DNA of 64,000 nt from a virus, in the IMG/VR virus record IMGVR_UViG_3300031963_000075, positions 1 through 64,000 of that record. The stretch is one strand, 5' to 3'. Position 1 is the first letter of the stretch. Every line of letters starts with the position of its first letter. The translations under genes were made by a program, and so were the position numbers. Shown in pieces: positions 1 to 64,000 of the stretch. The notes beneath the pieces are model-generated. The model did no database searches, was not told where the DNA came from, and saw only the letters and a list, made by a program, of their open reading frames with translations.

Positions 1-716
1 ATCATATCAAAATAACCTGAACCAACCCCAACCTGTCTTATTTCGTACCTGATAGGTTGATTTGGTGATGACATATAAACATCAGGTTCGTTATTAGCAC
101 AATTATGTTCTGTAAAGTAAATTAATATCCCTGCTAAATCTAATCCAAATCTCATTCTACCAACACCTAACCATTGATAATCAACCGACATTAAATTAGT
201 GTTAGACCAATCTAAACCTATTGGGTCAAATTCATTACTGTTCCATGTGGTTGTTGCCGCAGTGTAAACTGTTGTACCCGACCTCCATATCTGAAAACTT
301 ATTTCATTTGTAACCCCATTACTTTCCAAAAAGTATCCATCAAAAACTGAATTGTATGGTGACCCTGTTATTGTTGTAAAAGCCCCAACCCTTTTTATGA
401 TATTTGTTTCTAACTGAAAATTTGAGAAACTCGCTTGAAATAACTGACTTTTACCTGGTTGATAAATTGGGTGTGTCTTACCTTGTCTAATCACCAAATC
501 ATTATTTGCGGATGTTGACATTCTAACTCTTGCATACTCTTGATTAAAAATGGATGTTGCAGTTCCTGCGGTTACCTCATTAATTTGTAACGGATTTTTA
601 TCGTATACGTGTTTAATATCCACTAAATTTTGAACTGCTGCGGTTCTCAATCTACCAAATGCATCCAAATTTGCACTATCACTATAAGAAATCTGATTAT
701 TAAAAATAAAACTCAT
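1..716 (-). CDS. Phage structural protein of the 'DSANLDAFGRLR' family, C-terminus beyond the window
   Basis: The frame is open from an ATG at 716 to the left edge, so only the first 238 or so residues are visible. The N-terminus carries DSANLDAFGRLR, which I recognise from tail or virion-surface proteins of many tailed phages; the rest is beta-rich with few charged residues. Its start codon overlaps the stop of the 177-aa gene (ATGA at 713-716), so the two are translationally coupled at the end of the baseplate/adhesin operon. The role as a virion surface or fibre component is inferred from family resemblance and position; no enzymatic motif is visible. Confidence 0.6.
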   Translation of the reverse strand, partial: MSFIFNNQISYSDSANLDAFGRLRTAAVQNLVDIKHVYDKNPLQINEVTAGTATSIFNQEYARVRMSTSANNDLVIRQGKTHPIYQPGKSQLFQASFSNFQLETNIIKRVGAFTTITGSPYNSVFDGYFLESNGVTNEISFQIWRSGTTVYTAATTTWNSNEFDPIGLDWSNTNLMSVDYQWLGVGRMRFGLDLAGILIYFTEHNCANNEPDVYMSSPNQPIRYEIRQVGVGSGYFDM

Positions 717-1246
717 ATTATATACCAATTTCCGTTTCTCACCATAACAGTAAGAGACATATAGTTTATATTCATATCAACGTATGAATTACCATCAATT
801 AAACCTGATGTTGGTGTTAATCTTATTCTGTATGTACCACAAGTTCCAGATTCATCTTTTATTGTTATAAAATAACCATCTTTACCAACAGTAGATGGTA
901 AAGTCAAATCTACATTCGAACTTCCACTAATACCCCAATATGATTTGTCCCAAATTAATGTTTGTGATGTTGTTATACCTGTTACGGTATAAAAATCGCT
1001 TCCACCAGTATAGAATCCTGTTACATTAAATGTTCCTCCCGTATTATTTCTAAATGTTACTGTTCCGTTAGAATATGTTCCACCAGTCACAAAAACATCA
1101 AAAAAAGCATCAAAAACTTGTTGTATCGACCCTTTATATGACGAACCGTCAGGATTTCCTTGAGAAACATCAGTCGGATCGACCACATGAATTAAGTCAG
1201 TTGGTTTAATGTATGAAATGAAAGTTCTATCGGTAAGATAACCCAT
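713..1246 (-). CDS. Small tail-fibre-like protein (177 aa)
   Basis: A 177-aa protein rich in Gly, Thr, Asn and Tyr. After about 50 residues it has a TGGTYSNGTVTFRNNTGG segment, a type of repeat I associate with marine-type phage fibre proteins. The C-terminal half (LPSTVGKDGYFITIKD, then an IDGNS turn, ending NWYII) resembles the beta-stranded tip domain of trimeric tail fibres. The 114-aa protein at 56643-56987 ends similarly (NWYILSSDG). It has an unusually good AAAAGGAT ribosome-binding site for this genome and overlaps the next gene by 4 nt. Fibre or fibre-accessory function is inferred from composition and operon position. Confidence 0.5.
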   Translation of the reverse strand: MGYLTDRTFISYIKPTDLIHVVDPTDVSQGNPDGSSYKGSIQQVFDAFFDVFVTGGTYSNGTVTFRNNTGGTFNVTGFYTGGSDFYTVTGITTSQTLIWDKSYWGISGSSNVDLTLPSTVGKDGYFITIKDESGTCGTYRIRLTPTSGLIDGNSYVDMNINYMSLTVMVRNGNWYII

Positions 1247-1271
1247 TATATCCTTTTAATTAATAATTATC

Positions 1272-1577
1272 TTAACTTTGAAAATCGTATGATATGTCAT
1301 CCATAAAAAAGAAGTTTTCCCCATTTTGAAACTGTTTGTTCTCAGGGTATACTAAACACGACAATATCTTAAAGTATTCACATTCGTTAAAATCTATTAT
1401 TTTAACTCCTATTGATGGTGCATAATTAAATTGTGGTGGTAGGGTTAAAGTTAATATTGGCGGTTGATAACTTCCGATAGTTGCTAAAATGGCGCATTGA
1501 TTTCCATACACATCACAAGCAAATACCTGATATGGTAATGCCAATGTTGTGCTATTTACAATTTGTATTTGTGACAT
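1272..1577 (-). CDS. Small Cys-containing domain protein, paralogous to the N-terminus of the 726-aa virion protein
   Basis: I place the start at the ATG at 1577 (MSQIQIVNST) rather than eight codons earlier, because 1577 lies one base after the stop of the upstream 726-aa gene. The 101-aa protein has the same layout as the first 80 or so residues of that neighbour: an Asn-Ser near the start, a VF-C-D segment, a Cys-x-L/I-x-TI segment, a PPILTLTLPP strand, then VKIID and C-E-Y. The two are tandem paralogues of one small domain, which I cannot name. The context suggests a virion surface or adhesion module. Confidence 0.5.
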   Translation of the reverse strand: MSQIQIVNSTTLALPYQVFACDVYGNQCAILATIGSYQPPILTLTLPPQFNYAPSIGVKIIDFNECEYFKILSCLVYPENKQFQNGENFFFMDDISYDFQS

Positions 1578-1578
1578 T

Positions 1579-3759
1579 TTATATGAAAAAACTTGGGTCA
1601 ATTACGTTAGGTACACCACCTATTTGTTCGTATATTTTTACAAATGGATCTACCACTGGATATCCTGGCCACGTACCATTAACAGGAACATATGACCATA
1701 GTTCGAAGTCTTCAACATTTAATGGATTCGGTCTTGTTACTTTTACTTGTAAACCAATGTTGAGATAGTAACTCAAATTATTAGTTGGTGAATAACTACG
1801 AAATGTCCAATCACTAAAATTACAAGTTTTTGCACTTAAACTTGGGATTATCGTTAGAGGTAATCCAGAATATGGTATTGTTTCATTTATGTATTGAGGA
1901 ATGCTCATCTGAGTTCCAAATGTTGCCGCAGAATATGCAGAGGTACCGGTTTGAGTAACTGCCCATAGAACTATTGGTTGTTCTAACATAGACCCAGTAT
2001 TGCTAACAACACTAATATTATTTGTTGTAGCAGTAGACTGTATATTAATATTTGTAATCACATTGTTTACCACATTTTCACAATTAAAATCACATTGTGA
2101 AAAACTCGTACAATCTGGTATAGTTGGCATAGTAAATGATAATGTCCAAGGTCCAGTTCCACCGCTGGTTACCGTTGAGGAGGGGTGTATGATAAAAGTT
2201 TGGTATCCTGTATTATCTCCACAATTTTCAGCACCCTGTGCTAATGGAATTTGAAGTTGAAAGTACCTCAAATAACCGAGGCTAGTACAATCAAAAGGAC
2301 TTCCTGAGTATAATGAATATTTGGTTTGCCAATCATTATAATAATCAGACATATCATTAAAATCACTGAAAGTCATATTTATCAACCCTATTCCACCAGA
2401 AACTATTTTGTCATATGTTATTGTATTAGTATTTGGTATTTTACAAGATACTGGATATTGTACCGCAGAAATACTACAAAATAATTGAGATACAGAACTC
2501 AAATTATTTAATGTAAAAATATTTTCGTTATAAAATAAGTCTTCGTACACAGTATCAACCCATCTTGTATTAGTTAACATATATTGATAAAAGTCACTAT
2601 CAGTACAAGAGCTGACTTGAAATGTCATGTTTATTCTATCACACGCAGTTGGTGTTGTTTGTGTTATTGACGATTGTATTATTTTAAATGGTGGTGTGTT
2701 ATTTGTATCATAACATAATGAACAATCAAACGATTCTAAACATTCACAATAAAATTGATAATTTGTATTCAGATTAGTTTGATTTGGTGTTATTTTTATT
2801 TCTAAATAATCACCGTTATTTATTGTAAAACCTGTCAAAGTTAAAACTTTTGACAAGTAAGTTTCTGGTGTAAGAAACGGTTTTGCAGTTTTAGGGTTAA
2901 GAGAAAAGTTAAAATTTGTTTCTGTTAAGTCTAACCCTACGGACAAATTTTCAATCACTATTGGATCTTGATAATCGCTACCAAAAAATGTTATTGTAAA
3001 TGTATCAAATACCGAATACCCCAAAACTCGGAACGCAAAATATGGTTTAGTCGGATCTAATGCGAATGTACTATAAACTGGTTGTGGTATGACATTAGTC
3101 GTCGCACTATAAGAAATTTTATGCGAATATTGTGGATAATTTGTTGGTGAACCATTTGTACAAGTAAGTGCGTCAACATCAACAAATGTTGATGAAAAAC
3201 AATTCGCATCTGTGTATTCAACACCGTCTACTGTAATAATTCTTATGATAGGAGTATAAATACCCGCAGCAACAGGAACGGCACTTGTACCCGTTAAAGG
3301 GTGTATATATGTGTAGTCACCACTATATAAACTACCTAATCCTGAAGTGAAAGCAACGTTTGTACTTCCAATTCCAGGACCATACCAATCAATAACATAG
3401 TCGGTAATTGTTGTGTCACAACTACCCGTAACTACACCAACCGATATTTCAGATATTGGGTTAGTGTCATAAAAGTCAAATCCAATTTCACATATATCAC
3501 AAATTTGATTTATTGTTGTAGTTGTTGTAGTTGTTGTTCCAAATGTTTGACAATATATACAATTTTCAGAATCGACTATAGAAACCGAAAATGTTGGGTC
3601 TAAAGCATATGGTGGTGGGATTGTTATAGTTACTGGAACAGATGTGATTGTGTCGACTAATACACAATTAGTATCAGGACATCCTGAACAAACAAAAACA
3701 TCAACAGGATATGTTGCCGCTGATATAGAATTTATTGTAACTTCTGTTGGTGATGCCAT
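1579..3759 (-). CDS. Large virion surface protein with N-terminal Cys domain and poly-Thr linker (726 aa)
   Basis: Residues 1 to about 75 form the small Cys domain shared with the following 101-aa gene. A run of eight threonines then acts as a linker, followed by about 640 residues of Cys-, Thr-, Ser- and Asn-rich beta-type sequence with no motif I recognise. The composition matches the fibre and adhesin proteins around it. A TATTTAT element ends 5 nt before the ATG, so the gene may be transcribed separately from the large gene before it. The role as a fibre or baseplate appendage is inferred from context only. Confidence 0.5.
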   Translation of the reverse strand: MASPTEVTINSISAATYPVDVFVCSGCPDTNCVLVDTITSVPVTITIPPPYALDPTFSVSIVDSENCIYCQTFGTTTTTTTTINQICDICEIGFDFYDTNPISEISVGVVTGSCDTTITDYVIDWYGPGIGSTNVAFTSGLGSLYSGDYTYIHPLTGTSAVPVAAGIYTPIIRIITVDGVEYTDANCFSSTFVDVDALTCTNGSPTNYPQYSHKISYSATTNVIPQPVYSTFALDPTKPYFAFRVLGYSVFDTFTITFFGSDYQDPIVIENLSVGLDLTETNFNFSLNPKTAKPFLTPETYLSKVLTLTGFTINNGDYLEIKITPNQTNLNTNYQFYCECLESFDCSLCYDTNNTPPFKIIQSSITQTTPTACDRINMTFQVSSCTDSDFYQYMLTNTRWVDTVYEDLFYNENIFTLNNLSSVSQLFCSISAVQYPVSCKIPNTNTITYDKIVSGGIGLINMTFSDFNDMSDYYNDWQTKYSLYSGSPFDCTSLGYLRYFQLQIPLAQGAENCGDNTGYQTFIIHPSSTVTSGGTGPWTLSFTMPTIPDCTSFSQCDFNCENVVNNVITNINIQSTATTNNISVVSNTGSMLEQPIVLWAVTQTGTSAYSAATFGTQMSIPQYINETIPYSGLPLTIIPSLSAKTCNFSDWTFRSYSPTNNLSYYLNIGLQVKVTRPNPLNVEDFELWSYVPVNGTWPGYPVVDPFVKIYEQIGGVPNVIDPSFFI

Positions 3760-3764
3760 ATTTT

Positions 3765-3771
3765 ATAAATA
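3765..3771 (-). promoter_or_regulatory. TATTTAT element, 726-aa virion gene
   Basis: Minus-strand TATTTATA with exactly 5 nt to the ATG at 3759; see the promoter-set finding. Confidence 0.5.
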
Positions 3772-3778
3772 TTATTTT

Positions 3779-6700
3779 TTATGTAAAGTTTATTATATTA
3801 CATGATGGTAATTGTGATGCCCCGTTGAATAATAGTGTGGAGGTTTGTAGGAAGTTTAATCCATAAGGGAACGTTTCGTCAATTGTCCAAACCTGACCAT
3901 ATGATGTGACTATGTGTATTTTTGATGACTCTGTGTACAAACCAAAAGCATCTGTAATTGTTGGGCTAAGTTGTATGTCTATTTCTTGTACACCAGTTGT
4001 ATAATCATACTGACTTATATATTCATTACCATCATCCTTTGTTGTTACTATAAGTTTATTACTTGTAGTATATATAAAGTCACCAGACACTTGTCGTGTA
4101 AAAGGTATGTTAAACTTATTTGTAATTACAGGTGAAACACCACTTATGTCCATTTCTATAATTTGTGTCACACCTGTCACACATATCAATGTTGTGTCAT
4201 CAATTGCTGCCAATCCTGGTCCAAATTGTGTTGATCCAAAACTAATAGTTCTATTGTAATTACCTGAAAATGGTGAAAGTGTTATATCATATTCAAAAAT
4301 ATTAACATTTCCTAAGCTACTGTCTAACAACCAAAGTTTATTTGCTGTATGTGCGTTATCTGAAAAAAACGCAGACACCCAACCTGTAATAAAAGGAACT
4401 AAATTTGTTTCACTATTTGTGGGGGTAAAATACCCATAAACATTTGTAAAATCACAAACAATAACATCACAAGATAAAAGGTCAGGAGGTGTTGGTAATG
4501 ATGGTGTAGGTGTAGGTGTTGGTGTTGGTGAAGGTGTTGGTCCACATTCTCCTGTGTCACAAGAGTAAATGATTGACAAAGTAGCAGAACCAGGACCAGA
4601 AACAACTGTAGGTACTGATGTTGAACACACATAAGCTACTTGTTCTCTTAATAGTATTGATGTTGGTCCGATTTTACAATCATCATAGTCGAATATTGTT
4701 GCCACAAAATAATTACCATCTAAGAAATAACAAAAACAATTTGTAGGTGTCGGGCTTGGTGTTAATGTTGGGGTTGGCGTTAATGTTGGTGTAACACTTA
4801 TTGTAGGTGTGGGTGTTGGTGTTAATGTTATTGTTGGGGTTGGGGTTGCAAATTCAATATCAGCCTCGAAATCCTCACAAGAATCATTTAATGTTATATC
4901 CGCAATAAAATTATTACAATCACGCTGTTTACCACAAGTCTCACAAATTATCTCATATTCAATTAGAAGATTGATTTTAACATTAATATCTGCCAATTCA
5001 TTAAAATTAACCGATATACAATTTTTATTTTTTTCATCACAATTATTTGTTATTGTGATTTTGTTTGTTGCAACATCAATAAACACATCTCCTATTTCGG
5101 GATATTCATTAAGTGTATTTTGTAAGCTTTGGATCCAAAGGTACTCTGCAAAAGTGGCAAATGTTCCCCCAGTATAGGTATAAAATAAATTTTCTTTTAT
5201 ATTACCATCAATGTTTACTTGTGTTGTAAATGTGGCATTAATTATTTGACAACCTGTATTACCAACTGTCAAATCGAAGAATCCTTCATTCATCATTTGA
5301 AGTATCCCTCTTTTCCCATATTTACCCGTGTTAACAAAATCATCACTACAAATAGTATAGGACTCGTATATTGTGGTTATTTCTGTTCCACTTAAAACAA
5401 CCTCAGCCGTTTTAGTACATCCACTACTATCTATAACGGTTACAGAATATGTACCATTTGATAAATTAACTAAATGTAATCCTGTTTGTGAACCAACATT
5501 AGAACTCCAATTAATTGTAAACGGAGGAATACCATCTGTTATATTTAAAAATATTTCACCATCGTTTCCACTTACGGGTTGTATAGTCGAAAGGAAAAAA
5601 TCAACTGGTTGTGATGGTGATATATAAATTAACTCTTGTTGTACACAAGGTGGTGTTGCAGAATCAGAAACTGAAGCCAAATAAAAACCTGGTGTAAGAT
5701 TTGTGAATGTATTTGTTAATTGTGTTGTGGTTGTTATTGGTGTTCCACCTGACAAAGTATACGTTAATGGTAATGTACCTCCTGATGAAGCCGTAATTAT
5801 AACCGTTCCATTATTAAATCCACAAAATGTATTTGAGAAACTTGTTGCAATTGTGTATTTATTCTCATTTAAAACACTAAAACTTGTTGTAAAAATACAA
5901 CCTGAATTATTTGGTATATCTTGTATTGATAATGTATATAAACCACTTGTCAACCCACTGAAATCACAAATTGATAATGCGGTCGTAATTGTTGTATTTC
6001 CGAATGGGTCGGTCAATGTGTATTGAAAGTTTCCTGGTGCTAATCCATTATTTAACTCAATGTGAACTGAACCGTCGTTCAAATTACAGTTTGAATTTGT
6101 TACCTGTAAAGTTGTGACAATAAAACCGTTTGGTGTTAATAAACTAACGGAGGCTGTTGTTGTACATAATCCTGAGTCTGTTACAAATACTGAAAAAACT
6201 CCCGCAGGTAATCCTGTAAAGGTATGAGTATTTCCGAATTCAACTTGGATATCTCCGTTTGAACCTGAAAAATAATATGGTGCGGTTCCTCCTGATAATA
6301 CAACAGTAACCTCCCCATCATTTGTAAAACAACTTGGTTGTTCAGTTGTTAAAATAGAAGCAACTCCAAGTATTGGGACTTCAGATAATGTAATAGTTTT
6401 AGTTAATGTACAACCATTTGCATCTATTATTGTTACACCATAAGTTCCCGGATTTAAACCAATAACTTCAGGTCCTGTTTGAACACCCACATTTGGTGTC
6501 CAGTTATATGTGTATGGTGGTGTTCCTGTTAATCCTGTAACAAAAATTTTACCATTTCCATCTATTGATACGCAGCTAGAATCATTAACACCAAATAACC
6601 CAAAATCCAATGGGTCTGATTCCTTTATTAAACAAACTTCACTTTTTCCTGTACAACCCCCACCATCATTTCCAATCACATAATATAAACCTGGTGATAA

Positions 6701-7135
6701 ATTATTAAAAGTGTTATTAATGTTACTTCCAGTTCCAATTAAATTACCATCGATATCGTACAAATCTAAAGTTGATGTACCATATACGACAGATGTATTT
6801 GCGGTAATCGATCCATTGTTCAATCCACAAGTTGTTCCTGACGCTTCTATCGAAACACAACTTCCTGATGATATTGTAAAATTAAAATAACCTCTTGTGT
6901 GTCCTGGTTCACTACAACTGTCTAATATTTCTACAGTATATGTTCCAGCCGTCAAACTAGTTGCGGTATATGAGGTAACTGGTCCTGCGGGTGGTATTAA
7001 ACCTGTTGACGTAAATTCTGAAACTGAGTAAGGAGAGACACCCCCCGCTATTGTAAAGGAAAACGCCCCTGAACCTGTGTTTTGACAATCGCCTGTTATT
7101 TGAATATTATTCAATATTATTACACCACAACTCAT
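3779..7135 (-). CDS. SprB-repeat adhesin-like virion protein with Thr-Pro linkers and a C-terminal propeller-like domain (1,118 aa)
   Basis: Residues 1 to about 590 hold seven repeats of 70-85 residues. Each has the SprB pattern: a Cys with a Gly-rich or Asn-Gly turn, a G-G-T-x-P-Y-x-Y-like strand, a GL-x-x-G-x-Y-x-V-x-V-x-D segment, then GC. Repeat 3 is clearest (TGTPPYTYNW, LNPGTYGVTIIDANGC). SprB repeats are known from gliding adhesins of Bacteroidota. A 190-residue unrecognised domain follows, then two Thr-Pro linkers separated by a short Cys domain. The last 220 or so residues contain repeated short strands reminiscent of a beta-propeller, without a clear family. It overlaps the 1,000-aa gene by one base. 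Likely a receptor-binding or host-surface-mimicking fibre. Confidence 0.65.
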   Translation of the reverse strand: MSCGVIILNNIQITGDCQNTGSGAFSFTIAGGVSPYSVSEFTSTGLIPPAGPVTSYTATSLTAGTYTVEILDSCSEPGHTRGYFNFTISSGSCVSIEASGTTCGLNNGSITANTSVVYGTSTLDLYDIDGNLIGTGSNINNTFNNLSPGLYYVIGNDGGGCTGKSEVCLIKESDPLDFGLFGVNDSSCVSIDGNGKIFVTGLTGTPPYTYNWTPNVGVQTGPEVIGLNPGTYGVTIIDANGCTLTKTITLSEVPILGVASILTTEQPSCFTNDGEVTVVLSGGTAPYYFSGSNGDIQVEFGNTHTFTGLPAGVFSVFVTDSGLCTTTASVSLLTPNGFIVTTLQVTNSNCNLNDGSVHIELNNGLAPGNFQYTLTDPFGNTTITTALSICDFSGLTSGLYTLSIQDIPNNSGCIFTTSFSVLNENKYTIATSFSNTFCGFNNGTVIITASSGGTLPLTYTLSGGTPITTTTQLTNTFTNLTPGFYLASVSDSATPPCVQQELIYISPSQPVDFFLSTIQPVSGNDGEIFLNITDGIPPFTINWSSNVGSQTGLHLVNLSNGTYSVTVIDSSGCTKTAEVVLSGTEITTIYESYTICSDDFVNTGKYGKRGILQMMNEGFFDLTVGNTGCQIINATFTTQVNIDGNIKENLFYTYTGGTFATFAEYLWIQSLQNTLNEYPEIGDVFIDVATNKITITNNCDEKNKNCISVNFNELADINVKINLLIEYEIICETCGKQRDCNNFIADITLNDSCEDFEADIEFATPTPTITLTPTPTPTISVTPTLTPTPTLTPSPTPTNCFCYFLDGNYFVATIFDYDDCKIGPTSILLREQVAYVCSTSVPTVVSGPGSATLSIIYSCDTGECGPTPSPTPTPTPTPSLPTPPDLLSCDVIVCDFTNVYGYFTPTNSETNLVPFITGWVSAFFSDNAHTANKLWLLDSSLGNVNIFEYDITLSPFSGNYNRTISFGSTQFGPGLAAIDDTTLICVTGVTQIIEMDISGVSPVITNKFNIPFTRQVSGDFIYTTSNKLIVTTKDDGNEYISQYDYTTGVQEIDIQLSPTITDAFGLYTESSKIHIVTSYGQVWTIDETFPYGLNFLQTSTLLFNGASQLPSCNIINFT
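4505..4545 (-). repeat. Thr-Pro dipeptide repeat linker (second of two) in the SprB-repeat gene
   Basis: On the plus strand this reads as near-perfect GGTGTA/GGTGTT hexamers and encodes a TPTPTPTPTP-type linker between a small Cys domain and the C-terminal propeller-like domain. Confidence 0.75.
4741..4850 (-). repeat. Thr-Pro repeat linker (first of two) in the SprB-repeat gene
   Basis: Imperfect GGTGTT/GGGGTT/GGTGTA hexamers encode a roughly 35-residue linker of TPTPT units broken by ITL, ISV, TLT and SPT. It is the same type of low-complexity sequence as in the sheath insertion and in the fibre gene at the right edge. Confidence 0.75.
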
Positions 7136-10100
7136 TAATTACACAACATATTGAAGTTTATTCCAACGTTAATTTTGAAGTCCTGTGTCACGCTTAATGG
7201 TAAACAGTTACCATTATATATAGTCACAGTTTGATTTGTATTATTTATAACATAACTTAACCCATCTGATTGTAAATCATCTAAAGCGTCCTTCAGAGAC
7301 ACTAACCAAGTGTTTGCACTTGGGTAACTTGCTATAGGATTTGTATTTCCGTAACCTGTAAAAAATTCTTTATGAACTAAGTTTACACCATTTAAAATCA
7401 AATCAACATACCATGTACTTTGTAAGGTGTCCGTTTGACAATTAGGTGGAAGTAAATTATTTGCCAACAATAAATTATTAAGTATCACGGCAAATGATGT
7501 GACATTAGGGTTAGAACCCCAAGGATATATAGGACAAACAACCTCTTGTATTGGACAATCAACCGCAAATAATTGACCAACCAAAGAACATGGTTTACAA
7601 GGTACTGGAACAATTTTACAACCCATTTGTCTTCTCCAAACAAATTTTTGTCGGTGAAAAATAGAGTTTTCTAATCTTACACCTGATGTTAATAAAGTTG
7701 TTGCGGGAATTAATTGACCAACTAATTTAATCCAATAATCACCTAATCCATTCACATACTCAATCATGGTTTTATATGTGAAATTATCATTCGGAATATT
7801 GATTGCTTGGTTAGATTCTAAATACCTCCAATAAATAGATTGTAAGGTTGGGTATCCCCCTGTTTTACCATCTGTTATAAATTGTCTATTTCTGACATTA
7901 ATCATGTTTTTCCAAAACGTTTGAGCGAACTCAAAAAATGTTTTTTGTTTTGGCTTAGGGTTAATTTCTGTCCAATCTATACCACCTCTATTTGGATATG
8001 GTCCATTTGGATATGGATTACAATATGTTGGTTCTATATAGTCCAACCCTTCGTTTGGTATTGGGTAATTGTATCTTCTTGACATAGACCAAACGTCATA
8101 TGCCAACCCTTGTGCCGGATTTAAGAAAACATCAACATTTTTAACATTTATAACAAATCTTTCATCATAAACTCTATAATAAGCGGTAAATCCACCATCA
8201 GAAGTATTTCTTAACCCGTCTTCATCAATTGTCCAACTTTTTTTGTTATCAATTACTTTAACTAAATCATACCCCAAATTCATAAATGGAAACCTTCTAT
8301 ATCTGTCAAGATATATTTGACCATAATTAAACGGTAATAAACTTGTCTGATAACTTGGATTAGAACCAACAAAGACTTGATTTGTTTCATTAACATTTTC
8401 TGGCATATGGTGGTCTGGTGTTGACTCGAACCATCCTCCCCCTATTTGAAAGAAGTAACTTTCAGAGTCTGGAACTGAAGATGGGTATCCTTGACTATCC
8501 ATAGGATAATCACTTCTACTCAAAGTTGTTGCACTAATAACTGTTTGTATTGTAAAACCCGTATATTGTACTCCCATAATTGTAAAAACATTTGTTGGGT
8601 CTAAAACAGGTATTTGTGTCACATATAATCCTCCTGATATATTTAAATATTGATTTTCAAATTGAGAAAGGTTAATTCTTTCATCCGCTAAGTAAACATA
8701 TTCATTAAAGTCTATCAAAGCTTCAGGGGCACCTACTAACCTTAACAAAATTTCTATTGACCTTCTCGTACCTTTGGATTTGAAAAGGTAAGCAGCGTTT
8801 AAAATTAAATTTTTATAATATTGGTAGTTAATTTCGTTTGGTGTCAAAGCTCTTGAGTAACCCGGAAAATTACTTGGTTCATTTGTTCCAAAAACTGATT
8901 GTATAAGTGTTTCATTACTTATTGGTGATATATTTGTTTTCCAACCTAATGTTTCAGCTAAGTTTTTTAGAAGTTGTGATGGTATATCATTTCCCGTATT
9001 GTAATTTACTGATGTCATGTTTGCTAATGACATAACAAATTTTCTCACTTCATCGAAACTTCTACCATATATTTGAAGTATTTTTTCGTACTTTCTATCA
9101 GAAGTATCAAATTCTTTTAATGCTCCTGTTGTGAAAAAACGTGATATTAAATCTGTCTTATATGAATCTAAATTTTCGCAGATTTCATTCAATGATGTTA
9201 AATACTTATCAAAATCATTTGTTCTAATATCCAAGTTCCAGTTTCCATCTAATGGCCAATTTATTACTTCTTGTACGATTGAGTATGTGCCATCATCATT
9301 TTCTTGTGGTACTTGGAATGTTGCACTATATATTGGTTTAATTAGTCTATTTAATAAAAATTGTTCTACCTCATCAAAAAACTCTGTAAATGATTTTTCT
9401 GTGTAAAAACTGTTTGGTCTTAAAACAATACTTTTTGTTGTTGCAGATAAACCATCAAAAGGATTTCCTTTAACATAAAATTTTAAATATTGGTCAACAT
9501 CAGTTGTTGGTGTCAGAAATGTTAAATTATACTCAGTATTGTCAACAAATATTGAATAATTTAAGTACTGTGTTGTCAAATTTCTTAATGGTGAAACCTC
9601 CACTTCACTTAATTGAAGGTTTCTTGTTGCATTTGATGTATAATCAATATCAAAAGGGTTTCGTATCCAATTTAATGGTAACTCCAAATATGTTTCATTG
9701 AGAACTTGGTTATAGACTATATTTACAGCAGTAAGTCCTGTTCTAAAATTTAAATTTGTGGATATACACTCAATAGCGGCCGGAAAATAATTTATTATTT
9801 TTGATACTGAGGTTGAAATTCTTTTTGATAAAGACCCGTATAAAGTAAAATTGGTAACCTCAGATAAATCAAAATTAGGATAAACCTGTAAACTTTGTGC
9901 AACTAGATTTTTAGACTCTTCAATTGAAGATAAATCCAAATCGGAAAGACTAATGGGACTTGAAAACGCCCCAATATTAAACCCTCTGTTTTGTTTTTCT
10001 GATAATCCTGTTGTAAATTCAAAATTGGCGTTTGTGAGTCCACCACCCGCAACTAATTGTACACCAACTAATTCATCGGCAAATGCACTTGCTCCAGTAT

Positions 10101-10137
10101 CTGTTTGTGGTGGCCATTTATATTTTATTACCGCCAT
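7135..10137 (-). CDS. Baseplate/tail protein with a tail-protein-I-like segment (1,000 aa)
   Basis: Residues about 430-475 read as an N-rich helix followed by FKSKGTRRSIEILLRLVGAP. This resembles the 'KGT, then Ile/Leu-rich helix, then Gly' signature of phage tail protein I (P2 gpI class), which sits at the baseplate periphery and connects to fibres. The rest is beta-rich structural sequence; residues about 830-860 have a Cys cluster (CKIVPVPCKPC). It overlaps both neighbours (stop overlaps the next ATG at 7135; start touches the previous stop at 10137), so it is in the baseplate operon. Connector between plate and fibres is inferred; similarity to tail protein I is by eye and covers only that segment. 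Confidence 0.5.
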   Translation of the reverse strand: MAVIKYKWPPQTDTGASAFADELVGVQLVAGGGLTNANFEFTTGLSEKQNRGFNIGAFSSPISLSDLDLSSIEESKNLVAQSLQVYPNFDLSEVTNFTLYGSLSKRISTSVSKIINYFPAAIECISTNLNFRTGLTAVNIVYNQVLNETYLELPLNWIRNPFDIDYTSNATRNLQLSEVEVSPLRNLTTQYLNYSIFVDNTEYNLTFLTPTTDVDQYLKFYVKGNPFDGLSATTKSIVLRPNSFYTEKSFTEFFDEVEQFLLNRLIKPIYSATFQVPQENDDGTYSIVQEVINWPLDGNWNLDIRTNDFDKYLTSLNEICENLDSYKTDLISRFFTTGALKEFDTSDRKYEKILQIYGRSFDEVRKFVMSLANMTSVNYNTGNDIPSQLLKNLAETLGWKTNISPISNETLIQSVFGTNEPSNFPGYSRALTPNEINYQYYKNLILNAAYLFKSKGTRRSIEILLRLVGAPEALIDFNEYVYLADERINLSQFENQYLNISGGLYVTQIPVLDPTNVFTIMGVQYTGFTIQTVISATTLSRSDYPMDSQGYPSSVPDSESYFFQIGGGWFESTPDHHMPENVNETNQVFVGSNPSYQTSLLPFNYGQIYLDRYRRFPFMNLGYDLVKVIDNKKSWTIDEDGLRNTSDGGFTAYYRVYDERFVINVKNVDVFLNPAQGLAYDVWSMSRRYNYPIPNEGLDYIEPTYCNPYPNGPYPNRGGIDWTEINPKPKQKTFFEFAQTFWKNMINVRNRQFITDGKTGGYPTLQSIYWRYLESNQAINIPNDNFTYKTMIEYVNGLGDYWIKLVGQLIPATTLLTSGVRLENSIFHRQKFVWRRQMGCKIVPVPCKPCSLVGQLFAVDCPIQEVVCPIYPWGSNPNVTSFAVILNNLLLANNLLPPNCQTDTLQSTWYVDLILNGVNLVHKEFFTGYGNTNPIASYPSANTWLVSLKDALDDLQSDGLSYVINNTNQTVTIYNGNCLPLSVTQDFKINVGINFNMLCN

Positions 10138-11045
10138 TATTGAGTTATATTTGAAAAGTTTTTACTGAAATCAATATTATCACCTCTATCTTCTCTAACT
10201 TCGAATAGAAGTTCGTTGTATTGGTCTCTGATTTCAAATAGGTTATATTGTTTGTAAATATTGTTTTGAGTATCGTAAAGCGTATAGATACCGTCATTAA
10301 GTGACTTGGTTTGGTTACCAAACAATGCTATTGCCAATGTTGATATATCATGTTCTACTATTTCAATTTCCATTGTTACAGGATTAAAGAATGTATTTGA
10401 AATGATAATATCTTGATCTGGTTGGCCAATAAATGGTGTTGCGTTTGGTTTGTTAGATGGTGATGATGATGGTGAAAGAGTACAAAACATTAAATTAGTT
10501 ACACCATTAACATATTGATATCTAACAATACTTGTTGTTGTGTTCGTTGAGTTTTGTACAACGGGTTCACAATAAAAAGATGATGTTATAATTCTAAAAA
10601 AGTTTGGTATTTTTGCCCCATTTGGTTGAAGGTACTCAACTCTATATCCGATTAAACCTTGATTTACAAACTTGTCTCTGAATGCAACGGGAACATTATT
10701 CAAATCAACAACAATACCCTTTATATTTGGTAGTGAGGCCAAAATACCACAATCCGTAATTGTAGTTCTGATTTCAGCAGGTCTTATATATAATGTGTAT
10801 ATTCCTAACTGATTAAAGACATTTGCCGGTAATCTTAAGTTATACAAACCACCCAATATCTCAATGTCAGCGTTACCACCAGTGTTTGTATTATGAAAAT
10901 AAGGAGTTAAAACCGCAGAAGAGTTTAATTTCGTTAACTGAAAATCATTTGTCACATCTCTAGATTGAGTGTAATTTAATATAATATCTACGTCAGTTGG
11001 GCTAACATCAGCGGGTCTTATCGTTCCATATGTTCCTGTTGCCAT
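10137..11045 (-). CDS. Baseplate-operon structural protein (302 aa)
   Basis: No family recognised. It is a soluble beta-type protein with ordered strands (GIYTLYIRPAEIRTTITDCG) and no signal peptide or membrane segment. The C-terminus (NQYNELLFEVREDRGDNIDF) is charged. A TATTTATA element lies 20 nt before the ATG, so it may head a transcription unit that continues through the 1,000-aa and SprB-repeat genes. A plate or fibre-attachment role is inferred from position only. Confidence 0.45.
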   Translation of the reverse strand: MATGTYGTIRPADVSPTDVDIILNYTQSRDVTNDFQLTKLNSSAVLTPYFHNTNTGGNADIEILGGLYNLRLPANVFNQLGIYTLYIRPAEIRTTITDCGILASLPNIKGIVVDLNNVPVAFRDKFVNQGLIGYRVEYLQPNGAKIPNFFRIITSSFYCEPVVQNSTNTTTSIVRYQYVNGVTNLMFCTLSPSSSPSNKPNATPFIGQPDQDIIISNTFFNPVTMEIEIVEHDISTLAIALFGNQTKSLNDGIYTLYDTQNNIYKQYNLFEIRDQYNELLFEVREDRGDNIDFSKNFSNITQ

Positions 11046-11065
11046 TTTTTTTCTTTTTGTTTTTT

Positions 11066-11072
11066 ATAAATA
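11066..11072 (-). promoter_or_regulatory. TATTTAT element, 302-aa baseplate gene
   Basis: Minus-strand TATTTATA with 20 nt to the ATG at 11045. Confidence 0.55.
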
Positions 11073-11079
11073 TTTAATT

Positions 11080-12225
11080 TTAAGTTTCTACATTAAAAAA
11101 TCCGTAACCATACTTAACTAAATCTCCAATGTTATCCACTTCACCTAATCTCATAATTGATTCAAGTGCTGAAACTCTTCCTCTTTCGATAAAAATATCA
11201 GACCTTATCTCTGGTTCATACGCAACACCTATCAACGCTTCTTCTTTTGTTATTGCAGAAAAAACTATATCATCTATTGTCAATCCTGACGATTGAACAA
11301 AATACAAAGTAGTTCCTCCACTTAAATCCCAATAGTCGACACCATTGATTGTATATGCCGAATATGAATTATTTGGTACCGCCCCATAATATGTCCCAAC
11401 AACCCCTGTTTCTCCTGTAACTTGAACACCTATAGGATACGGTATCGCCCCATATTGTTCTAAGTCAGCTAAAGCCGAGGTTGTATATCCTGAAACAATG
11501 AATGGTATGTTCACGTAACTTGAGGATATATAATCTATAATATTCGTATTCGAGTCTCCTGTAAATAAAAAATCATAACTTATTGGTATATTATTCCAAT
11601 TTCCTCCTTGTGGGAAAAATGTAACAGTTCCGTTTGGATTTAATGGAACAACGTTAACATATGGTACGGTTATTGTTTTTGAAACCGTTGTTATTCCCCA
11701 AGGCGTAGTTCCTGTTATTGTAACAGTATAGGTACCATTTGTCGCTGGATATGTGTGACTTACCGATGATGGTGAAAAAGTATTAATCGGAACTGATGGT
11801 GATCCGTCACCCCAATTAACTTCATATGTTGATTGTATTACGTTATTTGATGTGTTAAATACATAGAACGTATATGGATTAATTGTATCAGATGAGTATA
11901 TAAAATTGTTAAGAGTTTCTTTCTGATAAACTAGACCATCAAAAACAGAATACCAACCCATATCATAGGTTGTTTGCGTTAACATTATTGGTATTGTTAA
12001 ACCCGTTAACGTTGATGTACCATTAGTTCCTCCTGACAAGAGTTGTGTCATTGAGGAATACACATATGTTGTTCCTGTTTCACAATTTATGTATGTAACA
12101 CCAGAACCAGGACAACAAGGGTCTTCAATTATTATCTCCTCACAGTCACCTGTCCAATTTACAGGAAATATTTTATTCTTAATGTCCTCTAAACCAATTT
12201 GTATATAATATCTTTGTTCTTCCAT
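11080..12225 (-). CDS. Virion protein with a PKD-like beta-sandwich domain (381 aa)
   Basis: Residues about 140-190 fit the PKD fold consensus (VNWGDGSPS, SVSHTYPATNGTYTVTITGT), an Ig-like domain common in extracellular adhesins and in phage tail proteins. The N-terminus has a Cys cluster (CEEIIIEDPCCPGSG). The C-terminal 60 residues (ERGRVSALESIMRLGEVDN) look like a short helix-rich attachment region of a kind seen in baseplate-bound proteins. The start overlaps the stop of the 260-aa gene (12225), showing operon coupling. Host-surface contact is inferred from the domain type. Confidence 0.5.
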   Translation of the reverse strand: MEEQRYYIQIGLEDIKNKIFPVNWTGDCEEIIIEDPCCPGSGVTYINCETGTTYVYSSMTQLLSGGTNGTSTLTGLTIPIMLTQTTYDMGWYSVFDGLVYQKETLNNFIYSSDTINPYTFYVFNTSNNVIQSTYEVNWGDGSPSVPINTFSPSSVSHTYPATNGTYTVTITGTTPWGITTVSKTITVPYVNVVPLNPNGTVTFFPQGGNWNNIPISYDFLFTGDSNTNIIDYISSSYVNIPFIVSGYTTSALADLEQYGAIPYPIGVQVTGETGVVGTYYGAVPNNSYSAYTINGVDYWDLSGGTTLYFVQSSGLTIDDIVFSAITKEEALIGVAYEPEIRSDIFIERGRVSALESIMRLGEVDNIGDLVKYGYGFFNVET

Positions 12226-13007
12226 TATGGGTTAATATATTCATACCAGTTTATTGGGTTGTTTGTTCCAATTCTATTTCCGTTGTTATCTAAAATTGTA
12301 TATGTGAAATCGTTATAATCAAAGTTTACTTCATAGTAAAAATACACAGTAGGGTCGAAATTATAAGGAGTTGGGAGTATTAAATTCTGTGGTGTGTTTG
12401 TCATTACCACATACGAACCTGTTTTCCCGTTGAAGAATTTTGCCTTCATATACAAGGTATCAATATTGATATATTCAGTACTTCTTAACCAATATAAAAA
12501 GTACCCTTCTTTATCACCTAAAAAGTCCAACGTGAATTGTGGTCTTTTAATTGACACTGTTGGTAATGTTGGTGTTAAAACTTGACCTGATTGAGTCGCC
12601 CCTTGTTGTACTGGAATTATTACTGTTAAGTAATTTTTTTGTGTTGCATCGTCTTTAGTATCATACAAATCCAACTTAAAAAAACTTTTTGTGAATGGTT
12701 GTGAAAAATAATATAATTCATTTACAGTAAACCCTTCTGTCAAATAAGAAGGAGTGTAAATATTCAAAGCTTGTTCAAAAAAATTAAAGTTGTACCTAAC
12801 ATCTGTTCTATCACTATCATCATGTTTTTTGTGTGAAAATCTTGATATCTCAAAACTATTAATTGTACCAATGACATCTTCGATTGTTTCTTCAACAAAT
12901 TGGTCGATAGCATCATCATTACCATCAATATCCCATTTTATTTCAATAGGTATATTGACGTAATTGTCATTTGGTTTGTTCAATATTCTATAGTTATTCA
13001 CAATCAT
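12225..13007 (-). CDS. Baseplate-operon protein (260 aa)
   Basis: No family recognised. It starts MIVNNYRILNKPND, has an acidic helix around residues 28-50 and then alternating strands with many aromatic residues. It overlaps the previous gene by 14 nt and the next by one base, so it is cotranslated with them. In T4 the corresponding stretch after gp6 holds wedge and plate-edge genes, which makes a baseplate role likely, but nothing in the sequence is diagnostic. Confidence 0.4.
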   Translation of the reverse strand: MIVNNYRILNKPNDNYVNIPIEIKWDIDGNDDAIDQFVEETIEDVIGTINSFEISRFSHKKHDDSDRTDVRYNFNFFEQALNIYTPSYLTEGFTVNELYYFSQPFTKSFFKLDLYDTKDDATQKNYLTVIIPVQQGATQSGQVLTPTLPTVSIKRPQFTLDFLGDKEGYFLYWLRSTEYINIDTLYMKAKFFNGKTGSYVVMTNTPQNLILPTPYNFDPTVYFYYEVNFDYNDFTYTILDNNGNRIGTNNPINWYEYINP

Positions 13008-14745
13008 CTATCGAAGGGTCTTGTATTGTATTAAAGTTATTCATATTATTTCCTAAACTAATATTATTACCGTCACTAAACAATCTGAAAATTATTTGAT
13101 TATATGGGTAATGGGCGCCATTTAAAAACGGGTAATCAACACCATAACCTTCACTATCTATGTATCCATAAGGGTAAATATCTCTCCATCTAAAAGTCTG
13201 ACTTATTATAGAATAATATGAGTAGTCGGGAACTATGTTCAAATTTTGGTAACCTTCCTCATTTATTGATGTAGAAAAGACTTTTATGGTAATTGGGTGA
13301 TGGGGTTTATAATAATATCCCAATTGATTTTGATAGGATAATAAATCAGGTGAAGAAAAGTAGTTAGGATTAAATGTGAATTTATGATACGAATCAGAAA
13401 TAACCCTTTCTATTTGTTCATAACCATTGTATTCACAAAAATCACCATTTAAAACATCACCAATATTTAAAGTGTCAACATAATAAAAATCATTAGTATT
13501 TGTGTTATATGTTGAAATCGGTAAATTAGTATCTGAGTTTGAGTTTGTTGTTGCCCACCATGTACTTGGTGTGGTACCCTCTAATGGTAAATTAAATTCG
13601 TACCCTTCTTTAAGTTGTGAGTTTGGACCTAATGTCCAACCAAAATACCCTCTCCATATTATTGAAACAAACAATTCTGAAACTGGTCTATACCAATTGT
13701 CTCTTAATCCGGCAATATCAATGTCCCTATTAAAAACAAGATTATAAGAATCATTACCTTCTTTGACTGAAATTCTATTTACACCGTTTGGTGTTAAAAC
13801 TGCCTTTTCATATTGAGTTACTTTCCTAAATATGTTTTTTTCAAAACCAGCATTAACTAATACTGTGTCATCTAATAAAGTTAATATTTTGTGTTTTCTT
13901 ACGTAATATCTAGATTCTGTATCCAAAGGATTCGTTTGATTTACAACCCTTTTAAATGTTCCTATTGTTCCAACATCAAATGTTGGTGGTAGATATCCAA
14001 TATTTTGTATGTTGAATATATATTCATTTGTACCAAAATTTTCATTCCCTAACGATGAAACTTGGAACAAATCAGTTCCATTATAATCAAAACTAAGTTT
14101 AACTGATTCTCCTATATTTAACCCGTGTTTCATTGGGCATCTAAAAGAAATAACATTATCCCCATATAACGAATTTGTTTCTATTATAAAAGGAATTCCT
14201 TCTGATGCCATCCATGTCCAATTATTAGTAGTCTGTCCATCATCGGCATACAATTCTCTATCAGTATTTTCATAAGGATATGTTATGTAATATTGCCAAT
14301 TATATGTTGTTGCACTTTTGTTTACAAAATTTACTTGTGAGTTAACACCAGTAGTGTATCCATTAACATTATTATCAGTTCGTATAAAATCAAACTCACT
14401 AAACTGTGGACATCCTTCCCATGGCGAAGAGGGGTTTGATGCCGATGAAACAGCATTTGCAATAGAGTCAGTATAAAATAAGTTGTTTTTATATGGATTA
14501 TAAGTTACATCTCCTTTGTATGCGTTTTCAAAAAGAAAAACTATTTTACTTGTTGGTCTAAAAATTGTTGATTCATTTCTTTCTTTTTGAAACAATTCAG
14601 CTAAATTGATTTGCTCTGTTCTATCAAACTCAACTTGTTGCTTGAAGGTTTGATTTAGTGGTACTCTGATTGCCTCGTCAACGTTACTTGATACCTTGTT
14701 CTTTTTAGAACCTAAAATAATTTTTATGTTTTCATTGTTACCCAT
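12994..14745 (-). CDS. Baseplate wedge-type protein (583 aa), positional match to T4 gp8
   Basis: A large soluble protein rich in Asn, Tyr and Phe with no membrane segment. The N-terminal 60 residues are charged and helical, the rest is beta-type. It lies directly after the very large wedge-like protein and overlaps it by 8 nt (14738-14745). In T4 the order is gp6, gp7, gp8, so by synteny this could play the gp8 role. I see no sequence motif that proves this. It also overlaps the following 260-aa gene by 14 nt. Confidence 0.4.
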   Translation of the reverse strand: MGNNENIKIILGSKKNKVSSNVDEAIRVPLNQTFKQQVEFDRTEQINLAELFQKERNESTIFRPTSKIVFLFENAYKGDVTYNPYKNNLFYTDSIANAVSSASNPSSPWEGCPQFSEFDFIRTDNNVNGYTTGVNSQVNFVNKSATTYNWQYYITYPYENTDRELYADDGQTTNNWTWMASEGIPFIIETNSLYGDNVISFRCPMKHGLNIGESVKLSFDYNGTDLFQVSSLGNENFGTNEYIFNIQNIGYLPPTFDVGTIGTFKRVVNQTNPLDTESRYYVRKHKILTLLDDTVLVNAGFEKNIFRKVTQYEKAVLTPNGVNRISVKEGNDSYNLVFNRDIDIAGLRDNWYRPVSELFVSIIWRGYFGWTLGPNSQLKEGYEFNLPLEGTTPSTWWATTNSNSDTNLPISTYNTNTNDFYYVDTLNIGDVLNGDFCEYNGYEQIERVISDSYHKFTFNPNYFSSPDLLSYQNQLGYYYKPHHPITIKVFSTSINEEGYQNLNIVPDYSYYSIISQTFRWRDIYPYGYIDSEGYGVDYPFLNGAHYPYNQIIFRLFSDGNNISLGNNMNNFNTIQDPSIDDCE

Positions 14746-17700
14746 TTGTTTGTGAGTTGTTTACATAAAGTTTTATAAACCTGTCAAGTGCGGTAAAACC
14801 ATTATTCAACCCAAAATAAAAGTGGAATGGTGCTCCCATAAGTATTGGGTCTTGACCTGGTGAATTAGGTGCTCCATAAACTACGTTTGTAATTGATGGG
14901 TCAGGAGATGGAGTAAAATTAGTTATATGCCAATCTTGTGTTGTAGTTGTTTTGAAATAATCTGATGTTTGTGGGTCTAAATCTTGATATCTTGATTTAT
15001 AAAAACCGTTGTTTGTTGTTAAAATCTGTGTATACCAATTGTTATTTTCTGTTCCGAAAATATTTTGAGTTGGTGTTGTTATTTGCCATTTATAAAAAGG
15101 CACTTCTTGAGTTGATGGATAACCAAAATTATAACCAACAAAAGGAGTTAAATTATATGTTTGAACTCCAGGTGAATATCTTTTTCTAGTGACTGTTTGT
15201 TCTGAATCTGATTGGTAAAAAACACCGAAAACAGGTCTAGCAGGTGACTGTGTATCTTCACCAACAAAAAGATAGTTATTTGGGTAATTCTCATTTAAAT
15301 ATGGTTTAACTTTAAACTCACTGTTTGCAGAAAAGGCTTGTGCGAAATCACCGTCAATTCTATCACCACCTCTATTACTATTAAAGAACTGTATAACTCC
15401 AATTCCTTCACCTTCATTACTGTTTGTGGCGATAGGTAACATTTGTTGTACTATAGTTTGGTTAATTAACCTTGAAATAATTCCCATTTGAAGTATATCT
15501 GAGTCATCATTATATGATGTTGACTTCATTTGATTAACAAAATAACCCTCAAGGTTTTCATTACCACAAACTTGATTTATAAAACCATCTCGTGGTCCTA
15601 AATCAACTATTGTTGTTGGTGATTGTAATTGTTTGTCATTATATCCAGGATTACTAACAACCAATGATGCTAAATTGTTAGGAGGTGTAGGTGATGGTTT
15701 ACCAATAAATTGATTAATAAATCTATCATAAGGTGACGATCTATAATAAAAACTATTTTGTGTGTCATCAAACACAATTGTATCTCTACAATAATTATAA
15801 GTGGGGTCTGTTACTGAGTTTGATGCGTATGTTGCGGTTTTATTAAACGACGGCATATATAAGAAACCGTTAATCCAATTGTTTTGGAATACTCTAGCAA
15901 ACACTCCTCGACAAGCGGCCAACATCAAAAGATATCTAACTTTCCATTCTAAAAATAATAAAACATCTTCTTTATATTCTGTAATATATTTTTTATTCAA
16001 TAGACAATAACAACCTTTTACTACTCTATCATCAGGTACGTCACAATTAGTACTGACACCAAAGTTAGTCCCTGATCCAGTATAACATTTTAATGATGTT
16101 AATCCTTCACAAGTAAGAGTGGATGTAAGACCTGTAATTAATCCTGATGAGTCAGCATAATTACCTGTCGGTGGTGTACCAGGCGATGATAATGTTGGTG
16201 TACTTCCGGCACTTCCTGGTTTGAAGTAATAGAAATTATTGTTTTGATGTAATCCATAACCCGTTTCAGAACCTACACCATCTTCCGTTCTTGTTGATGT
16301 TGGTAATCTATCACTTCTCATAACAAGTTTTGTTTCGTCAGAAAAGTTTACGGTACTTGCAAGATATCTATAATACGCTCTTGAATATAACGCATTGTAA
16401 CCACTTGGTGGATCCCCATACTCGTCGTTTGTACTAACACTATCTAAATAACAATAATATGTTGGTTGATTTGAAGGACCGTCTTGTGGAGTACCTGTAC
16501 ATCCAACCCCTGAACTTGTTGGTGAACCCGCACCAATGAATGTTCCTCCAACAAAATAATCTTGTACGTATTTAGGTATTACTTGATTGAAAGGGGAGTT
16601 TGTTAGAAGGTTATACGGTGCGGATGATTGGGATGATACAGGAATAAACACTGGTGATGTTGATGGTGTATATGACCCTGAATTATCATCAGTAGATAAA
16701 TAATAATAAGGTAATGTCGAAGTAAATGCCGTAAATTGTCCAGGTGTCAAATCAAAAGTTAATGATGGAAAATATAAATTTGTTGTAGTATTATCCAAAG
16801 TATCATGAGATAATGGTTTAACATTATTAGTTGAGAGAGGTTGAATCGGATAGTTGAAGTAATATTCTCCTGTCACTATTGGACCTGTACCATAAGATGT
16901 CTCACCAAAAATATATGATAAGTCATATTCAATTTCTTGTTTAGGAGTGAAAGGGTCAACACCTCTAGTTAATATAATTACTTCAAGTGAATTTCTGTTT
17001 GAGGCTTCAACATTGTCAATTGCCGGTCCTAAATTTTGAAAAAGTGGGTCAGTATTTGTATATGGAAAACATTGGTTCTCATACACGAATTGAATTTCAT
17101 GAAGTAAATATGTTAATGGATAATAACCTACATTGGTTATGTTAGCTAAGTTATAGAATGAACTATATGTCATACCTGTTATGACTTGGAAGTACTCTAT
17201 ATCTGTTGGGTATTGTAAATAATTGTCTGTATCTCCAGTATTCAATAAGTAGACATTTGCGGTAATTCCGACAGAACCATTAGAGGAAGGGTTGGCATAA
17301 TCAACAGTTCTTGATATTGGTGCAGATACGTTACCAAAAGCAGTAACCCCTGTAATTGCGTTATTATTGAATTGGTTTTCAGTCGCTCCTGTTATATTGA
17401 CAGAACAATTTGATGAATTTGGGTCTTGGAAGGTAACCAATTCTCCTGTCCCCAATTGTAAGGTTGTTCCCGCTTTAGCCAATAATACTATAACTTGGTC
17501 TTCTATTGGGTCACTTGGTGTTGAGGTTAACGACGGGTTCAAAACTGTTTTTATTTTATTGACACCTGTGCCAGGTGCGGAACCTACTGAATCATAAAAA
17601 TATTTATCTCTCGTATTAAATTCATTTAGTTTTTGGGGATAAGTTTCTCTTGTTGGGTAAGCAAACCATCTTTCATCACCACCGCTTGTTAATTCAGCGG

Positions 17701-20245
17701 CGAATAAGAAAGGTTGTGGAGCGTGAAGTTTATATTTTTCTGAAGGTTCTATAACATCATAACCCGAAAACATTCTTTGGAAATCTAATAAAGCCCTTTC
17801 TAAAACATTAGGGGTAATTTCTTCATTAAAAACTCTATTCAAAAGAGATCTATACCTACTAGATCCTCCACAATAAAATTTACCTCCTGCGTTGTCATCT
17901 ATGTCGGTATTGTCATCGATTTGAGCATAATTTGAGTGTTCAGATAGAGAATAAAATTGTGGTTGATTAACTGGTGCTAAAAATGTATTGTCGGTTGATG
18001 TCTGTGCTGGACTTCCAGCATCAGCTTGTTGTTGATTATAACCATCATTAAGTTGTTGTGTTACAGAACCAATATCAAAATCATCGTCAACCTCAACATC
18101 ACCACAATCACATGAACATGAATTACATTCGGGATATGCAAGCATAGGAAGTCCTATCCTCCTAAATCCTTTTAGTCTTACTATGTAAACTATTACAAAC
18201 GCAAAGAATAGTATGTATAACGCAAGTTTGAATAAAGCTTGTAATATTTGCCACGCCGCCCTTAGAACCGCACCTATGTTTATTACAGGACCTCCTGGTA
18301 TTGCCGTTGCGGCACTTTCAATTGCGGAATTAATCGCATCAATAGTTTCTCTTACTTGTATGTAGAGAAAATATATACATAATATAATAAGAACCCACTT
18401 TAAGACAGGCCATGCCCATGCAACAAAGTGTGCAACAAATAACAATATAAGAATTGGGAATGTTAAAATGTTTAATAACAACATCGCCAAGAAATAAATA
18501 AAATCAAATTTCTGAACCGCATCATTTACAGGAAATGGATTGTTTTTTGATATACATTCCCTGTCATCTATTTCTTTAATACCTAAATGTCTTGACCTCA
18601 AAATACCATTTTTGTATCTATCCAAGAACATTGCTGTAGTATATACTTTGTTATAATTAAATTCATAGAATCTATCTTCACAGTCAATTGCTTCTTGAAC
18701 CATTGCAGAATCACCGTAATCATCCCAATCTAAACTAAATGCATATGAACGATACGCATCGTAACTTGCTTGGTCATAAAATGAAAACTCAAAAATTTGA
18801 TTTTGTGATGTGTCTACCGCAGTACAGTTTACAACAATGTTAGCACCAGGTGATGTGATTGGGATAGACGTTAAACTACCTGTATATGGTACACCATTAA
18901 TTGTAATGGAAACGTCTTGACTGTTTGTAAAATTTTGTAATATTAACCCTCCTGTTTGTAGTGGTAAAACTAATGGGGGGGACGAAGAAGTTGATGTACC
19001 AGGAACGTTTACAGTAAAATCGGTTGGGGGGTTTAACGTTGGGTCAGCATTAGGTGTTGTTATTGCCCATCCGTATTCTTTAATATTAGGTACTAAAAAA
19101 TTAGCCCTTAGAATTTCATTCTCAATACCACCGTCATTTTGCCAACTTACCTTAAACCTATATTTTCCTTTTGTTGGTATACCGACATTTGGGTCTATTG
19201 ATAATATTTGGTTACCAAACTCATCTGTTGTCACATAATCTAAATTCATTGGGACTTTAACCAAAAAAGTACCATCTCCATCTATAACTTTACCACCTTG
19301 TTCGAAAAAATACTCTTCTAATATTGGATTTCCATTATCATCAATATTTATAGTTTGTCTTATTGCAGAAATTCTTCCTTGCCCTGCTTTCAAACTACAA
19401 AAGTTACCAGCTTTAAAAGGAACTCTACAATTAGTCTTTAACGCTTCCTCATCTTGTGTGGTTGCAATAGACCCCATGAATACTCCTGTAGGTTTTATTG
19501 TTAAATTAACTTCTGTCGATAAATCAAAGTCTGTTCTTGTAATACCAATAAAACAAATATCAGGGTCACCCCATAATGGTTCTACATTTACTTGTTTATA
19601 TAAAGTTAATATTTGAGGTAACTCGTTTAAGTTACTTGAGGATTTAAATTGAGATCCGTTTACTTGACTTTCTACCGCTAAACCAGCGTCAATCAAATCT
19701 TGTGGTGATAATGAAAAACAACCAATATCAGATAAATCGAGATTCATTACCAAAGTTTGCTGTCCTGTTGGGACACCAAAAATCATAAAGTCACCACTAT
19801 CGTTTGTTGATACAGTGTACTTATAATACTTGTCATAAACTTCTATTATAGATTTTTCAAGTAATACTTCATCTCTATCGAAGAATGTCCCTGTAGGAAC
19901 GTGTCCTACGTATTGTGGAGACTTAGGTAATAAATTATATTTATACCCATCTTCATTTTTATCTGTTGGTGTTTTATATGGGTATAGTTCTGATATTATT
20001 GGGTTATTTGAGTCTTCATTTGTTAATGGAATGAATACAGACAATTTTGCATTTGGTAAACCAAATCCACCGTTAACTGAAATTCTTCCAGCTATGACAC
20101 CATAATCAGAACATCTTCTTTGATATATTTCAGTTTGTGTTAACTTTAGTGAAAGAATCTCAATGAAATCGAAGTCTTGGTCAAATTGAAGATTAACTTG
20201 TTTATCAACTCCTATGTTGGTTCTGATTCTATATGAATGTGGCAT
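14738..20245 (-). CDS. Giant baseplate-operon protein with carboxypeptidase-regulatory-like domain and membrane helices (1,835 aa)
   Basis: It is the first gene after gp6, where T4 has gp7, but is nearly twice the length of T4 gp7. Residues about 45-180 resemble a carboxypeptidase-regulatory-like beta sandwich (GVIAGRISVNGGFGLPNAKL at the start, then NDSGDFMIFGVPTGQQTL). Residues about 575-640 contain two or three long hydrophobic helices (for example LAMLLLNILTFPILILLFVA and LKWVLIILCIYFLYI), and about 670-690 another (LALYILFFAFVIVYIV). Then comes a Cys cluster CNSCSCDCGD and an acidic stretch. The rest is Ser/Asn/Tyr-rich beta sequence. A TATTTATC element lies 17 nt before the ATG. Membrane helices are unexpected in a baseplate protein; a role in penetration is speculation. 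Confidence 0.5.
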   Translation of the reverse strand: MPHSYRIRTNIGVDKQVNLQFDQDFDFIEILSLKLTQTEIYQRRCSDYGVIAGRISVNGGFGLPNAKLSVFIPLTNEDSNNPIISELYPYKTPTDKNEDGYKYNLLPKSPQYVGHVPTGTFFDRDEVLLEKSIIEVYDKYYKYTVSTNDSGDFMIFGVPTGQQTLVMNLDLSDIGCFSLSPQDLIDAGLAVESQVNGSQFKSSSNLNELPQILTLYKQVNVEPLWGDPDICFIGITRTDFDLSTEVNLTIKPTGVFMGSIATTQDEEALKTNCRVPFKAGNFCSLKAGQGRISAIRQTINIDDNGNPILEEYFFEQGGKVIDGDGTFLVKVPMNLDYVTTDEFGNQILSIDPNVGIPTKGKYRFKVSWQNDGGIENEILRANFLVPNIKEYGWAITTPNADPTLNPPTDFTVNVPGTSTSSSPPLVLPLQTGGLILQNFTNSQDVSITINGVPYTGSLTSIPITSPGANIVVNCTAVDTSQNQIFEFSFYDQASYDAYRSYAFSLDWDDYGDSAMVQEAIDCEDRFYEFNYNKVYTTAMFLDRYKNGILRSRHLGIKEIDDRECISKNNPFPVNDAVQKFDFIYFLAMLLLNILTFPILILLFVAHFVAWAWPVLKWVLIILCIYFLYIQVRETIDAINSAIESAATAIPGGPVINIGAVLRAAWQILQALFKLALYILFFAFVIVYIVRLKGFRRIGLPMLAYPECNSCSCDCGDVEVDDDFDIGSVTQQLNDGYNQQQADAGSPAQTSTDNTFLAPVNQPQFYSLSEHSNYAQIDDNTDIDDNAGGKFYCGGSSRYRSLLNRVFNEEITPNVLERALLDFQRMFSGYDVIEPSEKYKLHAPQPFLFAAELTSGGDERWFAYPTRETYPQKLNEFNTRDKYFYDSVGSAPGTGVNKIKTVLNPSLTSTPSDPIEDQVIVLLAKAGTTLQLGTGELVTFQDPNSSNCSVNITGATENQFNNNAITGVTAFGNVSAPISRTVDYANPSSNGSVGITANVYLLNTGDTDNYLQYPTDIEYFQVITGMTYSSFYNLANITNVGYYPLTYLLHEIQFVYENQCFPYTNTDPLFQNLGPAIDNVEASNRNSLEVIILTRGVDPFTPKQEIEYDLSYIFGETSYGTGPIVTGEYYFNYPIQPLSTNNVKPLSHDTLDNTTTNLYFPSLTFDLTPGQFTAFTSTLPYYYLSTDDNSGSYTPSTSPVFIPVSSQSSAPYNLLTNSPFNQVIPKYVQDYFVGGTFIGAGSPTSSGVGCTGTPQDGPSNQPTYYCYLDSVSTNDEYGDPPSGYNALYSRAYYRYLASTVNFSDETKLVMRSDRLPTSTRTEDGVGSETGYGLHQNNNFYYFKPGSAGSTPTLSSPGTPPTGNYADSSGLITGLTSTLTCEGLTSLKCYTGSGTNFGVSTNCDVPDDRVVKGCYCLLNKKYITEYKEDVLLFLEWKVRYLLMLAACRGVFARVFQNNWINGFLYMPSFNKTATYASNSVTDPTYNYCRDTIVFDDTQNSFYYRSSPYDRFINQFIGKPSPTPPNNLASLVVSNPGYNDKQLQSPTTIVDLGPRDGFINQVCGNENLEGYFVNQMKSTSYNDDSDILQMGIISRLINQTIVQQMLPIATNSNEGEGIGVIQFFNSNRGGDRIDGDFAQAFSANSEFKVKPYLNENYPNNYLFVGEDTQSPARPVFGVFYQSDSEQTVTRKRYSPGVQTYNLTPFVGYNFGYPSTQEVPFYKWQITTPTQNIFGTENNNWYTQILTTNNGFYKSRYQDLDPQTSDYFKTTTTQDWHITNFTPSPDPSITNVVYGAPNSPGQDPILMGAPFHFYFGLNNGFTALDRFIKLYVNNSQTNG

Positions 20246-20262
20246 TAAATTATCTTTTTTTG

Positions 20263-20269
20263 ATAAATA
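20263..20269 (-). promoter_or_regulatory. TATTTAT element, 1,835-aa gene
   Basis: Minus-strand TATTTATC with 17 nt to the ATG at 20245. Confidence 0.55.
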
Positions 20270-20319
20270 GTTTATTTCCTATTTTCAAAAAATAATCACA
20301 ATACTTGAAAAGGAAATTA

Positions 20320-22161
20320 TCAGCTGAATGTTACTGTTGATAAATTAAGAACACTAACTCTAATATCAACATTTGGGAATCGAACTTGATAAACCTGTGT
20401 TGGGTCGGCAAATATTGTATCTGATATCAAACCTATTTGTTTTGTTGACGGATTAGAATAAGGTTGTGATGTCTGAGCCGATGAATATTGTCCTCCTACT
20501 TTATTAAAGACTTGAATGTCGTCTATAGATAATACACCATTCTCTGATTGTATTTGTCTTCTTAGTTCAGATATATTGACATTTTCACCTAATTGTCTAT
20601 TAACTGGTGACATATATGTTGAGACTATATCTATTATTTTAGCAATTATCGCTCCTTGACTTTGAGATGAATCTAAAACAACCGATATATCAAATCCTAA
20701 ATCAATCACATTTGCACTTTCAACTGAAATGTAATCATTTATCATTCGGTAATTGGAAAGGTAATTTGCAATATTTGTTTTAATTGCATTTGGGGTTACT
20801 GATGTTAGTTTTCCACTAGAGTCGTATGAAAGTATTTTTATTTTAATTTTATTATTTTCTTCAACTATTGAGACTTTAGAGGGTGCTCCAAACTGTGAGG
20901 GCATAGTTCTCAATATAGAATCATAATCGTTAACCGTCACCGCTCTGTTTTGAGCAGAGAAATTAAACGCAACCAAATTTCTTATTTCTTCTAACGTAGG
21001 TGCAGGTGCTCCTCCAATGGCGGCAATTGGGTTCGAACAACTTAATGAATTTACAGTAGTTGTATTTATAATTTCTGATGGTCCGTTTACAAAAAAGTTA
21101 CTCCTTTGTACTTGACTAATAACTCCTACACCAACATTACTTGAAACTCCTCCACCAACTCTATACTGTATAAACAAAGTTGAGTTTGATTTTAGCGTAC
21201 TACCTAATCCTAAATTATCTGAATATTTATTTAGGTTCAAAACAATCCCATCTCTTGCAAAATCTCTTAATTGATTTTCTGCTGAATTGTTTCCACCACC
21301 AAAAGTCATTTTCATAAAACCTTGTGGTGTATATTCAGTTATAAATTTGTCACTTGTTGTTATATATTTTCCTATCTTTATACCAGGCGCATCAGACGGT
21401 TTAGTTGGGTCTTCAACAAAAACTCTATCTTCTACTAATGACCTTACTTCATACCACCTATTGGTTGTAGACAAAAATTCTTGGTCTGTGGGAACATTTG
21501 TGTAAGCGGTTCCATCTTTGACAATTACACTAGTCACACCTAAAACATTTCTTTCGGGTAAAAATAATTCAAAAAATGGTCTAACGTCATTTGGAGTAAT
21601 GATTCTTTTAAAAACTTTTGTTAAACCGTTAACAACAACTTCTCTTTTTGTTATCGTATAATTAAGTAGTCCTCCATCAGCATCAAAATTAGGTCTTACA
21701 ATTCTTGAGTTTGGTTGTCCTTCCCCATTAAATTGTGAAGAAAAGTCTATATCGTATACCGTTTCAAATGATTGTCCAGCACCGTTTACTTGTGTTCCTC
21801 TTCTTAAAATCCCACAATATCTAATATCTTCTTTATCACCAAATGCAGGTACAGTTATAGAAAAATCCACTAATGAAACAGAGGGTCTTTGTCCAGGAAT
21901 TTTTAAACCATAAGTTCTTGCTATATTATATAATGAGTTTTTTTGTTGAGCAAATTGTAAAACAGTTTCTTGTAAACTTCTGTCAATTTGATAATTAAGA
22001 TTATCGGCAACTGCCGCATTCATATCCATCAAAACTGAAAATACAGATGCGTCGTTAAAATTTTGTATTAACTCAGGATAATATGTTTTTACAAAATTTA
22101 TAAGTTCCCCTCTTACTGCTTGGAAGTCCCTTACTGTATACGAAATCTTTTTTTCTGCCAT
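20320..22161 (-). CDS. 6: Baseplate wedge protein, gp6-like (baseplate J family)
   Basis: The N-terminus (YTVRDFQAVRGELINFVKTY, then FNDASVFSVLMDMNAAVADN) and the helix after it (YQIDRSLQETVLQFAQQKNS) match T4 gp6 / baseplate J proteins, as does its length (613 aa against 660 in T4). The C-terminal half has the expected alpha/beta domains including NRAVTVNDYDSILR and SPVNRQLGENVNISELR. gp6 homodimers form the ring that joins the six wedges around the hub. The start lies 6 nt after the gp25-like gene, the usual gp25-gp6 pairing of contractile systems. Confidence 0.88.
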   Translation of the reverse strand: MAEKKISYTVRDFQAVRGELINFVKTYYPELIQNFNDASVFSVLMDMNAAVADNLNYQIDRSLQETVLQFAQQKNSLYNIARTYGLKIPGQRPSVSLVDFSITVPAFGDKEDIRYCGILRRGTQVNGAGQSFETVYDIDFSSQFNGEGQPNSRIVRPNFDADGGLLNYTITKREVVVNGLTKVFKRIITPNDVRPFFELFLPERNVLGVTSVIVKDGTAYTNVPTDQEFLSTTNRWYEVRSLVEDRVFVEDPTKPSDAPGIKIGKYITTSDKFITEYTPQGFMKMTFGGGNNSAENQLRDFARDGIVLNLNKYSDNLGLGSTLKSNSTLFIQYRVGGGVSSNVGVGVISQVQRSNFFVNGPSEIINTTTVNSLSCSNPIAAIGGAPAPTLEEIRNLVAFNFSAQNRAVTVNDYDSILRTMPSQFGAPSKVSIVEENNKIKIKILSYDSSGKLTSVTPNAIKTNIANYLSNYRMINDYISVESANVIDLGFDISVVLDSSQSQGAIIAKIIDIVSTYMSPVNRQLGENVNISELRRQIQSENGVLSIDDIQVFNKVGGQYSSAQTSQPYSNPSTKQIGLISDTIFADPTQVYQVRFPNVDIRVSVLNLSTVTFS

Positions 22162-22167
22162 ATAATA

Positions 22168-22626
22168 TTAAATATTCAAAATAATGAAATCTCCACTTTC
22201 GAAAGATTCACTAGTTATTTTATAATCTATTCTAACTTTTGCCGTATGTTCTAATTGACCAATGTTAGGAACTGTGAATTCTTTTTGGTCATTACCACTA
22301 ATATACGTACCTTTATTTTCTAATTCTGTAGATGCGTCTGTGATTTTAATGTTGGTAATCAATACTCCAGGCATATATTGTTCGACAGAATCTCTAATTT
22401 CTGATTCTATCTCAGCGAATGTGGGTCCATCTAATGGTTCAAAAATATATTCATATATTCTTGTTCCAAAATCAGGTAAATAATATCTAGACCCCTTTCT
22501 TGTTAATAATAAGTGTGTTAAATTAGAACGAACTTCTTCTGATGAATAGTCAGTTAAATCTAAAAACTTCCCATTGAAGGAATCTCTAAAGGGGAAGGTA
22601 ATACCATATGTTACTCCATTTGCCAT
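22168..22626 (-). CDS. 25: Baseplate wedge protein, gp25-like
   Basis: A 152-aa protein of the gp25/lysozyme-like wedge family: SNLTHLLLTRKGSRYYLPDF, GTRIYEYIFEP and the following IESEIRDSVEQYMPGV helix are all characteristic. T4 gp25 is 132 aa; the extra residues are near the C-terminus. In contractile systems gp25 sits in the core bundle of the wedge with gp6 and primes sheath assembly. It heads the long baseplate operon; a TATTTATA element ends only 5 nt before the ATG, suggesting a leaderless or nearly leaderless transcript. Confidence 0.88.
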   Translation of the reverse strand: MANGVTYGITFPFRDSFNGKFLDLTDYSSEEVRSNLTHLLLTRKGSRYYLPDFGTRIYEYIFEPLDGPTFAEIESEIRDSVEQYMPGVLITNIKITDASTELENKGTYISGNDQKEFTVPNIGQLEHTAKVRIDYKITSESFESGDFIILNI

Positions 22627-22631
22627 ATCAT

Positions 22632-22638
22632 ATAAATA
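22632..22638 (-). promoter_or_regulatory. TATTTAT element, gp25-gp6 operon
   Basis: Minus-strand TATTTATA with exactly 5 nt to the ATG at 22626. Confidence 0.55.
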
Positions 22639-22667
22639 TAAACCTCATTATTTTTATATAAACAAGA

Positions 22668-22689
22668 AATCACTGTTTTCACAGTGATT
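22668..22689 (-). terminator. Hairpin at the stop codon of the DUF5522-type gene
   Basis: AATCACTGT and ACAGTGATT form a 9-bp stem with a 4-nt loop (22668-22676 / 22681-22689). It overlaps the stop codon of the 73-aa gene and is followed on the minus strand by a broken T-rich tract. It probably ends the replication-block transcript before the gp25 promoter. Confidence 0.5.
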
Positions 22690-22900
22690 CCTTTAATGTT
22701 GTATTACCTTTTTTATGTTTGGGTTCATATGGACAATGGAGACAACCTGAACCACAACAACTTCCTCTTTTTTTGTGATAAAATTCCGTCATAACCATCT
22801 TACCGTCTTTCCAATAAAAGTCTGTATCCTGTAATTTAGGTTTTATAAATTCCCTAATATACATTTCTTGTATCCAATCTTTTGATGCCCCTACATTCAT
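22679..22900 (-). CDS. DUF5522-like small Cys-rich protein (73 aa)
   Basis: The core (MVMTEFYHKKRGSCCGSGCL then HCPY) fits the DUF5522 pattern I know from small proteins of Bacteroidota: a tyrosine-histidine, KRG, CC-x-SGC-x-HCPY. The four cysteines and histidine look like a metal or cluster site, but the function is unknown. Here the domain is preceded by a 30-residue helical segment. The gene lies downstream of the ribonucleotide reductase and ends in a hairpin. Possibly acquired from the host; the family assignment is from memory of the motif. Confidence 0.65.
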   Translation of the reverse strand: MNVGASKDWIQEMYIREFIKPKLQDTDFYWKDGKMVMTEFYHKKRGSCCGSGCLHCPYEPKHKKGNTTLKESL

Positions 22901-22922
22901 ATTAATTTTTTTTTCTTAAATT

Positions 22923-22960
22923 ATACAACGCCAACAGTATTTGATATGTTAGCGTTGTAT
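22923..22960 (-). other. Stem-loop after the ribonucleotide reductase gene
   Basis: ATACAACGC and GCGTTGTAT form a 9-bp stem with an inner AACA/TGTT pairing and a 10-nt apical loop. It lies 26 nt downstream of the reductase stop on the minus strand but has no T-run after it, so it looks like an mRNA 3'-end stabiliser or processing site rather than a classic terminator. Confidence 0.4.
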
Positions 22961-22985
22961 TATTACCCCATTGTACTTTCATTTC

Positions 22986-24845
22986 TTAAACAATTTCACA
23001 AGCTCCGCCAGCACAAGCTACTTCACCTCTTAAATCTGTATTGTCTTGTAACTCGATAACTTTTGTTAAATCAACATCTTTCAAAGTGTTAACTAATCTT
23101 TCAAAATCTTCTTTTGTACAATCTTCAAATGGAGCTTGTGTGTAAGTTCCTCCGTTATAAGGTAGAACAGACAAACCATTGTAGTATTTTCTGTTTTTCC
23201 ACATCCAATCACCTACAAGTTCCCATTCATCTTCTTTGATTGAAACTGTCGCTGATACATTATGTGAGTTCTGTCCACCTCTGTGTCCACTTCTTACCCA
23301 CTCTTGTGATACTTTCTTAACTCTTTCCAACATTTGGAACACAGATTCGTATCGTAGAATTGAACCTTCAGGTGCCATTTGAGGGATAGTAATTACAGCT
23401 GTATCATGAGGACGGAAGTATTCGTCTTCTACCAACTCTGGATGGTTGATTGCAAGATAAGAATAAATCGCTTCATTCTTACCAACACGGATTCTTCTCA
23501 AATAATAGTCATTATGCCAAGCGTGAATTCCTGAAGAAGTTCCCAATACTAATGATGATGTCCCTGAAGGTTTAACGGTTGTTGTTCTTGCTGCTTTATT
23601 AATTCCGATGAGGTTTGCAACTCTTTCGTTTTCTTCTTTTACCGCCTGTGCCGCAGCTTTCATATCATAACCTAAAACAACACCAGAACCAATACCTGTC
23701 ATACCAACACCAATAAGTGCGTCTTTTTCTGTTGTTCTTTTCCATACATCACGTAGGTAGTGGAAGTCAGTATATCCCGCTTGTAGTGTTCCGATGAATG
23801 CGGCACCTCTAACTCTTTTTTCAAAATCTTCTTGTGACTCAATGTCCGAAGCGTTTACCTCACACAAGTTACAGAATTGATAAGGACGAAGCCCAATTTC
23901 ACAACAAGGGTTTGTTCCCCAATCTTTGTCATTTGACAAGTAGATTCCTGGCTCTCCTGCTCCTGACAATTCAATTCGTTTCCAAAGTTCCATAAAATAT
24001 TCTTGTGTTACTTTGTGACGAAGAAGAACTGCTGAGTTATTTGCTCTACCTCTTTGTGGATTGTTCTCCCACCAATTACCTGACTTACAAGAAATCATTT
24101 CATCATCATCAGCACTGAATAATGAGATAAGTGCCGCTCTACGAATACCACCTGCTAATACCGCATCTGCAATATGACATACAATATCGTGAGTTTCAAT
24201 CGGGGTTAGTTTTTCTCCTTCTTGTTTTGCGTCCAACACTTTTGTAATGTTATGAATACAATCTTTAAGTGGTTGAGGTCCTGGTGCTTTTCCTCCTGAT
24301 GTTACAAGTAACGCTCCTTTATGACGAATATCAGAAAAATCAAACACAGGTGTAGATGATTTTGTCCCCAAGTATGATTCAATTAATACTTTAATAGCAT
24401 CTGCCCATCCTTCGATTGAATCTCCGATGAGGTATCTTCTTGTTCTGTTTGGATTTGGTTTTTTTATTTCAGGTAGTTTATCTACGTGGTGTTTTTGAAC
24501 TGAGAATCCAACTCCTGTTCCACCTAATAATAGGAACATAGTTTCTGCAAACGCATCTGTATGGTCGATTGGTAAGTAAGCACAATTGTAAACTCTGTTT
24601 GGCGAGATTTCAATTGGTTTACCACCAAATTGTAATGATCTCATTGATGGAAGAATTTTTTTATCATATACCATTTGATATACTTCTTCAATCTGATCTT
24701 TGATTTGTGGGTATTTCTTTTGGTGCATCTCTTTGTTTCGTGTCACCAATTCTTCCCATGTTTCCCTTCTATTTAATTCGGGAATAAATTTAGCGTATTT
24801 CATATACACTGTAATATCACTCAATATTTTTTGCGAAATATCCAT
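22986..24845 (-). CDS. nrdJ: Adenosylcobalamin-dependent (class II) ribonucleotide reductase
   Basis: Reduces ribonucleotides to deoxyribonucleotides for phage DNA synthesis using a B12 coenzyme. Motifs match the monomeric Lactobacillus leichmannii type: PSMRSLQFGG, Cys88 in NCAYLPID, LLLGGTGVGFSV, Cys314/Glu316 in NPCCEI (thiyl-radical Cys and Glu), Cys325 in FCNLCEVN as partner of Cys88, PSGTSSLVLGTSSG, and a C-terminal CAGGAC pair (Cys611/616), like the CEGGAC tail of that enzyme. At 619 aa it is shorter than the 739-aa reference. I chose the ATG at 24845; a TTG three codons earlier is possible. It follows the helicase gene by 27 nt. No oxygen-dependent partner subunit is needed. Confidence 0.9.
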   Translation of the reverse strand: MDISQKILSDITVYMKYAKFIPELNRRETWEELVTRNKEMHQKKYPQIKDQIEEVYQMVYDKKILPSMRSLQFGGKPIEISPNRVYNCAYLPIDHTDAFAETMFLLLGGTGVGFSVQKHHVDKLPEIKKPNPNRTRRYLIGDSIEGWADAIKVLIESYLGTKSSTPVFDFSDIRHKGALLVTSGGKAPGPQPLKDCIHNITKVLDAKQEGEKLTPIETHDIVCHIADAVLAGGIRRAALISLFSADDDEMISCKSGNWWENNPQRGRANNSAVLLRHKVTQEYFMELWKRIELSGAGEPGIYLSNDKDWGTNPCCEIGLRPYQFCNLCEVNASDIESQEDFEKRVRGAAFIGTLQAGYTDFHYLRDVWKRTTEKDALIGVGMTGIGSGVVLGYDMKAAAQAVKEENERVANLIGINKAARTTTVKPSGTSSLVLGTSSGIHAWHNDYYLRRIRVGKNEAIYSYLAINHPELVEDEYFRPHDTAVITIPQMAPEGSILRYESVFQMLERVKKVSQEWVRSGHRGGQNSHNVSATVSIKEDEWELVGDWMWKNRKYYNGLSVLPYNGGTYTQAPFEDCTKEDFERLVNTLKDVDLTKVIELQDNTDLRGEVACAGGACEIV

Positions 24846-24872
24846 TTTTAACAAATTTAATAATTTTTATTT

Positions 24873-26255
24873 TTATCCTTGATTATTTTCCCGTTGTTTT
24901 TTCTTTTCTAACAACTCCCTAACTCTTTGTCGTTGTCTTTCTTCTTTTTGTTCTTCCAAACCTAAAAACGTTGTTGTACTTTCGGTATCAATTTCAATCA
25001 TAGCATTGTCGAATTTACAATTTTCGAATACAACACCATCATCACCTATCCTTGATTTTGTAATTGCAATTGTAGCCAACTTCATCTCTTTTTGTTGTAA
25101 TGTCTTGGCCACTGTTATAATAACGTGTCCAACTTGTGCCTTTTTAATAGAACCACCCATTTGGTCTGTGGTTACTACTTCAGATGAAATTGAGTTTCTA
25201 TTTCCTTGTGTTGCTGTCCAACCAACTATGTTAAGTTCGTGACACATCGCCTCAAACGCTCTCATGACAGAACCTTCACTTTTCCATTCATCACCTAAGT
25301 TTTTGTCAGGAACAACACAATCTATATAATCCAAAACAATCATGTCAATTTTTGTACCATCAGCAATCATCTTACGAATTTCATTCTTAATTTGTAACAT
25401 TGTTTTTTGATCTGACGGTAATTTTTTTAATATTAGTTCATTTGGCATAGAACTTTTAATATCCCTAACCTTTGTCATAACCTCTTCTTTTTTGTTTGAC
25501 AATTCATCAGGATGAATCTTAGTCCAAAGTGTAAAATGTTTTCTTTGAATTACTTTTGGATTGTCTTCAAAAAACACTTGTAAAACGTTAAAACCTAAGT
25601 TAAATGCGTGGTTTGAAATCTTTGTTAACACTGTTGATTTACCAACTCCTGTTGGTGCAAGTATTACACCTATTTCACCTTTTGCTAAACCACCTTTAAG
25701 TAGTCTATCAATTCCTGGTATACCCATAGGAATTGGGTGTCTGTAATCCTCCTCAAGAACTTGGTCTAAGTTTGAAAAGACATCCATCATTGTTGTGTCT
25801 TTTGAACCTACTAGCAGTGCGTCTCTAACCATTTCTTCAAGGGTGTCGTAGTTTTCAAACTCACCCCCGTCAATGATTTTTTGTGCTTTTTTCATAACCT
25901 TCTGTAGTTCCTGTTGTTTACAGAATTTCAGAGCCTTTTCTTGTACGAAATCTACACCATCGATAGGTGCGTCCTTAATTTTTTTAATTGTATCAAGAAC
26001 AATCTTTGATGCTGTTTCTTGTTGTAACTCTGATTTTGTGATTTGCTCAAGAGTATCAAAGGATGGTGTGTGTTCATACTTTTTATGATACTCTTTAATC
26101 ATTTGAATGATAATTTTAAAGTATTTATTTTCAAAATAATCATTCTCAATAACGTCCACAATAGTGTGTGAAAAGTTTTTGTCTAAGATGATTTGGTTAA
26201 GTAATTGAAGTTGAAAATTGTTTCCTAAGTACTCGAAGTTTTTGTTTGTCGCCAT
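24873..26255 (-). CDS. 41: Replicative DNA helicase, DnaB/gp41 family
   Basis: A hexameric 5'-3' fork helicase. The N-terminal 150 residues are the helical DnaB-N/gp41-N type. The RecA-like motor follows: Walker A APTGVGKS at 200-207, FFEDNP at 229-234, Walker B MIVLDYID at 305-312, and WTATQGNR as the H3/sensor region. It is 460 aa against 475 for T4 gp41. A TATTTATC element lies 23 nt before the ATG, so helicase, reductase and the DUF5522 gene may form one unit. No primase domain is fused and none is seen in this window. Confidence 0.88.
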   Translation of the reverse strand: MATNKNFEYLGNNFQLQLLNQIILDKNFSHTIVDVIENDYFENKYFKIIIQMIKEYHKKYEHTPSFDTLEQITKSELQQETASKIVLDTIKKIKDAPIDGVDFVQEKALKFCKQQELQKVMKKAQKIIDGGEFENYDTLEEMVRDALLVGSKDTTMMDVFSNLDQVLEEDYRHPIPMGIPGIDRLLKGGLAKGEIGVILAPTGVGKSTVLTKISNHAFNLGFNVLQVFFEDNPKVIQRKHFTLWTKIHPDELSNKKEEVMTKVRDIKSSMPNELILKKLPSDQKTMLQIKNEIRKMIADGTKIDMIVLDYIDCVVPDKNLGDEWKSEGSVMRAFEAMCHELNIVGWTATQGNRNSISSEVVTTDQMGGSIKKAQVGHVIITVAKTLQQKEMKLATIAITKSRIGDDGVVFENCKFDNAMIEIDTESTTTFLGLEEQKEERQRQRVRELLEKKKQRENNQG

Positions 26256-26278
26256 AAATTGTTCTACTGTTAGTAATG

Positions 26279-26285
26279 ATAAATA
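26279..26285 (-). promoter_or_regulatory. TATTTAT element, replicative helicase gene
   Basis: Minus-strand TATTTATC with 23 nt to the ATG at 26255. It is the only copy before a replication gene. Confidence 0.45.
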
Positions 26286-26294
26286 CTACTGAAA

Positions 26295-26738
26295 TTAGAT
26301 TAATTCGGGATAAAAATAATTAAAATTTTTGCCTGAAAAAATGTCAGTCAGGTCACTGAGTATACTTTTCAAGTTTGGTCTAAGGTCCACAGTATATCTA
26401 ACCTTTGGGGGGTACAATTTAGCGTTAAAGGTTCTCTGACAAATTGTCATATCTCCAACCTTTATAAACAAATTAAAGTTTTCTTCACCCTCTGTGATAG
26501 ATGTGTTTAGAACTTCAGGGTTTTCTGTAATTTCATACTGATTGTCCATCATGTAAACAACTGTTCTCATTTTTAAATCATACTGTAGTTTGTTACAAAA
26601 ACTTCTAATGTAGTTGTACAATTCTTCTGATTTAGATGCACTTCTATTAAACCCCTTAACATTGAAGAATCTTTGTACTACAATGTTGTCGTTACATTTC
26701 AACAAAAACTCTACTTTTGTTACTTCTTGATCTCTCAT
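26295..26738 (-). CDS. Conserved-looking phage protein of unknown function in the replication block (147 aa)
   Basis: No family recognised. Two halves look related, each with a strand pair followed by a QRFFNV / QRTFNA segment (residues about 22-27 and 107-112), suggesting an internal duplication of a small alpha/beta unit. Soluble, no membrane segment. It starts 12 nt after the exonuclease gene on the same strand and precedes the helicase, so an accessory role in replication or repair is a contextual guess. Confidence 0.5.
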   Translation of the reverse strand: MRDQEVTKVEFLLKCNDNIVVQRFFNVKGFNRSASKSEELYNYIRSFCNKLQYDLKMRTVVYMMDNQYEITENPEVLNTSITEGEENFNLFIKVGDMTICQRTFNAKLYPPKVRYTVDLRPNLKSILSDLTDIFSGKNFNYFYPELI

Positions 26739-26750
26739 AAATTTTGTTTT

Positions 26751-27758
26751 TTACTTTTTGTTTCTAAATTTTGTTTTTTCTTTTCTAGAAAGTTTTAAAA
26801 ATGGTTTCAAAAAATTTACCCACGCTTCATCACCTTTTGGTAAAAATTTAAAGAATCCGTCTTCCATCATCATTCTAATTAAGTTTCGGTGTCCTCTTCC
26901 GTCTGGATCCATTGACTCTGAGTGATACATCCTAACTAACTCTTTTCCTTCCTCAGAAATTAATGGTTCTGATAAATCAACTAACTTCTTATTGATGATA
27001 AAAAACTCTTCCCCAAATATCCCCTCTTTGGTTTTTCCACTGAGTAGATTTTTCAAAGCGACATTATCTTTTTGTTCTTTGAGTAATTGTTCACCTTTTG
27101 ATAAAATATCGTTAAATGAAACTTCTTTTTCAAGGATTTCAGGAAATAATTTAATAAATGTTTTTTCTCCTAAATAATAAATCCCATCGATGTTATCTGA
27201 ACTATCACCTGTAAGAATTTTGTATGTTTTAATATTATAATGTGGAATTTCAGCATCGTATAATTTGATGTTGTCCCCATTAACATAATATTTTTTTTGT
27301 TGTGGTGAATATATTTTTACTTTCTCTGAAATGAGCTGTGTTAAATCTCTATCAGACGAAAATATTGTTTTTTCCTCATCTTCAGATATCTGACAATAAT
27401 ACGCAATTAAATCGTCGGCTTCTGAATTTGGAAATTCGACTTGTCTAACAAACATCTCTTCAAGATATTGTTTAACTCTGACTTTTTGATTTGAAAAAGA
27501 CTCTTCTTTAAATTCGTTTTCAGATGACTTTCTATTAAGTTTGTATTTGGGATAGAGTAATCTTCTCTGCGAAGAACTAGTTTCACTATCCCAAAATACA
27601 ACTACCTTATTGAAATTTGTTTCCTCTAAAAATCTTCTTAACGTGTTAAGAAAGTGCCAAGTACCACCGACGTGTTCTCCTTTGTGGAAAAAATCCCTAA
27701 CTCCATGAAATCCGATTTTTAATAAGTTGTTTCCGTCAACTAATAATGTTTTAGTCAT
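26751..27758 (-). CDS. rnh: 5'-3' exonuclease / RNase H (T4 Rnh, FEN family)
   Basis: Removes RNA primers and 5' flaps from lagging-strand fragments. The FEN metal-site residues are visible: D8 in LLVDGNNLL, the acidic residue in VVVFWDSE, the pair in SEADDLIAYY, the pair in SSDRDLTQL and the last acidic pair in GDSSDNIDG with the following helix-hairpin-helix-like segment (YYLGEKTFIKLF). Length is 335 aa against 305 for T4 RNase H. It lies between the UvsX gene (20-nt gap) and the 147-aa gene, in one operon. Confidence 0.88.
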   Translation of the reverse strand: MTKTLLVDGNNLLKIGFHGVRDFFHKGEHVGGTWHFLNTLRRFLEETNFNKVVVFWDSETSSSQRRLLYPKYKLNRKSSENEFKEESFSNQKVRVKQYLEEMFVRQVEFPNSEADDLIAYYCQISEDEEKTIFSSDRDLTQLISEKVKIYSPQQKKYYVNGDNIKLYDAEIPHYNIKTYKILTGDSSDNIDGIYYLGEKTFIKLFPEILEKEVSFNDILSKGEQLLKEQKDNVALKNLLSGKTKEGIFGEEFFIINKKLVDLSEPLISEEGKELVRMYHSESMDPDGRGHRNLIRMMMEDGFFKFLPKGDEAWVNFLKPFLKLSRKEKTKFRNKK

Positions 27759-27778
27759 TTGACTAATTTAAAAGGTTC

Positions 27779-28786
27779 TTACTCTACTTCTTCTTTTTCT
27801 GTTTTCAAATCAAAATCACCTTCAACTCCGATAATCGTTTTCCAATAATCGGCATATTCTTTTTTGTAATTTTCAATCGATGCCTTTTCTTCTGTCGTAT
27901 CTTTGCCAGGTAAAAATCCGTGTGGTGTTACTATAATTTTACCATCTTCAAATCCAAGTCCATTGATGTGGTTTTTCATGACAGATACTTTTGTTCTTGA
28001 AGCGAACTTAACAGTTCTCTTGTCTTTGGTTGCAGTAATCTTTGTTGTTCCCGCACCTTTTTGATTACCAAACAAGAACACTAAAGACGAATTTAACCAA
28101 ACCGCTTCACCACCTTTTGCTTTAATTTTTGGTTGTCCAAAAGGATTGTCAGGTAATTCAACCCAAGGCTGATTAACAATGATTAATGTGTTTTCGAACT
28201 TTGATTCTGACTTTCTTGACCCTGAAATTCTTTGGTTGATTCCCATACCGATTTTATCGGCAAGAACTGAAGCATTGTGTTGTTTACCACCTTTACCTTC
28301 ATATGTCATTTTACAAGGAACAGAACCTACTGAGTCCCATAGAAAACATAAATCATATTCCAACTCACCCTTTTCTTGTGCGTCTAACATATCATTGATA
28401 AAATCTGTAATCTGTTCGATATAATCAAAGTTGTTGTTAAAAATGTAAAACCCGTCCCAATCAAGTTCTCCTGTTTCTTCGTCTACTACTTCCTCACACT
28501 GAAACCCCATTAACTTCGCGTGTTCAAAACTCCACTTTTGTTCTGTAATAATGAATACAGGTAGTATTCCTTTCTTTTGAGCATCAACCGCAGTTTTTAC
28601 AAGTGCGGTAGTTTTACCTGTATCAGAGTGACCTAAGAACATATTAATGTGTCCAATAGCAGGACCTGGAAGTCCAACCGCATCTAAAAAAGATTGTCCT
28701 AAATCAAAGAATCTTTGTGGTTTGTATTTTGCTGAAGTTGAGAATTTTTTCTTCAGTGAACTAAAATCATTTTTTTTAATTGCCAT
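27779..28786 (-). CDS. uvsX: UvsX/RecA-type recombinase
   Basis: Strand-exchange ATPase for recombination-dependent replication and repair. Walker A GHSDTGKT lies at 52-59, Walker B is in the LCFLWDSVGSVP segment, and the L2-like and ATP-sensing parts follow (NTLIIVNQPW, KAKGGEAVWLNSS). The C-terminus is acidic (KTEKEEVE). At 335 aa it is shorter than T4 UvsX (about 390). The neighbouring ssDNA-binding protein and exonuclease are its usual partners. It follows the hairpin terminator of the ssDNA-binding gene by 22 nt, so expression by read-through or a promoter I cannot see is likely. Confidence 0.88.
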   Translation of the reverse strand: MAIKKNDFSSLKKKFSTSAKYKPQRFFDLGQSFLDAVGLPGPAIGHINMFLGHSDTGKTTALVKTAVDAQKKGILPVFIITEQKWSFEHAKLMGFQCEEVVDEETGELDWDGFYIFNNNFDYIEQITDFINDMLDAQEKGELEYDLCFLWDSVGSVPCKMTYEGKGGKQHNASVLADKIGMGINQRISGSRKSESKFENTLIIVNQPWVELPDNPFGQPKIKAKGGEAVWLNSSLVFLFGNQKGAGTTKITATKDKRTVKFASRTKVSVMKNHINGLGFEDGKIIVTPHGFLPGKDTTEEKASIENYKKEYADYWKTIIGVEGDFDLKTEKEEVE

Positions 28787-28807
28787 ATTTTTTATTAAAA
28801 AATAGAA

Positions 28808-28838
28808 AAAAACACCGACATTGTAAATCGGTGTTTTT
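28808..28838 (-). terminator. Rho-independent terminator after the ssDNA-binding protein gene
   Basis: A perfect 11-bp stem (28808-28818 / 28828-28838) with a 9-nt loop; the core is ACACCGA/TCGGTGT. On the minus strand it is followed by a run of T. It lies 14 nt past the stop of the gp32-like gene and would let that protein be made in excess over UvsX. Confidence 0.85.
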
Positions 28839-28851
28839 GTGTTTGTGAATA

Positions 28852-29712
28852 TTAAAATGGTAACTCTTCGTCGATGTCATCATTAGCTTGAGGGTCTTCT
28901 ACTTTCTTTGATTCACTTTTAGAACCTCCCATAGAAATTTCACCTTCTTCAGAATTTGAGTATACATAACCTCCTTTATCTGAATCCCATCTTGGTGTTT
29001 CTCCTCGCGCAATCGCCTCAAGGTATTCAGTTGGCTTTTTAGAATATACATCCTCCCAAGTCAACTCGTCAGATAACCATTCAGACATTACTTCTTCATC
29101 TTCGTGGATTGGTGTTGGGTCATCATACATAACTGTTTGAATCACAGTGTAAAAAGCCCCTTTTGGTGTTTTTGCCTTTGTAAGTTCAAGGATTAAATCT
29201 CTTCCTTTATCAGCGTCGGCAACGTCTCCTTTTGCTTTATAGATTGGTATGATTTTATCAAAAATCCCTTCTTGTTTGTAATTGTGTTTAAATCTCCAAA
29301 ACTTAGGTCCGTCTTGTTCGTTATCACGATCGATTACTTTAACAATATAAAACTTACGTGGTTTGTATTGTTTTGCAAGTTCTTTATCAGAATCTCTACC
29401 TGTTGACATAAGCTCATCATGTACTTCATTAAGTGGAGAACGTTCGTTATCATTCTTTCCTGGATCGTAGAACTTTTGCCATTTTCCATCAACTAAAATT
29501 TCATGAAACCATACTTCTTTGAATGGTGATGAACCGTCTGTGGTAGGGAGGATTCGGATTCTTTTTTGTCCTTGTTTTTCGCTTTCTTTAAGGATAGCCG
29601 CGAAATATTTTTTCATTCTTTCTTCTTGTGACATTTTTGAAGTGGAAGAAGAACCACTTTGTTTTGAACTTTCGTACTGAGCCAAAACCGCATCTAAGAC
29701 ATTTGTCGCCAT
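28852..29712 (-). CDS. 32: Single-stranded DNA-binding protein, gp32-like
   Basis: Coats ssDNA at replication forks and recombination intermediates. The core has the family pattern (KRIRILPTTDGSSPFKEVWF, KFYDPGKND, PRKFYIVKVIDRD, PKFWRFKHNYKQEGIF) and the C-terminus is a long acidic tail. Two features differ from T4 gp32: there is no cysteine at all, so the zinc-binding loop is absent, and the tail ends DDIDEELPF, much like the D-D-D-I-P-F tip of bacterial SSB. At 286 aa it is close to T4 gp32 (301). It is a single-gene unit with its own leader and a strong terminator. Confidence 0.85.
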   Translation of the reverse strand: MATNVLDAVLAQYESSKQSGSSSTSKMSQEERMKKYFAAILKESEKQGQKRIRILPTTDGSSPFKEVWFHEILVDGKWQKFYDPGKNDNERSPLNEVHDELMSTGRDSDKELAKQYKPRKFYIVKVIDRDNEQDGPKFWRFKHNYKQEGIFDKIIPIYKAKGDVADADKGRDLILELTKAKTPKGAFYTVIQTVMYDDPTPIHEDEEVMSEWLSDELTWEDVYSKKPTEYLEAIARGETPRWDSDKGGYVYSNSEEGEISMGGSKSESKKVEDPQANDDIDEELPF

Positions 29713-29741
29713 ATATTTGTGTTATTAAAAGTTTACAAGTT

Positions 29742-29773
29742 AAAATATAAATTATAAAAGTGTCGCAGTCAAT
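29742..29773 (-). promoter_or_regulatory. Possible host-type (Bacteroidota sigma) promoter for the ssDNA-binding gene
   Basis: On the minus strand, ATTG is followed after 20 nt by TATATTTT, close to the Bacteroidota -33 TTTG / -7 TAnnTTTG pattern. The predicted start lies about 20-25 nt before the ATG in an A/U-rich leader. No TATTTAT element is present here, which fits early rather than late expression. Weak match. Confidence 0.3.
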
Positions 29774-29790
29774 ATAGTTGTTAAAATTTT

Positions 29791-29816
29791 TGAAAGGGAC
29801 ATCCTTGTCCCTTTCA
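29791..29816 (-). terminator. Hairpin terminator after the 229-aa gene
   Basis: TGAAAGGGACA and its complement form an 11-bp stem (29791-29801 / 29806-29816) with a 4-nt loop, immediately downstream of the stop at 29819. The following minus-strand sequence is A/T-rich with a short T tract. Confidence 0.75.
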
Positions 29817-29818
29817 AA

Positions 29819-30508
29819 TTAGTATTCTTCGTCTAAATATTCATTAAATGAATCCTCAATTTGTCCAGAGGAAAAATCTTTAACTTCGTCGGAAGTTAAC
29901 ACATATTCATTTTTTCCCGATTTTTCCATCTCTTCTTGTTTATCAACAAAAAAATCGGATAGTTTTTGTTTGAAAGGACCTGAATCTAAACTTCGTAACT
30001 CTAATTTTTCTTGAGGTGTTTTTGGTTTATACCTTTCTACTTTATCTTCTATCGAGGTAAGTTTAGATGCAATTCCATCCATTTCTTTTAGTTTTGCATC
30101 TAAAGTTTCTAATTGTTTAAATAGATTTTGAAAATATTCCTCTTGTTTAGTTTCTATGTTTTTTTGAGCCGTAACTAAATCTGTGATGTCTAATTCTTCA
30201 TCCTCTTCTTCTTTACCTACTTCTTCGACATCAGGGTCGGTACTTACATCAACAGGGGCAGCTTCTGTTCCTCCTGCTGGTGGTGCTCCTCCTTCTGGTG
30301 CTCCTGCTGGTGGTGCTCCTGCTGGTGGTGCTCCTGCAGCCATTGGGTCACCTCCCGCCATTGGATCTCCTCCTGCTAACGGGTCTCCACCCGCTAACGG
30401 ATCTGCCGGTGGTGCTCCACCCGCTAATGGGTCTTCTTGTTCATTTATATAATTATTAATACTCCTGTATCTATTAATCTCCTCTAATATTTTTCTATCA
30501 ATATTCAT
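29819..30508 (-). CDS. Gly/Ala/Pro-repeat protein with acidic and coiled-coil region (229 aa), possible scaffold or internal head protein
   Basis: Residues 1-24 form a short helix (MNIDRKILEEINRYRSINNY). Residues about 27-85 are low-complexity repeats of DPLAGG / DPMAGG and GAPPA. An acidic stretch (KEEEDEELDITD) and a coiled coil (residues about 105-155) follow, and the C-terminus is acidic. No catalytic motif. Composition and acidity recall prohead core or scaffold proteins, but the location beside the ssDNA-binding gene is not diagnostic. It starts 3 nt after the 75-aa gene and ends in a terminator. Confidence 0.45.
   Translation of the reverse strand: MNIDRKILEEINRYRSINNYINEQEDPLAGGAPPADPLAGGDPLAGGDPMAGGDPMAAGAPPAGAPPAGAPEGGAPPAGGTEAAPVDVSTDPDVEEVGKEEEDEELDITDLVTAQKNIETKQEEYFQNLFKQLETLDAKLKEMDGIASKLTSIEDKVERYKPKTPQEKLELRSLDSGPFKQKLSDFFVDKQEEMEKSGKNEYVLTSDEVKDFSSGQIEDSFNEYLDEEY
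30258..30435 (-). repeat. Gly-Ala-Pro coding repeat
   Basis: Tandem 12- to 18-nt units (plus-strand GGTGCTCCTGCT and AACGGGTCTCC types) encode GAPPA and GGDPLA/GGDPMA units in the 229-aa protein. G+C here is well above the window average, which also creates a long antisense frame without coding meaning. Confidence 0.7.
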
Positions 30509-30511
30509 ATA

Positions 30512-30739
30512 TTAACCATTTAATAATGTTTTTATTCCTGATTTTGTTTCTACCTGAATTTTTTTGAATTTGTTCATAGTGTTATCTACTCTTTCTATCA
30601 AACCATCTTTCATTCTTATTGTATAACAATCACCAGTATCTAAGTCACAAACTTCTTTGAATCCGTTACCTGTATCTTTTTCAGACATTCTTGTATTTTT
30701 ACCAAGAAAATTATCCAATATTAATTTTGTATTACTCAT
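30512..30739 (-). CDS. Small unknown protein (75 aa)
   Basis: A short charged alpha/beta protein (MSNTKLILDNFLGKN at the start, CDLDTGDCYTIRMKDGLIER in the middle). The C-DLDTGD-C segment with two cysteines is the only notable feature. A TATTTAT element lies 13 nt before the ATG and the 229-aa gene follows after 3 nt, so the two form one unit. Function unknown. Confidence 0.5.
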   Translation of the reverse strand: MSNTKLILDNFLGKNTRMSEKDTGNGFKEVCDLDTGDCYTIRMKDGLIERVDNTMNKFKKIQVETKSGIKTLLNG

Positions 30740-30752
30740 AATTCTTTTATTA

Positions 30753-30759
30753 ATAAATA
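30753..30759 (-). promoter_or_regulatory. TATTTAT element, 75-aa and 229-aa genes
   Basis: Minus-strand TATTTATT with 13 nt to the ATG at 30739. Confidence 0.45.
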
Positions 30760-30786
30760 TAATGAATTCTATAAATGTTCAACTTA

Positions 30787-33700
30787 TTAACTACTCAAGT
30801 TAATTGTTTTGGCTAATGATAAACAATTTTCCACTTCTTTAATTAAATTTGTTTTATCTAAAGGTTGTAATTGACTATATACATTATCATTAACTAAGTT
30901 TGGCCATTGGGTTATATATGTTTTTGCTAAATAATCAATTAATACGGTTGATGGATTTAATAAATCATTTGTTGTTAAATTAGATAATATATTGTCACCT
31001 CCACTTCTTACTAAAGCGATAAATCTATTAGCAATTACATACATAGGGTCTTTTACATCAGTAAAATATCCAACAGGAACGTTCTGTTTACCACCCATGT
31101 TTTGACAGAAATGATGTTTTGTTTTATCCATTATAAATTTATCAGAATCAGCTGAATAAGATACGTTCAATTGGAGGTTACCAAAATTTGATGCGTTTAT
31201 TTTGAACGTTGTTCCGTCGTAATTTGAAATATATCCTACAAGGAATGTCAAATATCTCAATGTTACTTTTTGATTCTGAGTAAGTGTTGATGATGTTGGT
31301 AACAAATTAACAGTTGTTTTGATATCAGTGGCAATTTGGGTATCACTTAATCCAGATGTCGCTGTTGATGCACTATATGATAGTGCTCGGAATGGTGATG
31401 CTAAATCTTGGGAACAAGAATCCGGTCCAGGCGTATTCGGTCCGTTTACTTCATTCATTTTTGTTGATTGTTCTCCAATAATATTAGTTGATATATTAGC
31501 TTCCGTTTCTGTTTTTGCTTTGGTTAATAATGGTGTTACAAAATTCTTATAAATTGTTTGTAAATAAGAATCTTGTGTTGATATTTCATATACAGGTTGT
31601 CTTGTTCCTGAAAAGCTAGTAGAGAATGTACCAGCGTTAATTCTATGAGAAACCTTTGTTATTTGATAAGGACCTGAAAACAATGGTACATTTCTTAAAT
31701 TGAAATACATTTTTGGTTGCATCAATGCATTACCTATCATTGTTACATCACAAGTGTAAACTCTGTATTTGTAAAAGTTGTACATTGATTGACTTTGAGG
31801 TGTTGCATTAATACCTCCACCTTGATTTGCAGTATAGTTTGCTAATCTTATTTCTTCTGCAGTTTTTTGACCTGAATTCATATTAACAGAAAAGGAAGTA
31901 AAAATTCCTTGATTTTGTCTACCTATATCCAAATTAAAAGCAACTAATTTATTAGATTTACCCCAATCTTGTTTTTTACTTTGGTCTTCAACTAAAGGAT
32001 TTTCAGATTGTCTGTTCAATTGGAAAACGTCATTTCTAAAATCACTATTTGGGATATCCAAATTTTTACTTGCTTCGTTTGCGAAAGTACACACCATTTT
32101 TGTTTTTGACTTTCTATAATCCACATTTAAAAAAGTTCCAAATAAATCATTCGCTACCGATGTTGAACCTTGATTTGATGGGTTAGGTCTAACTGTAACA
32201 TCATTAACGTCATAATAATTGACATATCCTGCGTGTTCTTCAATATTAAACCCACTACTTTGAATTAACTCTCTTAATATCAAACCAAGTTGTCTATCTG
32301 GAGTGTTAAGTACGGAATTTTCTAATTTATCTTTCCATAAGATGACATCACAATAAACTTCACTACTTATATTTCTTGATGCTCTATCTAAGAAAAGAAA
32401 ATCTTCAAATAATGTAAATTCTTTATAATCATTACCTGATATCCATTTATCATTCATTGCCTTTAATTTTTCCCAAATTTCAATTCTACCAATATCCCCT
32501 GTATAATTTGCCTTTTTTGGTTGTGGTGTGATGACAGTATTTGGTAAATTTTTAAGGACTTCTTCCATCAAAGTATTAATAATGTCATCTTTGAATAGGT
32601 TGTTAGTTTCTATTATGTTTGTGAGAATTTGTCTAAATTTAAATTCGTCTAATGTGTTGTCTTCAAGTTTTTGAGTAGCATAAATTTTAACTAATGGGGC
32701 AAAGTCTTTAATATTGTCCACAGTAAAAGCAATATCCAAATCAATAAAAAAATCAGTTATGAAAGAACCATTATCAGTATAAACTAAATTTGGTATTGAC
32801 GAATAACCAACATATGTTTCCAAAGCCCTCCACTCGTCTGAATAAAAATTTTGTGATTGTGCTAAAGTTGTTGTACCACCCAAATATGGTAATGCGTATG
32901 GGGTACTTAAGTTATAGGATACAGGATTTAATTTATCAACCAAAGGGGATGATGAAAGACTGTAAAATGTCTTTTTATTATAAAAAGACGGATTTCCATT
33001 ATTAAACATTATATCATAATTCATAAACTTGTTTAATAAACTATAAACATTATCTAATTGGGTTAATTTAATTTTCGATAACGCTTCATCACTAACACTT
33101 TCGTTAATAAAATCTTCACCAGGTATTCTGAACAATTCAGTTGCTAACAATTGGAAATTTCTGTATTTAATTAGAATATCGTCTTCAGACGCTGGATTTG
33201 TTTCAGGTGTTTTTAAAATATTTGTATAGTCATATTTAGATTTTGAGAAGTTTAAGAAGTGTTCCTCAAATAAATCTAATACTTGTCTTTCAAACACAGA
33301 AAACACTTCTTCAATACTCGTATATATATCTCTTGTCGATAGGACAAAAGGCCCAAAATTTACGTTACCATTTGTATCCCCGTTTATTGAGAAATTTTCT
33401 TGATTTTTTGATGTTTTTAAAACTGTTTTCAAGTACTCATTTGGTGAATTAATTGCCAATCTATTGTTATCAAAATATCCATAATTTGGGAGTGACCAAA
33501 AAGCTCTTACCGAACCATTGAATACCGCAGGGTTATCTTTTACTTCAGTTTTTAATTTTTGTTGTCCATCAGGACCTTTAAAACACTCATATTTTGTTTG
33601 ATTAAAACTACTACCAAAAGACGGTGTTATAAAATAATCTTCACTTTTATCATCTTTTACTAAAGTTGATAGTGTAGAAATATTCATAGCTCTGTTTTGG

Positions 33701-36700
33701 TCGGATGGGTCAAAACCAAAATCATAATTCAAAAGTGAACTTTCTGAAAGATTAATATATAGTTTTCCATTATCAATTTGTTCTTGAATTTCACTATCCG
33801 TATATGTATCAAAAATTGTCAGTCCGTTAAAGAACAAATTAAAGTCATCAACAAGTTTAGGATAAAACCCCAAATTCATTTGTGTACCTGTAAGAAACCC
33901 AGAAACGATATCTCTTTGTAATGAAATATCAACAGGGTCTGTTGTTATATTTGTAAAACCACTTAACGTATATACTTTTGAGATATCTTGTGTGATTGGG
34001 TCGTAATTTTCAGCGTAATTAAAATTATCCCAAGGAATCGTCATGTAATCAAATCCTGTCTCTACCCAACTTTTATATCTATTCCAAATTGAACCGTATT
34101 TGAGAACCCAAGCATATGGTAGTTTATGTACTGAACCAAATTTTTTAAATGTTGCAAACATATAATCTAAATCAGTACTTACAGTATTACTATACGTTTT
34201 ATATTTTTCTCTTAAAGTTGTTAATGGTAAAGAGTTTAAGAAAAGGTAAGCTGCTTCTCTAAATGGGTACTGATTGAATTCTCTAAAATTTTGTACCCCT
34301 TTTATTATTGAATTAACAAAATATGGAGTATTTAACATGGATGTTGTTTGTTCTCCAATCAATTGATTGTCATATTCTATATAATTGATATTACCTTCTG
34401 TTATATGTTGTTTATCAAAGTTTTTTGATTTATCCTCATAGTAAGCTTTTAGAGTTTCCTTATTTGTTATCTCAATTGATGGGTCATTTACGTTTGTTTG
34501 ATAAAAATATGTAAAAGGTCTTACAAAAAAAGAATCACTCGCATCTGTAAAATTTGCGGTTTGTACAATTTTGGTGTTATAAAAAATGGTTTTTGTTGTA
34601 TTGAAAGCTAAATTAGTATCTCCACTTATTGTTGCGGAATCTGCTAAACTTTCATTAACCCAATCTTCATTCACATATGGATAAATGTCTGTTTGGTCAA
34701 AACCATTATTCTTTGTTGACTCTAAAAAATTTATTACATTTTCACTTGTTCCAATTAAATCTTGTTTTATAGGATCAAATGAAGAAATATAATACGGAGT
34801 TTCAGTCACACTTTGTAAATATGGTGTATTGTATATACCTCTACTAAAGTTTTGCCAACTTTCACCAGCACCATCATTAGATATGTGTCTTAAAATTAAT
34901 TCAAAATTTTTAGCGTTAAAATTGTAATTTTTAAGTATCTGTATTAAAAATGGATTATCTGTTTTGAGTGCATTTTTGATATTTTGTGCTTCCATATCAA
35001 TTAACACTTTGTATACACTGTTATCCCTACTTCCAAATCTGTTTAATTTAGAATAAAATGCGTAAGTAATAACTCTTTCGTATATTTCATATATAAATTT
35101 AACATCTTCTAAGCTTGAGTATATCGTATAAGTAAGTGGATATTCTACCGTATTTAGAGACGTGAATGGTAAATTTTGTGTTTGATTTTGAGTTATAACA
35201 AAATTTGCTGGCGTATTTCTTAATATAAACCCATTCAAATATTCTTCCACAAACTCAACTTCCGGCCAAATTGTATAATCATTAGAACCTGTTTCTGTTG
35301 GGTAATCGCCTGGATATTTTACCTGATAACTTGTTTTAGTAGGGTTTGATGTATCCTCAACAATAAATTGAGGCCATGGATAAACAGGAGAAGTTGCCCT
35401 TGATATTTTAGGTCTATCAACAGATGCACTATTTGACACACTTTCCAATATCACTCTTCTTCTTGTTGGGTCATCTCTTTTGTTCCACGCACTTTTATGT
35501 ACATCATCCATAAGTCTCAGAAAAGCTTCAGCATTTGCCAATATTATACCAACCATATTATTTATAGTAGGTTTAAATCCTAAATTTAATTCTAAGGTTT
35601 CCTTTAATGATTCAGTAAGCGCACTTTCAATTTCTGTTTTTTTTGTTTTAAGTGCTGTTTCTAAATCACTTATCTTTTCTAAAAATGATTTATTACCTTG
35701 ACTAATACCTTCAAATATAAAATAATCGTTTGTTGGTAATTCAGTTGTTTTTACATTATTTTTGAATTCTACTAAGATAGGGTCTGTATCCCCTGAAGGG
35801 GTTGCATTATATCTCAATTGATACGATTTTTGATAATCTATTGGGTCAGCAGCAACCAACTTACTATCAATTTTATCAAAATAAAAATCTTCGAATTTTA
35901 TATCTACAGGTATTACAGAATCTGTCTTAACGTTTGCTATTGTATAACTTTTACTCGAACCTGACGCTCCAAATGTTGGGTTATTACCTAATTTTTTATT
36001 ATACTCATCAATAATACCTTTAAGATTATTAATCGCGGTTTCTCTTTTCTTGATATCAGTTTGTATCTCTTTTTTAAAAGGTATATTTTTTATATATTTA
36101 ATACTATTATCTGAAGTGTAAGAACTGAGAAATAGAGAGTTTGGCTCATATAAGTTTGTTTTTAACCATGAATCGTCATTTCGATAAATCTTATCTTTGT
36201 AAGATGTAATGTCATTTAAAAAAACTTCACAGTTAGTTAAAGCACTAAGAGATTCTTGATTTTGATAACTATTCAAAATATCCGTTATAAATGTTTTCAA
36301 CTTTTCTTTAAATTGATAAACGGTATATTCAGGTAAATTTTCATCTACAAGTTTTTTGTTCTTATATTCTTTGAAAACTTCTCTAATTTTTTGATATCCC
36401 TTTGTTAATTTTGCGGTTTGTCCTTCGTTTACATCTGTTACTTGTCCTGGTGTTGAGGTTACAACAGTATTAGCCTCATACATATGAGGTAACGCTAAAC
36501 AATCTGAAAGTTTAATTTCATTCAAAACTGAAAAAATATAAGGATCAAATTTTAATTCAATTTCAAAATTTCCCGAATCTGCATCAAAAGAACTCTTGAA
36601 ATCTGTTAACTGTAATTTATATTGAACTGCTTTACCATAGTATCCTTTAATCGTTAATGTAAAAGGTGGATATGGGTATTGGAAAAATACTCCGTATGGT

Positions 36701-37239
36701 GAATTGTCTGCCAACTCAAATAAAGCTCTACCTCTAACATCAATTAAAGAAATTGTTACTTGAGTTTTTAACGATAACTCAGTACTCACGTTTATTGACT
36801 TAATTCCTAATAAACCAGAGTCAACGACCTGATTTTGACCGTTACTCGTAAAAGTTTGATTCAAATAAAATTGGTCAGAATTTTTTGGGTCTTTAACTGC
36901 ATATTGATTTGCTTGATTAACACCTTGACCTTTGAGAGTTCCTTTTCCTGTAAACTCGTCTAAATATGAATTATCATAAAACTTTTTATCACCAGGATTT
37001 AAAAAATTAATTTTTGCAACAGACACTGTTTGTAAATCGTTGTTGTGTGGAACAGCACCAAGAAGAAGTTTTGTTCTAGGTAAAACTTTACATTCCAAAT
37101 TAGCATACATGACCATGTTTTCATGTTTGACTAATCTTTCTTTTACATTACCTTCGTTATCTACAATTCTGTTAGGGTCTATTATTATAATATTTTGGTA
37201 ATCAAAGTCAACTAAAATATTTTCGTCATTAATCGCCAT
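30787..37239 (-). CDS. Giant baseplate hub protein (gp27/GPD-like parts), 2,150 aa
   Basis: Residues about 140-250 form a beta-barrel-type region (VTISLIDVRGRALFELA, YPPFTLTIKGYYGK). Residues about 1,820-1,890 match the hub barrel of gp27/GPD proteins: a MIGNALMQPKMYFNLRNVP segment, FSGPYQITKVSHRINAG and FSTSFSGTRQPV. The 1,500 residues between are a huge insertion without motifs I can name. The last 200 residues form a separate domain, possibly muralytic (GYISNYDGTTFKINASNFG is faintly like phage tail lysozymes). Its start overlaps the gp53-like gene by 11 nt. Being the hub is inferred from the barrel and from gene order after tape measure and gp53. Confidence 0.6.
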   Translation of the reverse strand: MAINDENILVDFDYQNIIIIDPNRIVDNEGNVKERLVKHENMVMYANLECKVLPRTKLLLGAVPHNNDLQTVSVAKINFLNPGDKKFYDNSYLDEFTGKGTLKGQGVNQANQYAVKDPKNSDQFYLNQTFTSNGQNQVVDSGLLGIKSINVSTELSLKTQVTISLIDVRGRALFELADNSPYGVFFQYPYPPFTLTIKGYYGKAVQYKLQLTDFKSSFDADSGNFEIELKFDPYIFSVLNEIKLSDCLALPHMYEANTVVTSTPGQVTDVNEGQTAKLTKGYQKIREVFKEYKNKKLVDENLPEYTVYQFKEKLKTFITDILNSYQNQESLSALTNCEVFLNDITSYKDKIYRNDDSWLKTNLYEPNSLFLSSYTSDNSIKYIKNIPFKKEIQTDIKKRETAINNLKGIIDEYNKKLGNNPTFGASGSSKSYTIANVKTDSVIPVDIKFEDFYFDKIDSKLVAADPIDYQKSYQLRYNATPSGDTDPILVEFKNNVKTTELPTNDYFIFEGISQGNKSFLEKISDLETALKTKKTEIESALTESLKETLELNLGFKPTINNMVGIILANAEAFLRLMDDVHKSAWNKRDDPTRRRVILESVSNSASVDRPKISRATSPVYPWPQFIVEDTSNPTKTSYQVKYPGDYPTETGSNDYTIWPEVEFVEEYLNGFILRNTPANFVITQNQTQNLPFTSLNTVEYPLTYTIYSSLEDVKFIYEIYERVITYAFYSKLNRFGSRDNSVYKVLIDMEAQNIKNALKTDNPFLIQILKNYNFNAKNFELILRHISNDGAGESWQNFSRGIYNTPYLQSVTETPYYISSFDPIKQDLIGTSENVINFLESTKNNGFDQTDIYPYVNEDWVNESLADSATISGDTNLAFNTTKTIFYNTKIVQTANFTDASDSFFVRPFTYFYQTNVNDPSIEITNKETLKAYYEDKSKNFDKQHITEGNINYIEYDNQLIGEQTTSMLNTPYFVNSIIKGVQNFREFNQYPFREAAYLFLNSLPLTTLREKYKTYSNTVSTDLDYMFATFKKFGSVHKLPYAWVLKYGSIWNRYKSWVETGFDYMTIPWDNFNYAENYDPITQDISKVYTLSGFTNITTDPVDISLQRDIVSGFLTGTQMNLGFYPKLVDDFNLFFNGLTIFDTYTDSEIQEQIDNGKLYINLSESSLLNYDFGFDPSDQNRAMNISTLSTLVKDDKSEDYFITPSFGSSFNQTKYECFKGPDGQQKLKTEVKDNPAVFNGSVRAFWSLPNYGYFDNNRLAINSPNEYLKTVLKTSKNQENFSINGDTNGNVNFGPFVLSTRDIYTSIEEVFSVFERQVLDLFEEHFLNFSKSKYDYTNILKTPETNPASEDDILIKYRNFQLLATELFRIPGEDFINESVSDEALSKIKLTQLDNVYSLLNKFMNYDIMFNNGNPSFYNKKTFYSLSSSPLVDKLNPVSYNLSTPYALPYLGGTTTLAQSQNFYSDEWRALETYVGYSSIPNLVYTDNGSFITDFFIDLDIAFTVDNIKDFAPLVKIYATQKLEDNTLDEFKFRQILTNIIETNNLFKDDIINTLMEEVLKNLPNTVITPQPKKANYTGDIGRIEIWEKLKAMNDKWISGNDYKEFTLFEDFLFLDRASRNISSEVYCDVILWKDKLENSVLNTPDRQLGLILRELIQSSGFNIEEHAGYVNYYDVNDVTVRPNPSNQGSTSVANDLFGTFLNVDYRKSKTKMVCTFANEASKNLDIPNSDFRNDVFQLNRQSENPLVEDQSKKQDWGKSNKLVAFNLDIGRQNQGIFTSFSVNMNSGQKTAEEIRLANYTANQGGGINATPQSQSMYNFYKYRVYTCDVTMIGNALMQPKMYFNLRNVPLFSGPYQITKVSHRINAGTFSTSFSGTRQPVYEISTQDSYLQTIYKNFVTPLLTKAKTETEANISTNIIGEQSTKMNEVNGPNTPGPDSCSQDLASPFRALSYSASTATSGLSDTQIATDIKTTVNLLPTSSTLTQNQKVTLRYLTFLVGYISNYDGTTFKINASNFGNLQLNVSYSADSDKFIMDKTKHHFCQNMGGKQNVPVGYFTDVKDPMYVIANRFIALVRSGGDNILSNLTTNDLLNPSTVLIDYLAKTYITQWPNLVNDNVYSQLQPLDKTNLIKEVENCLSLAKTINLSS

Positions 37240-37552
37240 AATAAAAATAATAATTATCTATTGAATTTTTATATTCTTGTAATGACGCAATCAATGGAAA
37301 AGGAACTCTTAAAATAGAACCGTCTGGTATATTCCATTCTTCTCCTCCGAATTGTGGATTGTTCGCCATTATTAACCAACCAAAAAATGGAGTACCATAA
37401 AATTGTTGTGATATTTTATCCATTCTAGATTGACCGACTTTATAAATATAAGTCTTATCAGATGGTTTTGTATCTAATTTTACAAAAGGAACTGTTTTTT
37501 GTTCCCCATCAATAAGGAATTGATTGTATCTATTATAATATTGGGATGACAT
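37229..37552 (-). CDS. 53: Baseplate wedge protein with LysM-like fold, gp53-like (107 aa)
   Basis: Residues about 35-85 fit a LysM-like domain as used in T4 gp53 and in small tail proteins of contractile systems: YKVGQSRMDKISQQFYGTPF, FGWLIMANNP, then IPDGSILRVP. Such proteins bind near the hub-wedge interface, not peptidoglycan. At 107 aa it is about half of T4 gp53. It is 2 nt from the upstream 1,613-aa gene and overlaps the giant hub gene. Confidence 0.65.
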   Translation of the reverse strand: MSSQYYNRYNQFLIDGEQKTVPFVKLDTKPSDKTYIYKVGQSRMDKISQQFYGTPFFGWLIMANNPQFGGEEWNIPDGSILRVPFPLIASLQEYKNSIDNYYFYYGD

Positions 37553-37554
37553 CT

Positions 37555-40500
37555 TTAACTTAATTTAACTTTACCATCAAAGGTCTTTTTATCCAAAATC
37601 CAATTCGTTGTACCATATATTTGTTTTAGAATTGATTTTCTTCTTGAGTCAATATCTTGTGATGTTGGGTTTTTAATTGTTTGATAAAGTCTTCTTCTGT
37701 TTGCATTTTCATCTAATGTGAAATTTTTTAAATCAGTATAAGCGGGACTTGTTTTATCCTCTTCTATAGTTTTTTTATCTAAATCATAAATCTCAACATA
37801 CTTATCTCTAATATCATTTAGATTTTCAGTCAACTCTTGTTTTGCCCCACCAATTTGTTCAATTTGTGGTGTTGATACAAATTCAACAAATAATATTTGA
37901 TATTTATCCTCATTTGTAAATGTTTGTGATGCTAAGGTGTAAAATCTTTTTTCAGCATCTGTCAAATCATTCATATAATCTTTAGAGGTCTGAAAACAGT
38001 TTTCAGTATCGTAAAATGTTTCCGTTGGTAAAGGAACAATTTTTGAGTTATTTTTTTGGTCAGCATATTCATTAAGTTTTTTTGTTACCTCCCCAACATC
38101 AACTATCATTTGTTCAAATACTTCTTCTTCTTCAACCAATAAATATAATTTAACATCCCCATCAGTTAAAATTTTTCCATCATAACCCCTTAATGGTGGA
38201 TAAAACGGTGGATTGTTAGGAAGTTCTTTTGTTGTAATAACATTCATTTTATTTAAGGTTTTCAAAAGTAGTTGTTCTACATCGACTATTGTTGTTACTG
38301 GTTGTGTTAAATTTTCAACCGCCTCTTTATCTAAACTTTCGACATATTTTTTTAACTTACTTTTTGCGTCTCTAATAATATCTTCTCTTTCTGCTAAAGA
38401 TGGTGAATTCAAAAACGCCTTAATTACTGGATTTTCATCATCATCAATATCTTCTTTTATTTTTTGTGCCAATTTGTTTACCTTTCTTTCAAACTCATCT
38501 GGTTTACCGTAAATTTTTGTATCCAATTTTGTTTCGGTATAAATTAAAGTATTACCTGATGTGTAATTTCTATTTGAATTAACAAGTTGTAACATACTAT
38601 AATTGTATTGGTCTACAATTGTCCCATATTGATTCGTGCTTATTTCCAAATATTCTTTATATTGTGTGGATAATTCTTTAAAGACATTTGTATAGTCTAT
38701 ATCGCCAGTTTCAGTATCACCACTTTTAACTGTTGTTAAAACAGTTCCAATTGTTTCACCACCATCTGTGGCTTGTTCATTATTAGTTGTTGCATTGGCA
38801 ATTGCCTTATCAACCAATTCTACAAGAGCATAGTTCAATTCTGTTTCTTCTGCTCTTTCATCATACATTTCCGTATTTGCGTAATAATTAAATGAAAGAG
38901 CATTTTGTAAAGTTTCTATTGGTTTTGCAAGACCATGACCTCCAATAAATTTTAAATCCACAGTAACACCAACAACCATAGGTTGTACACCAATACCTTC
39001 TGGGTTTAAATCAAGTAATGAACTCTCATAACTAAATGATATAGTTGTTGGTATAGCCTTTGTATGGTAAAAATCCCCCATTCTAATAACTAAAACAGGT
39101 GGAGCACCAAAACTTGTATTTAGTGCATCATCATATTTAGGTTTACCATCACTACCTATTACAGGAATAGTTTGACCTGGTCTTGTACATTGATTCAAAA
39201 ATGTAAGTCTTGCATTTAACCCTTCAGGTGTAATTGAATGAAATGCAGGGTTAAAATACTTTAGTTTATCTTTAAGTGTTTGAAACGCCATTGGGTCACT
39301 GTCTTTTAACATTTCAAAATAATCGCATTCGGTAAGTAATCTTCTTATAATTTTTTTCCCTATTGCTTGTTTTAATCTATCTTGTACATCAGTATTTGGT
39401 TGAGGTTTTACCCCTTGTGGATTTGTTTGGTCAGGAGTACTTTGATTTAGATTATTTTCTTGTGTTGGATCTGTTGACGATATATCATCTGAAATTGTTA
39501 TTTTACTAATAACAGCACAATTTATTGCCAAATTTGGATACGCATAAGGTACTTCTGTAGGGCTAAGTACTGTTGGTGGGATAGCATCTATTGTAAGAGA
39601 TGTGTCAAATGACGCACCATTTTCCCCAACATCTGTTGTATATCTTTTTACTGTAACCTTAGATAAACTACCACTTGTTTGTATAGTGACTTTTTTATTG
39701 TCAATCTCGGTTTGTAATTTTTCTGTTAAAAATGTTTTTGCCGAATCCGCAAAAACAGTTGTTTTCCCATCAATTGTAATGTCAACAATGTTTTTATTCG
39801 ACACAATACTTTTTATACCATCAACAAATTCAGAATTTATTTTATTATTATTTGATTGAACCACATCTTCAATAAATGCTTGTGTATCAGTATTGGTAAA
39901 TGGTTCTCCTGTTGATACAACAACATATGAAACAGGAGCTAATTCAGAATATTCTACCGCTTTGGATAAATAATCGGTAATTTGAGACGAATAATTTGTA
40001 TCTGTTGAATTTGGTTGAAAATAGAATGTCAATCCTTCAAAATTTGTTTGAAACTCTTTTTCGTCTTCAGGTGTATTCCCTATGGTGTTCGCGTTATCCG
40101 CTGATGTGTTTTCAGCGGGTATTTCTTTTTGTATTTGTTCTAATTCTTCTGGTGTTAATCTTGGGTCATTTAACAAGTTTTGGTACATTTCTAACTCTCT
40201 CAACGGAAGAGTATTAAATTTTGCCGCTAACTCATATAAATCGTATTTTGTACATCCAGCTATAAATGACTTTACCAAATCATCAAATTTTTGTGTACCT
40301 AATTTTTCCAATTGTTTATTCACCAACAAATTCATTATAGATGGGTGGTCAACAATAATCTTGAATCCAAGTTTACCTGATCGACCAGAATTTTTATACG
40401 TATGTATTTCTTCTGGTCTACCAAGAATTGGGATACTATCAAAATTAACTGAAGGTGTATCACTGAATGTTAAATCATATGGTGGAAACCACATTATTCT

Positions 40501-42396
40501 TCCCCCATTCGGCCCTCTCTCACATAAAGGTAACTCATCAACCGTAAAACCTGGTCTATCTGAAGTTCTCCAAGCTAAGTTTTCAATGGACAACATATAT
40601 TTTTTAACACCGTCTCTTGTTATATTTGTAGAACCTAAACCTTTTGTTGGTGCAATATTTAAATTATAAGTTTTATCTAAAACTGAATAGGTAAATCTCC
40701 TATTCTCTGTAGTCATACCATCTGTCTTTTGTAAGTCATTGAACGTATAATACGGTGTATCTTTTGTAAAAATTCTACAATATTCAATTCCTGCTTCTTC
40801 TCCTGTTGAATTATCAATATAGGACATTACTTTAGAACCTTTAGTTATTTCTCTATAACCGTCATGAAAAACTTTACTAACTTGATTAATTGCGTTTCCT
40901 GCGTGTTTTAATCTTCTTTTCCCAAAAAGATTATCTGCAGAATTAATTAATCTTTGTGTATTATCAAGTATAGAACCTTGTTTTAATCCAAAGTTAGTTG
41001 ATTCATTAAACAAGTACGGATTTGCGATTGATGGAAAATCTTCATCTATTGAGACCGCATCTCCCCCTTGTTTTACTTTGAATCCAGCGTTTTCTTTAAA
41101 TCTAGGTGATGTCCATACAAAACCACCATCAGGTTTACCTCCATTTTCTGTACTTATACCGTTAAGACCAAAGAACGCTTGTTCCATTCCTGTCCCTTCA
41201 TATTGGTTACCCATTTCATCTGGTCCAAATACAATAGCATTTGTTAACTTACCAAGTGAATTTATCGGTACAGCATTTACAGGTGAGGTAATAAATAGTG
41301 GATTGTTTACATCAGAACCCAAATAATACCCACCTGTTACAGTAGCCCCAACTGAACGTAGTATTGTATTAACACCAGCTATCGCTGCGTTTCCAATACC
41401 ACCAACCTGATAGTTTGGTCTATATATGTTTTTTTCTAATAAAGAATATAGTGTTGATATTTGACCTGCACCTGTTTGAGTAAGTAAAGATTTAGATGGT
41501 TGTAAAAATCTACTTGCTCCATCAGCCAAAAGATTAAATGACCCTGCTGCGGTGTTTTGTAAAACGTTTGCTATTTGGTCGCCAGTACTTGGGTTTCTAT
41601 TACTATCTTCATCAGTAAATAAAGGTCCAATCAATGGTGAGTTAGGGTCAAAGTCCCCTCTCAATCTATCTAAAAATGTAATATTACTTGGGGGTAGTGT
41701 AATTCTATAATCCTTACTTCCCCCTAAACCACTTCCAGCTAAAGCCGAAGGTGATGTAAGATTTGTACTTGTTTCTCTAAATAATTGTCTTTGTTGTTCT
41801 GCGGCAATTGTTGCGTTTAAATTATCACGTAACTTACTCGCAGACAAATTAGCTAAAAATGAATCGTTTGATAAAGGTCCGTTACTTCCAGATGGATTAA
41901 GAACCGTAAACATAGTATATGTATTATACGTTGACGGAGTAAAAATAATCGGATCATAATACGGTTGATGAATAGAGTTTATAAGTTGTATTTCTTCAAC
42001 TGTAAATTGTTCTAAATAACCTCCTATTGGACTGTACTTATTTTTAATGTAAGCTAAATTTTTAGATGGAAAACTTATAGAATCTAAATCACTATCTGTA
42101 AAATCATACTCACCCTCATTTGTTCCATTTATAATAGGATTTTGTTGTGTTCCTGGAGTGTTTGGAAATCCTCCATTAGGACCGAATTTATTTAAAACGT
42201 AAAAATTATTTGCAACATTTGTTGATCCGATGTTGGGACTATTTAAAACTGAATAATCAGATAAATTACTTTCATAATTTGTAGGTCCTGGTGGTGAACT
42301 ATAAAAACCTGGAACACTATATGGTGTTAGATTTCTAACTATTAAGTCGTTCCTAAATGAAGAACTATTTTGGAAACTTAAAAAACTCTCAGGCAT
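37555..42396 (-). CDS. Giant baseplate protein, probable gp48/gp54-type tube initiator region (1,613 aa)
   Basis: Residues about 625-700 carry a segment I associate with baseplate proteins of large myoviruses (MWFPPYDLTFSDTPSVNFDS then GRSGKLGFKIIVDHPS). Residues about 770-910 look like a degenerate OmpA-like alpha/beta domain (LTFYFQPNSTDTNYSSQITD), a weak impression. The N-terminal 500 residues are Ser/Asn/Pro-rich; the C-terminal 450 are helical and charged. It follows the tape measure gene and precedes gp53, the position of T4 gp48/gp54, which cap the hub and start the tube. A TATTTATA element lies 15 nt before the ATG. Baseplate membership is fairly safe; the exact T4 equivalent is inferred. 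Confidence 0.5.
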   Translation of the reverse strand: MPESFLSFQNSSSFRNDLIVRNLTPYSVPGFYSSPPGPTNYESNLSDYSVLNSPNIGSTNVANNFYVLNKFGPNGGFPNTPGTQQNPIINGTNEGEYDFTDSDLDSISFPSKNLAYIKNKYSPIGGYLEQFTVEEIQLINSIHQPYYDPIIFTPSTYNTYTMFTVLNPSGSNGPLSNDSFLANLSASKLRDNLNATIAAEQQRQLFRETSTNLTSPSALAGSGLGGSKDYRITLPPSNITFLDRLRGDFDPNSPLIGPLFTDEDSNRNPSTGDQIANVLQNTAAGSFNLLADGASRFLQPSKSLLTQTGAGQISTLYSLLEKNIYRPNYQVGGIGNAAIAGVNTILRSVGATVTGGYYLGSDVNNPLFITSPVNAVPINSLGKLTNAIVFGPDEMGNQYEGTGMEQAFFGLNGISTENGGKPDGGFVWTSPRFKENAGFKVKQGGDAVSIDEDFPSIANPYLFNESTNFGLKQGSILDNTQRLINSADNLFGKRRLKHAGNAINQVSKVFHDGYREITKGSKVMSYIDNSTGEEAGIEYCRIFTKDTPYYTFNDLQKTDGMTTENRRFTYSVLDKTYNLNIAPTKGLGSTNITRDGVKKYMLSIENLAWRTSDRPGFTVDELPLCERGPNGGRIMWFPPYDLTFSDTPSVNFDSIPILGRPEEIHTYKNSGRSGKLGFKIIVDHPSIMNLLVNKQLEKLGTQKFDDLVKSFIAGCTKYDLYELAAKFNTLPLRELEMYQNLLNDPRLTPEELEQIQKEIPAENTSADNANTIGNTPEDEKEFQTNFEGLTFYFQPNSTDTNYSSQITDYLSKAVEYSELAPVSYVVVSTGEPFTNTDTQAFIEDVVQSNNNKINSEFVDGIKSIVSNKNIVDITIDGKTTVFADSAKTFLTEKLQTEIDNKKVTIQTSGSLSKVTVKRYTTDVGENGASFDTSLTIDAIPPTVLSPTEVPYAYPNLAINCAVISKITISDDISSTDPTQENNLNQSTPDQTNPQGVKPQPNTDVQDRLKQAIGKKIIRRLLTECDYFEMLKDSDPMAFQTLKDKLKYFNPAFHSITPEGLNARLTFLNQCTRPGQTIPVIGSDGKPKYDDALNTSFGAPPVLVIRMGDFYHTKAIPTTISFSYESSLLDLNPEGIGVQPMVVGVTVDLKFIGGHGLAKPIETLQNALSFNYYANTEMYDERAEETELNYALVELVDKAIANATTNNEQATDGGETIGTVLTTVKSGDTETGDIDYTNVFKELSTQYKEYLEISTNQYGTIVDQYNYSMLQLVNSNRNYTSGNTLIYTETKLDTKIYGKPDEFERKVNKLAQKIKEDIDDDENPVIKAFLNSPSLAEREDIIRDAKSKLKKYVESLDKEAVENLTQPVTTIVDVEQLLLKTLNKMNVITTKELPNNPPFYPPLRGYDGKILTDGDVKLYLLVEEEEVFEQMIVDVGEVTKKLNEYADQKNNSKIVPLPTETFYDTENCFQTSKDYMNDLTDAEKRFYTLASQTFTNEDKYQILFVEFVSTPQIEQIGGAKQELTENLNDIRDKYVEIYDLDKKTIEEDKTSPAYTDLKNFTLDENANRRRLYQTIKNPTSQDIDSRRKSILKQIYGTTNWILDKKTFDGKVKLS

Positions 42397-42411
42397 TATT
42401 TTATTTTACTT

Positions 42412-42418
42412 ATAAATA
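42412..42418 (-). promoter_or_regulatory. TATTTAT element, 1,613-aa baseplate gene
   Basis: Minus-strand TATTTATA with 15 nt to the ATG at 42396. Confidence 0.55.
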
Positions 42419-42443
42419 GATTCAAAAGATTTTTTTATGTTCA

Positions 42444-44447
42444 TTATTGATAATTGAATCCTTTAATTCTATTTAAAACTGTTTTTATGTTGTTGACAAA
42501 TTCGTCTTTTAACACCACTGATTCTATTGTAGATTTTAACATTTCTTTATCAGTACCTGTTGGTACATTTTTCAAATCTACCATTATATCTAATTTATGA
42601 TTTATATCTGTTGAGGTTTTTATTTCACTTGGGGTTGTGTTTATTGGGTTTGGCTGCATCATTATTGATGTTAATTCCTCATTTTTTAAACCCATCGATT
42701 TTAAAGTTTCTAAATTTATCGGACTTATTGTTTCTACTGGTGCAGATACATAAGGATTTTGAGGTGATTTCATTCCTTCCATAAATTTATCAAAATCATC
42801 TTTTGTTTGTGGAAATTCTGTAGAACCAATTATAGTATCTTTAGGATTAATTCTAATTGCCCCTTCTTCACCTAACAACATTCTATTATCACCAGGAAAA
42901 CTAACAAAGTCATCCGCAACCCCAAAGAATTTTTTAATACTACCAGTAAAATCTCCTAATTTTGTAATTAAACTATTTAAATTTGTATCTAAAGTATCTA
43001 TTAAATTTTGCATTTCTGTAATAATTTTATCTCCATATTCTTCAACACCAGAGATTATAGTTGGCATTTTATCTTCAATATTTTTTCCAACTTTATCTAA
43101 ATAACTCAGTTTTAATTCAATCATTTTTCCCGCATCGTCTGTCAATTTATCTAAAGATTCTAATGCTGTTGTTGCTATTTTGTCTTGGGTATTAGCCATT
43201 GTTTCTATTATTTTTTCACCTCTTTCAGAACCAGCTATTTGACTTGGGATTACAGTTGATAGGGCTGCGAGTGAATTGGCAACTTTTTCACTTATTCCCA
43301 TTTGTTGTTCTATGAGTCCTTTCAGGTCTTTGTCTTCTCCTGGTTTTGCTTCAAACGTTTTTTCTATTTGGTCATTTTGTGTTTTTAAAAAATCGGCTAA
43401 TTTTTGTTGTTCGGTTTGTGACATATCTTGAATTGCCTTTGTCACTTGTTGACCATCTTCTTTATATGTTACTTCAAATCTTCCATCTTTACCTTTAATT
43501 AAAATGTTTTCCAATTTTTGCATTTCCTTCTCGTCAGGAATCAAACCTTTCAATCCAGTTTCATTAATAATTTTTTGTTTGTCTTGCATTTCTTTGAAAG
43601 CAATCCCCATTTCTGACAGTTGGTTAGCATTGAAGCTTGTTCCTTTGGCAAGTTCGTCCATGAAATCCATTCCAACCGCACTCATTTTACCTGTTTCATC
43701 GACAAAGGTTGAAGCAATTTTAGCAATTTCTTCTTGTAATTTTTCAGGGTCATTTCTTGATAAAAATCTAACTCGTTCAACATCCATCAATTCTGACTGT
43801 ACAATACCTAATCTAGATAACTTATTAACAAACTCTTGAGCCTGTTCAGGTTGATACAAAGATTTAGCGGTTTCAAGAGCTGCCGTCATATCCCCTCTTA
43901 ACATTGAGGATTTTGCTGCCATATCGGCCAACCCAATAACTCCGTCTTTAAAGTTGAATCTTGATAACTCTTTCAAATTTGCACCTACAAGTTTGGTAAC
44001 AGTTTGAGCGTTTACTCCTATCAAATCGGCACTCTCCATTATAGTTGCCATTTCTTCGTTTGCGGAGTATATTGATTTTCCCAAGTTTACATAACCTTCG
44101 AATAGTGTTTTAGTTTCAATACCAGTGGCTTGAGTTGTTGCAAACAATTCATCTGTTGCATTCTTGTTGAGAATAATTTGTGTTCCAAACGTTTCAAATA
44201 ATGCGGTTTGTTGTGCAACAATTTTTTCTAAATTACCACCTAATCTTGTTACTTCAGTTAAACCTTCTGTAAGGGTTTGTTTTAAAAGAAATGCCTGTTC
44301 TCGACCAAACCCAATAGTATTGGCCATTTTTCCAAACTGCTCGTCGATATTTTCAACCATGAGTTGTATACCCGTCAAGTTTGACTTTAAAGCGTCAGTA
44401 ACTCCACCTAACCCAAATTGGGTTTCACCTGTTACGAAAAACATCAT
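42444..44447 (-). CDS. 29: Tail tape measure protein (gp29-like, 667 aa)
   Basis: Long and almost wholly helical, with an N-terminal Gly-containing stretch, a central coiled-coil region and a small C-terminal globular part, as expected for a tape measure. At about 0.15 nm per residue it predicts a tail tube near 100 nm, similar to T4 (gp29, 590 aa). It sits directly after the tail assembly chaperone with its second reading frame and before the large baseplate protein, which is the canonical order. Two adjacent ATG codons (44447 and 44444) can start it. A TATTTAT element lies 11-15 nt upstream. Confidence 0.8.
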   Translation of the reverse strand: MMFFVTGETQFGLGGVTDALKSNLTGIQLMVENIDEQFGKMANTIGFGREQAFLLKQTLTEGLTEVTRLGGNLEKIVAQQTALFETFGTQIILNKNATDELFATTQATGIETKTLFEGYVNLGKSIYSANEEMATIMESADLIGVNAQTVTKLVGANLKELSRFNFKDGVIGLADMAAKSSMLRGDMTAALETAKSLYQPEQAQEFVNKLSRLGIVQSELMDVERVRFLSRNDPEKLQEEIAKIASTFVDETGKMSAVGMDFMDELAKGTSFNANQLSEMGIAFKEMQDKQKIINETGLKGLIPDEKEMQKLENILIKGKDGRFEVTYKEDGQQVTKAIQDMSQTEQQKLADFLKTQNDQIEKTFEAKPGEDKDLKGLIEQQMGISEKVANSLAALSTVIPSQIAGSERGEKIIETMANTQDKIATTALESLDKLTDDAGKMIELKLSYLDKVGKNIEDKMPTIISGVEEYGDKIITEMQNLIDTLDTNLNSLITKLGDFTGSIKKFFGVADDFVSFPGDNRMLLGEEGAIRINPKDTIIGSTEFPQTKDDFDKFMEGMKSPQNPYVSAPVETISPINLETLKSMGLKNEELTSIMMQPNPINTTPSEIKTSTDINHKLDIMVDLKNVPTGTDKEMLKSTIESVVLKDEFVNNIKTVLNRIKGFNYQ

Positions 44448-44458
44448 AATATTCTTTT

Positions 44459-44469
44459 ATAAATAAATA
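44459..44469 (-). promoter_or_regulatory. Two overlapping TATTTAT elements, tape measure gene
   Basis: Minus-strand TATTTATTTAT holds two overlapping copies, 11 and 15 nt from the ATG at 44447. It lies just past the stop of the +1 chaperone frame. Confidence 0.5.
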
Positions 44470-44477
44470 CGGTAATT

Positions 44478-44654
44478 TTAATTTCTTCTATTCATCTCAA
44501 TAACTTTCTCTACCATATAATTCCTTTGGTAGGTTGGGATTATCAAAAAATCTCTGTATGAGACATGAAGAAATTTAGAAAGAAAAATATATTGATCTAA
44601 AAGATATTTTTTATACGTCGAAGAAAGGCCGAAAAAAGTCAACCCCAAACGATA
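44478..44654 (-). CDS. Second (+1) reading frame of the tail assembly chaperone, probably expressed by frameshifting
   Basis: This frame is open from just after a TGA at 44657-44655 to a TAA at 44480-44478, overlaps the end of the gp26-like gene and has no ATG until its last 12 codons. It would add 50 residues including YLLDQYIFLSKFLHVSYRDF and IPTYQRNYMVEKVIEMNRRN, a helical segment like the 'T' part of phage tail assembly chaperones. The likely shift site is UUU-UUU-CGG at 44637-44629: Phe-tRNA can slip from UUU to UUC while the rare CGG codon waits. Product predicted: 295 aa. A start at an internal TTG is the alternative. Confidence 0.6.
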   Translation of the reverse strand, partial: YRLGLTFFGLSSTYKKYLLDQYIFLSKFLHVSYRDFLIIPTYQRNYMVEKVIEMNRRN

Positions 44655-45366
44655 TCATAGTCGATACGTTTTCTCCTGACGGGGCTATTGCGTTGAGTCT
44701 TAAATCTACTCCAGGTTCATTTTCCGATATAAATCTTTTTATATATTTTGAATCCATAATTGGCATATTTTGTATAAAATCAATTATCGAAGATTTATCT
44801 CTACTACCATTAAGTTCTACAATCTGTTCTTGTAATGTCCAAACTGTTGTTGGTGTTACTCGACCTTTCAAATATGTAGATTCCATTTTGGTTATTTTTT
44901 GTTTTTCACCTAACGTCAAAAGTTTAAGTTTGACTTTAGCATTACTTTTTGGTAATGTTGTTTCAAATAGTCCTTCATTGTCAGGATTTACTTTTGGATT
45001 TTTGAAACTTAATTCTTCCAAACTAAATGTGTGGTCAAAAAGTTTTCCTGTTAATGGATCTGTTAATTTAACAGTATATTCAGGTCCGAATGATGTGTTT
45101 CTAAGAAATATTAATATTGCTTCAATATCTCCATCTAACATTTCTTCAGGTTTCAATTCAGGTTCATATACTTTATTTCTTAACAAAGTTACTAATAAGT
45201 TGTTATTTTTCAAACCTGATGAAAGAGCGTCTTCGTCACTTGCATTTAAAAAACCTACTTTGACACTTGATTTTTTTGATTTATAAAAAATACCTTTTGA
45301 TGGTAATTCAATAACATCATGTGGTATTGTAAAATTCATTTGACCATATTTTATTTCATCTTCCAT
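44611..45366 (-). CDS. 26: Tail assembly chaperone / baseplate hub assembly protein, gp26-like (T4_baseplate family)
   Basis: The 251-aa protein opens with IPHDVIELPSKGIFY, the LPS-x-G-x-F/Y hallmark of the T4 gp26 family, followed by the typical VGFLNASDEDALSS and GDIEAILIFLRNTSFGPEY segments. It lies between tail tube and tape measure, where phage lambda has gpG/gpGT. The zero-frame product ends FFRPFFDV; a +1 frame continues past it (44478-44654). An imperfect TATTTAC element is upstream, next to the terminator of the tube gene. Its job would be to hold the tape measure protein and guide tube assembly. Confidence 0.75.
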   Translation of the reverse strand: MEDEIKYGQMNFTIPHDVIELPSKGIFYKSKKSSVKVGFLNASDEDALSSGLKNNNLLVTLLRNKVYEPELKPEEMLDGDIEAILIFLRNTSFGPEYTVKLTDPLTGKLFDHTFSLEELSFKNPKVNPDNEGLFETTLPKSNAKVKLKLLTLGEKQKITKMESTYLKGRVTPTTVWTLQEQIVELNGSRDKSSIIDFIQNMPIMDSKYIKRFISENEPGVDLRLNAIAPSGENVSTMISFGVDFFRPFFDV

Positions 45367-45407
45367 AATCTTTTTGTTAAAAATATAATTTCATGTATTT
45401 TTATGTA

Positions 45408-45441
45408 AATAAAAAACCCATACACAATATGTATATGGGTT
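45408..45441 (-). terminator. Rho-independent terminator after the tail tube gene
   Basis: AACCCATA and TATGGGTT form an 8-bp stem (45415-45422 / 45434-45441) followed on the minus strand by an uninterrupted T-run, 20 nt after the tube gene's stop. It would set a high tube-to-chaperone expression ratio. Confidence 0.8.
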
Positions 45442-45462
45442 AATTTTAATGTTATATTATTT

Positions 45463-45951
45463 TTAGTAAACCAAAATTGCTCTATCCATTTTCAGAGTGA
45501 AGTTAACTTCACTCAAACCGTCTCCTGTGTAACCAAGAGAACCACCATCATATCCTAATGGAAATGCGTTAACCAATAACCATTTTTCGATAACAACACC
45601 CGTAGGATCTAACATTTCTAAATCTACATTTCTTTTATAACCTGCAGCATAACCCATACGTCCTGTAACAGATTCTGCAACCAATCTAACCCATTCCATA
45701 ACCGCTTGGGTGGTTGAAGGACCGATTGGGTCTAATAGTTTCACTGCAATTTCACCCCATGTGAACGAACCAGCAACATATGTTTCTGTATTTAAGAATT
45801 TAATTGCTTGTGAACCTATTGTAATTTTAGGTCTCGATGCTGTTTGTACTACCCACTCATTGATACCCAAATCGGTTGGGAATCTCATTAAGAACCTATT
45901 CTGTCTTTTTGGTTCGTAAGGTATGGGCATTTTCATTAAAAGATCAGCCAT
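45463..45951 (-). CDS. 19: Tail tube protein, gp19-like
   Basis: The 162-aa length equals T4 gp19 (163 aa). The N-terminus (IPYEPKRQNRFLMRFPTDLG) and the following TASRPKITIG segment, the loop with KFLNTETYVAG and the C-terminal FTLKMDRAILVY strand are characteristic. Hexameric rings of it form the tube through which DNA passes. A TATTTATA element lies 34 nt before the ATG and a strong terminator follows, giving a monocistronic high-level unit. Confidence 0.9.
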   Translation of the reverse strand: MADLLMKMPIPYEPKRQNRFLMRFPTDLGINEWVVQTASRPKITIGSQAIKFLNTETYVAGSFTWGEIAVKLLDPIGPSTTQAVMEWVRLVAESVTGRMGYAAGYKRNVDLEMLDPTGVVIEKWLLVNAFPLGYDGGSLGYTGDGLSEVNFTLKMDRAILVY

Positions 45952-45985
45952 GTTGTATTATTTTTTTTTCTTAGTTTATTTTATT

Positions 45986-45992
45986 ATAAATA
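45986..45992 (-). promoter_or_regulatory. TATTTAT element, tail tube gene
   Basis: Minus-strand TATTTATA with 34 nt to the ATG at 45951; the leader is A-rich, favourable for translation in Bacteroidota. Confidence 0.6.
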
Positions 45993-46014
45993 TTAGTTAA
46001 AAAATTTTTTCTAT

Positions 46015-46935
46015 TTACTTCCTTTTATTTTGAACTAATCTTCTACTAGACCAGTTTTCATAAATATTTTTTTCTCCTCCTTTTGTTAAATAAATATTTA
46101 AGTTTTCTTTTTCTTTATCACTTAATTTATTTTTCATTGAATGGACATTTCTTTCGTCGTCATCTGAAAAACCAAATTTTGGTTCAACAAATTTAAATAG
46201 GTTACCTCCCACAGAATCATCTCCCGAACTAACGTGGTTAATAAAATAGGATTTCTGAAATTTTTTTGATGACCTTCTCTGATTTGTCATAAATCTTTTT
46301 ATTTCTCGTATTTTCGCTTCCTCTGGATTTGCAGCAGAACCTGCTCTGTATGAAACAGGTGAGAATTGACATCTCTCTAAATAATCGTTAATTAACCAAT
46401 TCTCATTTTCTACTTGTTTTAACCCAGCTCTTCTTCTATATTCTTTTAAATTTTTTATTAACTGAGATTTCTCAATTCCATGCATATTGTTTTCTATAAG
46501 ATATTTGACAGCTCTTTTTAGAACTGATGGTGTATGTCCTCTTGCTGTAATAATCGCAAACACACTTCCATAGTTGATAGCCTCTTTAAAGTCATTCCAC
46601 ACATCTTGTGATGCGATTGGTGCGTATTTAATATCTTCTAAAAATTTCCTGTCACCTGAAACTCCAAAATCTCTATATGGGTCTTTATCAAAACCTACTA
46701 TCATATGACCTTTATAATTGAACGGTTCTTGACCTACTAAAGTTCTGTATTCAGCAAAATCTTCAGTGGACATACCAATAACGTCACCATCTTCGTCTTT
46801 TAAATAAATAAGGGTCGGCATTTCCATTAAATTATCATCCCAATCAAAAGCATAATACTTAAGACCATATTTTAACATATTTTCTTGAGTGACCTCTGAA
46901 ATAATACGTTTTACTATTTTTTTGTAATTAAACAT
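46015..46935 (-). CDS. HAD-like hydrolase/phosphatase domain protein (306 aa)
   Basis: Residues 27-40 (YYAFDWDDNLMEMP) supply HAD motif I with D31 and D33. VFAIITARGHTP gives motif II with its Thr, and NWLINDYLERC may hold the later acidic residues. The usual substrate is a phosphate ester, but none can be named. The C-terminal 90 residues are basic and Ser/Lys-rich without a fold I recognise. The first 15 residues (MFNYKKIVKRIISEV) form an amphipathic helix similar to those of the 229-aa and 100-aa proteins. It lies between tube and sheath genes, so it is probably a late protein, perhaps packaged. A TATTTATA element ends 5 nt before the ATG. Confidence 0.6.
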   Translation of the reverse strand: MFNYKKIVKRIISEVTQENMLKYGLKYYAFDWDDNLMEMPTLIYLKDEDGDVIGMSTEDFAEYRTLVGQEPFNYKGHMIVGFDKDPYRDFGVSGDRKFLEDIKYAPIASQDVWNDFKEAINYGSVFAIITARGHTPSVLKRAVKYLIENNMHGIEKSQLIKNLKEYRRRAGLKQVENENWLINDYLERCQFSPVSYRAGSAANPEEAKIREIKRFMTNQRRSSKKFQKSYFINHVSSGDDSVGGNLFKFVEPKFGFSDDDERNVHSMKNKLSDKEKENLNIYLTKGGEKNIYENWSSRRLVQNKRK

Positions 46936-46940
46936 ATAAT

Positions 46941-46947
46941 ATAAATA
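46941..46947 (-). promoter_or_regulatory. TATTTAT element, HAD-like gene
   Basis: Minus-strand TATTTATA with exactly 5 nt to the ATG at 46935. Confidence 0.55.
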
Positions 46948-46956
46948 TTAACAAAA

Positions 46957-46983
46957 TAAAAAAAGGGGAATTTATGTTCCCCT
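46957..46983 (-). terminator. Rho-independent terminator after the tail sheath gene
   Basis: AGGGGAA and TTCCCCT (46964-46970 / 46977-46983) form a GC-rich stem with a 6-nt loop. On the minus strand it is followed by seven T. It lies about 20 nt after the sheath stop. Confidence 0.85.
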
Positions 46984-47004
46984 CTTTCTTTGTTTTTATT
47001 TTAT

Positions 47005-50000
47005 TTAAACATCTTCGAAAGATGCTCCTGTTGGTGTTATGTAGAATGTTATATCAATAAATTCAAGTGAACGTGTTGGTTTGATATAAATTTTACCAGT
47101 CATTTGATTTCTATCTAAATCAGCAGTGTCGTTAGAAACTGTAACTCGGAAATCGTAAAGACCTCTGTCTCTTCTTATACCGTCAAGAATTGGATTAACC
47201 GCATTTAAGAAATCTTGTCTTACTTTTTCATCGTTTTGGTCAAACAACAACCTTACTGAAACCGCTGAAATTAATTTACGTGCTTGTAATAACAATCTTC
47301 TTACGTTAATTCTATCAAGTGCAGACTCTCTAACTTGTAGGGTTTTGTTACCCCAAATTACAGTACCAACATCTGAGAAAGTTGCAATTGGGTTAATTCT
47401 TCCTAAATATAGAACATCTCTATCTTCTTGTGTTAACTTTTTACGTGCTTTAATTGAATTAACAATACCACGAGTGTAACCCGCCGCTGCGAACCAAGGG
47501 AATGCTATATTATCGGTCAACGCTAAGTTTCTTGTAACTTCTGCCGTTGGTGGTATATAGATTTGAGTGTTATTAACACTGTCTCTTGTAAGAACCCAAG
47601 GATAGTAAGTTGCGGTATAATTGGAATCAATTCCAGTCTCTTCTAAATTGTCAACTGCTTCTTGTGGGTAAATAAGACCGTCAGCTCCTGTTGTTGTAGG
47701 AAGTAAAAGGTTATAATCTGGAGTTGTTGTTATATACAATGAATCCGCTCTTTCTGTCTCAATCATTTCTATTGTAGACTCAACCAAATTACTATTGTTA
47801 ACATAGTCAATACCTGGAGTTACAAATAAATTTATATTAACCGCTTCAGGATTAGAGAATGTTCTGATACCTAATAGATATGCGTAGTAGTCAGTATTTG
47901 CATAATCAGTTGTACCGTCACCAACAGAGATTTGTTTAAACGCTCCCCAACCAACTGCGTTTGGATATCTTGTAGTTGCACAAGCTCCGTTTAAATAACC
48001 TGTTCTACCTAAAACATATTTATCTTCATTTGTTCTTCTTTCACGGTATATATCCCATCCATCAAAACCTCCTTGTACTAACAAGGTAAATTTACGTGCA
48101 AATAATCTGTAATATGGGTTTGTATCAACAACAGGTTCAGAACTAAAGTCCGCACTACCAACGTAAAATCTTGGTTCACCACTTGTTGAGAAACCGTTAG
48201 AAATTGTTATACCACTTGCATTTTTATCCATGTGGAATCCTCTTGTTCTATATAACCAAGGTGACGATTCAGTTGCAAAACAAATGTTTGATGGATTTCT
48301 TTTACCCACATATTCGAAGAAACTTGGGTCGTAACCATAATCAGCACTTGTTGAGAAACCTAAGAATGTTTTTCTTATGTTATCACCAGAAGATAATCCC
48401 GCATCATCAGTTCCTGAAGGAGTTCCAAACGGAGGATTGAATACTAATTCTCCTGGAAAATCATACTTAGTTTTGAAAATTGGGAACGGTGATTTTCCTC
48501 CGCTATACTCTCTAAAGTTATAACCTTCGAAACCACAAGGTAAAGCATCTATTGGTGCATCCTCGTTCATTTCTACCATAATATATCTAGATTTGAGTTC
48601 AAACTCTCCATCTAATGTACCTACCTTTTTAGCAATAAAATTATTTTCTTGCGGATTCATTGAACAGTTAGTGTACTTTTCTAAAACAACAGGGTTTGAG
48701 TCTGTATCATAGTAATCTCTCACTAACACGGTAAATGTTTCGTTTGCGAAAGATATATCTGAAATAGAAATTTTAACTTCTGTGTTTGCACTGTTACCGT
48801 CAGATATAGTGTAAAATTTGAAAAGGTTATAAACTTTAGAACCTCTTACTTCTGATACTACCCAAGGACTTTCAGGTGATTGATATCTTTCTAAATACCA
48901 ACCAATTGATGTTGGGTCTTCACTTTGTGCTTCAGGTAAAGAGATTAAATCACATTTTAAACCTCTAATATATCCTTTGTTGTATGCCCATCTCAACATT
49001 GTTTGGAATCTTTCCTCAACAAAAAGTGGTACGACATTTCTAGGTTTTCCAAAGTTGTTTCCACCGAAAACTTTTGATATATATTCTGAATCACTTGTAG
49101 AGAAAGATGTAACAAACGTGAAGTTGTTACCTAAATAGTTTGTTGCGTTTATAGCAAATTTAGCAAACGGGTTTTTAAGTACACTTTCATATTGACCTGT
49201 ACAATCCATAGTTACGTCAGTTATACCAGTAATTTCATATCTTGGATTATTTTCATCACTGTATGTAGATATACCTCTAGATCTCAATGTCGCAACAACC
49301 AAATCATCATAATTTGTATACGCCATACCCGAATAAACATATATCATACCTATCATTGTACCCGAAAAACAATCCACCACAGTTGTAGTTGTTGTAGTTG
49401 TGGGAACAACAGGAGTTGGGGTGATACAAGGATTTGGTGTTGGTTCGGGTGTTGGTGCTGGTGTAGTTGTAGATGTTGTTATTGGGTTTATATTAGTTAA
49501 ACCACTAACTACTGACCAAAATGAGAACCCTGAATATTCCGCATTACCGATATTTTCAAACAAAGCATAATACCATGTATCATTAAATGGTGATGTGAAG
49601 TCAGTCAAACTTGCTGATGGTGACGGAACATTAAAAACATTTGTCGATGCAGTATATCCACTTGAGAGTATGTCATAATCATCTCCATCGATACTACCAA
49701 AATATGCTATAGATGTTTCTTCAGTTGCCGGATTTAATATTCTTTGATACGCAAAAAACTGTAAATCACTAAGTAATGTAGATGTATTACCATTAAATTG
49801 TTCATATTGTTCGTTTAATAATACTTCTATTTCATCAGGAAAAGATTCAAAAATTACAGATGAAACACCATTAGTACATCCTGTAAATTCTACAGTGAAA
49901 GGAATTGTTTTAGGTAAAATACAAACTGGTTCACAACTTCCAGATGGAGTAACCGCACTTAAACAATATGGGTTAATTGTTGTTGGGTCAACGTTCGCAC

Positions 50001-50337
50001 TAGTTGTAATAGACCAAGAAGGACCAGCGTCGTATCCTGATAGACCTAATATTCTTGAGACAAAAAGTTGATTTGATTGTTGTAAATAAGATTTAGCAAT
50101 ATATGCTGCTTCATATTTAGGTATTTGGGTGTTAACGAATTTTTCTGGAGATGTTCCCCCAAAGTAAGATTGGAATTCTTCGTAGTTTCTAATAAAAATA
50201 GGTTCGAAAGCCGGTCCTTTCAGGGTTTCTCCAGCAATCCCAAGAGTAGTAACACCAACACTTTGTGCTACAAAACTCAAATCTACTTCAGAAGTATAGA
50301 CACCTGGTGAAACAAAAATTTTACTATTAGTTGCCAT
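47005..50337 (-). CDS. 18: Contractile tail sheath protein, gp18-like, with a large insertion (1,110 aa)
   Basis: The N-terminus (MATNSKIFVSPGVYTSEVDL, then GIAGETLKGPAFEPIFIRNY and EEFQSYFGG) and the C-terminus (RINVRRLLLQARKLISAVSV, FDQNDEKVRQDFLNAVNPIL, and a final FIDITFYITP strand) are typical sheath sequence. T4 gp18 is 659 aa; here residues about 120-430 are an insertion with two Cys-containing domains joined by a Thr/Pro linker (TTTPAPTPEPTPNP, then seven Thr). The insertion probably projects from the sheath surface as a decoration. A TATTTATA element lies 40 nt upstream, and a strong terminator follows. Confidence 0.9.
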   Translation of the reverse strand: MATNSKIFVSPGVYTSEVDLSFVAQSVGVTTLGIAGETLKGPAFEPIFIRNYEEFQSYFGGTSPEKFVNTQIPKYEAAYIAKSYLQQSNQLFVSRILGLSGYDAGPSWSITTSANVDPTTINPYCLSAVTPSGSCEPVCILPKTIPFTVEFTGCTNGVSSVIFESFPDEIEVLLNEQYEQFNGNTSTLLSDLQFFAYQRILNPATEETSIAYFGSIDGDDYDILSSGYTASTNVFNVPSPSASLTDFTSPFNDTWYYALFENIGNAEYSGFSFWSVVSGLTNINPITTSTTTPAPTPEPTPNPCITPTPVVPTTTTTTTVVDCFSGTMIGMIYVYSGMAYTNYDDLVVATLRSRGISTYSDENNPRYEITGITDVTMDCTGQYESVLKNPFAKFAINATNYLGNNFTFVTSFSTSDSEYISKVFGGNNFGKPRNVVPLFVEERFQTMLRWAYNKGYIRGLKCDLISLPEAQSEDPTSIGWYLERYQSPESPWVVSEVRGSKVYNLFKFYTISDGNSANTEVKISISDISFANETFTVLVRDYYDTDSNPVVLEKYTNCSMNPQENNFIAKKVGTLDGEFELKSRYIMVEMNEDAPIDALPCGFEGYNFREYSGGKSPFPIFKTKYDFPGELVFNPPFGTPSGTDDAGLSSGDNIRKTFLGFSTSADYGYDPSFFEYVGKRNPSNICFATESSPWLYRTRGFHMDKNASGITISNGFSTSGEPRFYVGSADFSSEPVVDTNPYYRLFARKFTLLVQGGFDGWDIYRERRTNEDKYVLGRTGYLNGACATTRYPNAVGWGAFKQISVGDGTTDYANTDYYAYLLGIRTFSNPEAVNINLFVTPGIDYVNNSNLVESTIEMIETERADSLYITTTPDYNLLLPTTTGADGLIYPQEAVDNLEETGIDSNYTATYYPWVLTRDSVNNTQIYIPPTAEVTRNLALTDNIAFPWFAAAGYTRGIVNSIKARKKLTQEDRDVLYLGRINPIATFSDVGTVIWGNKTLQVRESALDRINVRRLLLQARKLISAVSVRLLFDQNDEKVRQDFLNAVNPILDGIRRDRGLYDFRVTVSNDTADLDRNQMTGKIYIKPTRSLEFIDITFYITPTGASFEDV
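49379..49480 (-). repeat. Thr/Pro low-complexity linker within the sheath gene
   Basis: Encodes residues about 286-320 of the sheath protein: a TP-rich segment and a seven-Thr run separating two inserted domains. The base pattern (GGTGTTGG, GTTGTAGTT) matches the linkers in the adhesin and fibre genes. Confidence 0.7.
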
Positions 50338-50377
50338 AATTTTTTAGTTTAATTTATTATTATATTTTATTTTATAT

Positions 50378-50384
50378 ATAAATA
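50378..50384 (-). promoter_or_regulatory. TATTTAT element, tail sheath gene
   Basis: Minus-strand TATTTATA with 40 nt of A-rich leader to the ATG at 50337. The same bases read TATAAATA on the plus strand. Confidence 0.6.
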
Positions 50385-50420
50385 CCCAAGATTTAGGCAA
50401 AAACTTTACTTCTAACAAAC

Positions 50421-50427
50421 TATTTAT
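50421..50427 (+). promoter_or_regulatory. TATTTAT element, ribbon-helix-helix gene
   Basis: Plus-strand TATTTATA with 36 nt to the ATG at 50464. Together with the sheath element it forms a divergent promoter pair in 126 bp. Confidence 0.5.
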
Positions 50428-50463
50428 ATCTTGGTATGATTTTATTCTGCCTTTTTTCTACCT

Positions 50464-50625
50464 ATGGAAAAAGATTCAAAAAAAATAAAAAATTTGAAGA
50501 TTTCTGTTGATGCTCACGATACTTTAAAAAAATATTGTGACAAAAGAGGTATTAAAATGTACAAGTTTTTAGAAAACTTAATTTATGAAAAGTGTAAAGA
50601 AAAAAAAGATATTTACGGTGAATAA
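50464..50625 (+). CDS. Small ribbon-helix-helix DNA-binding protein (53 aa)
   Basis: A plus-strand gene starting ATG at 50464. The sequence fits a ribbon-helix-helix protein: strand KNLKISVD, helix A AHDTLKKYCDKRG, turn, helix B KMYKFLENLIYEKC. Such proteins act as dimeric repressors or activators binding in the major groove. It is divergent from the sheath gene across a 126-bp region that holds TATTTAT elements on both strands, and its stop codon abuts the stop of the gp15-like gene (TAATTA). Control of the neighbouring late genes is an inference. It is the only plus-strand gene within the tail module. Confidence 0.65.
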   Translation: MEKDSKKIKNLKISVDAHDTLKKYCDKRGIKMYKFLENLIYEKCKEKKDIYGE

Positions 50626-51657
50626 TTAAATTAACTTTTGTTGGAAAACTAATACAGAATCTTTGGTAATATCATCTTTGATAATATCTATTCTCAGATT
50701 GTCACTTGTATTAATTTGTATTTCAGAAATATCTTGACCATAAAAGTCATCATTAATATAAACCTCATAAGAATCTACGTTATTTATTTCAGAAACTTTT
50801 AAGTCAGTAGTGTAATAAATTATATCGGATTTGGAATCTGACCCTACACTGAATTTGAAAGTAAAATCCAACGGTTCTTCAGGATTTTTCTTTTTTCTTT
50901 TCTTTTTTATCGATTCATCAACCTCATACATTTGTATTGTTCTGACAATAGCAGGTTGTACTTCAAACTCGTCCTCATCTAATAATATCCCTTGTAAAGT
51001 CATTGGGTATTTTTGCATATAAAACTTTCTTTTTTCTAAATCTAATACTGATTCGTCAGAAGCGTCACTCATTATAATCGGAAGATAATGACCTTTTATA
51101 TTTTGATACGCTTGTCTTGATGCAAACGTCTGCATTATCTTTTTATTAAACTCATTTATTTCTCTCATTCTATTACAAATTATTATAACAGTATAATTTA
51201 TTTGTACTGGTATTGGTTGAGGTATTTTATAAACGTCTAATCCATGTCTTTGACCGTCCCAAGTTGGTACTTGAGCATAATGATATAGTCTTCTATTTGG
51301 TATATTATATTTTATTGATGGTTCTCCGAATTTAACTTCTGGTTGTCTGACTACTGTAATAAAAGGAGGTTCGGCATTTTTATCAATATTTTGGAAGTCC
51401 CAAGTTTCAGTGAATTGAGACCAATTTTGTGTTGTTATCAAAATATCTATCATCGGGATTTTTTTCCCATCAACCGTTACTGTAAAATTTTCATTTACAA
51501 AATCTAAAAACCCTCTATCTAAATCGGCATGTAATAGTCCTTTTGGTAAAAACGTACCTTTCTCCATTATCATATCCGTCAATTCATGTCTCCTTTCCAA
51601 TGGACCGACAGGAAATTTGAGTGATATATTCTTTTTTATTTTTTTCGGTAAACCCAT
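50626..51657 (-). CDS. 15: Tail sheath stabiliser / tail completion protein, gp15-like (343 aa)
   Basis: The middle part (NIPNRRLYHYAQVPTWDG, PIPVQINYTVIIICNRMREI with the next helix INEFNKKIMQTFAS, then LPIIMSDASDESV and YPMTLQGILLDEDEF) follows the layout of T4 gp15, with its conserved 'F/Y-T-x-I-x-x-R-x-x-x-x-N-x-x-x-x-x-x' helix and a strand pair after it. T4 gp15 is 272 aa; here a C-terminal extension of about 90 residues includes a Lys-rich KKKRKKK run. It sits 3 nt from the gp14-like gene. The hexamer would close the end of tail tube and sheath before head joining. Assignment is by pattern and synteny. Confidence 0.55.
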   Translation of the reverse strand: MGLPKKIKKNISLKFPVGPLERRHELTDMIMEKGTFLPKGLLHADLDRGFLDFVNENFTVTVDGKKIPMIDILITTQNWSQFTETWDFQNIDKNAEPPFITVVRQPEVKFGEPSIKYNIPNRRLYHYAQVPTWDGQRHGLDVYKIPQPIPVQINYTVIIICNRMREINEFNKKIMQTFASRQAYQNIKGHYLPIIMSDASDESVLDLEKRKFYMQKYPMTLQGILLDEDEFEVQPAIVRTIQMYEVDESIKKKRKKKNPEEPLDFTFKFSVGSDSKSDIIYYTTDLKVSEINNVDSYEVYINDDFYGQDISEIQINTSDNLRIDIIKDDITKDSVLVFQQKLI

Positions 51658-51660
51658 ATT

Positions 51661-52173
51661 TTACAATCCTCTAAATTCGTTAGAACTAACTGGGGATGCT
51701 ATTATAGTTCTATAAAAAGGTTTATAACCTTTATAATTATGTTTTATGTCTGACACTACCCTACCATCATTTACAACGGTGTAATACCTAACAAAATTTT
51801 CAGTTTCATAATAACCAATGTAATCACCAAAACTAATATCAATATTTAATTCTTCCAATGTCTTTAAGTACACTGAAACTGTAATATTACCTGGTTCAAC
51901 TTGGTCAACTCTAGATGACCCCAACATTTTATTTTCGGGAGCGGCAATACCAATGTACGCATTAAACTCAACAGGTGGTAAATATATTATACCATCAGTA
52001 AGGGTTTCCCCATATACATCATCCTTTTTAGTTTTTGTCCTATCAACTCTATAAAGAACACAAGTGTAATTCATATCACCTATTAACCACTCTTGACCCA
52101 TTCCAATTTCTAAATTGAAGTCGTTATCACCAAAAAACTTACCAAGTCTCGTTATAGGAACTTTATTGTTCAT
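51661..52173 (-). CDS. Neck protein, possibly gp14-like (170 aa)
   Basis: A beta-rich protein (GQEWLIGDMNYTCVLYRVDR, then SFGDYIGYYETENFVRYYTV) without catalytic motifs. Its place beside the gp15-like gene and near the gp13-like gene suggests the gp14 neck protein, which is longer in T4 (256 aa) but has a similar 'functional interface then D-x-I-x-Y/F' strand pattern. The evidence is mostly synteny. A TATTTATC element lies 14 nt before the ATG, so gp14 and gp15 form one unit. Confidence 0.45.
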   Translation of the reverse strand: MNNKVPITRLGKFFGDNDFNLEIGMGQEWLIGDMNYTCVLYRVDRTKTKKDDVYGETLTDGIIYLPPVEFNAYIGIAAPENKMLGSSRVDQVEPGNITVSVYLKTLEELNIDISFGDYIGYYETENFVRYYTVVNDGRVVSDIKHNYKGYKPFYRTIIASPVSSNEFRGL

Positions 52174-52187
52174 GAAGTATTTTCTTG

Positions 52188-52194
52188 ATAAATA
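52188..52194 (-). promoter_or_regulatory. TATTTAT element, gp14/gp15-like genes
   Basis: Minus-strand TATTTATC with 14 nt to the ATG at 52173. Confidence 0.55.
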
Positions 52195-52223
52195 TCTTTT
52201 TTATTATTATTTTTTATCTAAAA

Positions 52224-53987
52224 TTGGTTTTGGACAATATTAAACCTCTCATAGAACATCAAGCTTTAGAAATATTAGACACCTATTCTGGTGCAAATAA
52301 CTATATTTTATCTTTGAGACAAAAAAAGGAATCAAATAAAAAATTTTACCCAACAAGGACACAATCAGACTACATTAATAATTACCATACTGTAACACCA
52401 AAAGTTGCTCGTAAATGGGTTGAGTTAGATACATATTTTGCAAAAAAGTTTGCGGAAGAAAAATATCTTTTACAGACTCCTGAAAAAATATATATAGAAA
52501 AGTTATTAGTAGAAAAAGAAAAATCATATCACATTTGGGGAAAATTTTTCGAAAAGGACGTACTATCTGAATTTTGGGTGCCTAAATCGGCATTGATTAA
52601 ATCTCACACAATTGAGAAAGTTGAGATTGATTATTCTAAATATGAACATCGTCCTCCACTTTCACACCAAAAAGAAGCGATAGAAAAATTGGTTGGTTCT
52701 CGTAGATTTATATTAGCCGATGATATGGGACTTGGTAAGACCACATCTACAATTATTGCCGCTTTAGAAACAGGAGCAAAAAAGATTTTAATTATTTGTC
52801 CCGCATCACTTAAAATCAACTGGCAAAGGGAGATTGAGAACTACTCAGATAGGAGTGTGTTTATTTCAGAAGGAAAAAAGTTTTCAACTGAGTCAGATTT
52901 TGTTATAGTAAATTATGATATTTTAAAAAATTTCCATGATTTAAAAGACAGTGAAAATTCTTTATTAAATCAATCCGACTTTGAACTTGTAATATTAGAT
53001 GAAGCACATATGGTGTCTAATGCTCAGGCGCAAAGAACAAAAATAATTAATCACTTTGTTAAAAAAATTAAAAGAGTTTGGTTATTAACAGGAACACCGA
53101 TGACTTCTCGACCAATGAACTATTATAATCTTTTGAGTATCATCGAAAGTCCCGTCGCACAGAATTGGATGGCTTATGCTATCCGATACTGTCAGGGATA
53201 TCAGTTTAAGGCGGGGAATAGAAAGGTATGGAACGTTCAAGGGGCATCAAATCTTGAGGAATTAAAAGATAGAACTTCAAAACAAATACTTCGTAGATTA
53301 AAAGAAGAGGTGTTGGATTTACCTGATAAAATCATAACTCCTGTTTATTTGAGAACCTCATCAAAAGAATATAAAGATTTAATGGGTGAGTATTACGAAT
53401 GGTTAGATAATCGTAAAGAAGAATCGTCATCACTTACCATTCAGTTTTCTAAACTTATGAAAGTAAGAAAGGTAATTGCAAATGAAAAAGTAAGACAAAC
53501 AATTGAATTTGCCGAAAATATTATAGAACAAGGAAAGAAAGTCATTATTTTTACAAACTTTACAGACACTCTACAATTAATCCATAATCATTTTGGTAAA
53601 CAGTCAGTTTATTTAGATGGGAGTTGTAATAAAGTTCAAAGACAATATGCGGTAGATCAATTCCAAGATAATGAAAAAATTAAAGTTTTTGTTGGTAATT
53701 TGAAAGCGGCAGGTGTTGGACTTACGTTGACGGCAGCTGAAGTTGTTATTATGAATGACTTATCTTTTGTTCCCGCAGAACACGCACAAGCAGAAGATAG
53801 AGCTTATAGATATGGACAAAAAAATAATGTATTAGTTTATTATCCTATATTTGAGAACACAATAGAAGGTGCAATATATGACATACTAAATAAGAAGAAG
53901 AAAATCATAGGAACTGTAATGGGGGATGAAGTTTCTGACTCAATAGATGTCGTAGAAGAAATTTTAAATTTAATTAATTTACGTTAA
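52224..53987 (+). CDS. SNF2-family DNA helicase/translocase (SMARCAL1/HARP-like)
   Basis: An ATP-driven DNA translocase, probably for fork remodelling or recombination, the role UvsW plays in T4. Motifs in order: Q-like PPLSHQKEAI, I DDMGLGKTTS, Ia LIICPASLKINW, II LDEAHM, III LLTGTPM, IV VIIFTNF, V GLTLTAAEVVIMNDLSF, VI QAEDRAYRYGQ. The C-terminal half is the compact HARP-like type. There is no ATG in frame before the motor, so I place the start at the TTG at 52224 (52230 also possible); an earlier TTG at 52185 would add a hydrophobic peptide from what looks like leader sequence. It diverges from the gp14-like gene. Confidence 0.82.
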   Translation: MVLDNIKPLIEHQALEILDTYSGANNYILSLRQKKESNKKFYPTRTQSDYINNYHTVTPKVARKWVELDTYFAKKFAEEKYLLQTPEKIYIEKLLVEKEKSYHIWGKFFEKDVLSEFWVPKSALIKSHTIEKVEIDYSKYEHRPPLSHQKEAIEKLVGSRRFILADDMGLGKTTSTIIAALETGAKKILIICPASLKINWQREIENYSDRSVFISEGKKFSTESDFVIVNYDILKNFHDLKDSENSLLNQSDFELVILDEAHMVSNAQAQRTKIINHFVKKIKRVWLLTGTPMTSRPMNYYNLLSIIESPVAQNWMAYAIRYCQGYQFKAGNRKVWNVQGASNLEELKDRTSKQILRRLKEEVLDLPDKIITPVYLRTSSKEYKDLMGEYYEWLDNRKEESSSLTIQFSKLMKVRKVIANEKVRQTIEFAENIIEQGKKVIIFTNFTDTLQLIHNHFGKQSVYLDGSCNKVQRQYAVDQFQDNEKIKVFVGNLKAAGVGLTLTAAEVVIMNDLSFVPAEHAQAEDRAYRYGQKNNVLVYYPIFENTIEGAIYDILNKKKKIIGTVMGDEVSDSIDVVEEILNLINLR

Positions 53988-54007
53988 TTTTTTTTAAATG
54001 ATTATAC

Positions 54008-54014
54008 TATTTAT
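54008..54014 (+). promoter_or_regulatory. TATTTAT element, 100-aa gene
   Basis: Plus-strand TATTTATA with 14 nt to the ATG at 54029. Confidence 0.55.
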
Positions 54015-54028
54015 AATAAAAAATTGTT

Positions 54029-54331
54029 ATGAATAGATTGAACGAAAGAAAATTAGAAAGACTTTTAAGAAGAATAGTTAAAGAAGAGGAAGTAAATTTA
54101 TCGGCAGATGTTGAGTTACTAAAAACTCACAGTAACATACCTGGATGTGACCCAGAAAGATTGGACTTCCAAAAATGTTCAACAGAAGCATTTAAAACTT
54201 TACCAGCACCTGAGTTTGTAAAATTGTTTGAAAAATTATCTCAACAATCAGATGAACCATTAGAAAACCCAATGGATTCAATGGGTGAAATGTCAGAGTC
54301 TCGAAGAAGATATTATAGAAATAGATACTAA
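54029..54331 (+). CDS. Small charged unknown protein (100 aa)
   Basis: Residues 1-20 form a strongly basic amphipathic helix (NRLNERKLERLLRRIVKEE). A Cys pair (PGCDPERLDFQKC) follows, then a helical acidic stretch and an Arg/Tyr-rich end (RRRYYRNRY). No family recognised. A TATTTATA element lies 14 nt before the ATG and a strong terminator follows, so it is a single-gene late unit between the SNF2 helicase and the SOD fusion. The leader resembles those of the 229-aa and HAD-like proteins. Confidence 0.6.
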   Translation: MNRLNERKLERLLRRIVKEEEVNLSADVELLKTHSNIPGCDPERLDFQKCSTEAFKTLPAPEFVKLFEKLSQQSDEPLENPMDSMGEMSESRRRYYRNRY

Positions 54332-54356
54332 AATCTGTTATTAAACCAAAACAACT

Positions 54357-54380
54357 AACCTCGTCTAACGAGGTTTTTTT
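54357..54380 (+). terminator. Rho-independent terminator after the 100-aa gene
   Basis: AACCTCGT and ACGAGGTT form an 8-bp stem with a 3-nt loop (54357-54364 / 54368-54375) followed by seven T on the plus strand. Confidence 0.9.
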
Positions 54381-54390
54381 GTTTAAAGAA

Positions 54391-54397
54391 TATTTAT
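54391..54397 (+). promoter_or_regulatory. TATTTAT element, peptidase-SOD gene
   Basis: Plus-strand TATTTATC, just after a terminator and exactly 5 nt before the ATG at 54403. Confidence 0.55.
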
Positions 54398-54402
54398 CAT
54401 TA

Positions 54403-55497
54403 ATGAATGTTACTTTTAAAAATATAAAATGTAAGTTAAATACAAAACAAAAAAATCTATTTAAAGATTTTTGTAAATTTTTACAAAAAAACTATGGTTT
54501 AAAAGATGATTTAATAATTTCATTTGTTGGTGAACGTATCGGTAAAATGACAACTGGTAGTCAACACGTAAAAAAAGGAATTAAAATACTAATTAATAAT
54601 AGAATGAATAGAGACATTCTGAGAACTATGGCTCACGAATGGATTCATGTATATCAAAGAAATGTATTAGGGAGAGAAAGAGGTCCAGACATTGGTGGAA
54701 AAAATGAAAACGAAGCAAATGCATTAGCTGGTTCTCTTTTAAAAAAATTTGAATCAAAAAATCCTAACATGGATGGAATAATTTATGAAGAGGTTAAACC
54801 AATACAAAATAAAATAAATTTATTACAAGAGCAAATATTATTAATAGATGGGGAAAAATTAAGGAATGAATTTATAAATGAAATGAAAAAAATAGGAATA
54901 GAAAAATTACCTTATTCATATTCATCATTAAGAAATTTTGTTGACCCAAAAACAATGAACATACATTATAATAAACATTATAAGGGTTATGTAAAAAAAT
55001 TAAACGATGCTTTATCGGATAAAAAATATGGTGATTTAGAATTAGAAGAAATTATTTTATCGGTTAGTAAATATGATGATGTTGTAAGAAATAATGCTGG
55101 AGGTGCTTTTAATCACGCTCTGTTTTGGAAAATGTTATCACCAAAAAAACAAGTCCCTAAAAAAGAGATTCTTGAAAAGATTAATAAGGATTTCGGTAAT
55201 ATTAAAAAAATGAAAGATGAGTTCAACGAAGAGTCCAAAAAAAGGTTTGGTTCAGGATGGTGTTGGTTGATAATTACAAAAAATAAAAAATTAAAAATTA
55301 TATCCACACCAAATCAAGACAATCCTCTGATGAATATTATAAAAGGAGGGGGATATCCTGTCTTGGGACTTGATTTATGGGAACACGCATATTATTTAAA
55401 ATACCAAAATAAAAGAGATGAATATATCAAAAACTTTTGGAATCATGTAAATTGGGATTTTGTTAATGAACTATTTTTGTCCCGAATAGATAATTGA
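54403..55497 (+). CDS. HExxH zinc-peptidase-like domain fused to Fe/Mn superoxide dismutase (364 aa)
   Basis: I start at ATG 54403, 5 nt after TATTTAT. Residues 70-110 hold a gluzincin-type site: H78-E79-x-x-H82 in MAHEWIHVYQR and, 20 residues on, NENEANALAG, with E104 a likely third ligand as in M78-type peptidases. A coiled linker (about 125-165) leads to a complete Fe/Mn-SOD domain: MNIHYNKHYKGYV (first His), GGAFNHALFW (second His), FGSGWCWLI, NQDNPLM, LDLWEHAYYLKYQ (Asp and His), ending in NHVNWDFV. All four metal ligands and the C-terminal Gln are kept, the Gln placement suggesting the Mn or cambialistic type. The SOD would convert superoxide to peroxide and oxygen. The fusion is unlike any phage protein I know. 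Confidence 0.85.
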   Translation: MNVTFKNIKCKLNTKQKNLFKDFCKFLQKNYGLKDDLIISFVGERIGKMTTGSQHVKKGIKILINNRMNRDILRTMAHEWIHVYQRNVLGRERGPDIGGKNENEANALAGSLLKKFESKNPNMDGIIYEEVKPIQNKINLLQEQILLIDGEKLRNEFINEMKKIGIEKLPYSYSSLRNFVDPKTMNIHYNKHYKGYVKKLNDALSDKKYGDLELEEIILSVSKYDDVVRNNAGGAFNHALFWKMLSPKKQVPKKEILEKINKDFGNIKKMKDEFNEESKKRFGSGWCWLIITKNKKLKIISTPNQDNPLMNIIKGGGYPVLGLDLWEHAYYLKYQNKRDEYIKNFWNHVNWDFVNELFLSRIDN

Positions 55498-55499
55498 AA

Positions 55500-55506
55500 T
55501 ATTTAT
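55500..55506 (+). promoter_or_regulatory. TATTTAT element, gp13-like gene
   Basis: Plus-strand TATTTATA with 15 nt to the ATG at 55522. Confidence 0.55.
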
Positions 55507-55521
55507 ATAAAAACAATCATT

Positions 55522-56646
55522 ATGTCTATTATAAGCAATGAAGAAAGAGAAAAACTCTACAAAAGAGTAAGACACGTATTGGGTGCTCCACTTAGGTCAG
55601 TTGAATTAGAAGATGAGCAACTTGACACTCTTTTGGAATTCTCCATTGAGGACTATTCGCAATACATACAAGAATGGTTGACTGAAAGTCAATGGACAAG
55701 TTTATGGGGATTAAACGTTGAAACCCAATCTTTAACAAATGCCTTCATGACTAAAAGTTTGGATTACGAAACAAGATATACTTATGCGTATTCAAAAATT
55801 GTAGGTTTGCAAGCCGGAGGTGATTGGGTACTAAAAAAAGATTATATTCAATTAGAACGAGGACAACAAATTTATGAGATACCTGCGGGTCGAGAATTAA
55901 ACGAATTGTTGTGGTTTACTCCACCAGAAATGAATAACCTTCTGTTCGATCCTTGGGCCTTTGGAGGTATTGCTGGTGGTGGTATATCAGGACCTGCAGG
56001 ATACGCACAAGTTGGTAACGTGTCAGGTAGTTATTTCTTAATGCCAGCATTTGATATGTTGTTGAGAATGCAAGAAATAAATATACAAAAAAGAATAATT
56101 GCTGGTGACTTAACTTATCGTGTGACCGCACTACCTAACGGAAAAAAAGGTATACACTTAATGAATACACCTGGAGGTAAATTTGATTTTGGTAACTCAA
56201 CTTTGATGAAAGGTAAAGTTTGGTATTGGTATTACGACACAAACGATGCTGATAGAGATAAATGTTTAAAAGATAATCCTGACATTATAAAACTTCCTTC
56301 GGATGTACCTTTTGATAAAATAAGTTGGAACGATTTAAATAATCCTTCTCAAATTTGGGTTAGAAGATGGTTTGTTGCTTCAGCAAAAGAACTATTATCA
56401 AAAGTTAGAGGTAAATTTAGTGGTAATTTGAAAACTCCTGATGGTGACCTAACTATGGATTATGCAACTTTAGCAACAGAAGGTAAAGACGAAAAAACTA
56501 AATTACTTGAGGAGTTGACAGGAGCTGAAGGAAGATTAACAAGACTTAGACCTGATAAAGTTTTAGAAAGAGAGGCATTAATTGCTGAAAATCTTAACAA
56601 GACTTTGAAGTTTAGAGCTATGCCAAGACAAATATACGTAATATGA
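55522..56646 (+). CDS. 13: Neck protein / head-tail connector, gp13-like (374 aa)
   Basis: The N-terminus (YKRVRHVLGAPLRSVELEDE) with LEFSIEDYSQYIQEWL is the gp13-type opening of T4-like neck proteins, and the C-terminal helical region (WVRRWFVASAKELLSKVRGK then GDLTMDYATL and a LLEELTGAEGRL helix) is also typical. A Gly-rich loop (AFGGIAGGGISGPAG) interrupts the middle. T4 gp13 is 309 aa. It forms the collar where the tail docks. A TATTTATA element lies 15 nt before the ATG, and its stop overlaps the next gene (ATGA at 56643-56646). Confidence 0.72.
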   Translation: MSIISNEEREKLYKRVRHVLGAPLRSVELEDEQLDTLLEFSIEDYSQYIQEWLTESQWTSLWGLNVETQSLTNAFMTKSLDYETRYTYAYSKIVGLQAGGDWVLKKDYIQLERGQQIYEIPAGRELNELLWFTPPEMNNLLFDPWAFGGIAGGGISGPAGYAQVGNVSGSYFLMPAFDMLLRMQEINIQKRIIAGDLTYRVTALPNGKKGIHLMNTPGGKFDFGNSTLMKGKVWYWYYDTNDADRDKCLKDNPDIIKLPSDVPFDKISWNDLNNPSQIWVRRWFVASAKELLSKVRGKFSGNLKTPDGDLTMDYATLATEGKDEKTKLLEELTGAEGRLTRLRPDKVLEREALIAENLNKTLKFRAMPRQIYVI

Positions 56647-56987
56647 CAAATATACCACAAAGAAAAAATGTTATTAGGTATCAAAACACAATTGATATTC
56701 CTAAAATTGATGACAAGGCGGTTATTATTTCCGCTAAAGAGTATTGGACTAGAGATGAAAACTTATTAATTGTAAGAGGAGTGGATTCATCCGAAGTTAC
56801 TTTAAACTCAATTATAACTAAAAGAATAATAATAAAGTCATTGACTCAAGTTTTAGTTAAATCAGACACAGGTTTAATTGATGAGGAATGGGATGAGCTC
56901 CTTTTGGAAAAAGGAGCTTGCGTACAATTTCAGTTCGTAGAAGGTAATTGGTATATACTATCCTCCGACGGTCTCAAAATGTCTTAA
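56643..56987 (+). CDS. Small fibre-like beta protein (114 aa)
   Basis: A repeated-strand sequence (VTLNSIITKRIIIKSL, then TQVLVKSDTGLID) ends in QFQFVEGNWYILSSDG, the type of C-terminal tip found on small fibre or fibritin-like proteins and on the 177-aa protein at the left edge. Translationally coupled to the gp13-like gene, so probably a neck appendage such as a whisker. Its last 30 nt overlap the end of the DNA polymerase gene on the other strand. Confidence 0.5.
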   Translation: MTNIPQRKNVIRYQNTIDIPKIDDKAVIISAKEYWTRDENLLIVRGVDSSEVTLNSIITKRIIIKSLTQVLVKSDTGLIDEEWDELLLEKGACVQFQFVEGNWYILSSDGLKMS

Positions 56988-59789
56988 TTCTTCTTCTCCT
57001 AAGAATTTTAACATAAATGGGTCTGCCAATCTATACATATGGAATGGTGATTCACCAACCTTATCCCAAAAAACCATTTCTTCATCTGATATTTGCATCA
57101 CATCTTCCAGTTTGTCTTGGTCTCCCTCCTCAAAAGGTTGTCCATTAATTAACTCACATTGTTCAGTTGTGAAGAAAGGTCTGTCTTCTGGATTTTTAAT
57201 CAATAAAGATTTTCTAACCTCTTGTTTAAAAACAACAAGTAACGGTTCTACTCTTTTGTTAAAAGTCGCAATTGCTCTTTGAATGTTATATTCTCCTAAC
57301 ATATCAGGATTGTTTTCTAAATCTGTTGGGTCTAATCTATAACAATTTAATTGGATTATTGAATCCATGTTATCTTCAGGGTATGTACCATATCCGTCAA
57401 AATAACTATCTAAATGTTCTTGTGTCCATCCTTTTTTAGGTTTGTTAACTTTTTGAACGTCTCCATGTGATGCCTTAGTTCCATTGTTAACGTAATAGAT
57501 AATATCACCAAGATTCACATTTAAGTTTTCTCTGATTGCAAGTTCCATGTGTGCTTGTCTTGACATTAAAGCCCCCGCCTTTGTCTTGGTTTTACTTCTT
57601 GCAATATAATCGTCAATAGATTGTTTGACTTTTGACTTGTTTGCAATTTGAGCCAAAGGAATTTTTTGATCGAATATTCTTTGTAGGTATTCATAATAGT
57701 ATTCTACAAATCCTTTACCATCACCATCAAGTAACATTTTAATCGCTTTATCTAAAAATACCTCAATATACTTTGGCATCTTTTTAGATTTGATTGAGTT
57801 ACCTGTAAGTTTGATTTTACCTTTACCTGTGATAAGGGCGTAGTTCTTTCTTGCTAAGTTAATACAGGCGGGCCACTGTCCATCAGTATCAAGTGCCATT
57901 TCACCTCTCATTGCTAAGTCATTAAACTCCATCACATCAGCTTCTTCACCTACATATTCTTTACCCTCCTTAACTTTCCAATTAAGTCCCTTACCAATGT
58001 ATCTTCTACTTTCTACACCATCGGGAACAGAGAAGTTAATACCATCCGTGTCCATCACAAGTGGAGTATATCCTCTATCCATAAAGAAATGAATCATCAT
58101 TCTTAGATACTGTCTTCCTGTACAAGTAATCATCTCACCTTTATCCATGTCACCCCAATGAAATACTTGTGGTGCAGATAATGAACCAAAGAATGCATTG
58201 ATAAAGATTTTGATTGGTAACTGTTTTCTGTCAAAAGAAAGTGACTTCTTCTTGTCAATACTCGCATATTCCTCAGCCAAATTCTTATACATAATACGGG
58301 TTGTTCTAAAATGTGATAACAAACCTTTCATCGCACCTGTTATATCGCATTCGGGAAATACATCATGAACCAACTGAATAGATGGGTATAGTGAAGAGTA
58401 GTCAAGTTTTAATACGTTCCTTGAATATCCTGTTCTGATTAACCTTGACAAACCACCAACAAAGTTTCTCTTCTCGTTTTTAGCAGGGATTGCAAGTCCA
58501 TGTTTGTAAGACCATGCTAACATCAACATTTTCCATAATGTCGCAGTTCCCATTGTTGAAACTCTTTCATATGTTGTTGGTACAAGTGAGGCGAGAAGAA
58601 AAGTTCCTTGATTGAACTCCTCATCAACAAGTAGGGTTTCCTCCAAGTCATCGTCAAGATATCTCTCTACAATATCGTCACCTGTTGTTTTGATATATAT
58701 GTCATTTCTTCTTTCACAAACCTCATCAATCTTGGTATCAATACCAACTTTTTTATAACCACCATTTTGAATGTTTAACCAATATTCGTTTTTATTAGAA
58801 TACATGGGGGCAATCTTGGTATGGTCAATATAGATACGGTCTTTTGCTTCCGCATCAATAAACTTTGTAATGTACTTAAGTCCCGCTTCTTTGATATTAG
58901 AATTGATTGCTTGTGCTCTACGAACTGAGTGTAGAATATCAATTACGTTATAACCCCACATCTGAACTTGATTATATTTCTCAACTTCATTTGCTAATTT
59001 TAACATTGACTCCTTTTGGGATATTGGTTTGTTTGAATTAAGAGATGTATTAAGTTTTTTGATATCCAAGTTTAGAGCTTTACATCTCTCAAAAATCCAA
59101 TACCAGTCAAAGTTCGCTGAGTTGTAACCTGATATGATTGATGGTTTAATTTCTTCTATTGTCCTGAAAAACTCAACAAGTCCTCTTCTTTCTTCATCTT
59201 CGTCTTTACACTCAATTACTTTAAGAAAACCTTTGTTAGTTTTCATACCTATCATAAATATCCTACCGTCTTTTGGTTCTAAAGCGGTAGTTTCCAAGTC
59301 GAATACAAACCTCGTGATATCGTTGTATTCCTCGAATCCTTTGAATAACCTTTTTTCTTTTGAGATGAGGTATTGTTCTACAGGCGGTAGAACCATTATT
59401 TTATCTTTTGTTTTTTCACCCCAAGGGTCTATTCCTCCGTCTCTAAAAAACTGAATGAGTGTTCTATATCCTTTAAGGGATTTAACCATAAAAGTTAAAC
59501 CCCTTTCTAATCTTTCATTACCATCGGTACGTAACTTCTCAATTACAATACCATATTTAGACATTGCCTCTTTTTGTAATCCTTTAGAATTACTATAAAA
59601 GTTTAAACCACGTAAATCACCAACCCATGCAAATGCAATAAGGTTATCTTTGACAATAGATTTACCTTTGTCAGGGACTTCTTTGATTTTAAAAATTTTG
59701 TCGGATGCGTAATCGTACTCTATTGATACGATGTACTCTTCTGGGTCATTCCCTTCAAGGAACTTTTGAATCTCTTCTTGTGAAATCAT
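56958..59789 (-). CDS. 43: Family B DNA polymerase (gp43-like)
   Basis: Replicative polymerase with proofreading. The exonuclease domain has FDLETT (D164/E166) and GYNSANFDWY (222-231). The polymerase domain has motif A DYSSLYPSIQ (463-472), motif B KIFINAFFGS (527-536) and motif C MDTDGINF (D580/D582), where T4-type enzymes usually have DTDS. At 943 aa it is close to T4 gp43 (898). The gene ends 30 nt inside the convergent fibre-like gene. A hairpin 23 nt before the ATG could be an autogenous translational operator like that of T4 gp43. The clamp and loader genes are not in the window. Confidence 0.92.
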   Translation of the reverse strand: MISQEEIQKFLEGNDPEEYIVSIEYDYASDKIFKIKEVPDKGKSIVKDNLIAFAWVGDLRGLNFYSNSKGLQKEAMSKYGIVIEKLRTDGNERLERGLTFMVKSLKGYRTLIQFFRDGGIDPWGEKTKDKIMVLPPVEQYLISKEKRLFKGFEEYNDITRFVFDLETTALEPKDGRIFMIGMKTNKGFLKVIECKDEDEERRGLVEFFRTIEEIKPSIISGYNSANFDWYWIFERCKALNLDIKKLNTSLNSNKPISQKESMLKLANEVEKYNQVQMWGYNVIDILHSVRRAQAINSNIKEAGLKYITKFIDAEAKDRIYIDHTKIAPMYSNKNEYWLNIQNGGYKKVGIDTKIDEVCERRNDIYIKTTGDDIVERYLDDDLEETLLVDEEFNQGTFLLASLVPTTYERVSTMGTATLWKMLMLAWSYKHGLAIPAKNEKRNFVGGLSRLIRTGYSRNVLKLDYSSLYPSIQLVHDVFPECDITGAMKGLLSHFRTTRIMYKNLAEEYASIDKKKSLSFDRKQLPIKIFINAFFGSLSAPQVFHWGDMDKGEMITCTGRQYLRMMIHFFMDRGYTPLVMDTDGINFSVPDGVESRRYIGKGLNWKVKEGKEYVGEEADVMEFNDLAMRGEMALDTDGQWPACINLARKNYALITGKGKIKLTGNSIKSKKMPKYIEVFLDKAIKMLLDGDGKGFVEYYYEYLQRIFDQKIPLAQIANKSKVKQSIDDYIARSKTKTKAGALMSRQAHMELAIRENLNVNLGDIIYYVNNGTKASHGDVQKVNKPKKGWTQEHLDSYFDGYGTYPEDNMDSIIQLNCYRLDPTDLENNPDMLGEYNIQRAIATFNKRVEPLLVVFKQEVRKSLLIKNPEDRPFFTTEQCELINGQPFEEGDQDKLEDVMQISDEEMVFWDKVGESPFHMYRLADPFMLKFLGEEELRHFETVGG

Positions 59790-59812
59790 ATATTTTATTT
59801 TGGTGTATTTGC

Positions 59813-59830
59813 TGTCGAGTTAGGTCGACA
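59813..59830 (-). promoter_or_regulatory. Hairpin upstream of the DNA polymerase start, possible autogenous operator
   Basis: On the minus strand TGTCGA and TCGACA form a 6-bp stem around the loop CCTAAC, 23 nt before the ATG at 59789. T4 gp43 represses its own translation by binding a hairpin in this position. Here only structure and location are seen. Confidence 0.4.
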
Positions 59831-59870
59831 TTTACCTTCAAATAAAATATAGGAGTAAAAATTACTCTTA

Positions 59871-60512
59871 TCAACTGAGATTTTGAAAATGTTTAGCTAT
59901 TCTTTTACTGAGTCTTACTCTTGGGTCATCTTCAGTCCTCCCAACCACATTATATGGTACTATAAATCCAAAACTTAAGAATACCCTTCTTGAATTGAAC
60001 TCGTTTGTCCAATGTTTATAGAGTGAAGCTTCAAAACCATATAAATCGGTTTCTTCAATGTGGATAGATTCTTTGTCAACAAAAAAATTATAATTGTCAG
60101 ATAAAACACTTATATTACATTTATAGTTTATGTAACCGTCAAGTGATGCGTCATAATGTGGATTTATTTTTCCACCTTTACTCATATCAACCGCTTGTAA
60201 AAAAATGTTATCTTTTGGAAAATTAAATTCTTCAGAAATTTTATTTATTAAATTATATATAAAATTAGGTAGATGTTCTTTTGAAACATCGGATATTGAT
60301 TGAAATTTTGTAATATAATTTGTTAAAGGTGTATTGGAAATGTCAAACATAAAAGATTTACCATTAAGCGTTTTGGATAATTCTGTTAGGTGGTGATTAC
60401 TATTGTTACCACTATGATTAACAGAATCAATCCATTTTACTATTTGGTCTACTTCATCTTTTGAGATGAATTTTTTTTTTATCTTACAGGTTTCCAATTC
60501 CGTATTTTCCAA
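59871..60512 (-). CDS. 2-oxoglutarate/Fe(II)-dependent oxygenase (213 aa)
   Basis: The double-stranded beta-helix core has the H-x-D pair in INPHYDASLDG, the distal His in LYKHWTNEF and the 2OG-binding Arg in FNSRRVFLSFGF, the prolyl-hydroxylase-like pattern. Substrate unknown; in phages such enzymes are proposed to modify proteins or nucleic acids. The start overlaps the end of the upstream 88-aa gene by 29 nt, so they are cotranslated. The 81-nt gap after it holds only a small 6-bp hairpin (59853-59867) and the leader of the DNA polymerase. Confidence 0.78.
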   Translation of the reverse strand: MENTELETCKIKKKFISKDEVDQIVKWIDSVNHSGNNSNHHLTELSKTLNGKSFMFDISNTPLTNYITKFQSISDVSKEHLPNFIYNLINKISEEFNFPKDNIFLQAVDMSKGGKINPHYDASLDGYINYKCNISVLSDNYNFFVDKESIHIEETDLYGFEASLYKHWTNEFNSRRVFLSFGFIVPYNVVGRTEDDPRVRLSKRIAKHFQNLS

Positions 60513-60750
60513 TTTTTTTTAAATTATGTTTTTCCAAAAACTCTTTTGGGTTCATTACTTCAATAATTGTTAATTCAGCAGAATCCATAAGTTGTTTTGC
60601 CTTTTCTTCAGGAACTGCCATAACACACAATTTATGAGTTGCTGGTAATTCTCCTGTTGGTGATAAATCTATTTTTAAGATATTATCATTTTTCATTTTT
60701 TCTCTTGCTTGAAGAACTTTGCTTTCTTCACATAATATACAGATTCTCAT
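60484..60750 (-). CDS. Small unknown phage protein (88 aa)
   Basis: An alpha/beta protein: strand MRICILCEE with a C-x-x-C, helix, then LSPTGELPATHKLCVMAVPE, and a C-terminal TIIEVMNPKEFLEKHNL. I recall similar small proteins with the TGELPATH segment in marine T4-like phages, without known function. It overlaps the oxygenase gene by 29 nt, so they are probably used together. Confidence 0.55.
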   Translation of the reverse strand: MRICILCEESKVLQAREKMKNDNILKIDLSPTGELPATHKLCVMAVPEEKAKQLMDSAELTIIEVMNPKEFLEKHNLKKIGKYGIGNL

Positions 60751-60770
60751 GTTTTGAATTTCTTATACGT

Positions 60771-63206
60771 TTATATAGTTATGTTGATGGTATCCGAACT
60801 ATCATAATAGGACAACCTTTTACTTCCACCCTGTCTCTCAAAAATTTGACAAGTATATGACTCATAAACTGATGGGTTAGAACTTACACCCGTTACTGTA
60901 ATAACAACATCATCATCAACATCCGTACCTCCTATTTGTGTTCCAAGTATTGTTATGGTATCACCTGTTTGATATAATTTGCCTTGTGTATTACCACTAA
61001 CACCAACTACAGATCCTCCTGAAACCTCAATATCAAAAGATGCATTTACACCAATACCGTTTGTTACACCAGTTAATGACGTGTATGTACTATTTATTGC
61101 GGTAGTTCCTGTTGCAGTAAATGAAAATCCTGTGATGTTTCCATAATTGGTTGTAAAATCAACTGTAGTGATAAATGTGTCTATAATATTCCATTGAAAA
61201 TTGTTACCTATTGTATTTTCATTAAAATCATTACCTATTGTATTTTCATTAAAATTTTCACCTATTGTATTTCCAGCAAATTCATTACCTATTGTATTTC
61301 TACTAAAATCAGGTCCTATTGTATTAGTATTAAACGCGGAACCCCAAATGTTATTACTAACATAACCTAAAAAGTCATTATTAAAAGTATATGAACCAAT
61401 ATTATTACCATAAGTACCTCCTGAAAACTGATTACCACCAACAAAAGAATCAACATTGTTTTCTTCAAATGACAGAAGCATCATATTACCTTTAAATTCA
61501 TTTGATATTTTGTTGTGATTGAAATTATCATAAATTGTATTATTTTCAAATGTATTACCGATAACATTATTAGTGGTTTGTCCACTTATGTCGTTATTAA
61601 AAAACGAAACACCAACGTTATTTTTATAAAAATCTTGAGTTATTATATTGTTGTTGAAATTGGTACCTATTTTATTTTCATTAAATGCGCTAATACCAAT
61701 GTTATTAATATCCCCTAGTGTGTTATTATTAAAATTATCACCAACTGTATTACTCTCAAACGAACTATATATATTATTACTGAAGAAACTAGGTCCGATT
61801 ATATTAACAATAAAATCTGAATATACTTTATTAATAAAAAACGATTCTCCGATTATATTATTTGTAAAATTATTAGTGTCTAATAAATTTTCATAAAAAC
61901 TACCAACAATTTGGTTATTCTCAAATCCTGAATCAATTATATTATTATAAAAGTCACTACCAATATTATTGTTTATAAAGCCATCTTGTGACATTGTTAT
62001 AAAGTTAGACGAAAAGTTTACACCAATTCTATTATTGTCAAAATCAAACCCATCATCATCCCCAATCATATTATCTTGAAATCTCTCCCCAATCAAATTA
62101 CCATCCATATCACAGTCGATAATATTTCTTTGGAAGTCCGTCCCGACTGTATTATCGTCAAAATCATTTGTAATAATATTATACTTAAAATTTGAACCAC
62201 AAATATTTGAATCCATGTCTTCGTTAAATGTATTACCTTCAACACCTCCACCAAAATAGTTATTTCTATAAGTTCCTGATAAAAATACATTGTTGGATAG
62301 TAAAAATGTGTTGTAATTATTAAAATTACCCAAATAAGTATTTAAATTTAAATTATTATTAAAAGTATAATATTCTGAAAACCCTGTATATCCAGAACTT
62401 ATAACGTTACATTGGAATGGACTCATATGTTGAGGTAAAGATATACCTCTTGAATAATATGTGTCGGATATGGTAGGTATTGTAGTTCCTGTGACATACA
62501 TTTCGGTATCACTTGTTATACTTGTAATTTCAAAATACCCAAAAGAACCAATCGGAAATTGACCAAAATTATTGTAAACTCCTAAAATGTCTCCAACAAC
62601 AAAGTCACTGTTAAAAAAAGTTGTAAACCCTGTAACAAGTCCTGTTGGGTCAATAGTAATACTACCATCTAGTAATTGTTCAGAAAAAAAACCTTCGTAT
62701 CTTATAAATTGAACTGCTCTGAAATCATAATCGGCTCTGTTATTTTTTTCATCAATTCTTTCTGTAATCCTACCCTTCGCAGGACTTGATGTGACCTCAG
62801 TTGTATTCCAATTTATATCATAAGTAATTTTATCTTGTGGGTATAATGTTGAATATACAGTTGGTGAAAATCCTGTTGTTGAAGTTGCTAATAATAACAA
62901 TGGTTCAGTATTACCCGTTTTATAGTTACCTGTCACAATTGGGTCACCAACATTATTGAAATTAGGTTGGTCGTAACAAGTTTGAAAATCGGTCATTAAA
63001 TAATAACCGCCAGGTGTTAAAGTTCCTCCAGTATATAAAGAATATAACTCATCGTAAGTTACTTCTTCATAAGTTCCTCCACCTGTTGATAAACCTGAAT
63101 AAGGAATATGAAAAGTGAAACCACTTTGTTCGATTGGAAATAACGAATTACTTGTTATTCCTGTTGATAGTGCTAATTCTCCTATTGTTTTTCCTGAAAG
63201 TATCAT
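60771..63206 (-). CDS. Beta-helix fibre/tailspike protein with about 40 nonapeptide repeats (811 aa)
   Basis: Residues about 45-185 form a domain I recognise from metagenomic phage fibres (YDELYSLYTGGTLTPGGYYL, TDFQTCYDQPNF, GRITERIDEKNNRADYDFRA). Residues about 323-674 are roughly 40 copies of a 9-residue unit N-x-I-G-x-x-F-x-N (for example NTIGNDFNE), predicted to wind into a right-handed parallel beta-helix. A C-terminal beta domain of about 135 residues follows (SFTATGTTAINSTYTSL onwards). Likely a host-recognition fibre or tailspike. A TATTTATA element lies 16 nt before the ATG. Fibre role is inferred from repeat type. Confidence 0.6.
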   Translation of the reverse strand: MILSGKTIGELALSTGITSNSLFPIEQSGFTFHIPYSGLSTGGGTYEEVTYDELYSLYTGGTLTPGGYYLMTDFQTCYDQPNFNNVGDPIVTGNYKTGNTEPLLLLATSTTGFSPTVYSTLYPQDKITYDINWNTTEVTSSPAKGRITERIDEKNNRADYDFRAVQFIRYEGFFSEQLLDGSITIDPTGLVTGFTTFFNSDFVVGDILGVYNNFGQFPIGSFGYFEITSITSDTEMYVTGTTIPTISDTYYSRGISLPQHMSPFQCNVISSGYTGFSEYYTFNNNLNLNTYLGNFNNYNTFLLSNNVFLSGTYRNNYFGGGVEGNTFNEDMDSNICGSNFKYNIITNDFDDNTVGTDFQRNIIDCDMDGNLIGERFQDNMIGDDDGFDFDNNRIGVNFSSNFITMSQDGFINNNIGSDFYNNIIDSGFENNQIVGSFYENLLDTNNFTNNIIGESFFINKVYSDFIVNIIGPSFFSNNIYSSFESNTVGDNFNNNTLGDINNIGISAFNENKIGTNFNNNIITQDFYKNNVGVSFFNNDISGQTTNNVIGNTFENNTIYDNFNHNKISNEFKGNMMLLSFEENNVDSFVGGNQFSGGTYGNNIGSYTFNNDFLGYVSNNIWGSAFNTNTIGPDFSRNTIGNEFAGNTIGENFNENTIGNDFNENTIGNNFQWNIIDTFITTVDFTTNYGNITGFSFTATGTTAINSTYTSLTGVTNGIGVNASFDIEVSGGSVVGVSGNTQGKLYQTGDTITILGTQIGGTDVDDDVVITVTGVSSNPSVYESYTCQIFERQGGSKRLSYYDSSDTINITI
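61185..62240 (-). repeat. Coding array of 27-bp repeats (nonapeptide units)
   Basis: The units diverge over most of the array but are nearly identical at 61204-61310, where TTACCTATTGTATTTTCATT recurs every 27 nt. This suggests recent duplication at the 3' end of the array. Confidence 0.75.
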
Positions 63207-63222
63207 TTTTTTGTTTTTTTAT

Positions 63223-63229
63223 ATAAATA
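63223..63229 (-). promoter_or_regulatory. TATTTAT element, nonapeptide-repeat fibre gene
   Basis: Minus-strand TATTTATA with 16 nt to the ATG at 63206. Confidence 0.55.
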
Positions 63230-63269
63230 TCATATTTTGTTTATTAATTAAGTTAAGATGTTACATCGT

Positions 63270-64000
63270 TTAGGTTGGTGTTGGAGTTGGTGTTGGAGTG
63301 GGTTCTTGTTCAAATTGTAGTTCGTTAACTAAAATATTTAATGGAAAATCAATGTCAATAGGTTGGATGAACACTTCTCCCGTTTTGGTTAACAAACTAT
63401 AATTTAAAGCAGGATTAGTAGAAATTGTTTGACCTGATGTCTCATTTTTTGGTATTATTACTGTTGACCCTATTGTTATATCCCCACCACCAATTAAATC
63501 TAAATTAACACTTATTGGTAATGAGACGTTTTTATTGATAGGGATATTTGAATTTACAGTAAAATAAGTAACAACTGAACCACTTGAGACATAAATACTT
63601 ACGGTATATATAATTTCTGGATCTTTATATTCCAAATAAGAATTGTTTTCCACATCAATGTATTCATGATTTTCGGTTATAATTGGGTTAATTAATACTT
63701 CAAACGTTGGTGTAACTGTAGGTGTTGGTGTAACTGTAGGTGTTGGTGTAACTGTAGGTGTTGGTGTAACTGTAGGTGTTGGTGTAACTGTAGGTGTTGG
63801 TGTAACTGTAGGTGTTGGTGTAACTGTAGGTGTTGGTGTAACTGTAGGTGTTGGTGTTGGGGTTATAGAGTAGATTTCATTTATAGTATATGTTAAATAA
63901 TTTGGACTAAATAGTATGTTAGAAAAAACATCATTTCTTGTAAGATTATTGTAATCCACATCTAAAATAACTTGTGTTGTCCCCGAAATATCTTGTAAAT
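63270..64000 (-). CDS. Thr-Pro-repeat fibre/structural protein, start beyond the window
   Basis: The frame is open to the right edge (the GTG at 63959 is internal; in-frame codons continue upstream reading QDISGTTQVILDV), so the 5' end is missing. Visible parts: a short N-terminal segment, then a (TPTPTV)8 array, then about 135 residues of beta-type sequence (IYVSSGSVVTYFTVNSNIPI) and a C-terminal tail ending in EPTPTPTPTPT and a stop. It precedes the nonapeptide-repeat fibre gene by 63 nt. A stalked virion surface protein is inferred; the repeat gives no family. Confidence 0.55.
   Translation of the reverse strand, partial: LQDISGTTQVILDVDYNNLTRNDVFSNILFSPNYLTYTINEIYSITPTPTPTVTPTPTVTPTPTVTPTPTVTPTPTVTPTPTVTPTPTVTPTPTVTPTFEVLINPIITENHEYIDVENNSYLEYKDPEIIYTVSIYVSSGSVVTYFTVNSNIPINKNVSLPISVNLDLIGGGDITIGSTVIIPKNETSGQTISTNPALNYSLLTKTGEVFIQPIDIDFPLNILVNELQFEQEPTPTPTPTPT
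63706..63864 (-). repeat. Perfect 18-bp tandem repeat (TPTPTV)n
   Basis: On the plus strand GGTGTAACTGTAGGTGTT repeats about eight times with no or almost no mismatches. It encodes the TPTPTV units of the fibre gene. The identity at DNA level indicates recent slippage or expansion and a copy number likely to vary between isolates. Confidence 0.9.

Follow-up and report, generated by a model that had tools for sequence, protein, structure and literature searches.

What is a block of hydrophobic helices doing midway along a giant protein of a phage baseplate operon? Little is known of how contractile-tail phages move their DNA through the inner membrane, a task for which the tape-measure protein is commonly proposed. 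The 64,000 nucleotides of viral DNA analysed here (positions 1 to 64,000 of IMG/VR record IMGVR_UViG_3300031963_000075, hereafter the window) encode a 1,835-aa protein (14738–20245, minus strand) of a family without cultured relatives, in which both hydropathy and an insertion-energy predictor place helices predicted to span a bilayer.

Using hydropathy, helix prediction and retention among relatives, we delimited the block to aa 582–693 (18167–18502, minus strand). Kyte-Doolittle averages over 19 residues peak at 2.72 (starting at aa 586) and 2.61 (starting at aa 671), and every 19-residue stretch outside the block stays at or below 1.6. A sequence-only reading of this DNA had placed the feature at 18140–18530, that is, about aa 573–702, with more than 500 residues on either side; the block is real within those slightly wider limits, and about 580 residues precede it and about 1,140 follow. 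The same reading counted at least three helices, which is plausible as a count for this protein: our predictor, a crude one written for this analysis, finds three segments (aa 582–605, 614–631 and 674–691), all with predicted insertion energies below zero. The number is not fixed, however, since an AlphaFold2 model of aa 1–760 (41 sequences; mean pLDDT 53, low confidence) contains two long helices, 582–644 and 657–690, and some relatives have only one.

The residues around the block are distinctive. The best conserved stretch of the whole protein, aa 521–575 (18521–18685, minus strand; motif DCED.FYEFNYNK...HLGIKEI..C....FPVND), lies directly N-terminal to it. A CxxCxC cluster at aa 707–714 (18104–18127, minus strand) comes after the block, with Cys707, Cys710 and Cys712 unchanged in all 123 diverse members compared; the longer string CNSCSCDCGD, correctly noticed earlier, occupies aa 707–716 (18098–18127), just beyond the range then given. 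Invariant cysteines are numerous for a phage structural protein (aa 45–283, 522, 564, 707–712 and 1379–1560), and several of them, together with an invariant histidine, flank the block, where a metal site or disulphides are possible.

Is the block a chance feature of one sequence? Hundreds of relatives were found in IMG/VR scans, with identities from 75–100% (close) to about 32% (marine); one scan alone yielded at least 592 contig stretches, and the phages concerned, numerous and all uncultured, come from water. In all 227 scored relatives, those with both flanking anchors of the block, it is present at the same place inside a large protein that is otherwise soluble by hydropathy, with peaks of 2.08–3.26 (median 2.69). 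Five full-length proteins lacking the exact first anchor carry it too, and it is clearly there in relative L214, whose protein ends inside it. A peak of 2.72 or more arises in 0.24% of shuffles of the 1,835-aa protein, and retention in 227/227 scored relatives rules out a chance origin. We also looked for a soluble form of the block and found none among 235 relatives, a set that includes L285 (a 57-aa reading, unscored) and L307 (not inspected by eye). Alignment with relatives, which the sequence-only reading had named as a check on short and soluble versions of the region, thus returned shortened forms in some members, yet hydrophobic ones in every scored case.

The two parts of the block evolve differently. 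A universal 34-residue stretch, aa 582–615 (18401–18502, minus strand), is uncharged in 97 of the 123 diverse members and contains His606 (18428–18430), invariant across all of them. The second part, aa 617–693 (18167–18397, minus strand), is variable and missing in some relatives; its mean pairwise identity is 21% and its median hydropathy 1.18. Such drift in sequence with hydropathy held is as expected of helices that would face lipid or pack loosely. Between the anchors, the block is reduced to 68–81 residues in L051, L057, L143, L148 and L150. Relative L217 has one 45-residue helix, of which the universal stretch is part (AlphaFold2 model of aa 384–1582, 90 diverse sequences, pLDDT 81). 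Across the family its length ranges from 43 to 132 residues and its helices from one to about three, so that a fixed transmembrane topology is not conserved.

The assignment of the 1,835-aa protein to the tail rests on gene position. Directly upstream lies a gp6-type wedge protein (20320–22161, minus strand; PHROG 219, with matches to the gp6 proteins of Microcystis phage Mel-JY01 and Flavobacterium phage immuto, and synteny), followed on the far side by a gp25-type wedge protein or sheath initiator (22168–22626, minus strand; PF04965, E 2.3e-11). A 583-aa protein, recognised by synteny, is encoded directly downstream (12994–14745, minus strand). A gp6 match accompanies the block gene in 188/188 loci, directly upstream and within 400 nt in 178 of them, and the 583-aa gene follows directly in 135 of the 137 loci with enough flank. 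We also compared four tail modules, divergent from one another and taken from the window and from 290-kb, 304-kb and marine 162-kb contigs. Of the proteins in them that are identifiable by homology to the window's tail genes, none but the block protein reaches a 19-residue peak above 1.6. Judged by capsid protein, the closest records to the window are an uncultured 484-kb phage (46%), Mel-JY01 (43%) and immuto (41%); none of the three contains a match to the block protein, and it has no homology to the proteins neighbouring gp6 in immuto and Mel-JY01.

Other features of the window bear on the phage itself. Counting both strands, the window contains 19 copies of the 8-mer TATTTATA, whose reverse complement is the T4 late motif TATAAATA. 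Of these, 10 are sense-oriented and lie at most 60 nt ahead of an ORF start, out of 34 starts considered (3759, 11045, 22626, 42396, 45951, 46935, 50337 and 63206 on the minus strand, 54029 and 55522 on the plus strand), most often 12–27 nt from the ATG; the 8-mer is probably a late promoter element. Few ORFs (3 of 33) are preceded by a Shine-Dalgarno-like sequence, leaders are A-rich, ORF 3779–7135 contains SprB repeats, and a Flavobacterium phage is among the nearest isolates, which makes a Bacteroidota host likely. ORF 54379–55497 (plus strand) has iron/manganese superoxide dismutase domains at aa 175–364 after an unexplained N-terminal part. A ribonucleotide reductase (22986–24854, minus strand; PHROG 367) has an annotated B12-dependent nrdJ among its phage matches. 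It shares 69% identity with a protein of a Microcystis phage and 61–63% with proteins from a pair of Vibrio and Oceanospirillum phages that are much smaller, which suggests horizontal transfer.

Is the block protein the phage's version of T4 gp7? The sequence-only reading had put it in gp7's place, which is right as to position, after gp6, and wrong if taken as descent: alignment of a 98-member profile with eight gp7 sequences gave a best hhalign probability of 0.1%, and we reject orthology. A likelier gp7-type wedge protein is the 1,000-aa product of ORF 7135–10137 (minus strand), which matches a 1,336-aa protein of Mel-JY01 (BLAST, 5.5e-8) and a 1,265-aa protein of immuto (4e-7), the large proteins that follow gp6 in those phages; hhalign gives 77%. 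It shares with both homologues a KGT motif, which we take to be typical of gp7 and TssG and which is absent from the 1,835-aa protein; Pfam Tail_P2_I hits neither ORF. The earlier statement that T4 gp7 lacks a hydrophobic segment does not hold: gp7 has a conserved one at aa 877–909 (peak 2.07), and its GenBank annotation gives a predicted integral membrane domain. The two proteins are thus alike in position and in carrying predicted membrane segments, a single one near the C-terminus in gp7; they differ in that the hydrophobic segment lies elsewhere in the chain, homology is undetectable and another ORF is the likely gp7 counterpart.

Searches with the 1,835-aa protein gave no match in Pfam, PHROGs or a PDB sequence profile, no cultured relatives by tblastn with three family members, and no relatives in bacterial genome contigs. 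The L217 model (aa 384–1582) has no PDB match with E below 0.5 and no fold match in BFVD; a fold search with the first model (aa 1–760, mean pLDDT 53) was uninformative. Membrane-active segments are already known from phage tail proteins; what is new is this particular protein, with its fold and its location.

We asked where the tape-measure protein stands in this phage group. In the window it is encoded by ORF 42444–44447 (minus strand), which aligns with the immuto tape-measure protein (hhalign 94.9%, E 4.6e-8), shows no homology to T4 gp29 and has no hydrophobic segment (peak 1.02). Counting the window and 10 contigs, the tape measures of the block-protein group all lack such segments (peaks 0.73–1.22). 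The immuto tape measure and its Mel-JY01 counterpart, in contrast, are rich in them, with peaks of 2.24 and 2.37, and a single one occurs in T4 gp29 (peak 2.20). A published survey credits the tape measures of T4 and T5 with little membrane region or none (PMC10996793), so the absence in ORF 42444–44447 is not odd taken alone; it is among the nearest relatives that the contrast stands out most. We also considered the 1,835-aa protein itself as a membrane-spanning tape measure and rejected this, because it is ORF 42444–44447 that is homologous to the immuto tape measure, and the 1,835-aa protein matches nothing in Pfam or PHROGs.

How might such a segment work? The sequence-only reading offered helices buried in the baseplate and released on contraction. 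We favour this account, in which the 1,835-aa protein would be a virion protein whose helices are packed away, freed at contraction and inserted in the host envelope, with a probability of roughly 0.4; it stays the best guess because no short and soluble relatives were found. The protein would sit in the baseplate region, probably in several copies per tail, with its central hydrophobic helix or helices buried inside the particle. On contraction these would come out and, once exposed, insert into the host envelope, where they may help to anchor the tail or open a path for the DNA. Two observations speak against this account: helix number varies among members, and T4 gp7 is an example of a soluble baseplate subunit that carries a predicted membrane segment. 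A precedent is phi29 gp9, whose hydrophobic loops are stored in the tail knob as a bundle of helices and are pushed out as a hydrophobic helix barrel (PMC6542822). Both are soluble proteins with a hydrophobic stretch mid-way, gp9 being a tail protein and the block protein, by gene position, a putative one; in gp9 the stretch is a buried bundle emerging to meet the membrane (PMC6542822). The phi29 tail, however, is short and non-contractile and acts on a Gram-positive host, and the block protein is known by its anatomy alone; its L217 model (aa 384–1582) does not match the gp9 fold, and we found no sequence relation. Transmembrane tape measures (immuto, Mel-JY01, diffocin, TP901-1) are a second parallel, in that hydrophobic helices are proposed to open the inner membrane (PMC10996793), although the 1,835-aa protein is not a tape measure and the group's own, ORF 42444–44447, has no such segments.

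The main rival to buried and released helices is a permanent hydrophobic core, in which helices of several copies would pack together and hold the baseplate without ever meeting a bilayer. Helical core bundles underlie contractile baseplates (PMC10457771, PMC6300606), T4 gp7 carries its conserved segment although it is a soluble monomer in solution (PMC3004832), and the minimal form modelled, in L217, is one long helix. Against this, the block is longer (43–132 residues) and more hydrophobic than the gp7 segment and chargeless over 34 residues in most members, and whole helices are gained or lost between relatives, which is unusual for a precisely packed core. We consider a permanent core unlikely, if worth serious attention.

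The second idea of the sequence-only reading was a membrane anchor for assembly: the protein would be embedded in the inner membrane of the host and serve as a platform for building the baseplate, as in cell-anchored contractile systems. The hydrophobicity of the block is within the range of true membrane proteins, all three segments are predicted to insert favourably, and the flank after the block is positive (mean +2.1), the flank before it not. There is also a related case in the thylakoid-anchored contractile injection system of cyanobacteria, where a helix of the tail-fibre protein Cis13 and an extension of the baseplate protein Cis12 tether the particle to membranes (PMC8894136), so that baseplate-associated parts likewise contact a membrane; there, however, the membrane helix belongs to the tail-fibre-like Cis13, and Cis12 contributes no more than a putative amphipathic helix (PMC8894136). 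The idea is weakened because single-helix members such as L150 and L217 would need one flank of more than 400 residues translocated across the membrane, which ill suits a cytoplasmic baseplate part, and because relatives differ in helix count and so in topology. An assembly anchor therefore seems improbable.

That the protein is no virion component but a late product acting at the host membrane, for instance in lysis or envelope modification, with an incidental place in the baseplate operon, would fit the lack of likeness to known virion proteins and of a fold match, but its constant position across the loci examined, with gp6 on one side and a series of tail genes on the other, its large size and its beta-rich make-up make this very improbable.

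Returning to buried and released helices, the membrane-active segments of this phage group would reside in the 1,835-aa protein and not in the tape measure. The distribution of hydrophobic segments suggests that contact with the bacterial membrane during infection falls to this protein and not to the tape measure, the usual candidate. Because the tape measures of the group lack the segments that are so numerous in immuto and Mel-JY01, the two cultured phages on which the comparison is built, a relocation of the membrane-active part is suggested. As a tentative proposal, a widespread T4-like, probably Bacteroidota-infecting group may have moved its membrane-inserting helices from the tape measure to a giant protein of the wedge operon, new in fold, that would open or grip the host membrane at contraction. 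A large natural group with membrane segments in a baseplate-operon protein and none in the tape measure would offer a direct test of where this function lies.
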